From the IMG/VR virus record IMGVR_UViG_3300023108_000113, positions 1 to 28,924 of that record: 28,924 bases of DNA; one strand, written 5' to 3'. Of the stretch, positions 1 through 28,924 are shown one piece after another. This DNA is from a virus. A model generated the notes under the pieces. That model saw only the letters and a list, made by a program, of their open reading frames with translations, searched no databases and had not been told where the DNA came from. Within the stretch, counting starts at the first letter, position 1; the number at the start of each line of letters is the position of its first letter. The position numbers and the translations under genes are program-made.

Positions 1-352
1 GTCGGAGTTGGAGACGTTGCGGATGTTGGCCAGTGAGGCCAAGGCTACGCTGGCGATCCGTTACACAGCCGGCGCCCACCCGGTGATCTGCCAGTTGGAG
101 ATCCACCGGGGCAACTATGGCCGGCGTACGGCATCGGCGGTGTTCTCTCTGTCGGCGTTGATCAACCGGATCGACAAGTCGATCGCCGACCTCGAAGAGG
201 ACGAACCGAGCGAACTGACCCCGGAGCCGATCACGTGGAAATGCCGGATATGCGGCACCACGGTGACGACTCTCCTCCCGGTGCTGTCCGCACCGACTTG
301 TTCTCGCCACACCGGTGGCGGCAAACTAATGATACAGAAAGCAGGAAAGTAA
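1..352 (+). CDS. Putative zinc-binding protein, 5' end outside window
   Basis: The frame is open back to the first bases of the window, so the true start may lie upstream; the first in-window start is a TTG at 8. The visible protein is about 116 residues. Its C-terminal part has a C-x2-C pair (CRICG) followed after about 16 residues by C-x2-H, which looks like a small zinc-binding knuckle. The N-terminal half has no motif I recognise. It stops one base before the purZ start codon, so it probably belongs to the same operon. Function unknown. The reading frame is well supported by this packing; the zinc site is inference from residue spacing. Confidence 0.6.
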   Translation, partial: SELETLRMLASEAKATLAIRYTAGAHPVICQLEIHRGNYGRRTASAVFSLSALINRIDKSIADLEEDEPSELTPEPITWKCRICGTTVTTLLPVLSAPTCSRHTGGGKLMIQKAGK

Positions 353-353
353 A

Positions 354-1397
354 ATGGCAGGCACGATTTATTGCGTGGTGGGTGGCCAGTATGGCAGCGA
401 GGCAAAAGGCCATGTGGCTGCGCAACTGCACCAGACTAGAAATATCCCGGTTGCTGTCCGGGTGGGCGGCGCAAACGCTGGTCACACGGTGATCGACGAG
501 AACGGTGTCCGGTTCCCGTTGCGCACCATCCCGGTCGCTGCGGCTGTTGACCATGAGGCCGAGTTGGTGATCGCTGCCGGGTCGGAGATCGATCTGCCGG
601 TTTTGTACGCTGAGATCAAGATGTTGGAGGACGCTGGCCACCCGGTGATCGACCGGCTGTTCATCGACAGCGAGGCGACGATCATCGACGACGAGCACAA
701 GCAGCAGGAGACCGATCTGGTCGGCGAGGTTGGTTCGACGGGCAAGGGTATCGGGGCGGCACGTGCGGCTCGGATGCTACGCAAGGCAACCACCGCCCGT
801 GACTCAGTCATCTCGCACACGGGGTGGCTCGCCGATACGTCGGCGATGCTCAACGATCGACACCAGTCTGGCGTGAACATCCTCATCGAGGGCACGCAGG
901 GCTACCACCTAGGGCTACATGCTGGCCACTACCCGCAGTCGACCACCAACGACTGTCGAGCGATCGATGTCATCGCACAGGCTGGTGTCACCCCGTTGAA
1001 CAGGCCGGAGATCTGGCTGGTGTTCCGCACCTATCCGATCCGGGTGGCCGGCAACAGTGGCGAGATGGGCAAAGAGATCTCGTGGGACGTGCTCGAGGGT
1101 CGCAGCGGTGGCTATATCCAGCCGGAGCGTACCACGGTCACCCAAAAGATCCGGCGTGTTGCCGAGTGGGATCACCAAGCAGCCCGTATGGCGATCAACG
1201 GCAACGGTGGCGCAGCAAACGAGAAACTGCACCTTGCGTTGACCATGGTGGACTATCTCGACCCCGATCTGGAAGGCACGATGTTGATGTCCGATATTGA
1301 GGAGCGTGCGATGGCGTGGATTGAACAGGTCGAGGACGAACTCGGCATGTGTTTCTCTGCTTTCGGCACTAGCGCATCGACGATGGTGTTCCGATGA
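354..1397 (+). CDS. purZ: PurZ-type adenylosuccinate synthetase homologue (2-aminoadenine synthesis)
   Basis: The 347-residue protein has the PurA fold signatures: GGQYGSEAKGH at residues 10-20, GGANAGHTV at 38-46 with the catalytic-type His44, STGKG at 128-132, EGTQG at 179-183, and an RTYPIRVAGNSG block near 225-236. In ordinary PurA the first loop reads GDEGKGK and its Asp is catalytic; here that position is Ser15. This substitution marks PurZ of Z-genome phages (S-2L and PhiVC8 type). PurZ condenses dGMP with aspartate, giving N6-succino-2-amino-dAMP, which host PurB turns into dZMP. It is also shorter than the roughly 430 residues of cellular PurA, as phage forms are. A Shine-Dalgarno-like AGGAAAG precedes the ATG. 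The stop overlaps the next gene as ATGA, and that gene is the MazZ candidate. An archaeal-like PurA acting on IMP is the alternative but fits the Ser less well. Confidence 0.9.
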   Translation: MAGTIYCVVGGQYGSEAKGHVAAQLHQTRNIPVAVRVGGANAGHTVIDENGVRFPLRTIPVAAAVDHEAELVIAAGSEIDLPVLYAEIKMLEDAGHPVIDRLFIDSEATIIDDEHKQQETDLVGEVGSTGKGIGAARAARMLRKATTARDSVISHTGWLADTSAMLNDRHQSGVNILIEGTQGYHLGLHAGHYPQSTTNDCRAIDVIAQAGVTPLNRPEIWLVFRTYPIRVAGNSGEMGKEISWDVLEGRSGGYIQPERTTVTQKIRRVAEWDHQAARMAINGNGGAANEKLHLALTMVDYLDPDLEGTMLMSDIEERAMAWIEQVEDELGMCFSAFGTSASTMVFR

Positions 1398-1705
1398 GCC
1401 TGAAACAGTGGTGGATCGCTCAAGCGATGAAAGAGGCCGATGCCACCGTCGCCAAGATGGAAGAATACGGCTCTCGTGATCTGGTCGAGATCGGCCGGAA
1501 GATGTGCGAACTGCAACACAGGGTCGATCCGGTCAGCGATGTCGAGGCTATGGAGATCGGCTGTATGTTCTACCTTTTGGGCAAGGTTGCCCGTGTGACC
1601 TCGGCTGTTGAACGGGGCGAGGTAGCCTCGGACGACACGTGGTTCGATATATCTGTCTATTCAAAAATGGTGCTTTCCGCTAGAGAAGGAGCGTGGAAAC
1701 TGTGA
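1394..1705 (+). CDS. mazZ: MazZ-like (MazG-fold) dGTP/dATP pyrophosphohydrolase candidate
   Basis: This 103-residue, mainly alpha-helical protein overlaps purZ by ATGA and is therefore translationally coupled to it. A helix with E51 and E54 (EAMEIG) is followed by FYLLGKVARV, a loop, and DDTWFDISVY at 80-89 with D81 and D85. This is the two-helix acidic arrangement of all-alpha MazG-type NTP pyrophosphatases, although the classical ExxD is not exact. Known MazZ enzymes hydrolyse dGTP to dGMP, the substrate of PurZ, and also lower dATP. The family call rests on this helix pattern and the neighbour; substrate specificity is inferred from context. The C-terminal GTGA overlap leads directly into the next gene. 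Confidence 0.75.
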   Translation: MSLKQWWIAQAMKEADATVAKMEEYGSRDLVEIGRKMCELQHRVDPVSDVEAMEIGCMFYLLGKVARVTSAVERGEVASDDTWFDISVYSKMVLSAREGAWKL

Positions 1706-1947
1706 ACAATGTAAACAAGGACAACCCGCATCGTGATCGGCTGTTGGCCGAATATCCGCAGCGGCCGTTGTGGATTCCGCCGCCGGGGTTCCCGATCGGC
1801 CGGGCTATCGCCGACGATCAGGTGTTGGCTAACGTCACCGGGCTGACCCGCCATGTGGCGTGGGTCGACGCCGACGGGGTGTCACATATCGAGACGATCG
1901 AGCCTGATCCGGCTCTTCGTGATCTGTACCGTGGGAGGTTGGGGTGA
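1702..1947 (+). CDS. Hypothetical protein, 81 aa
   Basis: I choose the GTG at 1702, which overlaps the mazZ stop as GTGA and sits about 10 bases after a GAGAAGGAG ribosome-binding site at 1683-1691. An in-frame GTG at 1693 is too close to that site. The protein is proline-rich in its first half (PLWIPPPGFPIG) and ends in a charged segment with no recognised motif. It overlaps the following gene by GTGA. Its place between a MazZ candidate and a dUTPase fusion suggests a link to nucleotide metabolism, but that is only guilt by association. Confidence 0.7.
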   Translation: MNNVNKDNPHRDRLLAEYPQRPLWIPPPGFPIGRAIADDQVLANVTGLTRHVAWVDADGVSHIETIEPDPALRDLYRGRLG

Positions 1948-2780
1948 TTGCTTATCTTGCACAGCCGATTGACCGCTCCACGGATGGTGTGACTGCTGGC
2001 CATGCGGTCACTGTGCGCAGCATGCTGTTGGAGGCGGGGCTGACTGTGTTCTCGCCGTATCTGGCGTGGGGTTCGAAGAAACCGCCGCCCTCGAGGGTGC
2101 AGCGGGTCAACGAGTCGGCGTTGCGTGACGCTTCGGTGTTGGTCGTGGTGATGATGGAGGCCGACCATTCGCTTGGTGTGCCGTTCGAGATGGCGTTGGC
2201 TCGTGAGTGGAATATCCCGATGGTGGTGGTGACCGATATCAAACCGGAGAACTCGGTGATCCTGCGCCATTCCGGCGCTTACATCTTCGATCCTCGCTAC
2301 AGGCAGTTTGCTGTCGACAAGGCCTATCAGGTGGCGCTCGGTAAACGTGACCAGCAGATCGCCAAATGGCAGCCGTTGTCGGGTGGTGTCGCACCTCGTG
2401 CAGGGAAAGAGGGCGATGCCGGGTTCGATCTGCATTATTCGGGCAGTGAGCCGTTGACGATCCAACCGGGTGAGATGGTGAATGTTGAGGCCGGTATCGG
2501 TGTTGAGTTCCCGCCGGGTGTGTGGTGTTTGATTCTTGGCCGGTCGTCGACGTTCCAACGTCGGATGTTTGTCGCTCCGTCGGTGATCGATGCCGGCTAC
2601 CGTGGCGAACTGTTCGCCTGTGTACAGAATATCGGCGAGTATTCGCAGACGATCGAGCCGGGTGAGCGGGTCGCACAGATTGTTCCGTTCGATCTGGTGG
2701 CTAACCGGTACCGTTGGATTGAGGGGACGTTGTCTGACTCGGAGCGTGGTGCGACAGGATTTGGGAGTACGGGACGATGA
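1944..2780 (+). CDS. dut: Fusion: nucleoside 2-deoxyribosyltransferase-like domain plus dUTPase
   Basis: The C-terminal half (about residues 148-278) is a complete trimeric dUTPase with all five motifs: DAGFDLH at 158-164, GRSST at 199-203, IDAGYRGEL at 215-223 with catalytic Asp216, PGERVAQIVP at 239-248, and RGATGFGSTG at 268-277. It hydrolyses dUTP to dUMP and pyrophosphate. The N-terminal half (1-140) resembles the nucleoside 2-deoxyribosyltransferase/DNPH1 fold: YLAQPID at the start, a SVLVVVM strand, and GVPFEMALA at 78-86 with Glu82 where these enzymes keep their nucleophile. That half could cleave or exchange the base of a deoxynucleotide; its substrate cannot be read. The GTG start overlaps the previous stop as GTGA, and the stop overlaps the next gene by ATGA. 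The dUTPase is very secure; the N-terminal assignment is moderate. Confidence 0.9.
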   Translation: MIAYLAQPIDRSTDGVTAGHAVTVRSMLLEAGLTVFSPYLAWGSKKPPPSRVQRVNESALRDASVLVVVMMEADHSLGVPFEMALAREWNIPMVVVTDIKPENSVILRHSGAYIFDPRYRQFAVDKAYQVALGKRDQQIAKWQPLSGGVAPRAGKEGDAGFDLHYSGSEPLTIQPGEMVNVEAGIGVEFPPGVWCLILGRSSTFQRRMFVAPSVIDAGYRGELFACVQNIGEYSQTIEPGERVAQIVPFDLVANRYRWIEGTLSDSERGATGFGSTGR

Positions 2781-4288
2781 ACGATTTCAATAGAGACCGT
2801 TGGGGTCGGCCGTTGATTGTCCCGGCTGGCGGTGGGAAACCTGTCGCCTACAGTCGGGTGTCGTCGTATGGCCAGACGTTGGAGAACCAGTTCGGGTTGA
2901 ACAAGTGGAAACAGCGGATGGTGCTGTTGGGTGCGATCAACCGGACAGATCTGATGTCGTTGGCGACCGCTGCGAAAGACGACGACCGGAAACTCGACGG
3001 GTTGGTGCAACAGATGATGGATGCTGGCGGTGCGTCCCGTGCTGCGAACACTGGCACCGCCATCCACGATGTGTTGGCACAGGTTGATGCCGGGACGCTC
3101 GATGCCGGGTCGGTCGCCGATGAGTTTCTCGCACCTGTTCAGGCGTGGCAGACGTTGCTGGACAGTCTCGGTTGGCAGCCGGCACCAGATCTGATCGAGG
3201 TGACAGTGGTGAATGACCGGTTCGAGGCGGCCGGGTCGCTGGATAACATCTGTGTGACGACCGATGGCCGTTGTGTGGTGGTCGACAAAAAGACAGGGAA
3301 GTCGATCGGTAAGCGGCCGTTGGCCTATATGGTGCAGTTGGCGATCTACGCCACCAGCGACATCTACGATATCGCCACCGGGGAACGGCAGCCGCTCGGG
3401 GTTGACACCCGCACTGCCTATATCGCCCATATCCCGGCCGATGGTGGTGAGCCGGCGATGTACGAGGTCGATGTTGAAGAGGGGCTACGGCTGGCCGATC
3501 TGGCTTTCCAAGTGAGACAGGCGGAGCGCTCCGGGGAGCCTCTCGTGCGTCTGACCCCTGCCGACATGCCTCGACCGGCCTCTGACGCAAGGGAAGCCAA
3601 AGGAGAGGCCACCGGAGCCAACCCGGATGCACAGCGTGTCTGGTTGAAGAGCCGGGTGGCCACCATCCTCGGGTACGACACCGGACGAGACCTATTGGGC
3701 GGGTACTGGCCGGCCAACATCCCGAAACTGTCAGCCGATCATGTCTACAGCCAACTGGAGGTCGACGAGATCGTGGCCTGTCTCAACTGGATCGAGACAG
3801 TGTTGGAGGCGCCGTTCGCCGGGGACGACCCGACAAAACCGAAACCGGAACCGCCAAAAACACAGGTGCCGTTGGTCAGGGACAAACCGAAAGAAGGCCG
3901 GCGGGTCAAAGAATCGGACGTGGCAGCACTGCAAACCAAGATCGAATCGCTGCCAGAGGCGCAGCAGGAGATCATCATGCAGATCGCCAAAGAGGCCAAC
4001 AGCGCCGGTGCGTCGATATCGCTCAGACAGCGGCCATCTGTCCGCCGGTTTGAGATCGCACGACTGCTGGTGCAACTAACCAGCGACTGGCCAGATGCTG
4101 ACATCGCCCTCGGGGTGTTGCGCCATCTGACCGGGTTACAATCGGAAACGGCCGGCGATATCGTCGGCTGGCTCACAATCGAGCAGACCGCCACACTGTT
4201 GGAGGCTCTGCCCGAACTCGCCCGCACGGGCGAGATCATCATAAGGCCTGACGGCCAAATGTCCATCAATACAACCAAGGAGAACTAA
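2777..4288 (+). CDS. Cas4/RecB-type PD-(D/E)XK exonuclease with C-terminal extension
   Basis: The 503-residue protein has RecB-family nuclease landmarks: GTAIHDVL with His97, AGSLDN with Asp156, VVDKKTGK with Asp170 and Lys172, and YMVQLAIYA with Gln187. Phage proteins of this type act as DNA exonucleases in recombination and replication. Here the gene is followed by a probable ssDNA-binding protein, a common pairing. After about residue 250 the similarity to the nuclease core ends. Residues 260-279 are encoded by a repeat element also found in inverted orientation at 9021-9078. Residues 335-360 form a Pro/Lys linker, and the last 140 residues are a helical domain I do not recognise. The ATG overlaps the dUTPase stop as ATGA. 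Nuclease family is confident; biological role is inferred. Confidence 0.85.
   Translation: MNDFNRDRWGRPLIVPAGGGKPVAYSRVSSYGQTLENQFGLNKWKQRMVLLGAINRTDLMSLATAAKDDDRKLDGLVQQMMDAGGASRAANTGTAIHDVLAQVDAGTLDAGSVADEFLAPVQAWQTLLDSLGWQPAPDLIEVTVVNDRFEAAGSLDNICVTTDGRCVVVDKKTGKSIGKRPLAYMVQLAIYATSDIYDIATGERQPLGVDTRTAYIAHIPADGGEPAMYEVDVEEGLRLADLAFQVRQAERSGEPLVRLTPADMPRPASDAREAKGEATGANPDAQRVWLKSRVATILGYDTGRDLLGGYWPANIPKLSADHVYSQLEVDEIVACLNWIETVLEAPFAGDDPTKPKPEPPKTQVPLVRDKPKEGRRVKESDVAALQTKIESLPEAQQEIIMQIAKEANSAGASISLRQRPSVRRFEIARLLVQLTSDWPDADIALGVLRHLTGLQSETAGDIVGWLTIEQTATLLEALPELARTGEIIIRPDGQMSINTTKEN
3556..3612 (-). repeat. Inverted copy 1 of a 57-nt repeat element, inside the Cas4-like gene
   Basis: Bases 3581-3612 are the exact reverse complement of 9021-9052 (32 nt), and 3556-3570 are the exact reverse complement of 9064-9078 (15 nt). 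The spacers differ in sequence and are 10 and 11 nt. The element is translated in frame as Cas4-like residues about 260-279, in a linker beyond the nuclease core. Within this copy, read on the - strand, TGCGTC and a downstream GACGCA could pair. It could be a small mobile palindromic element or a functional site; the sequence does not decide. Confidence 0.8.
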
Positions 4289-4289
4289 A

Positions 4290-4691
4290 ATGGACGATTT
4301 CCTATCAACCAGCAACAGCCTGCCAGCGGTGTCATTCCGTGACGTAGGCGACCGTGCAGAGGGTGTGATCACCAACACCCGGAAACTCGAAGATCGAGAC
4401 ATGGACGGCGAACTGCGGACATGGCCAAACGGAGACCCCAAGCACGTTTGGGTGTTCGATCTCGATACCGCTGACGGCGCTGTTGCGGTTTGGGTTCGTG
4501 GCAATATGGTTACCGCCATCAAAGAGGCAGCGGCCAAGGCCAAGGTCTCAACGATGATCGGCTCGAAACTCACCATCGAACATCACGCTCTCGGTGAGCC
4601 AGCGAAGAAGGGCTACAACGCCCCGAAACTGTACCGGGCAAAGATGGAAGCAGGGCAGGCCGCCAGCGACGGCGACGGCGACTGGCTCTGA
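4290..4691 (+). CDS. Putative single-stranded DNA-binding protein
   Basis: The 133-residue protein starts at an ATG 8 bases after an AAGGAG site, one base beyond the nuclease stop. The central part alternates beta-type strands (WVFDLDTADG, AVAVWVRGNM, KLTIEHHAL), consistent with an OB-like fold. The last residues are a glycine/aspartate tail ending in DWL. SSB proteins end in a similar acidic tail with a hydrophobic tip that docks partner enzymes. The neighbours, a Cas4/RecB-type nuclease upstream and a resolvase-like nuclease and primase-polymerase downstream, fit a replication or recombination role. No clear sequence family is recognised, so this is a structural and contextual guess. Confidence 0.5.
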   Translation: MDDFLSTSNSLPAVSFRDVGDRAEGVITNTRKLEDRDMDGELRTWPNGDPKHVWVFDLDTADGAVAVWVRGNMVTAIKEAAAKAKVSTMIGSKLTIEHHALGEPAKKGYNAPKLYRAKMEAGQAASDGDGDWL

Positions 4692-4697
4692 CAGTCG

Positions 4698-4756
4698 ATG
4701 CCGGTCTGGAGTCCAATCTATCAGAGGGTTGGTTGTAGGGTGCTCCAGACCGGTAT
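4698..4756 (+). terminator. Large two-part hairpin after the ssDNA-binding gene (attenuator or structured leader)
   Basis: CCGGTCTGGAG at 4701-4711 pairs perfectly with CTCCAGACCGG at 4743-4753, and the stem extends three more pairs outward with one G-T. Within the 31-nt loop, CCAATC (4713-4718) can pair with GGTTGG (4727-4732). No run of T follows, so a classical Rho-independent terminator is doubtful. It may stabilise the upstream mRNA end or act as a leader of the next small gene, whose ribosome-binding site starts about 10 bases downstream. Confidence 0.5.
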
Positions 4757-4780
4757 CACCCATTTCGAGAGGGGACAGAT

Positions 4781-4933
4781 ATGGCTTTGAAGATAACGGT
4801 ATCCGCTAACACTGCACGTCTGATGTGCTACTATTTGAGGCGTGTGGTGCCACGTGGGGCTGAGGAGGCCGCCCAACTGTCGTCGATCATCGACGAACTG
4901 GAACGTATAGCCAATGGTGCTGTACAGCGGTGA
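4781..4933 (+). CDS. Small hypothetical protein, 50 aa
   Basis: An ATG at 4781 follows a GAGAGGGG ribosome-binding site at 4766-4774 and opens a 50-codon frame to the TGA at 4931. The product begins MALKITVSANTARLMCYYL and continues into a charged amphipathic helix (EEAAQLSSIIDELERIA). No family is recognised. It overlaps the start of the WhiB gene by 20 bases. The good ribosome-binding site and coupling to WhiB support it as a real gene. Confidence 0.6.
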   Translation: MALKITVSANTARLMCYYLRRVVPRGAEEAAQLSSIIDELERIANGAVQR

Positions 4934-5306
4934 TTGGATGGCGGACGCCGCCTGCAAGTCGCCGGGCAAACCGTGGAATCCGAAATTCTTGGAGGCTATC
5001 GGGGTTGAGATGGGGCTGGCTCGACAAGACTACTGTAGGAACATCTGCGAGTCATGCCCTGTCTACCTCGACTGCCACCGGTGGGTGTTCTTCACCCGGC
5101 CTGACCCGTCTGCGCATATGTTTGCTGCCGGGTTGACGTACCGGCAGCGGCGCAGATGGCGACACTACTGTGAGGATCACGGGAGACCGGTCGAGTTGCC
5201 ACCGGCCTGCGGCACGATCTCCCGCTATATAGCGGTAGAATGTCGATGTGACGATTGCAAGAGGGCTGCAGGTGAAGCGGTAGATGGCGAACAGCAACAA
5301 ACGTAA
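4914..5306 (+). CDS. WhiB-family iron-sulfur transcriptional regulator
   Basis: Wbl proteins are actinobacterial and actinophage regulators that bind a [4Fe-4S] cluster and act with the host sigma factor. The 130-residue protein has the Wbl opening DWMADAAC with Cys14, then Cys45-x2-Cys48-x5-Cys54. The usual G[VI]WGG turn is absent: the corresponding stretch reads AAGLTYRQRRRW at 71-82, still followed by a basic helix. The C-terminus adds CGTISRYIAVECRCDDC with Cys99, 110, 112 and 115, a second possible metal site often seen as a tail on actinophage proteins. I use the ATG at 4914 because the next ATG would delete the DW of the domain. It overlaps the small gene upstream and the nuclease gene downstream. 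Family assignment is firm; targets are unknown. Confidence 0.9.
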   Translation: MVLYSGDWMADAACKSPGKPWNPKFLEAIGVEMGLARQDYCRNICESCPVYLDCHRWVFFTRPDPSAHMFAAGLTYRQRRRWRHYCEDHGRPVELPPACGTISRYIAVECRCDDCKRAAGEAVDGEQQQT

Positions 5307-5619
5307 AGGGAGCGCTGCCGAGTTGGCGGTCGCCCGGTGGCTTGCCGCCAACGGCTGGCCAGATGCCGAACGTCGCTATGACGCTGGCCGGCATGACGAC
5401 CGAGGCGACATCCGTGGGATACCCGGTGTGACGTTAGAGGTGAAGAACCACCAGCGGCTCGATCTGGCTGGCTGGCTGCGAGAGTTGGCGGCAGAGATGG
5501 AGAACGACGGCACCGATATCGGCGCTGTCGTAGTGAAGAAGAGAGGAACAACCGATGTCGGCCAGTGGTACGCTGTGCTGCCGATGGAGGTTTTGATCCG
5601 CATACTACCTGAAGACTAG
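5284..5619 (+). CDS. Hjc-like PD-(D/E)XK endonuclease (Holliday junction resolvase type)
   Basis: The 111-residue size and motif order match small resolvase-like nucleases: KGSAAELAVARWL with Glu13, RGDIRGIPG with Asp42, LEVKN with Glu52 and Lys54, then a GAVVVKKRGT strand and a YAVLPME strand. Such enzymes cut branched DNA made during phage recombination and before packaging. The start lies 23 bases inside the WhiB gene, showing tight coupling. A non-resolvase PD-(D/E)XK endonuclease such as a VRR-NUC type is the alternative. Confidence 0.8.
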   Translation: MANSNKRKGSAAELAVARWLAANGWPDAERRYDAGRHDDRGDIRGIPGVTLEVKNHQRLDLAGWLRELAAEMENDGTDIGAVVVKKRGTTDVGQWYAVLPMEVLIRILPED

Positions 5620-5628
5620 AGGAACAAA

Positions 5629-7485
5629 ATGAGCGAAACTGCCGCCTACAAAGAGGCGTCAAGGTTGGCACGCTATGGCTGGCGTGTCGTCCCGATCGTG
5701 CCGGGTGAGAAACGGCCATCGATGAAAGGCTGGCAACATGCCGCCACCAACAGCCAAAAAACGATCGACAACTGGTGGAAAGGGATCTACCGGTCGCACG
5801 GCCTCGGTGTCGCCACCGGTGCGCAGCCCAATGGCCAAAACCTCATCGTCATCGACATCGACGAACACGGCGAATCCGGCACAGCCACCATGGCTGCGCT
5901 GGTTGAGAAACACGGCGCACTGCCCGAAACCTTAGAGGTCGAGACCGGGAACAACGGCCGCCACATCTACCTGTTGGCACCACCCGAGTTAGAGGTACGG
6001 AACGATGCCGGGCGGGCGCTCGGTGTCGGTATCGACATCCGTGGTGACGGCGGCCAAGTGTTGGCACCACCGACCGTCCACCCGAACGGCACCCCGTACC
6101 GGTGGGCAGAGGGCAGATCGCCAGATGAGTGTACGCCGAAACCAGCGCCACGTTGGTTGCTCGACGCTATCGCCAAGAAAGACGTGGCACCACCCACCAC
6201 CACGTTGAGCAACGACGGCAACGACTCGCCTGCCGCTCGGTACAACCAGCGGACGACGTGGGACGGGCTGCTGTCTGCCGACGGCTGGACGTTGGTGAGG
6301 ACAGATGGCGACGGCGAGCAACACTGGACACGGCCGGGCAAACAGGGTCGTGACGGGACGTCGGCCACGGTCGGCTACCGTGGGCAGGACGTGCTGGTGG
6401 TGTTCACTTCGAGCGTGCCTTGGCTGCCGCCCGGTGCCTATAGCCGGTTTGGCTACTACGCATGTCGCCATCACAACGGTGACCGCAGCGAAGCGGCTCG
6501 TACGCTTCTCCGGGAGGAACACCCGACCACAGCGGCGGAAACACCTGACACCGAGTCGGACACTGACCGTGACCTACTGTCGATGTTGATTGACTGGCCG
6601 ACTTTCTGGTCGCAGGATCACAGTGTGGCCGAGTGGTTGGCTGAGCCGTTGATCGCCGAGCACAGGGCGCACGCCATTTTCGCTCCGGGTGGCACTGGTA
6701 AGAGCCTGTTGGCGTTGTGGCTGGCCGCAGCGGTGGCCACTGGCACGCCGATCTTTGGCCATGCTGGTCGGCCTCGATGTGTGCTGTATCTCGACTATGA
6801 GATGACTGGTGATGACCTGTCGGAACGGTTGGTCGGTATGGGCTATGGTGCGGAGCACGATCTGTCGAATCTCCGCTATGCGTTGTTGCCGTCGCTGTCG
6901 TCGCTCGACGGTGAAGAGGGCGGCCGGCAGGTGCAACGTTTGGCTCGGCTGGTTGGCGCCGAGTTGGTGGTGATCGACACTTTCGGCCGGGCGGTGTCTG
7001 GCGATGAGAACGATGCGGACACGGTGCGGTCGTTCTACCGTCACACTGGCTATCTGTTGAAGCAGGACGGTGTTGCGTCGGTCAGGATCGACCATGCTGG
7101 TAAGAATCTGGAGAAGGGGCAGCGTGGGTCGTCGGCGAAGAATGACGACGTGGATATCGTGTGGGAGATGACCAAGCGTGGCGACCGGTTCGTGTTGAAG
7201 ACCCGGAAGGCTCGCATGGGGTGGGTGCCGCAGCAGATCACGTTGGCGATGTCGGATGAGCCGATCGTCTACCGGTTGGTGACTGATGGTGTGTCGGATT
7301 CGAAGGTGGCCGAGTGTCTCGATGCGTTGCAGGATCTCGATATCGACCCGGAGTTGTCTGAGCGGAAGGTGGCGGCGCTGGTCAGGGATCATGGGTTGAA
7401 GATCGGGTCGGATGCTTTGCGGGTGGCGTTGCGTAGTTACCGGCAGCAGATGGCGGGCGACGGTTTGGACTCATACCTGCTCTGA
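5629..7485 (+). CDS. Primase-polymerase fused to RecA-like (RepA-type) ATPase/helicase
   Basis: The 618-residue protein has an N-terminal Prim-Pol domain of the archaeo-eukaryotic primase superfamily: DID at 76-78 (metal ligands), GNNGRHIYL with Arg111-His112, and GIDIRGDGGQVLAPP at 134-148. Residues about 205-295 form a linker domain typical of actinobacterial homologues. The C-terminal half is a RecA-like hexameric ATPase: GGTGKS at 354-359, YLDYEM at 387-392, LVVID at 446-450, His489 and GSSAK at 500-504. It should make primers, may extend DNA, and unwinds the fork. It is the only polymerase candidate in the window. An ATG after GAGGAAC, 10 bases past the nuclease stop, gives the start. 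The stop lies 6 bases before the 28-bp palindrome. Families are secure; whether it is the main replicase is inference. Confidence 0.9.
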   Translation: MSETAAYKEASRLARYGWRVVPIVPGEKRPSMKGWQHAATNSQKTIDNWWKGIYRSHGLGVATGAQPNGQNLIVIDIDEHGESGTATMAALVEKHGALPETLEVETGNNGRHIYLLAPPELEVRNDAGRALGVGIDIRGDGGQVLAPPTVHPNGTPYRWAEGRSPDECTPKPAPRWLLDAIAKKDVAPPTTTLSNDGNDSPAARYNQRTTWDGLLSADGWTLVRTDGDGEQHWTRPGKQGRDGTSATVGYRGQDVLVVFTSSVPWLPPGAYSRFGYYACRHHNGDRSEAARTLLREEHPTTAAETPDTESDTDRDLLSMLIDWPTFWSQDHSVAEWLAEPLIAEHRAHAIFAPGGTGKSLLALWLAAAVATGTPIFGHAGRPRCVLYLDYEMTGDDLSERLVGMGYGAEHDLSNLRYALLPSLSSLDGEEGGRQVQRLARLVGAELVVIDTFGRAVSGDENDADTVRSFYRHTGYLLKQDGVASVRIDHAGKNLEKGQRGSSAKNDDVDIVWEMTKRGDRFVLKTRKARMGWVPQQITLAMSDEPIVYRLVTDGVSDSKVAECLDALQDLDIDPELSERKVAALVRDHGLKIGSDALRVALRSYRQQMAGDGLDSYLL

Positions 7486-7491
7486 CTTGTC

Positions 7492-7519
7492 GAAGATTAT
7501 TGTAATTACAATAATCTTC
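7492..7519. promoter_or_regulatory. Perfect 28-bp AT-rich palindrome, operator candidate copy 1
   Basis: The half site GAAGATTATTGTAA is followed directly by its exact reverse complement. Such an AT-rich perfect palindrome stands out in this GC-rich sequence. It ends 5 bases before a -35-like box. A near copy at 20214-20241 has the same 40-base distance to its start codon. This points to a dimeric regulator binding site. A terminator for the upstream gene is less likely because the stem is AT-rich and no T tract follows. Confidence 0.8.
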
Positions 7520-7524
7520 TGATG

Positions 7525-7559
7525 TTGTCTTGGCTTGTCCGATCTGGTAAAATTTAAAT
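7525..7559 (+). promoter_or_regulatory. Promoter of the 7560-8998 unit, probably leaderless
   Basis: TTGTCT at 7525-7530 and TAAAAT at 7548-7553 are separated by 17 bases and resemble -35 and -10 boxes. Only 6 bases separate the -10 box from the ATG at 7560, so transcription should begin at or next to the start codon. There is no ribosome-binding site, as expected for a leaderless mRNA. Box identity is by eye. Confidence 0.7.
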
Positions 7560-7868
7560 ATGAGCAAAACACACAACACCAACAACACATTCCACACCGA
7601 CGGCGTCATCAGCAACCCGATCAGCGGCGACCTCTACGAAATCATGGAGGAAATCGGCATCGAGCCACGCTACGCACAGACCGGCGACGAGGGCAGCACC
7701 TACGCATGGGCAGTCGACGGCGACCGCTACCGCCTCGTATGGGAGACCAACGCCGACGGCGAGTTTTTCACCATCTACCACGAGGGCGTCCACATCGCCG
7801 ACGGCACCGGCAGCGCCGATGACATGGTGCGTGCATTCCTCGGCGACGAGGACTGGATGCCAGCCTGA
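7560..7868 (+). CDS. Hypothetical protein, 102 aa, apparently leaderless
   Basis: The protein is acidic and mixed alpha/beta, with a stretch reading YAWAVDGDRYRLVWE and then GEFFTIYHEG. No domain is recognised. The start is the first ATG and lies 6 bases after the -10 box. Codons end strongly in C, and TTG leucine, frequent in the neighbouring operons, is missing. This resembles the other small genes of this unit and the gene at 20282. First position behind a regulated promoter suggests an early function, but the sequence does not show which. Confidence 0.75.
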   Translation: MSKTHNTNNTFHTDGVISNPISGDLYEIMEEIGIEPRYAQTGDEGSTYAWAVDGDRYRLVWETNADGEFFTIYHEGVHIADGTGSADDMVRAFLGDEDWMPA

Positions 7869-7876
7869 TCTCCGAC

Positions 7877-7906
7877 TTGACTGATATTGTCCGCATAGTA
7901 TAAAAT
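7877..7906 (+). promoter_or_regulatory. Second promoter in front of the 7946 gene
   Basis: TTGACT at 7877-7882 is followed by TATAAA at 7899-7904 (16-base spacer) or TAAAAT at 7901-7906 (18-base spacer). The leader of about 35-40 bases carries AAAGGAAC, a conventional ribosome-binding site before the ATG at 7946. The palindrome is absent here, so this promoter is probably regulated differently from the one at 7525. Confidence 0.55.
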
Positions 7907-7945
7907 ATAAGTACCAAATCAACCAAACCAAAAGGAACCAATAAA

Positions 7946-8380
7946 ATGAGCAAGCCAAAGTACACAGTCACCCTGCCAGACGGAAGCGTCGTCACCCGCC
8001 GCACCGAGCGCACCTACAGCCACGTGATCGTCTCACACTACGACACCGAGAAGGCCATCGCCGACGCCACCAACAGCCTCAACAACTGCGAAGCCAGCCT
8101 CGCCCGCTACATGGACAATCTCGTCGCTGCGGAGACCGACCGGGACGCCAACAACGCCCGTATCGACATCGCTGATGCACAAAACCGGCTCGGCAAGATC
8201 CAAGCCGAGATCGCTCGCCTGAAGACCACCGGCCTCGGCAAGTCGTGGGTGCTCGCATGGTGCGGCCGTCCAGATCTCGCACAGAAGAAGATCGAATCGA
8301 TGCGGTCGCAAGCCCGCCGCAACGGCTACGACGACCTGCCCGGCGTCACAGCGATCGAGGTTGAGGAGATCGCACGATGA
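7946..8380 (+). CDS. Hypothetical helical protein, 144 aa
   Basis: After a short beta segment (KYTVTLPDGSVVTRR), residues about 35-95 form a long charged helix with a heptad-like pattern, probably coiled coil. The C-terminal part contains KSWVLAWCGRPDLAQKK. No family is recognised. An AAAGGAAC site precedes the ATG, and the stop overlaps the next gene as ATGA. Codon use is C-ending like its neighbours. Confidence 0.75.
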   Translation: MSKPKYTVTLPDGSVVTRRTERTYSHVIVSHYDTEKAIADATNSLNNCEASLARYMDNLVAAETDRDANNARIDIADAQNRLGKIQAEIARLKTTGLGKSWVLAWCGRPDLAQKKIESMRSQARRNGYDDLPGVTAIEVEEIAR

Positions 8381-8568
8381 GCACCCTCACCCGCACGGTG
8401 CAGGCAGACATCGACCGGGTGGCCACACTGGCCACTCAGGTCGGTGCCGCCGCCAACGCCGGCGACCTGCAAGAACTGACCAACCACCTGCGCTGCCTCA
8501 AAGCCGCAGTGTCACTACTCCGGCTCGACGCCTCACACCTCTACCACGAACAGGAACCAACACAATGA
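8377..8568 (+). CDS. Hypothetical helical protein, 63 aa
   Basis: This short, predicted all-helical protein (TVQADIDRVATLATQVGAAA and then a second amphipathic helix) overlaps its neighbours on both sides by ATGA. It lacks Trp and has one Cys. The tight coupling supports it as real; no function can be suggested. Confidence 0.65.
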   Translation: MSTLTRTVQADIDRVATLATQVGAAANAGDLQELTNHLRCLKAAVSLLRLDASHLYHEQEPTQ

Positions 8569-8795
8569 GCGACTACCTAGCAGAACTACGGCGCCCCATC
8601 CTCGCCGACCGAGAGCAATATCTGGTCGTCTGTTATTCAACACCTGACGACTGGAGAGTCTTCAGGGGTTGGGTCAGGCTGTCCAAAGACGGCCTGACAG
8701 TCAGCGCCCGGAAGCCTCACGGCCGGCGCTGGTTCCGACTGTGCAAAACCGAACATGTGGTGTCGAGCCGCATGCTCGATTGGGCGCAGCGATGA
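8565..8795 (+). CDS. Hypothetical protein, 76 aa
   Basis: The ATG at 8565 overlaps the previous stop, which fixes the start although the same frame is open further upstream. The product is basic with several Trp (DDWRVFRGWVRL and GRRWFRLCK), suggesting a small beta-rich fold. No family is recognised. The stop overlaps the next gene as ATGA. Confidence 0.65.
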   Translation: MSDYLAELRRPILADREQYLVVCYSTPDDWRVFRGWVRLSKDGLTVSARKPHGRRWFRLCKTEHVVSSRMLDWAQR

Positions 8796-8998
8796 CTAAC
8801 ACAATCCCCATCGGGGTCGCACACCAGATCCGGGCAGCGAAAGAACGCACCCGGCAACGCCAGATGGCATTCCTCGGCGAGGCGCTGGCCGCCGTCGCAG
8901 CGGGCAACCTCGACCGGCTCGGTGACGTGGTCACCCAATGCCGGCTGTTGGGACTGAACCCGGACGAGGTACTAGCCCACCCATCGTCGAGCAGGTAG
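8792..8998 (+). CDS. Hypothetical protein, 68 aa
   Basis: The ATG overlaps the previous stop. The protein is helical and basic near its N-terminus (HQIRAAKERTRQRQ), then ALAAVAAGNLDRL and a C-terminal helix. It is the last gene of the rightward left-arm block and ends 23 bases before the structured element in the convergent gap. Function unknown. Confidence 0.65.
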   Translation: MTNTIPIGVAHQIRAAKERTRQRQMAFLGEALAAVAAGNLDRLGDVVTQCRLLGLNPDEVLAHPSSSR

Positions 8999-9020
8999 AC
9001 ACCCTCCCCGTCTGCTTTCC

Positions 9021-9108
9021 GTGGCCTCTCCTTTGGCTTCCCTTGCGTCAGAACCCCATCTGGGGCATGTCGGCAGGGTTCGGGGCTTCCCGACCAAAGG
9101 AGAGCCAC
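9021..9108. repeat. Copy 2 of the repeat element, forming a large hairpin between convergent genes
   Basis: Bases 9021-9078 are the second copy of the element found inverted at 3556-3612. GTGGCCTCTCCTTTGG at 9021-9036 pairs with CCAAAGGAGAGCCAC at 9094-9108 with a single bulge. Inside, CCCC (9054-9057) faces GGGG (9062-9065), and GAACCC (9051-9056) could alternatively pair with the later GGGTTC. The gap 8999-9133 separates converging transcripts, so it may also serve as a two-way terminator, although no T tracts are seen. Nothing else is visible in the gap. Confidence 0.7.
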
Positions 9109-9133
9109 GCTCGACACGATTGGAACGGGCTGC

Positions 9134-10138
9134 TCAATCGAGCCACACCAGATGCGATCCCGTCACCCGACCAGCCGCCGGATCAACAAAATGCAGACGC
9201 TGCGACGGCTGCCCTCGAGCCGCTACGAACTCCGCCGCATAGGCATTCTCTGATTCCGGCGACCCCGTCACATATATCTGGCCACCGTTGGCCATCGTCA
9301 AAGTCATCGGAGTGTGGAAATGACCCATATAGACATCGTGGAACGGCTCCACCACCCCGGTAGCCCACGAGTTGGCCTTCCGCAAGATACCGAATGCCGG
9401 AGTGTTGCCACCGAACGATTTGATCTCGTCGCCGTGAACAAGCAACGCCCGATATTCGCCAACCTCAACAATCTGGTACCAATCGGCCGAGGTTCTCCAC
9501 GTCACATCGGCAACATCGGCGAACCTGTCGCCAGCGATCCGGTACGCCATCCGGTCGATGTTGTCCCCGGCCGGGTTCTCGCCCTTCCTACCGATACGAC
9601 CATGGTTGCCGTACTCGCAGATCACATCGACCGCATCGAAGTCGGCTAACAGCCGGCGGATGAACTGCTCCATCAACCCGGCACAGGCAAACAACTGCTC
9701 GAACAGATGTGCCTCAACCTCCCACGCCTGACCGGGAAAGATCGAAATGCCCTCGACCATGTCACCACCGAACATGACTGTGGCGGTCGACACCGGATGG
9801 TCGGCACGCTGTACCGCCACAATCCGACAGATCTCCTCGGCGAACGCCATGATCCGCTGCTCGCATGTGGCGATGTCGTAGCCGCTGGTCATCTTCCCCA
9901 TCTGCCAGTCGGTGGCGTGGATCAACGCCACCTCGGCACCGGCACGTTTCCGGGTTTTAGGTTGCCGTTTGACCGGTGGCGCAGCGCCCACCGCCAGCCC
10001 GGCGTCACGTGCCGCATCGTAGACAGCATCGATGAAAGCCGCCGTTTTCCGTTTGGCGGTGGCTGTTGCCCGCTGTTGGCGTTGTAACGCTGCCCGCAGT
10101 TGAGCGATCTCTTCCGCTTGGTCGAACTCTTCGATCAT
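9134..10138 (-). CDS. Calcineurin-like metallophosphoesterase
   Basis: The 334-residue protein starts at the ATG that overlaps the HTH gene stop as ATGA. An N-terminal coiled-coil-like segment is followed by the metallophosphoesterase motifs in order: ATDWQ near residue 75, GGDMVEG near 124, YGNHGR in the middle, LVHGDE, and GHFHTP near the end. These bind two metals and hydrolyse phosphoesters; phage members resemble DNA-repair nucleases of the SbcD/Mre11 superfamily. The first motif has Gln where many members have His. It is the last gene of the leftward late transcript, after the lysis genes. Substrate is unknown; a nuclease role is the best guess. Confidence 0.85.
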   Translation of the reverse strand: MIEEFDQAEEIAQLRAALQRQQRATATAKRKTAAFIDAVYDAARDAGLAVGAAPPVKRQPKTRKRAGAEVALIHATDWQMGKMTSGYDIATCEQRIMAFAEEICRIVAVQRADHPVSTATVMFGGDMVEGISIFPGQAWEVEAHLFEQLFACAGLMEQFIRRLLADFDAVDVICEYGNHGRIGRKGENPAGDNIDRMAYRIAGDRFADVADVTWRTSADWYQIVEVGEYRALLVHGDEIKSFGGNTPAFGILRKANSWATGVVEPFHDVYMGHFHTPMTLTMANGGQIYVTGSPESENAYAAEFVAARGQPSQRLHFVDPAAGRVTGSHLVWLD

Positions 10139-10368
10139 AGATCTGCCGCTCTTCTCCAGTTGTTGACCAGATGAATACTGATCGGGTAGCCCCATCCGGT
10201 GAGCACTTTGCTGACCGCAGGCGCTGTGTACGTCCGATCTGCCAGTGCTTGGCGGGCTGCTGCAGCCCGCTCCGGGTTGTTGACGTCGAGATCTTCAAAC
10301 ATCATCTCGATGTTCGACTTGCGTTTCTTTTTGGTGTTGGCATTGTCGAATGCTGACATATCGGGCAT
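10135..10368 (-). CDS. Small helix-turn-helix protein, 77 aa
   Basis: A perfect AGGAGG precedes the ATG. The N-terminus is basic (KKKRKSN), and the C-terminal half (ALADRTYTAPAVSKVL, then PISIHLVNNWRR) reads as a helix-turn-helix: a turn between two short helices ending in a basic recognition helix. It overlaps the metallophosphoesterase by ATGA, so the two are made together. It could regulate transcription or guide its partner to DNA. The fold is inferred from sequence pattern only. Confidence 0.6.
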   Translation of the reverse strand: MPDMSAFDNANTKKKRKSNIEMMFEDLDVNNPERAAAARQALADRTYTAPAVSKVLTGWGYPISIHLVNNWRRAADL

Positions 10369-10391
10369 GGGAGCCTCCTATGGGTAGTTGG

Positions 10392-10589
10392 TCAGTCTTT
10401 GTGTGCGTGCCAGTCGATGTGGCTGTCCAATCGGCCGTCGATCTTGTCCACTTTGCTGTCGATCTGCCTCAGCATATGGGCGTTTCTGCCGTGGTCACGG
10501 TTGTTCTCCCGACGCATCTTTTCGATCAGAGCGACAAGAACACCGCCGGGAGCGACAACCGCTAGCAGGATGGCAGACCAGATGGGCAT
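10392..10589 (-). CDS. Membrane-anchored coiled-coil protein in the lysis cassette
   Basis: The 65-residue protein has one N-terminal membrane segment (SAILLAVVAPGGVLVALI) followed by a charged coiled coil (MLRQIDSKVDKIDGRLDSHI). This matches the small DUF2746-like proteins often found beside holins in actinophages. It overlaps the holin candidate by one base. It probably assists or times lysis. A gap of 23 bases separates it from the HTH gene. Confidence 0.65.
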   Translation of the reverse strand: MPIWSAILLAVVAPGGVLVALIEKMRRENNRDHGRNAHMLRQIDSKVDKIDGRLDSHIDWHAHKD

Positions 10590-10801
10590 TACCGTTTGAA
10601 CGCCTGCTCGATTTCTTCCGCTGTCAGTTTGCCGTCTTTATAGCCGACGGCCAGCGCTTGGACGATGGTGAGCACGGCGATCGCACCGGACATGATCGCT
10701 GATTGCCACAGGGCTACGTCGACGAGGGTGCCGACGAGTACGTTGGGGATCGCTGCGGCTACGAATGATGCCACTAGCCGTTTGATGATTGTGAGGGTCA
10801 T
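10589..10801 (-). CDS. Holin candidate
   Basis: The 70-residue protein has two hydrophobic segments (about residues 9-26 and 32-52) and a charged C-terminal tail (DGKLTAEEIEQAFKR). This is the usual plan of small two-segment holins that open the membrane for the endolysin. It lies downstream of the endolysin and next to two other small membrane proteins, any of which could be the holin or its antagonist. Role is from topology and context. Confidence 0.65.
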   Translation of the reverse strand: MTLTIIKRLVASFVAAAIPNVLVGTLVDVALWQSAIMSGAIAVLTIVQALAVGYKDGKLTAEEIEQAFKR

Positions 10802-10959
10802 TTGTCCTCCGATATTAGTTGGGATATGGCGAAGATCACCACTGACACGACCGAGATGGCCGTGGCGATGTTTTTTGTGCTGCCGGACAGGGTGATGATG
10901 ACCAACAGCAGACCTCCGGCCATGATGGCTGTTTCGAGGAGTGTGCGCAGGTATTTCAT
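10798..10959 (-). CDS. Small two-segment membrane protein, 53 aa
   Basis: The frame from the ATG at 10957-10959 to the TGA at 10798-10800 gives a 53-residue product with two hydrophobic helices (ETAIMAGGLLLVIITLSG and ATAISVVSVVIFAISQLI). It overlaps the Thr-rich gene upstream and the holin candidate downstream, both by ATGA. It is likely a second holin, antiholin or other lysis accessory. Short length is the main reason for caution. Confidence 0.65.
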   Translation of the reverse strand: MKYLRTLLETAIMAGGLLLVIITLSGSTKNIATAISVVSVVIFAISQLISEDK

Positions 10960-12020
10960 CGTGTCCGTCGTTTGGCGGCTATGGTTGGTGTGCCGCTTAT
11001 CAGGACAAAGCCTACAGTAACCGTGCGTCGGGTGCTAACTGGTACGGTGGAGCCGACCGGTATGTAGTTGTCATAGCCGGGTGTCGAGTAGATATCGACC
11101 TGCTCCTCGAACTGTTGTTTTTCCTCGTCGGGTGCGTCGTTAGGTGGCGGTGGTGGGTTTGTTGTTGTCGGTTCTGTCGTCGGTTCTGTCGTTGTTGAGG
11201 CGGTCGTGGCGACAACCGTAGGTGCGACAGTAGATGCCGCAGTTGTGGTGGATGGCCGGGTTGTAGTGGTTGGCGGTGCCGTTGTTGTCGATGACGATGT
11301 TGTCGTCGGTGATGACGTAGTAGTCGGCGGTTGGGTGGTGGCGGGGATTGTGGTGGTAGGTACGGTGGTGGTCGTCGTAGATGGGGCAGTTGTCGTCACC
11401 GGTGCAGGTGCCGAGGTGGTTGTCGTTGTTGATGTCGATGTTGTTGCCTCCGTGGTTGTGGTGGGTGGCACCGTGGTGGATGTTGTCGAGGTGGTGGTCG
11501 AGGTGGTGGTCGAGGTCGTGGTGGTTGTCGAGGTGGTCGATGTCGTGGTGGTGGTGGTCGATGTCGAGGTGGTGGTGGTTGTCGAGGTGGTGGCGATAGC
11601 CACATCGCTCACCAACTCATACACCCCACCCTCATACCCTAGCCCCTGCTGCTGCGGATAGTAACCAGCCCGGAGCCGGTAGCCACCGGCATCCAGCACC
11701 ATGTAGATCTTGGCCGACACACACTGGCCAACTCCAAGATTCGAGTCGTCGTCATAGGCAACCAGCAGGCCGCTGTCGTCGTACAACCACAGATATGGGT
11801 CAGCACCCGGCTCCTCGCAGTCCCGGTTGCTGTTGCCGTAGATCACCACCAATGTCTGGTCGGCCTCTACCGTGAACCACCAATCGGACTCGGCTGTTAC
11901 CTCGACCGACCCGGCCGCTGCCGGACTGGCCACCACTAGCAGACAGAGCGACCCGAGTAACGCTTGACAGGCTGTGAGTAGCCGGCGTCTGTTCAGGCGT
12001 GTTTTTGCAGCGCTGCCCAC
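10956..12020 (-). CDS. Secreted threonine-rich, mucin-like surface protein
   Basis: The 354-residue product (GTG start) has a clear signal peptide: basic N-terminus, LLGSLCLLVVA, and an ASPAAA cleavage site near residue 36. Residues 37-140 look like a beta-sandwich of the PPC type (DPYLWLYDDSG and DAGGYRLRAG) with Cys68 and Cys100 placed for a disulfide. Residues 144-288 are almost only Thr and Ser with some Pro and Ala, a stalk likely to be O-glycosylated. The end has a weak hydrophobic stretch followed by KRRTR, which could anchor it in the membrane; no LPXTG is seen. It overlaps the endolysin gene by 28 bases. Superinfection exclusion, a surface decoy or a lysis role are all possible. Confidence 0.75.
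   Translation of the reverse strand: MGSAAKTRLNRRRLLTACQALLGSLCLLVVASPAAAGSVEVTAESDWWFTVEADQTLVVIYGNSNRDCEEPGADPYLWLYDDSGLLVAYDDDSNLGVGQCVSAKIYMVLDAGGYRLRAGYYPQQQGLGYEGGVYELVSDVAIATTSTTTTTSTSTTTTTTSTTSTTTTTSTTTSTTTSTTSTTVPPTTTTEATTSTSTTTTTSAPAPVTTTAPSTTTTTVPTTTIPATTQPPTTTSSPTTTSSSTTTAPPTTTTRPSTTTAASTVAPTVVATTASTTTEPTTEPTTTNPPPPPNDAPDEEKQQFEEQVDIYSTPGYDNYIPVGSTVPVSTRRTVTVGFVLISGTPTIAAKRRTR
11157..11591 (-). repeat. Low-complexity ACC/ACG-type codon repeat tract
   Basis: This stretch encodes the Thr/Ser tract of the secreted protein. On the + strand it reads as GTGGTTGTCGAGGTGG-like units with drifting period. It is likely to expand and shrink by slippage, and it creates a long valine-rich false frame on the other strand. 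Confidence 0.85.
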
Positions 12021-12721
12021 GTGATCTTGCCGACAATCCCGTCAACCGGGCGGGCGTCTCGGTTTCGTGACTGGAACCGGCGCACGGCACGATCCGTGTA
12101 GTTGCCAAAGTCGCCATCGACGGTGGTGCCGACGATCGCCTGCACCCATTTTACGTCGTCGCCCTGTGAGCCTTTCCGCAGCGATTTGCCCGGATACGGC
12201 CTGCTTTTTGGCTCGGCCTTGGACTCGGCCTGCGGCTGTGGCTTGCCACCGGTGATCTCAGCCCACACCCGCTCGTAGTATGCAGCATCATCAGCATGAT
12301 CATTCGAAATCTCGACATGGAACCAATCACCACCCGGAGAACCCGAGAATGCTTTCTTCCGGTAAACAGTCCATGCATCCCGATCGCATTTCCAGCCACG
12401 ACCGTGTGGAGCCGGATAGTAGTCAAACACCGCTTCGATGCAGAGTGCGTCGGCGTGCTCGATCAAGAAGTCCATCACCCGGACAGCGTCCTCGTATTTA
12501 CCGGAGCCGGGGTATTGGCCGGCACGCCAAGAGTTATCCCATGCCCGACCGGTGCCATGGACAGATGGTGTCGACTTGCCACGTTTCGAGCGGACACCCC
12601 ATGAGCCGTTGTTCCAGACAGCACCGTCTGACCATTCGATGATCAACTGGATGAGCCGTTCGGTGCCGGCACGCTTACCAGCAGCGTCCCGATCCCAACC
12701 GGTGTACTTACGCTTAGCCAT
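11993..12721 (-). CDS. Endolysin: M15-like peptidase with C-terminal peptidoglycan-binding domain
   Basis: I take the ATG at 12721 because GGAG lies 8 bases ahead; a GTG one codon upstream is possible. The 242-residue protein has SVHGTGRAWD with His55 and Asp62, and GDWFHVEI with His135. This matches the zinc ligands of M15 DD-carboxypeptidase-like enzymes (SxHxxGxAxD and WH). A Lys/Pro linker near 160-180 leads to a PG_binding_1 domain at about 180-240 (LRKGSQGDDVKWVQ, then VDGDFG). It should cut cell-wall peptides at lysis. It has no signal peptide, so it needs a holin. Bond specificity cannot be read. Confidence 0.8.
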   Translation of the reverse strand: MAKRKYTGWDRDAAGKRAGTERLIQLIIEWSDGAVWNNGSWGVRSKRGKSTPSVHGTGRAWDNSWRAGQYPGSGKYEDAVRVMDFLIEHADALCIEAVFDYYPAPHGRGWKCDRDAWTVYRKKAFSGSPGGDWFHVEISNDHADDAAYYERVWAEITGGKPQPQAESKAEPKSRPYPGKSLRKGSQGDDVKWVQAIVGTTVDGDFGNYTDRAVRRFQSRNRDARPVDGIVGKITWAALQKHA

Positions 12722-12735
12722 CACTCAATCTCCAA

Positions 12736-12954
12736 TCATGCCGGCGGGTCGGGGAAGTCGGCGGTTTCTGATGGTTCCCATGTTGCCGGGAAGTCACGCA
12801 ACGCCTGCCGGTAGGTAGCCCACACTTGCCGGTCTCTGTCCGATAGTCCGTTGTCCGGTAGTTGTGTCCAGTCTGATAACGATAAAAGATTGTCACGTTG
12901 GCGACGCATTGACGCTTCGTAGCCGTCGGGAATATCTGAAACTGCGTGAATCAT
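12736..12954 (-). CDS. Tail-associated chaperone-like protein (Phage_tail_APC type)
   Basis: The 72-residue protein contains RQRDNLLSLSDWTQLPD, then WATYRQALRDFP and a Pro-rich end. This closely matches the small phage tail assembly chaperone family often encoded just after tail fibre genes. Its ATG overlaps the stop of the fibre-like gene. It may help fold or attach the fibre. Confidence comes from the characteristic DWTQLPD and YRQALRD pieces. Confidence 0.75.
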   Translation of the reverse strand: MIHAVSDIPDGYEASMRRQRDNLLSLSDWTQLPDNGLSDRDRQVWATYRQALRDFPATWEPSETADFPDPPA

Positions 12955-13394
12955 GCTAATCCTAAATCTTCAACCCACAAACGCATAGGGCTAGTAGTGT
13001 CGGCGTAAAAATCCGCAATAGTACCGCCATCGCGATATGCCTGTAAATTTAATGTTCGGCTACCAGTAGTAAAAGTCGTGAGGGTCGCATAGTTGATAAT
13101 CGTTCCATAAGTCAACCCACCCTGATACCCCCTGCCTTTTATGCTGCTGAGGTCGTCGATAAATTGCATTTGCATACGGCTACTTGGCGTTCCCATTGCA
13201 TTTGAAACTACAAAATTCAAACGGTACAGTCGCGTTGAATCCGCTGTGAAACTTACTGATAAAACAGTTTGATAACCGGCTGTCGCTGTAAAAGAGGTTG
13301 TACGGCTACCCGCCACAACTATGCCCGCCGGTAGTGCGTTCATGTCTGACGCTTGTAGAACGTCGCCCGCTGTGAAGTCGCCCGGTGCGGTCAT
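12951..13394 (-). CDS. Minor tail/fibre-like protein
   Basis: The 147-residue product begins with TAGDVLQASDMNALPAG, an opening common to phage tail fibre or tip proteins. The rest is a beta-rich, Ser/Thr/Gly-rich domain (TATAGYQTVLSVSF and GSRTLNLQAY) like fibre knobs. It is more AT-rich than its surroundings. Overlaps by ATGA on both sides tie it to the tail operon. Receptor binding is plausible but unproven. Confidence 0.65.
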   Translation of the reverse strand: MTAPGDFTAGDVLQASDMNALPAGIVVAGSRTTSFTATAGYQTVLSVSFTADSTRLYRLNFVVSNAMGTPSSRMQMQFIDDLSSIKGRGYQGGLTYGTIINYATLTTFTTGSRTLNLQAYRDGGTIADFYADTTSPMRLWVEDLGLA

Positions 13395-13552
13395 GGTGCC
13401 GGCTCCTCTTCTGTTTTTTCGGTGCCTACCTGCTGGTCAATCCACGCCGACCATTCTTCGGTAGACATGACGGTTACGGTGTCGTCTACCTGTACCGACA
13501 CCGAGCCGTCGGGATGTAGTTGTTCTAGTTCTTGTCGTGTCCATGTCGCCAT
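13391..13552 (-). CDS. Small tail-operon protein, 53 aa
   Basis: The ATG at 13550-13552 opens a frame of 53 codons ending at the TGA that overlaps the next gene. The product starts MATWTRQELEQLHPDG, has a short beta stretch and a WSAWIDQQ helix, and ends acidic. Similar small proteins occur between fibre genes, but I do not recognise a family. Confidence 0.6.
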   Translation of the reverse strand: MATWTRQELEQLHPDGSVSVQVDDTVTVMSTEEWSAWIDQQVGTEKTEEEPAP

Positions 13553-13558
13553 CTGTTG

Positions 13559-14176
13559 TCACCCGTCGTTATATCCGTAAACCCGAATAGTGCCACCCGT
13601 CAAGGTGCCTGAGGAAGTAAAGAAATACAAGTCTGTGACGCTTTGACTCGGTGCGTACATGCCATTTACCCAAACACCAGACAATAAACCCGTGCCGTTT
13701 GAGTGGATTGCCGTAGAAGTTGAAGCCGAATAGGGCGTAATTACATCGAACGCCACTGACAACCTACTTGGGTTGGTGTCCAAATACGTTAGATCAAGTT
13801 GTGCGGCATCATAAAACGACCATGTATTTACTGTCCCGGTGTACAACACGGCTTGACCGCCACCCCAATACTCATCAGCGTTGCCGCTCCCGAACCTGAA
13901 TCGCAATGTTTGACCGCCAGAAGTACTTGCATACGTTCCGCTCACTATCACACGGTAGTCGTCAAACGTGCTATTGAATGCGTTAGTCATTGTCACCGAG
14001 GCCACACCGCTACCGATAGTTTGTGTTTTGACCAGAACTAGCCCGGCGTACTGCTGTAACGCTTCCACCGTGTCGTTAACCGTTATATGTTGGTCGGCGT
14101 GGCTAGGACTGTTCAACGCCGAACTAGCGGTCGGGTTCGTGAACGTCTGCACGCTATTAGGCCAGTTTGTCGCCAT
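13559..14176 (-). CDS. Tail fibre/receptor-binding candidate
   Basis: The 205-residue protein begins with WPNSVQTFTNPTASSALNSP and ADQHITVNDTVEALQ, an N-terminal section common in phage fibres that sets the protein on the tail tip. The remainder is a beta-sandwich-like domain rich in aromatic, Ser, Thr and Gly residues (FRFGSGNADEYWGGGQAVLY). Like the 12951 gene it ends in a small fibre-knob-type fold and is AT-richer than the flanks. A GTGAGGA site precedes the ATG. Host recognition is the likely role. Confidence 0.7.
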   Translation of the reverse strand: MATNWPNSVQTFTNPTASSALNSPSHADQHITVNDTVEALQQYAGLVLVKTQTIGSGVASVTMTNAFNSTFDDYRVIVSGTYASTSGGQTLRFRFGSGNADEYWGGGQAVLYTGTVNTWSFYDAAQLDLTYLDTNPSRLSVAFDVITPYSASTSTAIHSNGTGLLSGVWVNGMYAPSQSVTDLYFFTSSGTLTGGTIRVYGYNDG

Positions 14177-14187
14177 AAATCCTCACT

Positions 14188-15615
14188 CTAATACAGCCGG
14201 TTGCCTTCAACCGGATGACCGTCATACCCGAACAACTCGTCATAGGTGTAATCGGTGTCATCATACACATCCAGTGTACCACCTAACTTGCCCAACTGTG
14301 AATCATCTAAGATGAAGTTCATGTTGTCGACCATCGGCAGCAGTTCGATCTTGATGGTCGCATCCTGCGGCGTGATATTGATTGTCCGGGACGACACCAC
14401 CACATTGTCGGTACGTTGCGAACCGCCAGTCGGCGTGTATTTCACCTGAGCCGGATTCCATAAACCATAGAAAGTGTTCAGATATCTGCGCCATACGAGA
14501 CTGGCAGCGTCATCCGCTAACGCCTCCACCTGTTTCGCAGACAACACGATCGATTTGGCTTGGAACCTCGGCGTGTCATACATATTTGCCCAACGCTCCG
14601 CTGTTTGCTGCGCACCCGGCTCCAACACCCCGAAGTTCTCGGTGGTGTCGTCCCAACGGATCGCCACCGTCGAATATTGGACATTACGACGACCGAACCG
14701 TTGAACCGACTCGGCACTCTCATGGGTTTTAGTTTCAGTTGGAGCGCCACCGTATTGCAGCGGGTCGTTACGGGTGATTTGTGCCGAGTTCACGACATCG
14801 TCCATGTTGTAGCCACGGTCAAGTGTTGTGAACGGCAACTCGGTGCCGGTCGGGTTCTCGGAGAACACAAAATCTTGACGGTAAAACTCTGGGACTTTCG
14901 ACCCGTCGTATACGTTGACGCCGTAAACGATCCGATCTGGAAACGCTCCGTAGGCTGGGATGAAATATGTCTCGGAGAAGAAACAGACAGCCGGGTTGAT
15001 CGGCAAGACCGAACTGTTCAACAAATCAGCCACTGTATATCCATCATATCCGTAGAACTCGATGATCGGCTCAACGGTTTGCACATCTACGCCTTGCACC
15101 TGCCAGACGGCGGTATCGACACCCAACGATGGAGCCTTCACCTGTTCAAAAATGGTCGATCCGGTCACCGGCTCCACATAGCCCTGTAACAGATAGTAGA
15201 TGCCAAGATTCTGTTTGAACACATACTGCAACGGGTCGAGGTTCAGGAATTCGACTTTAGATCGGGCGGCCAACGTCAACGGGTCAACAGCAGAGATCTG
15301 CACCGTCGAGTTCCGTCCATCATCCGTCAAAGTGAACTCGGACACGAAACCAAAAAATGTGTTTTCATAGTAGGAGTCGTTGACGAGCGCACGGATCTCT
15401 AAAGCGTAGGAGTACACATCGAGATCGGAGTAAGTGCCTCCGTTCAATGGGGTGAATGCGCCGTCGCTGTTGTCCAGTTGGATCGTAGCAGAGCCGCCGC
15501 CCATCTGGCCGACCGGGACTGTTTGTTTGATGGTTGCGCCCATCGTCCGATCGGTCAGATCAAGGCTATAGTCGAACTGACGGAGTCGGACTTGCCAGTC
15601 GGTTGTGATGCTCAC
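14188..15615 (-). CDS. Tail tip/baseplate protein
   Basis: The 475-residue protein follows the tape measure directly and overlaps it by ATGA. Its N-terminus (WQVRLRQFDYSLDLTDRT, then GGGSATIQLDNSDGAF) matches the opening of actinophage minor tail proteins that form the distal tail or hub. Such proteins describe an axis and segment of the tip in beta-sheet domains. The middle carries aromatic-rich beta segments, the end repeats Asp/Tyr (TDYTYDELFGYDG). Exact place in the tip is not certain. Confidence 0.75.
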   Translation of the reverse strand: MSITTDWQVRLRQFDYSLDLTDRTMGATIKQTVPVGQMGGGSATIQLDNSDGAFTPLNGGTYSDLDVYSYALEIRALVNDSYYENTFFGFVSEFTLTDDGRNSTVQISAVDPLTLAARSKVEFLNLDPLQYVFKQNLGIYYLLQGYVEPVTGSTIFEQVKAPSLGVDTAVWQVQGVDVQTVEPIIEFYGYDGYTVADLLNSSVLPINPAVCFFSETYFIPAYGAFPDRIVYGVNVYDGSKVPEFYRQDFVFSENPTGTELPFTTLDRGYNMDDVVNSAQITRNDPLQYGGAPTETKTHESAESVQRFGRRNVQYSTVAIRWDDTTENFGVLEPGAQQTAERWANMYDTPRFQAKSIVLSAKQVEALADDAASLVWRRYLNTFYGLWNPAQVKYTPTGGSQRTDNVVVSSRTINITPQDATIKIELLPMVDNMNFILDDSQLGKLGGTLDVYDDTDYTYDELFGYDGHPVEGNRLY

Positions 15616-17690
15616 CGGCCACGCACCCCGGACAACGTTGGGACGGTCAGCCCGCCGTGACGTTTCGAGTACGAGTTCAATGCTCGGACTACGTCGTCGC
15701 CGTTCGAGCCGACCGGCATGTTGACTGTGATGTTGGTGGTGCCGCTGCCCATGCTGCCCATTCTGTCGAGTGGGATGATCGCTTCGGCTCCGGCTTCGCC
15801 GACCAGCCCGATGGTGGGTTGGGTGACGATACCGCCGGTGGCGAGTGGCACGAAATCAAAGGTAGAGGGCATTTTGAAATCGGGGACACCGTAACCTGAG
15901 AAGTTGGTGGCGAAATCGACCGGGATCGAATAACCACCGAGATCGACAACGCTGTTGATCAGTTCGATGGCTCGGTCAAGATCGCCGGTGTCGATCTCCA
16001 GTTTGATGACCTCGAAGAACGCATCTGGCAGATCTTCTCGGGCGTCACGGAATGTGCGCAACGCCTCATATGCCTCGATCTGTGCCTCTTGCCATGCGTC
16101 GCTGCCCTCGGTCACAGAGGCCAGTTTCGTAGCGATCTCTTCCAGATCTTCTACAAACTCGTCGCTGGCTTGCTGTTGGTCTAGCGATTCGAAGAACTTG
16201 TCTAGCCGGGTGGTTGCAGTTTCGATCCCCTCATTCAACGGGTCGAATGCCTCATCTACTCGGCCGAGGGTGGTTTCCAGTTTGTCACCCTCATCTTTGG
16301 CTTTGCTCATCGACGTTTCAAAACGCCCGAGAGGCTCCCGGATACCCTCAACTTCGTTTTCAAAAATATCGAGTTCTTCGGTGATGTTGCTGACAGATGA
16401 CTCGAAACGGCCTAGCGGTTCACGCATTTCTTCGGCCTGTTCGGCGAAGATCGTGAACTCCTCTTTCGATTTTTTGACTTTCTCGGCTGCCTCTTCGGCT
16501 TCGTCCCCTAGATGGCCGATTTCTGGAATATCAACACCGGGGATTTTGTTCAACAGGCCGATGATGCTGTTGATCCCGTCGATGATCTTGTTGATCACCC
16601 ATTTGATGCCGTCCCATGCCAGTTCGAATGCCAGCCTGAGTCCGTCGATTGCGAGACCGATGATGTCGAACTTCTTCTGCAGGACGACAAATATCGCTAT
16701 CAGCGCAGCGATTGCGATGATGATAAGCCCGATCGGGTTGGCGCTGAGCGCCGCATTCCAGAGCCACGTGGCGGCAGTGGCTAACGCCTGATATGTCGCA
16801 TATAGTTTCATCGCCACATTGACTGCGACCACTGCGCCGGCGATAGCGGCAAACGCTGCAACTAATCCTAGGACGACCCCGGTGTTGTCAGCAGCCCAAT
16901 CGGTCAGCCCGATCAGCACGGGCAGGATCGCTTCGACGATCGGCAGCAACGCTTGGCCGAGTGTGGCTTGGAAATCGTCGAATTGTGCAGTCAATGTGCG
17001 CTGCATGTTGGCCAGACCGTCGCTGGTTCGGGCGAAGTCTCCTTGTGCGTCACCAGTCTGTTTGTAGATAGCGGATTGTGCAGCCAAGATCTTCTGTTGG
17101 GCGTCTAATGCTCCGACGCCGTCATAGATGCCGAGTTCCATGGCTTCGGCTTTGAGTGTGGCATCGTTGAGCAGCACACCGTATTTGCGGATCGGTTCAG
17201 ATTCTCCACGTAGCGCCGCACCGATCGCTTCGACGGCTTCTTGCGGTTCGGTGTTGTTGAATGACGCCATGTCGGACGCCAATGTGATGAAGTCGGTGCT
17301 GAACTTCGACAGGTCGTCGCCAGCCAGCCCTGCTGATTTGCCGAAGATACCGAAGTTGCCGGCCGCTTCAAGCGCCTGTGTTTGTGATTGGCCTAGTGTT
17401 TTGCTGGCGGATTCGCTGAATTCGACCACGGCGTCTGCTGCGTCGCCGAACACCACCGAGGTTTTAGACAGGTTTTCGTTGAGGTCGGACGCTTTGGTGA
17501 TCGCTGGCGCTACAGCGGCGGTGATCCCGGCTAACGCTGCCGCTGCCGGTATGAACGCTTTCTCCATCGCATAGGAGAACTTCTGGCCTTTGGTCTCCAA
17601 CCGGGAGAATTCGGACACCATCTTGTCGATGCCACGAGAGAACCCTTTGGAGTCTGCGTTGATCAGAACATTGATGACTGACTTGGCCAT
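15612..17690 (-). CDS. Tail tape measure protein
   Basis: The 692-residue protein has the phage-tail tape measure build: N-terminal ADSKGFSRGIDKMVSEF, TMP-family central piece with AIGAALRGESEPIRKYG near 155-170, hydrophobic segments at about 250-295 and 320-338, then a long charged helical region. The motif REPLGRFE occurs twice, at 423-430 and 451-458, a 28-residue period. The C-terminus has LVGEAGAEAIIPLDRM, a common TMP ending. It sets tail length; by the usual 0.15 nm per residue this would be roughly 100 nm (inference). One-base TGATG overlap links it to the gene before. Confidence 0.9.
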   Translation of the reverse strand: MAKSVINVLINADSKGFSRGIDKMVSEFSRLETKGQKFSYAMEKAFIPAAAALAGITAAVAPAITKASDLNENLSKTSVVFGDAADAVVEFSESASKTLGQSQTQALEAAGNFGIFGKSAGLAGDDLSKFSTDFITLASDMASFNNTEPQEAVEAIGAALRGESEPIRKYGVLLNDATLKAEAMELGIYDGVGALDAQQKILAAQSAIYKQTGDAQGDFARTSDGLANMQRTLTAQFDDFQATLGQALLPIVEAILPVLIGLTDWAADNTGVVLGLVAAFAAIAGAVVAVNVAMKLYATYQALATAATWLWNAALSANPIGLIIIAIAALIAIFVVLQKKFDIIGLAIDGLRLAFELAWDGIKWVINKIIDGINSIIGLLNKIPGVDIPEIGHLGDEAEEAAEKVKKSKEEFTIFAEQAEEMREPLGRFESSVSNITEELDIFENEVEGIREPLGRFETSMSKAKDEGDKLETTLGRVDEAFDPLNEGIETATTRLDKFFESLDQQQASDEFVEDLEEIATKLASVTEGSDAWQEAQIEAYEALRTFRDAREDLPDAFFEVIKLEIDTGDLDRAIELINSVVDLGGYSIPVDFATNFSGYGVPDFKMPSTFDFVPLATGGIVTQPTIGLVGEAGAEAIIPLDRMGSMGSGTTNITVNMPVGSNGDDVVRALNSYSKRHGGLTVPTLSGVRGR

Positions 17691-18091
17691 CAGTAAAGCC
17701 TATACTCTTTGATCAGTTTTGACAGTCTCTCGTCGTAGACGGCCAACACTTCGGCTCGGCGGCTGTCCAGTGCCTCGTAGAGGAACGGCTGTGGGCTGAT
17801 GTTGCGTCGTGGCCAACCGAAATGCACCACTCCGGCGTATGGCACCCGTTTGAAGCCTGCCCTGACCCGTGCCGATTTCTGTGTGCCTGATGCTCGCAGT
17901 GTTGCTGCGAGCCGCCCGGTGCGCACGGGGATCAGGGTGGCGGCTTTCTGTTTGACGATTTCGGCCGCTTCGGCGTTCATATCTTTGAGCGCACCCTTAG
18001 CGGCGTCTTTGTCGATTTCTTTGCCGAGCCGGTTCACAGACCGTCTGATGTCTTTGATCCCGTCGATCCTGACCGGTTTTGTTTCGCTCAT
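17690..18091 (-). CDS. HK97 gp10-like tail completion protein
   Basis: The 133-residue basic protein has the gp10 landmarks: a helical N-terminus, AATLIPVRTGRLAATLR around the middle, VPYAGVVHFGWP, and PQPFLYEALD. Members join or finish the tail end at the neck. It is placed between the tail chaperone and the tape measure, whereas it usually lies before the major tail protein. Start ATG overlaps the upstream stop as ATGA. Family call is strong. Confidence 0.85.
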   Translation of the reverse strand: MSETKPVRIDGIKDIRRSVNRLGKEIDKDAAKGALKDMNAEAAEIVKQKAATLIPVRTGRLAATLRASGTQKSARVRAGFKRVPYAGVVHFGWPRRNISPQPFLYEALDSRRAEVLAVYDERLSKLIKEYRLY

Positions 18092-18500
18092 CTGCGGGCT
18101 GCCCTTTGTTGTGCTTTCGCTTGGTCTTCTAACACTAGCAAGATCGCACGTAACATCCGGGTGTCGGCTGCGAGATATTGGGGCGCTATACCGGTGGCCA
18201 CTGCTGCTGCGGCCACCAGATATGTCACGCTGTCTCGTCTAAAGGGGCGGCGGACTCGTCGACGATCTCAACGGCAGCGACCGTGTCGAGCCATGTGTCG
18301 AATGGTTTTGGCTGTTTGCCTGCGTATTTTGAGGCGCACCAGCCGAGCCAGTAGACATGCTCCATTTTGAGGTCTTGCGAGAACGCCTTGCCGATACCGG
18401 TTTTGTGTTGACGTTCGAACTCGACCTGCACCTTCGGGGTGACCGGGTATGTCCCGGTTTCGCCGTCGTCGGTGGTTACGGTGATCTTCAGATCGATCAT
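18088..18500 (-). CDS. Tail assembly chaperone long form by -1 frameshift (gpGT-like)
   Basis: A -1 slip at 18240-18246 joins the short chaperone after Leu87 (TTA) to the overlapping frame that ends at 18088. The fusion is 137 residues: 87 from frame 0, then RRDS, then the 46 residues starting VTYLVAAAAVATGIAPQYLA. This second frame has the VTYLVA...GI...LAAD...M pattern typical of the T half of actinophage tail chaperones. A GTG at 18228 could start it alone, but the canonical slippery site makes the fusion more likely. The ratio of long to short forms normally matters for tail assembly. Confidence 0.8.
18225..18500 (-). CDS. Tail assembly chaperone short form (gpG-like)
   Basis: The 91-residue protein sits between the major tail protein and the tape measure, where lambda-G-like chaperones lie. 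It has DDGETGTYPVTPKVQVEFER and KMEHVYWLGWCASK, a pattern common in actinophage chaperones. It holds the tape measure until the tail tube forms. Translation normally ends at the TGA at 18225; some ribosomes shift frame 15 bases earlier. Confidence 0.85.
   Translation of the reverse strand: MIDLKITVTTDDGETGTYPVTPKVQVEFERQHKTGIGKAFSQDLKMEHVYWLGWCASKYAGKQPKPFDTWLDTVAAVEIVDESAAPLDETA
18240..18246 (-). promoter_or_regulatory. Slippery heptamer C CCT TTA for -1 frameshift
   Basis: On the - strand the codons are GCC CCT TTA, so the seven bases form a canonical X XXY YYZ site (C CCT TTA) in the right phase. The stop of the short form is 12 bases further. The region after it is GC-rich and may hold a stimulatory structure, but I did not find a strong pseudoknot by eye. 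Confidence 0.8.
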
Positions 18501-18523
18501 GGGTAGTTACTCCTTGGAGTTGA

Positions 18524-18931
18524 TCAGGATGTTGCTGTGGTGATTGCGCCGGACACTGGCCACGTGACCGATGCCGATGCGAGGTCGCCAACTGCGCCGC
18601 TAAGCAACGGCCATTCGGTGACAAGCACCGTGGCGCTGAATTGCGGGTTGGTCGCTGCGGTGGTCTCGTTCACTGGTTTGACTGTGACAGCGGTTGTGCT
18701 GCCGATCAGTGGCGAGATGGTGGCGTAAACCTCTGATGCTGCGAAATCCTCATGGAAATCGAGCGAGAGGCTGTGGTCGCCGAGACCTGCGATGCGGGTC
18801 ACTGCGGTGTCGCCGAACGCTGTGGTGGCTACCTCTGCGTATGTTTCGGTCAGGGTTACTGATGCGATGTGGTCAGATAGATCGACCCCACCGATCGTGA
18901 TTTCCGGGTTGGTGATGACGAACTTGGCCAC
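18524..18931 (-). CDS. Major tail protein
   Basis: The 135-residue protein has the pattern of short actinophage tail tube proteins: AKFVITNPEITIGGVDLSD at the start, then SVTLTETYAEV, AGLGDHSLSLDFHEDF and a C-terminal VTWPVSG. It polymerises into the tail tube. Position just before the chaperone pair agrees. No extra Ig-like domain is present at the C-terminus. Confidence 0.9.
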   Translation of the reverse strand: MAKFVITNPEITIGGVDLSDHIASVTLTETYAEVATTAFGDTAVTRIAGLGDHSLSLDFHEDFAASEVYATISPLIGSTTAVTVKPVNETTAATNPQFSATVLVTEWPLLSGAVGDLASASVTWPVSGAITTATS

Positions 18932-18936
18932 GAGCC

Positions 18937-19128
18937 TCAGTCCTCCTCTTGGTCAGCCACCTCGCCTTTGACGGCTGGTGGGGTTTTGTTTGCTATTGGT
19001 TGCAGATGGCCGCCATCGATCAGATGTTGGATGTCTGCGCCGGCGAGTTGGTCAGCGGTGACTTTGTCGCCGGGGTTGTGCCCGCACACTTTGTGTGTGC
19101 CGGTGATCTCGTATTTTATGTTGCTCAT
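18937..19128 (-). CDS. Small tail-operon protein, 63 aa
   Basis: The protein begins YEITGTHKVCGHNPGDKVT and includes ADIQHLIDGGHLQPI, a short beta plus helix fold that resembles small head-tail proteins seen beside major capsid or tail genes. Its end is acidic. The start overlaps the upstream stop by ATGA. Function unknown. Confidence 0.65.
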   Translation of the reverse strand: MSNIKYEITGTHKVCGHNPGDKVTADQLAGADIQHLIDGGHLQPIANKTPPAVKGEVADQEED

Positions 19129-19532
19129 GCGTGCACCGTGATGTTGAAATCTATCGCTAGATAAGTGGCGTCTGCTTGTTGCAGCATCCGTATGTTACCT
19201 GCAGAGTTTACGATACTCGTTTGTGCGACGCCACCTAGCGTCCGGTCGGCTTCGATTGCGGCTCTGACTGAGGATGCTCCGTCGTAGGCGCTATATGTGT
19301 ACAGGGTTTTTTGGGCTGCTCTGTCTGATGTCCGTCCGACGATCACTGTGACGGTGAATGTCTGCTGGACGTTGCCGCCGGCGAAACCGCCCCAATATTC
19401 GATGGTGTCGGGCATGACAAATGCACAGGGGATTCCGTAGGAGTCGGGGACGTGGTCGTAGACTCGCAGCCCGGTGATGGTGGCCAGTCTGGTTTCTAGC
19501 CCTGTGGCGATTTGTTGTGGTGTGGCTGGCAT
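19125..19532 (-). CDS. Tail terminator-like protein
   Basis: The 135-residue protein has ATPQQIATGLETRLATITGL at the start, PCAFVMPDTIEYW, and a QQTFTVTVIVGRT strand, matching the fold plan of phage tail terminators that cap the tail tube. Its order, after the connector and shortly before the tail tube gene, fits. The call is from pattern and place. Confidence 0.65.
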   Translation of the reverse strand: MPATPQQIATGLETRLATITGLRVYDHVPDSYGIPCAFVMPDTIEYWGGFAGGNVQQTFTVTVIVGRTSDRAAQKTLYTYSAYDGASSVRAAIEADRTLGGVAQTSIVNSAGNIRMLQQADATYLAIDFNITVHA

Positions 19533-20170
19533 CAGTGGACGAGCACCTGTTCACGGCGGTATGGGGCGAGCAGGGCGATGGCTACGGGGTGCATGGCTTG
19601 GCGTAGCCGCATGATGCCGATGTCGCCGAAGCCGGCGATGCCGAGTGGTGCGTCGGCGGATTTGAAGATCGACACGGCTTGGATCTGTGCTGCTTGTTCG
19701 ACGGGGTGTGGCAGGTAGTCGTCGAGGGCGTCGGGGTTTGCCCATCCCCATCGGGCGGTGATTTGGATGACGGCTTGGCCGTAGTCGCTTGGCCATTCTC
19801 TGGCGTCGATTGCTCGGATCCGGGTGTATGGCCAGTCTTGGCCGCCGGTTTTGCCGTTGAGCGGTTCGAGTTGGTAGTCGCTGGCCGCCCATGTGGTTTC
19901 GAATACGCCGTCGCCGTCTTCGTCGGTTTTGATGATGAGACCGGTGGTGGTGGAGATGTCGTCGACTTGGAGCAGCCATGGTGTGTCGGCGGTGAATACT
20001 CGTGCGGTGGCTGTGGCTTGTTGGACGAAGTGCCGGTCGCAGTAGTTTTGGATCATTTGGGTGGCGGCGTCTGCGGCGAGGGTCAGCCGGTTGTCGTCAA
20101 CTGCGTCGCTGATGCCGAGGATCGCTTTGAGGTCGTCCTCGGTTACGAGTCGGTCGGTTAGATGCGCCAT
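19532..20170 (-). CDS. Head-tail connector (gp6-like adaptor)
   Basis: The 212-residue protein starts TDRLVTEDDLKAILGISD, then AADAATQMIQNYCDR, the typical helical beginning of gp6-like connectors that ring the portal. Middle WPYTRIRAI and AVIQITARWGWA are also family features. It is the first gene of the leftward tail block. Upstream lies the + strand island at 20171-21093, so it may rely on read-through of antisense DNA or on its own promoter; I saw only a weak TACACT/TATACC near its start. Confidence 0.8.
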   Translation of the reverse strand: MAHLTDRLVTEDDLKAILGISDAVDDNRLTLAADAATQMIQNYCDRHFVQQATATARVFTADTPWLLQVDDISTTTGLIIKTDEDGDGVFETTWAASDYQLEPLNGKTGGQDWPYTRIRAIDAREWPSDYGQAVIQITARWGWANPDALDDYLPHPVEQAAQIQAVSIFKSADAPLGIAGFGDIGIMRLRQAMHPVAIALLAPYRREQVLVH

Positions 20171-20213
20171 GGGTATAGTGTACTGTGGCGGCCGGCGGGT
20201 CGCTATCTGGTTT

Positions 20214-20241
20214 GAAGATTATTGTAATTGCAACAATCTTC
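20214..20241. promoter_or_regulatory. 28-bp palindrome, operator candidate copy 2
   Basis: The left half is identical to copy 1 (GAAGATTATTGTAA). The right half differs at two positions (TTGCAACAATCTTC). It lies between divergent genes, 43 bases from the connector start and 40 bases from the ATG at 20282. The same distance applies in copy 1. It cannot serve here as terminator of an upstream + gene, which supports an operator role. Confidence 0.8.
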
Positions 20242-20245
20242 TGAT

Positions 20246-20275
20246 TTGACAAACCTTGTCACTTTTTGATAGACT
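20246..20275 (+). promoter_or_regulatory. Promoter of the 20282 unit, probably leaderless
   Basis: TTGACA at 20246-20251 is a consensus -35 box; TAGACT at 20270-20275 is a -10 box with an 18-base spacer. The ATG follows 6 bases later, exactly as at 7560. No ribosome-binding site is present, which supports leaderless translation. Confidence 0.75.
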
Positions 20276-20281
20276 ATTTAT

Positions 20282-20833
20282 ATGAACTCAACACAGAACC
20301 AAAACACCAGCCACTACCAAGTAACCGAGACCGGCTACATCTACGCAGGCCGAGAATACACCCTCACATCAGGCCGCACTCAGCGCACCACCGGCCTCTG
20401 GATCGGCGGCGGACTCAACAACCAAGACGGCGCACTCGAAGTCGTGTTTTGCAACCGCTGCGGTGGCCACATCGTGTGGGCAACCTCGAACCGCACAGGC
20501 AAGAAATACCGGGTCGATGTCCGCACCTCAGAGCGTGGCAACCACTACTATGTCAAGTCGGATTTCCACCAGTGCGACGACCGAGACATCGAAACCTATC
20601 GCCAGTTCAAGGCCATTCATGAAGCATTCGCCCGCCGGATCAATGAAGTGACCGTCGGCTGCGAGGTTGTGGTCGTCAAAGGTCGCAAGTTCCCAATCGG
20701 CACCGAGGGCGTCGCCATCTGGATCGCACCAGAGGCCGATGGCTACGGTGTCGTCAAGGTCTGCGTGAAACTCGACAACGGCGAGCGCATCTACATCAAC
20801 GAGGCCAACCTCTCACGAAAGGACAACGCATGA
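20282..20833 (+). CDS. Hypothetical protein with zinc knuckle and KOW/SH3-like end, 183 aa
   Basis: An N-terminal part with many Thr/Asn leads to FCNRCGGH, a C-x2-C that might bind metal with His and Cys further on. The C-terminal 55 residues (CEVVVVKGRKFPIGTEG, then VKLDNGERIYINEANL) look like a small beta-barrel of KOW/SH3 type common in phage proteins. It is preceded by the palindrome and leaderless promoter and stands on the opposite strand to the late genes. Codons end in C as in the 7560 unit. Function unknown; host takeover or nucleic-acid binding is possible. Confidence 0.75.
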   Translation: MNSTQNQNTSHYQVTETGYIYAGREYTLTSGRTQRTTGLWIGGGLNNQDGALEVVFCNRCGGHIVWATSNRTGKKYRVDVRTSERGNHYYVKSDFHQCDDRDIETYRQFKAIHEAFARRINEVTVGCEVVVVKGRKFPIGTEGVAIWIAPEADGYGVVKVCVKLDNGERIYINEANLSRKDNA

Positions 20834-21093
20834 GCCGGCCACAGCCACGCTGGTACAGGGGACTTCTACTCGTCCCCTTCTACGACGACGACGGCGAAAC
20901 ATTGATCTGTTGGGACATCCACCCTGACGCCAGTCAATACGGCGATTTCGACAGTGACGACGCCTACAGACAGTCGCTTGATTGTGAACCACTGGAAGAG
21001 AACCTGCCGACTTTGGCCGCTGCCAAGGCGGCAGCCACCGATCTCACTCTACTCGACCGGATCAGATTCCGGGTCGGCGGGCGATCCATCTGA
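20830..21093 (+). CDS. Hypothetical acidic protein, 87 aa
   Basis: The ATG overlaps the previous stop as ATGA. The protein has a WYRGLLLVPFYDDDGETLICWD stretch at the start, written here only in part, then an acidic middle and a helix LPTLAAAKAAATDL. No family is recognised. Its last 32 bases overlap the 3' end of the methyltransferase gene on the other strand. Confidence 0.65.
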   Translation: MSRPQPRWYRGLLLVPFYDDDGETLICWDIHPDASQYGDFDSDDAYRQSLDCEPLEENLPTLAAAKAAATDLTLLDRIRFRVGGRSI

Positions 21094-21562
21094 TATCAGC
21101 AGGTCTCCGCTGGACATCGATCTGTATGTCGACGAACCCGGTGTCGTGCAACCAATCGAACAGGTCGGATTTGTCGATGTTGGCGTAGTGTTCGCCCTCT
21201 CTCAGCCGGTTGCCATCGACAGCCGAATGCGGAGGTCTGCCCACCCCGGCAGCGGTACCGATGAACTCGCCACCGGGTGTCAACATCTCGAACGCTGCCG
21301 CCACAATGTCGGCGGCTCTCGGTGTGTGCTCCAACATCTCGGTGGTGACGACACATTCGACCGGTTCTTCCGGTCGGTATTCGGCCGCATCGCACACGAC
21401 ATCGACCCCATCGCCGGGTGCGATATCGACAGCGATATAGAGGTCGCAGCCGATGGTGTCTCGGGTGGTGCCGTTGACGTTGCGCCCTCCGAGATCGATG
21501 ACTGTGCCATATGTTTTGTTTCGGGTTTGGTAGGCCACCCACTGCATGGCTTCAGGATGCAT
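21062..21562 (-). CDS. Class I SAM-dependent methyltransferase
   Basis: The 166-residue protein has TVIDLGGRN (SAM-binding motif I region), a YIAVDIAPGDGVDVVCDAA acidic strand, VVTTEMLEHTPRAAD (motif IV-like), and LTPGGEFIGTAA. This is a Methyltransf_11-type fold. With the two glycosyltransferases it likely methylates a sugar or other small group. It overlaps the upstream glycosyltransferase by 11 bases. Target unknown; DNA methylation is unlikely because no DPPY-like motif is present. Confidence 0.8.
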   Translation of the reverse strand: MHPEAMQWVAYQTRNKTYGTVIDLGGRNVNGTTRDTIGCDLYIAVDIAPGDGVDVVCDAAEYRPEEPVECVVTTEMLEHTPRAADIVAAAFEMLTPGGEFIGTAAGVGRPPHSAVDGNRLREGEHYANIDKSDLFDWLHDTGFVDIQIDVQRRPADIRWIARRPGI

Positions 21563-22211
21563 ATGCTCTGCGTCTCCTTTGGAATCGTATCCGGTCTATG
21601 TCCATCTGTTGTTGCGCTATACGATAGATCCGGTCTTGTTTGGCTTTGCCCCACACCGGGTGCAGATGTTCAACGATCGCATCTGGTGCGTAGACAAACG
21701 CACCCGCCTGTTTGGCCACTGTTGACCATTCGTCGTCGACGAAACAATGCCCGTATCCTTCGTGGCACAAGGTGTCTGCTCCATCCCATGAGGCTCCGTT
21801 GGTTTTGACCCATGTGCGTCTAAATATCGGGTGCACGGCGTGTTCGCCACGTCGCACCCGGCTGTTGCCGAGGTCGTTGGTTGAGATCAGACCAGCGTCG
21901 GGGTAGAGGTCGATGCTGGCCTCGACCCATCCGGGGTGGAAATGGACGTCGTCGCCGCACAGCATGATCCATGGTGAGTCCGTCAACCGATAGCCGAGGT
22001 TGGCTTTCACCGGGAATGTTTTCCTGTCTCTGTCCCAATTGAGTATCACGTCGGCGTTGTGCCGTTCGAGCGCCCACAGTTGGGCGGTGTCATCTGCATC
22101 GGCCACGAATACCAACTCGGCTCGGTCGGTGCTGGCTTGCAGCGATTCGATCAACGGTGCCACGTTGTGTGCTCGTTCTCTAACAGGGACGATGATAGAT
22201 ATTTCAGCCAT
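21552..22211 (-). CDS. Family 2-like glycosyltransferase
   Basis: The 219-residue GT-A protein starts ISIIVPVRERAHNVAPLIE, then VFVADADD, and has LCGDDVHFHPGW, where GDD is the nucleotide-sugar/metal motif. Later DEWSTVAKQAG may carry the catalytic Asp-Glu. It has no membrane segment. It overlaps the previous gene by 8 bases. It probably glycosylates a virion protein, given its place in the head operon, although a surface-modifying role is possible. Confidence 0.85.
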   Translation of the reverse strand: MAEISIIVPVRERAHNVAPLIESLQASTDRAELVFVADADDTAQLWALERHNADVILNWDRDRKTFPVKANLGYRLTDSPWIMLCGDDVHFHPGWVEASIDLYPDAGLISTNDLGNSRVRRGEHAVHPIFRRTWVKTNGASWDGADTLCHEGYGHCFVDDEWSTVAKQAGAFVYAPDAIVEHLHPVWGKAKQDRIYRIAQQQMDIDRIRFQRRRRAYAS

Positions 22212-22929
22212 CTGGCTCTATCCTGTCGAGCCTGTTGTAGATCCGTTCGTCGAGCCACATATGTTTCAGGTGGGTGGTTTTCACACCGGTGTGTATGTGG
22301 ATCGGGATGTCAAGTGCTGACGCCCTGACACAGAATGAGAGATCTTCGGAGATCCATGAGTTGGTGGTCGGGTTTTGAATCGGGCTGTACCAACTGGCTC
22401 CATATTGTGCTTCGACCTTTTCAAATGCTGACCGGTGGATCAGGACAAAAGCGCTGCCGGTCGCAGCACATCTGATCACCGAGTTCTTTTCGTAGTCGTA
22501 TCTGACGCTGAACCCGGTCTGTTCTCCTGTCTGGTGCCAGTCGAAGATGGTGGGTGCCGGCTGGATCAAAAACCCGCCATAGTCGTCCTGTTTGATCTCA
22601 CGGTTCATGAAACAGAGACCACCAACGATCGGTGTCTCTTCAGGGTCGGCCACCTCGAACAGTCGATCCACTGCGTCTGGTTGGAATCCCATATCGGTAT
22701 CTATCCATAGCAGCCAATCGGACTGTGTGGTCTCGTGGGTGAACTGTCGAGCGGTGTCGTTGCGTGCTTTGACGATCCCACCGGTGCCATATTTTGTGGC
22801 GAGCCACCCGCCGCCGATCACACGCTGGTGGTGGGCGATGTCGTACCCGACCATCGCCATCACTGACTGGTGCCAAGAATGGGATACTTCTAGCCCGTGG
22901 ACGTAGGCCAGACAGATGTTGCCGCTCAT
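22204..22929 (-). CDS. Glycosyltransferase (GT-A), phage type
   Basis: I choose the ATG that overlaps the small gene upstream by ATGA; the open frame extends further but without similarity. The 241-residue protein has GGIVKARNDTARQF, DWLLWIDTDMGF with the DTD motif, PIVGGLCFMNREI, and SEDLSFCVRA near the end, all typical of phage GT-A enzymes. Together with the next gene it forms a glycosylation pair. Sugar and target are not known. Confidence 0.85.
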   Translation of the reverse strand: MSGNICLAYVHGLEVSHSWHQSVMAMVGYDIAHHQRVIGGGWLATKYGTGGIVKARNDTARQFTHETTQSDWLLWIDTDMGFQPDAVDRLFEVADPEETPIVGGLCFMNREIKQDDYGGFLIQPAPTIFDWHQTGEQTGFSVRYDYEKNSVIRCAATGSAFVLIHRSAFEKVEAQYGASWYSPIQNPTTNSWISEDLSFCVRASALDIPIHIHTGVKTTHLKHMWLDERIYNRLDRIEPDG

Positions 22930-23135
22930 TGGGCTGGTCGTTTGGTGTTGCGTTTCTGGCCGGGGTTTCGGGTGGCTTGTTCGACTCCGCCGGTGTCGAT
23001 CCCGATGAACAGGTTGGGGTGTAGTTTGACGATGGTGTCGTCTTGACGGTAGATGGTGCCTGCTCGGAGTCTGATGACGATTCCGTCGGCGTTGCGCACC
23101 GAGCAGTTGCTGGTGCATTGGACGTGGTATGCCAT
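22926..23135 (-). CDS. Small head-operon protein, 69 aa
   Basis: The ATG at 23135 lies behind AGGAGAAACTACCT, so it is preferred over an upstream in-frame codon. The product reads AYHVQCTSNCSVRNADGIVI, then a beta segment LHPNLFIGIDTGG and a basic tail. Located after the capsid and the terminator-like stem. Similar-sized proteins near capsids act in head completion or decoration, but no family match is clear. Confidence 0.65.
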   Translation of the reverse strand: MAYHVQCTSNCSVRNADGIVIRLRAGTIYRQDDTIVKLHPNLFIGIDTGGVEQATRNPGQKRNTKRPAQ

Positions 23136-23170
23136 AGGTAGTTTCTCCTGTTGGGCAGTGAAAGGGTAGT

Positions 23171-23207
23171 GTCCCACCCCATCGACTACCCGGCGATGGG
23201 GTGGGAC
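23171..23207 (-). terminator. Strong hairpin after the capsid gene
   Basis: GTCCCACCCCATCG at 23171-23184 and CGATGGGGTGGGAC at 23194-23207 form a perfect 14-bp stem with a 9-base loop. It lies 9 bases after the capsid stop on the - strand. After the stem the transcript has ACTACCCTTT, a weak T run. It most likely lowers transcription beyond the capsid gene or protects the mRNA end. Confidence 0.75.
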
Positions 23208-23215
23208 TCTTCAGA

Positions 23216-24613
23216 TCACTGGTTCTGCAGGAGGCGGAACCCGAGATCGTTGATGCTGTCAAACCCATGGCGAGCGTAGGCGAACCAGCCACGCTGACCT
23301 GATGGGCGGTTGTTGCCGGTGGCGAACAAGTGTGGGATCAACTCGACGCTCATGCCGGCACGTTGTGCCACCAAGAAGTTCGAGAAGTCACCCACGGTGA
23401 GGATGTTCGCTGCGCCAGTGGTGCCGGTGAACTCCGGTGCGTAGTCCGTGGTGCGGATTGGACGGCCGAACAACGTGCCGATGCCGCCTGCGGCGAGATC
23501 GACGGTGTAGTAGGCGCTGTCTGCTCCTGCGGCGAACGAACGGATTTCGTTCTCCACGTCGGTGTTCATGATCCATGTGGCGTTTGCACGGTAGCGCTCT
23601 GGCAGGCTCTTCCATGTCTTGAGCAGGTCAACTGCACCGAATGCGCCGTCGGTTGTGACGACGACCTCGACGTTGGTGTTGGCGTCGAGTGCGGTGAAGA
23701 TGCCGGTTGGCTGTGATGAGCCTGAACCGGTGATGGTCTGCTGTGCGACGAGGTCGATGTATCCCTGATCGAGGAGGCGGCGCATCTCGGCAGCGAATGC
23801 CGGATAGTCTGAGCCTACTTCGATCGAGTATGGGATGAAGCCACGTGCGGTGTACACCGGGACGGTCGGCTGTGCGAGCGTCGGTGAGTCATCGCTGACT
23901 TCTGCTGCTTCGGCGTCGTATGACCATGACACGCCTGCGCTGCTGACGCCTTTCCATTCGTCGGTCGTGATCGTGACAACACGAGCAAGATCGAGGACTG
24001 GAGCGGCTGATGCGCCGGATGTCAAGATGATCGATGGGTCGATCAACACCGGGATGCCGAATCCACCGGCTGCGTCGGTGCCTTCGCTCATCGCACGGAA
24101 CTCGTCGAGCGCACGTGCCTCTTCAGCGTTGAACGCTGGAGCGGACTGTGTTACGCCCTTCATGAAGGCCGAGCGGTATGCGTCGGTCTCCGTGAGCACC
24201 ATACGCTTGGCGATGACGCCGCCGTCGGTGAGTGCGTTCTTCGTGCGAAGAAGCGCATCGACGTGGTCGCCGTTGCGGGCTGCGAGGTGTGAACCGTCAC
24301 GGTCGAGGATGGCGAGCGCTGCGTCACGCAACTCTGACCGTGTTGCACGGGCAGGGTCGATGTCGGTAGCGGTACGCTGCATGACCTGTGGTGCGTCGAA
24401 ACCTGCGGCACGCTCGGTGGCGATTTCACGGGCTGCGGCGACTCGTGCCTCACGCTCGACTGCTGCGTCACGCTTGGCGACGAGAGCCTCGACGTCGGCG
24501 AGACGCTGATCGAGTTCGGCGTCTTCTTCTGGTGTGATTTCTTGCTGTTCGGAGAGTTCGATGACCCGGCTGCGGATTTCTTCGATCTCCTGATTCATCT
24601 TTTCGATGTTCAT
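23216..24613 (-). CDS. Major capsid protein (HK97 fold)
   Basis: The 465-residue protein starts with a charged coiled coil of about 70-110 residues (MNQEIEEIRSRVIELSEQ), the scaffold-like delta domain cut off by the protease in HK97-type phages. The mature part has SEGTDAAGGFGIPVLIDPS, the ARGFIPYSIEVGSDYPAF section and LFGRPIRTTDYAP typical of Phage_capsid. A GAAAGGGGA site precedes the ATG. It follows the protease, as usual. Confidence 0.95.
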   Translation of the reverse strand: MNIEKMNQEIEEIRSRVIELSEQQEITPEEDAELDQRLADVEALVAKRDAAVEREARVAAAREIATERAAGFDAPQVMQRTATDIDPARATRSELRDAALAILDRDGSHLAARNGDHVDALLRTKNALTDGGVIAKRMVLTETDAYRSAFMKGVTQSAPAFNAEEARALDEFRAMSEGTDAAGGFGIPVLIDPSIILTSGASAAPVLDLARVVTITTDEWKGVSSAGVSWSYDAEAAEVSDDSPTLAQPTVPVYTARGFIPYSIEVGSDYPAFAAEMRRLLDQGYIDLVAQQTITGSGSSQPTGIFTALDANTNVEVVVTTDGAFGAVDLLKTWKSLPERYRANATWIMNTDVENEIRSFAAGADSAYYTVDLAAGGIGTLFGRPIRTTDYAPEFTGTTGAANILTVGDFSNFLVAQRAGMSVELIPHLFATGNNRPSGQRGWFAYARHGFDSINDLGFRLLQNQ

Positions 24614-24629
24614 GATTCCCCTTTCAGGA

Positions 24630-25874
24630 TCATATCAGGCGCAGGGCGGCTTTCGCTCTGCGTTGGTTTCGTGTACGTGCCGAGACGTGGACTGCTTCCG
24701 GGGTCTCAGGATCTGACGAGTGGCTGTCTGCCGGGTCATCAGTTGAGGCGAGCGACTCGATGTCGGTGCCTGTGGCGAGGATACGGGCAACTTCTGATCG
24801 CACCTCGGGATCTTCTAACAGGCCGAGCGCTTGGCGGCTTCGCACACCGACGCTGGTCTGTTCATACGCTGGGAACACTACTGGTCCAACTTCGTACAGT
24901 TCGACTTCTTTGATTGTCCGCTCATCGACACCGTCGGTGCGGCTCTTGCTCCATTCTTCGTCGAGGATTCGGAACCGGAATGACATGCCGGAGATGCCGC
25001 CATCTCGGATGGCGTCTCGCACTGGCTGCACCAGCCAGTTGTCGGAGAGGCGTGCTTTGACTCGCAGCCCGTGGTCGTCCTCTGAGATCGATGATATCTT
25101 GCCTAACGGGATCGACCCGATCAGCGGGTGTGACCCGTGGTCGAACTGCAATATCGGCATCCGTTGGCCAAGTGTCCGTTTGAATGCTCCGGTGGCGATC
25201 CGCTCACGGTATGCGCCCATGTGGTCTTCGATCTCTGTCCATTGGTTGAACACTGCGCCGTACCCGTCGAGCGTCAGACCGTCGTCGCTTTTGGCGACAC
25301 GGAAATCGACATGCCGCACCAGCCCATCGACCGGTCGCACTGTCTGCACGTCTTCCATCTGTTCTGTCCGTTCTGCTTTGATCTGTTCTGCTTTGCGTGC
25401 CAACCAATCTCTGGCCGGCTGTGGGTCTAGTGGGTTGATTCCCCACAGAAAGTGTGCCACAGCGCCGGCTCCCGGCCAATCTTCATCATCACTGTCGCTG
25501 TTTTTCGATGCTTCCAGATCTATCTCATGTCGAGACCCCCATGCGTTGGCTCTGATCACTTTGTCTTCAGACATCTGGCCGGCAGCCATCTGTCGTGCCT
25601 CTCTGATCGTTTTGTCGGTGAGGCCGTCACCACCATGGCCTTCGGCTCGCAACTCTAGACCTCGGGACGCTGCGTCTCGCATATATTGAGGAGGTGTGAC
25701 GTCTACATCTGTGGCTCTCTCGCCACCGGGGTCGATACCCTCCTCGATCGACAGTGCCACCATCTGATCGATCGCTTCCTGTTTCGTCTGGTGGCACCCC
25801 ATCACCTCACCGTCTTCTTTGACTGTTGCCCAACCGTCGCAGTCCGGGTTGTCTGACTCGATGAAGTAAGGCAT
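24630..25874 (-). CDS. Prohead protease (S78) with N-terminal fused domain
   Basis: I use the ATG at 25874 (TGATG overlap with portal); a TTG one codon ahead is possible. Residues about 180-345 are an HK97-type protease: LDGYGAVFNQW, ILQFDHG with the catalytic His near 246, GGISGMSF with Ser near 295-298, and EVGPVVFPAYE. It trims the capsid delta domain. The first 170 residues hold an ESDNPDCDGWATVKEDGEV segment and PPQYMRDAASRGLELRAEG with GAVAHFLWG, a domain seen alone or fused in other phages. That makes 414 residues, about twice the usual protease. Family is firm; the extension has no known activity. Confidence 0.9.
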   Translation of the reverse strand: MPYFIESDNPDCDGWATVKEDGEVMGCHQTKQEAIDQMVALSIEEGIDPGGERATDVDVTPPQYMRDAASRGLELRAEGHGGDGLTDKTIREARQMAAGQMSEDKVIRANAWGSRHEIDLEASKNSDSDDEDWPGAGAVAHFLWGINPLDPQPARDWLARKAEQIKAERTEQMEDVQTVRPVDGLVRHVDFRVAKSDDGLTLDGYGAVFNQWTEIEDHMGAYRERIATGAFKRTLGQRMPILQFDHGSHPLIGSIPLGKISSISEDDHGLRVKARLSDNWLVQPVRDAIRDGGISGMSFRFRILDEEWSKSRTDGVDERTIKEVELYEVGPVVFPAYEQTSVGVRSRQALGLLEDPEVRSEVARILATGTDIESLASTDDPADSHSSDPETPEAVHVSARTRNQRRAKAALRLI

Positions 25875-27160
25875 CAAGCGCTCCCCGGTGGCTGCAACTG
25901 TACTGACACGCTGCCGGTGTGGCGTAGCAAAGTCAGATCGCCGGCGGTGACGGCGTCGATGACAGATTGCGGGTCGAATCCGCCGTCGACCAAGGTGCGC
26001 ATCGTTAGGGCGTCTTTCTGTTTGATCTCGGCGCTATCGAGCACGTCTTCCTGCAGAAATGACACATCCCGGTCGTCGTACCATAGACGTGTGGCCGGGT
26101 CTGGCGGTGGCACCAGTGTTTGCAGGGCGTCGGCGGCGGCACGCCACAGCGGGCGGATCGTGCCGTCGGCGAAACGGCGACGTGCTGCGCCGTAGTTGCC
26201 GGCGTTGAGTGCCGAACCGGCGAGACCTTCCGAGATGCCGAGATATGAGGCGGGGACGCCGGCTGCAGCGGCGATCCGGGTCTCCCCTGCTCCTTGCACC
26301 GATTTCATATCGAGCCGTTGGAAGTCGGCACCGACCACTTTGACATCTGCACCGCCGCCGAGGTACATGGTGCGGTATGCCTGTGCAGAGCCTCGGTGGT
26401 TCGATTCGAGCCTCGACACGAAAGTGTCAAATGCCTCTTTGGTGATCGACGGGTCGAATGACACCACCATGTTCGGTGTCGCTGCGTTACGCATAAACGA
26501 ATGTTTATATCCGCTCAACTCTTGGTCGGCTTGCACATCGGTGATCACGGTGGACAGCCAAGTCCTACCTCGGAACGGGTGCGACGGGTCAGGTAGCGGT
26601 TTGTAGTGGCACACCTCTTCCGGCAGGAAGATCTTCGCATCGTGGCCTTGGTCGTCGACCACGGCGTAGCCGACCAGATGTTCTCCCCATTTGCCGCCGG
26701 TTACGGGGTCGTTGACCGATGCTGTCATCACTTTGACATGGCGAGGGTCGAGCCTCATCAGATGTGGCTCCACACCTCGGCCTTCCATCTTCACCCAATA
26801 CGAGTTACCATAGAGTGAAGCGTCGACTTCCATCCGGGCGAGCAGATCGCCAGTGGTGGCGTTAGGCCATGGGCGTTCTAACAGTGTCAGTGCATCTGTG
26901 CCGAACAGGTTGCCGGGACGACCACCGGAATATGGCTGCCATTGGAACCTGACCTCTGCGAACACCATCATCCGTGCATGGATAGCGGCGGCCACGATCG
27001 GATTCGATTGGCCTTGGAGCGCTGTCATTTCCGGGACGGATGACACCGGTGCCACGTAGCGGTGGCCGCCATAGGAGAACTGCTCGAACAGTCGCAGGTA
27101 GTCAGACCACGACATACCCGCCGAGCGGGTCTCTGTCGGTCGTAGCAGTCGGCCAAGCAT
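25874..27160 (-). CDS. Portal protein
   Basis: The 428-residue protein matches HK97-like portals (Phage_portal): NPIVAAAIHARMMVFAEV, ASLYGNSYWVKM, SFMRNAATPNMVVSF, VPASYLGISEG and the long C-terminal helix region with FLQEDVLDSAEIKQ. It makes the dodecamer at the packaging vertex. It is linked by ATGA overlap to the small membrane gene upstream and by TGATG to the protease. Confidence 0.95.
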   Translation of the reverse strand: MLGRLLRPTETRSAGMSWSDYLRLFEQFSYGGHRYVAPVSSVPEMTALQGQSNPIVAAAIHARMMVFAEVRFQWQPYSGGRPGNLFGTDALTLLERPWPNATTGDLLARMEVDASLYGNSYWVKMEGRGVEPHLMRLDPRHVKVMTASVNDPVTGGKWGEHLVGYAVVDDQGHDAKIFLPEEVCHYKPLPDPSHPFRGRTWLSTVITDVQADQELSGYKHSFMRNAATPNMVVSFDPSITKEAFDTFVSRLESNHRGSAQAYRTMYLGGGADVKVVGADFQRLDMKSVQGAGETRIAAAAGVPASYLGISEGLAGSALNAGNYGAARRRFADGTIRPLWRAAADALQTLVPPPDPATRLWYDDRDVSFLQEDVLDSAEIKQKDALTMRTLVDGGFDPQSVIDAVTAGDLTLLRHTGSVSVQLQPPGSA

Positions 27161-27309
27161 CAGTCGTTCCTTTCACCGGCGACGCCAAACGCCACCATCC
27201 CAACACCTGCAACGATGAAACCGGCGGCCAGATAGATCAATGCTGCGCCGACAGATATGGCCAACACACCGGTGATTTCCAGTGCGACCGCTGTGCTGAT
27301 CTTGCGCAT
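27160..27309 (-). CDS. Small membrane protein between terminase and portal, 49 aa
   Basis: The frame from the ATG at 27309 to the TGA at 27160-27162 gives a 49-residue product with a nearly continuous hydrophobic stretch (ALEITGVLAISVGAALIYL and AAGFIVAGVGMVAFGVAG), probably two membrane segments. It starts 6 bases after the terminase stop and overlaps the portal by ATGA. Comparable tiny membrane genes are seen at this place in other actinophages; function unknown. Confidence 0.65.
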   Translation of the reverse strand: MRKISTAVALEITGVLAISVGAALIYLAAGFIVAGVGMVAFGVAGERND

Positions 27310-27314
27310 CTTAC

Positions 27315-28727
27315 TCAATCGTATGCCACCCATAGTTCCGTCGGCTGTGTGGCCGAACGTCTAAATCCGGCCAATGTTGCAGCGACCAACGATGACACAT
27401 CGACATCGCCAGATCTTGACCAGATCCACGAATCGCCGACCTGTCGCCGTTTCGCCGCTGCTATAGCAACCTCCAGATCAGGGTGTGACCTGATAGAGAT
27501 GTTGCTACTCATCACTGAATCATAGAACGCTCCGCAGGCGAACGCCACCTCACGAGTTGAAAGTCTGACCGCCCGGACACCTGCTGCTTCCAACTGGTCA
27601 GCGAAACCGCCGGCCGGTGACAGCCCATCGAGCAGCACAGTCGCATCCCATTTTTTCGACAGGTCGATGATCCGCTCCACTAGCCAAGCGACACCCGGCC
27701 GGCTGTCGATCACCTCGATCTGGTTGTTCTCATCTGACACAGCGATAGACGCATGTGACCTGTCGGCCGACACATCGAAAGCGAACTGCAGCCCGCCATC
27801 CGGCGCAACCGAATCGCTCACCACACGCTCCCACGCATCGAGCGGAATCACCCGCTCCGACGACCGTGTCTGCTGGTTCAACCACGACCTGCGGAACTCA
27901 CCCTCAGACATCGTCTGCAAAGCATGTCGTACGACGTCCTCGGTGATCGTATGGCCTAACGCCGGCATGCATGACCACCACGTCGCCGGATCATCGATCG
28001 CCATGTCAGGGTCGGCCGACCATTCGAAATATGCGATACCGTCGGATTGGCCAGCCTCGACAGCGGCACGACCCGCAGCCACCTTCCGGTTCAGAAGCGT
28101 CGAAGCATCGGTGCCCATCGTCGACACCACCATCACCTGTGCATCTCGGCGGGTTGCCATCGTCGGCAAGATCGCAGTTTCCCGCCGGTCGTCGGTGTCG
28201 GCGAATGCCTCATCGATACAGGCAGCGTCGAGGCTTTTACCGTGGCCGGCTGATTCGGTCGATGCCAACACATCGATCCTCGAGCCGTTGCGGAACACCA
28301 GCGCTTCGTTGCCCTGCGCCCGTTGTACCCTGTCGACAGCAGCGGCGAGGCTCGACCCCATCAGGATCGGCGCTTGGTCGTCCAGCAGTTTCCGTCGAGC
28401 ATCGAACCCGGTTTGTGCAGTGTAGGCGATCCGTTGTGGTTTGCCCCACATCAACGCCCTGTCGACTTCCCATGCTAACACCAGTGTGGTTTTGCCTGAT
28501 TGACGTGGGACGGTTACCACGATCTCTCGGTATGCCGGCCAGCCGGTGTCCGGGTCGATCTCGGTGGCGACCTCGATGACCTGTTGCTGCCATGGCATCA
28601 ACGGCTGGCCGAGCCTCGCCGACAGTGCGCCGACGCTGTCTGCCCGGTTCGGCCTGTCGGGGTTACGTTTGGTTGCCCACCTCGGCAGACAGGTCTGCGA
28701 GGAGGTTGGCGAAGTCGTCAGGTTCAT
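27315..28727 (-). CDS. terL: Terminase large subunit
   Basis: The ATG at 28727 is preferred because AGGAG lies about 11 bases ahead and LPRWATKRNPDRPN, the usual opening, follows closely. The 470-residue protein has Walker A VTVPRQSGKTT at 71-81, ACIDEAFAD as Walker B, a VVSTMGT coupling segment, and a nuclease domain with FAFDVSADRS and LLDGLSPAGG. It drives DNA into the prohead and cuts concatemers. It overlaps the small subunit gene by about 65 bases. Confidence 0.95.
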   Translation of the reverse strand: MNLTTSPTSSQTCLPRWATKRNPDRPNRADSVGALSARLGQPLMPWQQQVIEVATEIDPDTGWPAYREIVVTVPRQSGKTTLVLAWEVDRALMWGKPQRIAYTAQTGFDARRKLLDDQAPILMGSSLAAAVDRVQRAQGNEALVFRNGSRIDVLASTESAGHGKSLDAACIDEAFADTDDRRETAILPTMATRRDAQVMVVSTMGTDASTLLNRKVAAGRAAVEAGQSDGIAYFEWSADPDMAIDDPATWWSCMPALGHTITEDVVRHALQTMSEGEFRRSWLNQQTRSSERVIPLDAWERVVSDSVAPDGGLQFAFDVSADRSHASIAVSDENNQIEVIDSRPGVAWLVERIIDLSKKWDATVLLDGLSPAGGFADQLEAAGVRAVRLSTREVAFACGAFYDSVMSSNISIRSHPDLEVAIAAAKRRQVGDSWIWSRSGDVDVSSLVAATLAGFRRSATQPTELWVAYD

Positions 28728-28924
28728 GGTGGGTAGTGCTCCTGATTGCTTGTTCAGCGGCTCGGTATTCTCGCCAGAGTGACGCATTGTCGGGTTGCTG
28801 GTCGAGTACGGTGGCCAGAGTGCGCAGTGTGGCGATCCGGGCGGCGTCGATGTCTTCGAGCAGCCCGGCGGCGTGCATGGCGGCGATTGTTGCCTCGGCT
28901 GCTGTCCGGTTGGCTCCGTGTTGC
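28663..28924 (-). CDS. terS: Terminase small subunit candidate, N-terminus outside window
   Basis: The frame stays open to the right edge, so the start is missing. The visible 86 residues read HGANRTAAEATIAAMHAAG, then ATLRTLATVLDQQPD, LWREYRAAEQAIR and DDFANLLADLSAEV, a helical pattern shared by small terminase subunits of actinophages. It would recognise the packaging site. It lies directly before terL. Assignment is from pattern and position. Confidence 0.7.
   Translation of the reverse strand, partial: QHGANRTAAEATIAAMHAAGLLEDIDAARIATLRTLATVLDQQPDNASLWREYRAAEQAIRSTTHHEPDDFANLLADLSAEVGNQT

Follow-up and report, generated by a model that had tools for sequence, protein, structure and literature searches.

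A predicted Z-DNA module of a small uncultured phage combines PurZ0 with an apparently undescribed partner family, M103, in a subclade in which no DpoZ was found

Results

A PurZ0-type module in a small phage

We consider it likely that the phage fragment analysed here carries a Z-DNA module of the PurZ0 type, in which enzymes acting on the dNTP pool, and not a selective polymerase, exclude adenine. Within the limits of fragmentary contigs, the searched members of the subclade to which it belongs are devoid of the Z-specific polymerase DpoZ, which nearly all known Z-phages have. This recurrent absence of DpoZ is the new part, along with the protein family termed M103 here; the core enzymes were already known. 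The window, by which we mean the whole stretch of DNA analysed, corresponds to a 28,924-base IMG/VR record, classed as linear, from an uncultured phage. Judged from its genes, the presence of 2-aminoadenine (Z) in the DNA of this phage is a reasonable expectation. The following features are discussed below:

354..1397, + strand: purZ0, 347 aa, ATG start, predicted succino-2-amino-deoxyadenylate synthase with Ser15 in GGQYGSEAKG
1394..1705, + strand: M103, 103 aa, ATG start, predicted four-helix protein, PurZ0 partner and distant DUF6378 relative
1693..1947, + strand: 84-aa ORF between M103 and dmtZ-dutZ
1944..2780, + strand: fused DmtZ-DutZ, N-terminal NDT-like domain and C-terminal dUTPase-like domain
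2777..4288, + strand: PD-(D/E)XK exonuclease of the replication/recombination module (phrog_466, 2.4e-56)
4290..4691, + strand: 133-aa conserved replication-module protein (phrog_1911)
5284..5619, + strand: RusA-like Holliday junction resolvase family protein (phrog_244, 2.9e-25)
5629..7485, + strand: PrimPol (AEP primase-polymerase) fused to a RecA-like AAA helicase (Pfam Prim-Pol 6.9e-42, AAA_25 3.6e-28)

The phage is small, about 32-33 kb, and probably infects actinobacteria. An actinophage, as originally proposed, is plausible because the window encodes a WhiB-like protein (4914-5306; PF02467, 23.2 bits, slightly below the Pfam cut-off) and because the relatives of its terminase are mostly from actinophages. 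Megablast of window positions 1-12000 against phages gave no match. A sister contig (G001) of 32,266 bases (32.3 kb) shares 95-97% identity with the window along most of its sequence and less in the tail-gene region. Short repeats at window positions 7487-7582 and 20214-20241 are common to intergenic sites of the sister, including 2611-2705 and 23673-23766, and are perhaps promoters or operators. Elsewhere in the window, a gene for a mucin-like, Thr/Ser-rich protein whose start is signal-like (10956-12020, - strand) adjoins a peptidoglycan-binding lysin gene, and a family 2 glycosyltransferase gene (21552-22211, - strand) adjoins the capsid genes.

The first gene of the module encodes a PurZ0-type PurZ

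ORF 354-1397 encodes a homologue of adenylosuccinate synthetase (Pfam Adenylsucc_synt, 7.8e-39) that matches phrog_1211, '2-aminooxy adenylosuccinate synthetase' (6.3e-80), and reaches 307.9 bits against the NCBIfam PurZ model NF038379, a margin of just 8 bits over the curated cut-off of 300. Alignment with E. coli PurA bore out the original prediction that Ser15 stands in place of the catalytic Asp (Asp13 of PurA). The accompanying statement that all other signature blocks are retained is broadly right, as His41, Lys16, Asn38, Gly40, Thr129, Arg143, Gln224, Thr239 and Arg305 are kept, but positions 300, 303, 331, 414 and 416 differ from PurA, with Arg303 changed to Lys and Lys331 to Met; these five positions differ in other PurZ as well. 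The solved structure closest to the window protein is 7vf6. Comparison with the sister contig indicated purifying selection (pN/pS 0.26), with local divergence around residues ~145-160.

Serine by itself was rejected as proof of PurZ, since PurA paralogues of bacterial chromosomes commonly carry it at position 13 too, in a search whose pattern favours Ser. Replacement of Asp13 by Ser is necessary, not sufficient, for PurZ. In a quick PurA/PurZ tree, whose sole PurA outgroup is a very long and distant branch, the window protein was placed in a phage PurZ0 clade of 87 rows (SH-aLRT 99) and, within it, in a subclade of 12 rows (SH-aLRT 99), separate from the bacterial groups of Ser paralogues. 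The 135 rows of this tree, which the original prediction had suggested as a check, comprise E. coli PurA, PurZ of S-2L, phiVC8 and SH-Ab 15497, six cultured actinophage proteins, 79 IMG/VR proteins and 45 paralogues from bacterial and archaeal genomes. Model cut-off, tree position and gene context thus support the assignment of ORF 354-1397 as a PurZ0-type PurZ, in agreement with the earlier identification. Neither PurZ nor M103 gave a defence match in PADLOC.

The Ser-type PurA paralogues are themselves widespread in bacterial chromosomes (loci L145-L224, e.g. L160:5193-7345 and L182:8046-9980). Among 80 such loci, 52-56 have an upstream gene for a ~645-aa RNase_H_2/DUF429/AAA_18 protein and a downstream gene for a ~365-aa protein, and DUF7002 lies near 18. 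The bacterial protein had no PADLOC match; these loci perhaps represent an undescribed nucleotide or defence operon.

M103 is linked to PurZ0 and is not recognizable as MazZ

The second ORF, 1394-1705, shares the ATGA overlap with purZ that had been noted originally. All 78 testable loci, some of which had gone into the profile itself, had a match to the M103 profile directly downstream of purZ. When M103 alone served as query against IMG/VR, 26 loci were retrieved, all 26 with a Ser-PurZ gene no more than 1 kb upstream. Because of this linkage we regard M103 as a dedicated partner of PurZ0. Outside Arthrobacter hosts, almost every PurZ0 phage examined has M103 after purZ. Cultured examples are Ghobes, Galactica, Goodman, Olihed and Parvaparticeps, in which M103 is the C-terminal part of the product of the gene after purZ, annotated as hypothetical (gp51 in Ghobes); in the window, M103 is a stand-alone gene of 103 aa. 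Compared with the sister contig this gene has accumulated eight synonymous and no nonsynonymous changes, in keeping with purifying selection.

The original prediction of a MazG-like protein, taken as MazZ, did not hold. M103 had no match to PF03819, and Foldseek comparison with E. coli MazG gave a TM of 0.32 at rmsd 13. DUF550 (PF04447) was absent and did not match M103, in a search in which the controls S-2L and SH-Ab 15497 were positive. DUF5664 was rejected at an hhalign probability of 0.2%, and there was no profile similarity to MazZ-1 of the S-2L type and no similarity to the phiVC8 MazZ-2 protein. Furthermore, the ExxE...ExxD/E metal-binding signature, represented in S-2L MazZ by E35, E38, E50 and E53 (PMC8342488), is absent from the invariant M103 residues, which are W7, K21, Y25, G34, E54, K64, R67, D81, D85, Y89 and R97.

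The AlphaFold2 model of M103 consists of four helices (pLDDT 95.6), and a model of DUF6378 (PF19905), of lower confidence, has the same helix layout. Profile comparison of the two by hhalign (E 1.4e-5, probability 80%) aligned the stretch SDDTWFDISVY of M103 with YDDSWKDIAGY of DUF6378. The Pfam gathering score of DUF6378 was not reached, and one of 37 M103 members matched it, with an E of 0.078. In a viral library, Foldseek with M103 as query retrieved its own family first, followed by weak DUF6378 and nucleotide-modification-associated matches; against the PDB, neither the M103 model nor the DUF6378 model gave a significant fold match, and at sequence level the M103 profile had no PDB match either. 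No homologue was found among characterised proteins. Sequence comparison and models together suggest a four-helix fold for M103 and a distant relationship to DUF6378. DUF6378 proteins such as Salmonella phage Akira gp58 have the YG, KxxR and DD(S/T)WxDIxxY motifs and the four-helix layout in common with M103, but the single case examined had no PurZ linkage. The family is apparently undescribed and, having no Pfam model, invisible to Pfam-based surveys.

In Arthrobacter phage Joann, a DUF5664 (PF18909) gene lies directly after purZ and M103 is absent, while none of the 50 records searched (window and related contigs) contained DUF5664 in a search that was positive in Arthrobacter phages. The Wayne DUF5664 protein is a hydrolase of dATP, dGTP and dUTP (PMC12884076). 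Given the shared slot after purZ, M103 may act similarly, a suggestion from position.

A fused DmtZ-DutZ accompanies PurZ0 and M103

The gene at 1944-2780, which had been missing from the original prediction, matched Pfam dUTPase (1.9e-18) and, weakly, Nuc_deoxyrib_tr, and has the architecture called DmtZ-DutZ in Wayne. The DmtZ residues Tyr6, Asp12, Pro57, Asn77 and Glu103 (Ghobes numbering) are all kept, and the residue aligned with Trp124, the proposed DmtZ lid, is Tyr. In homologues, dATP and dGTP yield monophosphates, and dAMP yields adenine or, when Z base is present, dZMP (PMC12884076). This chemistry would provide a source of dGMP for PurZ without MazZ, and the DutZ domain is a likelier supplier of dGMP than a MazZ. 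DatZ was absent, and no lyase gene (PurB) was found in the window phage. The 84-aa ORF between M103 and dmtZ-dutZ is 96% identical in the sister contig, had only weak matches elsewhere, and is not convincing as a conserved component of the module.

PrimPol is the only polymerase domain found

The PrimPol-helicase fusion contains the AEP motifs DID (76), GRH (110) and IDIRGD (135) and the Walker A motif GGTGKS (354), and is strongly conserved relative to the sister contig (pN/pS 0.017). No other polymerase domain was detected in the window or in the sister. DNA_pol_A (PF00476) was detected in none of the ten records searched from the 12-row subclade (the window and nine contigs), and models of PolB and PolIII alpha likewise found no match in these records. 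Upstream of purZ, where the cultured PurZ0 phages examined have their DNA polymerase I gene, the sister contig has small genes only. The sister ends between an HNH gene and a TerS-like ORF, and in another relative, G002, HNH, TerS-like ORF and TerL are contiguous, which leaves little room for a hidden polymerase gene. Two genes beside the PrimPol of G002 (L115, L116), which also has PurZ, resemble by eye those for a cytosine methylase and a further DNA methylase (383-1246 and 32106-32957 in oriented coordinates).

A further group of PurZ0 contigs, 32-35 kb long, was also without DNA_pol_A. Most of these have a lyase-family gene, PF00206 in G015, G019, G024, G034 and G039, possibly purB. Prim-Pol is present in nearly all PurZ0 contigs that lack DNA_pol_A. 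Mapped on the PurZ0 tree, presence or absence of DpoZ requires at least five changes, where the contigs are fragments and absence from them is not proof.

Discussion

Among cultured phages, the PurZ0 actinophages resemble the window in having PurZ0, DutZ and DmtZ, fused as DmtZ-DutZ in Wayne, and Ghobes shares the M103 domain. Unlike the window, they encode a DNA polymerase I (DpoZ), and the Arthrobacter phages have DUF5664 where the window has M103. The PurZ enzymes of phiVC8 and SH-Ab 15497 likewise carry Ser in place of Asp13 but belong to the PurZ clade with a GST loop, in contrast to the GSE loop of the window's PurZ0, and these phages possess DatZ, MazZ-2 or DUF5664-DUF550, and DpoZ. S-2L, according to PMC8342488 the one Z-phage that lacks a PolA polymerase, is like the window in its Ser-PurZ, in the lack of PolA and in PrimPol as sole phage polymerase domain (PMC8065100, PMC8342488); removal of dATP by a phage hydrolase is a further likeness, proposed for the window from homologues. 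It differs in combining PurZ with DatZ and MazZ-1, compared to PurZ0 with DmtZ-DutZ and neither DatZ nor MazZ, and its PrimPol has a VirE/SF3-like C-terminus instead of the RecA-like AAA_25. Within the limits of fragments, replication in the window phage is S-2L-like, with PrimPol present and PolA absent, but as DatZ is absent the phage is not of the S-2L cluster.

By analogy with these relatives, PurZ0 would join dGMP and aspartate to dSMP, which host PurB and kinases would convert to dZTP; host PurB is invoked because no lyase gene was found. DutZ would hydrolyse dATP to dAMP and dGTP to dGMP, removing the competitor and feeding PurZ, and DmtZ would destroy dAMP or move its deoxyribose-5-phosphate onto free Z base. 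M103, as obligatory small partner of PurZ0, would most likely be a further nucleotide-pool enzyme; our guess is a dATP/dGTP pyrophosphohydrolase replacing the DUF5664 enzyme of Arthrobacter Z-phages. Replication would be carried out by PrimPol, the host polymerase or both; PrimPol may only prime, with synthesis by the host replicase. Since neither is expected to prefer Z, adenine would be kept out by the emptied dATP pool. In S-2L, PrimPol does not discriminate between A and Z, and DatZ removes dATP (PMC8065100, PMC8342488). That a lineage of small PurZ0 phages dropped its Z-selective polymerase and makes Z-DNA through dATP-emptying DutZ, DmtZ and the new enzyme family M103 could well be right, but we propose it tentatively.

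It is quite possible, although we lean the other way, that M103 is a subunit or regulator of PurZ0, or acts on a later step (dSMP or dZMP), and is not a dNTP-pool enzyme. Its near one-to-one linkage to PurZ0 would fit such a function, hydrolysis of dATP and dGTP is already covered by DutZ in relatives (PMC12884076), and the invariant K64, R67, D81, D85 and Y89 would suit more than one function; yet Arthrobacter PurZ0 phages manage without M103 and have DUF5664 instead. A true MazZ, in which the 103-aa protein would be a MazG-fold dGTPase feeding PurZ, would agree with its small size, its helical model and its place beside purZ, where mazZ lies in known Z-clusters (PMC8342488), and exchange with DUF5664 in this slot fits a similar role. 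The negative profile searches against MazG, DUF550, MazZ-1 and MazZ-2 and the poor superposition on E. coli MazG nevertheless make this reading highly improbable.

We give equally little credence to the view that the protein is a bacterial-type Ser paralogue with another substrate and that the phage DNA is normal: the frequency of Ser at position 13 among bacterial paralogues speaks for it, but the window protein lies in the phage PurZ0 clade, away from the bacterial groups, together with DmtZ-DutZ and M103, and the bacterial copies sampled have other neighbours. A DpoZ in unassembled sequence, which would make replication ordinary for a Z-phage, is conceivable as all contigs are classed as linear and lack a completeness estimate, and as the cultured PurZ0 phages examined carry such a gene. 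It is nonetheless unlikely, since the sister contains the corresponding upstream flank of purZ, the remaining junctions are covered by contigs with different break points, and the absence is repeated across the subclade.

We therefore favour exclusion of adenine through the nucleotide pool. If this is true, the DpoZ changes on the PurZ0 tree would make pool control alone a recurrent solution, and more DpoZ-less lineages would make polymerase selectivity versus pool control testable by comparison. For the construction of Z-DNA in other hosts, M103 could be the component that has been missing.

Follow-up and report, generated by a model that had tools for sequence, protein, structure and literature searches.

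The locus described here raises a simple question: how did nearly the same stretch of about 60 nucleotides come to stand twice in one phage genome, in opposite orientation, once translated within a nuclease gene and once in the gap between two convergent genes? The window, by which we mean the whole stretch of 28,924 nucleotides analysed, is a 28.9-kb fragment of an actinobacterial-type phage. Its plus strand carries an early block encoding a PurZ-like adenylosuccinate synthetase, a dUTPase, a Cas4-like PD-(D/E)XK nuclease, a small protein at the position of an SSB, a WhiB-like protein, a RusA-like protein and a prim-pol/AAA protein. The name SSB is our own label and was given from placement; the PHROG of this protein has no known function. 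The minus-strand block comprises an exonuclease/phosphoesterase gene and structural genes. The features needed for the question are the following:

2777–4288, plus strand: Cas4-like PD-(D/E)XK nuclease gene, 503 aa (Pfam PDDEXK_1, E 1.6e-4)
3553–3612, plus strand: gene copy of the element, 60 nt, in frame at nuclease residues 260–279, 88.5% identical to the gap copy
8792–8998, plus strand: final plus-strand gene ahead of the gap, 68 aa, without a match in family searches
9021–9081, minus strand: gap copy of the element, read on the minus strand in the same sense as the gene copy
9134–10195, minus strand: convergent gene, exonuclease/calcineurin-like phosphoesterase, 353 aa (PHROG 284 exonuclease, E 6.6e-54)

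The product of the convergent gene shares 65% identity with an annotated calcineurin-like phosphoesterase. Elsewhere in the window, the PurZ-like gene (354–1397, PHROG 1211) lies beside the prim-pol gene and has a 56% identical relative in locus L132; together, PurZ and prim-pol possibly point to a 2-aminoadenine phage genome. Two minus-strand genes, at 12951–13394 and 13559–14176, depart clearly from the rest of the genome in codon usage: their mean scores are −0.78 and −0.64, where values elsewhere lie at about −0.15 to −0.41. They were perhaps recently acquired.

An inverted repeat shared by a gene and a gap

Comparison of the window with itself by blastn aligned positions 3553–3612 with 9081–9021 as inverted copies of 60 and 61 nt, with 88.5% identity over 61 columns (E ~2e-14). 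Once a masked low-complexity stretch at about 11.2–11.7 kb is set aside, this is the strongest non-local repeat in the window. The initial annotation had described 32 and 15 exactly matching bases in opposite orientation around 10–11 unlike ones, and both the window and the self-comparison confirm it: the 32-nt exact match joins 3581–3612 to 9021–9052, the second is the 15-nt CCCTGCCGACATGCC, and 10 unlike bases on one side versus 11 on the other separate the two blocks. The coordinates of the open reading frames likewise agree with its placement of one copy in frame in the linker of the Cas4-like protein and of the other in the convergent gap. This gap is 135 nt long (8999–9133) and is bounded by the plus-strand stop at 8998 and the minus-strand stop at 9134.

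Both copies recur, in unchanged orientation, in an independently assembled relative (IMGVR 3300007344_000127; 94.5% nucleotide identity over 12.1 kb), and two more independent contigs contain the gap copy. The inverted pair is therefore not an assembly artefact.

The gap copy as part of a gene-end hairpin

The gap copy belongs to a larger hairpin of 86 nt, overlooked by the initial annotation, which lies in the middle of the gap between the convergent stop codons.

9021–9106, either strand: complete hairpin, with an outer stem of ~17 bp that bulges once, plus a small side hairpin and the CCCC/GGGG stem at the apex

Its outer arms are GTGGCCTCTCCTTTGG and CCAAAGGAGAG-CCAC. It begins 22 nt past the plus-strand stop at 8998 and ends 27 nt before the stop codon of the minus-strand gene at 9134. 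The predicted minimum free energy is −51 to −52 kcal/mol on either strand, with z-scores of −5.5 (plus) and −4.9 (minus), and none of 200 shuffled sequences was equally stable. The hairpin of the relative folds equally strongly (z −5.5); where the two haplotypes differ, the change lies in a loop or displaces the bulge in the outer stem, and the stem stays intact. The earlier suggestion that structure may matter more than sequence thus holds for the gap copy (z ~ −5.5 in both viruses), although the CCCC/GGGG pairing that had prompted it is only the apical stem of a larger hairpin.

Neither a U-tract nor a T-run follows the stem on either strand, as it would in a classical intrinsic terminator, and the hairpin is absent from the 16 terminator-like sites found in a scan of the window. 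In Rfam the element matched no family; the sole hit was a chance one elsewhere in the window.

Comparable structures occur at the same place in related phages. We surveyed 80 loci fetched by the convergent gene, and a non-redundant set of 23 gene ends. At several of the 80 loci, long hairpins of unrelated sequence stand directly after the stop codon of the convergent-gene homologue. A stem score of at least 11 was reached by 6 of the 23 non-redundant gene ends, one of the six being that of our own virus; for random windows from the same loci, the figure was 3 of 276. The other three long hairpins of the window adjoin gene ends too:

4697–4757: long hairpin after the gene ending at 4691
7492–7519: long hairpin after the primase gene
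23171–23207: long hairpin beside the capsid-region gene ending at 23216

Because relatives often bear unrelated long hairpins after the homologous downstream gene, the likeliest role of the structure at 9021–9106 is to act in both directions, either as a terminator of the U-less (I-shaped) kind or by stabilising 3' ends, with or without Rho; termination is what we infer from the sequence. In GC-rich Streptomyces, structured 3' ends that lack a U-tract have been likened to I-shaped terminators, and bidirectional ends have been described as well (PMC8269248). Like the HS-U-lack ends of Streptomyces clavuligerus (PMC8269248), the phage structure is a strong GC-rich hairpin without a U-tract, and it resembles U-less actinobacterial ends in lying between convergent stop codons with a structure usable both ways. 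Unlike these ends, it is longer and branched, with a side hairpin and an apical stem, and it has 60 nt in common with a coding region.

In locus L013, one gene-end hairpin is present twice as a direct repeat (6079–6126 and 8290–8337; 87.5% identity over 48 nt), which shows that duplication of such hairpins does occur within this phage group. A different repeat in the window is the 28-nt palindrome GAAGATTATTGTAATTACAATAATCTTC, found at 7492–7519 and 20214–20241 within 87-nt modules that are 75% alike. Both copies lie just upstream of small genes, beside promoter-like sequence, and are possibly an operator of a phage regulator. Promoter/leader modules are also repeated directly upstream of small genes in locus L122 (2964–3054, 10948–11015 and 11307–11395).

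The gene copy in a variable nuclease linker

The nuclease matches the PHROG 466 exonuclease across residues 5–278 (E 2.4e-56). Its core, at about residues 1–250, is followed by a variable linker and then by a C-terminal region. The closest syntenic relative is L132, which corresponds to the window from purZ through the primase, with identities of 56% for purZ, 47% for the dUTPase, 46% for the nuclease, 53% for a 133-aa protein and 64% for the primase. In a global alignment of the two nucleases there is a single 20-aa gap, at residues 263–282 of the window protein, adjoining and overlapping the repeat at 3553–3612, and the whole 34.6-kb contig of L132 contains no match to the element.

3563–3622, plus strand: segment missing from L132, 60 nt or 20 aa, its placement uncertain by several residues

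Since L132 has this 20-aa gap at that spot and no element, the gene copy would most likely be an in-frame insertion, by which part of the gap hairpin was copied in inverted orientation into a variable linker. The initial annotation had asked whether residues 260–279 are an insertion, and the gap in L132 supports this, with the caveat that the linker differs in both length and sequence across 17 other homologues. None of these has a similar segment, so it is not a conserved domain common to homologous nucleases. Linkers as long as that of the window, with unrelated sequence, are found in L124–L127; given such variation in length, a deletion in L132 is possible. A genome search for closer nuclease homologues gave only relatives of 34–38% identity.

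The gene copy has no matching second outer arm. Its own fold is only slightly more stable than those of shuffled sequences in the window (z −2.3) and less so in the relative (z −1.4), where the outer stem is broken, and we set aside the idea of a structured gene copy. Codon usage was also discarded as proof of foreign origin: within the nuclease gene the segment ranks in the lowest 1%, but in a wider comparison over 24 genes it stands near the 15th percentile, with 54 of 364 non-overlapping windows scoring no higher. The gene copy probably serves as linker and nothing more.

Across 41 nuclease gene clusters, z-scores below −2 were obtained for 14.6–16.5% of linker windows versus ~4–10% of adjacent ones, an enrichment in hairpins that is no more than suggestive, since other parts of the gene equal or exceed it. 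Several individual hairpins in coding regions were seen along the way. In L124 (9817–9857), L125 (9816–9858) and L126 (9817–9857) an unrelated in-frame palindrome, GCCGGATCAGC/GCTGATCCGGC, occupies the same place in the nuclease linker; its arms are conserved, its loop has diverged and one C-G to T-A change is compensatory, in a gene of 78–89% nucleotide identity. L154, L157, L159, L160, L161, L182 and L183 have a long hairpin at about nt 348–397 of the Cas4-like gene, at the same codons in 7/7 and with z-scores down to −11. In L132, a hairpin with 19-nt arms lies inside the WhiB-like coding region (9633–9681).

Origin and direction of the copy

Short inverted duplications arise by template switching or illegitimate recombination. 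The pair described here is like them in being a lone short inverted copy, a few kb away and with arbitrary edges, and unlike plain cases in that the copies lie, respectively, in frame in a gene and within a maintained gene-end hairpin. On balance, we consider it probable that the hairpin is a gene-end element working in both directions at the RNA level, as terminator or stabiliser, and that about 60 nt of it were copied once, inverted and in frame, into the nuclease linker before the two viruses diverged.

In the sequence of events that we propose, the hairpin at 9021–9106 would be the phage's own gene-end element between two convergent stop codons. A template switch or illegitimate recombination event would have copied some 60 nt of it, comprising a single arm of the outer stem together with the apical part and the facing strand, and would have left the second outer arm behind. 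The copy would have landed inverted and in frame in the tolerant linker that joins the nuclease core to the C-terminal region, in a single event prior to the divergence of the two sampled viruses. We infer that the copying ran from gap to gene. Besides the variable linker length, one observation stands against this direction: in the relative 3300007344_000127, the similarity between the copies reaches to ~3627, about 14 nt beyond the edge of the hairpin (p ~0.007, uncorrected and one of several tests), and this is not expected of a copy taken cleanly from the hairpin. On the 5' side of the repeat, extended homology was not above chance.

It is possible, though rather unlikely, that the copying ran from gene to gap. 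A piece of the nuclease linker would then have been copied inverted into the gap, and a local template switch would have supplied the second arm, giving rise to a new gene-end hairpin. The similarity past the hairpin edge argues for this, as it implies that the tract common to both copies does not stop at the hairpin; the length of the window linker, which is within the range of the homologues, and the presence of only one outer arm in the gene copy also fit. However, the gene of L132 lacks the 60 nt, and relatives that have no gene copy frequently bear a gene-end hairpin here.

Other readings of the pair

Could the two copies be kept for what they do together? In one such model, RNA of the plus-strand operon that enters the gap would pair over at least 32 bases with the nuclease mRNA and lead to its processing or silencing. 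The gap RNA of the plus strand is antisense to the nuclease mRNA, the predicted joint fold has −146 kcal/mol as against −34.5 and −60.2 apart (sum −94.7), and none of the 47 matching bases has changed in either copy or either haplotype, at a local divergence of ~4–5%. We nevertheless consider this model very unlikely. Only two haplotypes carry both copies, and the chance of zero change in 94 bases is about 1–2% by a hand Poisson estimate that ignores coding and stem constraint. These constraints could explain the unchanged bases. Moreover, a very stable stem ties up the antisense arm, and none of ~160 related loci has an analogous nuclease/gap pair, inverted pairs joining the nuclease to a gap being absent from all of them. 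A variant in which the 3' end of the operon bears a stretch that was copied from the earlier-made nuclease message, can pair with it and is kept as half of a sense–antisense pair, so that transcription into the gap would lower nuclease expression, is very unlikely. The sole other non-local inverted repeat seen across the ~160 loci, a 190-nt repeat of 97% identity in L075 (4082–4271 and 5771–5959), reaches the end of its contig and probably results from misassembly.

The initial annotation also pointed to palindromic elements that insert in frame in genes. We judge a small mobile element of this kind, RPE- or MITE-like, to be highly improbable. The gap copy is palindromic, the gene copy is in frame, and in L124–L126 the same linker contains a palindrome, unrelated but likewise in frame, whose arms are conserved, all of which would suit such an element. 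Yet there are two copies only, the palindrome is incomplete in the gene copy, and no others were found in IMG/VR, phage records or the genomes searched. In the viral contigs of IMG/VR, the exact 23-nt core and a gapped pattern matched solely near-identical contigs of the same virus; blastn against the 50,697 phage records of INPHARED gave chance-level matches only; and the exact 21-mer is absent from 84,980 GTDB genomes (one per species). The hairpin arms with any loop were present in 30 viral contigs versus ~20 expected by a hand estimate that assumes ~43 Gb, which is about chance. As these exact-pattern or DNA searches turned up no related element in known phages, other viral contigs or the 84,980 genomes, a mobile RPE-like family is not supported, and the search of phage and host genomes that the annotation had suggested yielded no copies beyond the same virus.

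Rickettsia palindromic elements (RPEs) and other in-frame MITEs (PMC10969869) are the known systems closest to this idea. As with RPEs (PMC10969869), a palindromic sequence is also found in frame within a protein-coding gene, in a tolerant region. Unlike RPEs, the phage element exists in two copies, of which the gene copy is truncated and weakly palindromic, and it has neither a family nor copies in unrelated genes or genomes. What survives of the proposal is in-frame insertion; with a copy number of two and a gene copy that is a partial palindrome, we rejected assignment to the RPE/MITE class.

Least probable of all is that the copies form a paired site in DNA, for recombination or replication, as likewise raised at the outset, or for a protein that binds DNA: copies in opposite orientation do flank 5.4 kb in both complete pairs, but the orientation is the same in the two, with no inversion between the viruses, the middle 10–11 bases differ, one copy is coding, and neither further copies nor a recombinase tied to the pair were found. 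A separate, origin-like feature is a long inverted repeat of iteron-like ATGTCGCGC units with the loop GGGGGG...CCCCCCACCCCC, which lies downstream of replication genes in L124 (15192–15308), L126 (15685–15785), L127 (16564–16680) and L129 (18268–18384).

Implications

The feature is real, well placed and slightly unusual: an ordinary gene-end hairpin with a single in-frame inverted partial copy. The linker behind the nuclease core of Cas4-like phage exonucleases tolerates short additions, and the unrelated conserved palindrome in the linker of L124–L126 suggests that this region merits a survey. The locus would offer a case in which the non-coding sequence of a gene-end hairpin became coding in a phage, or the reverse, via one short inverted copying.
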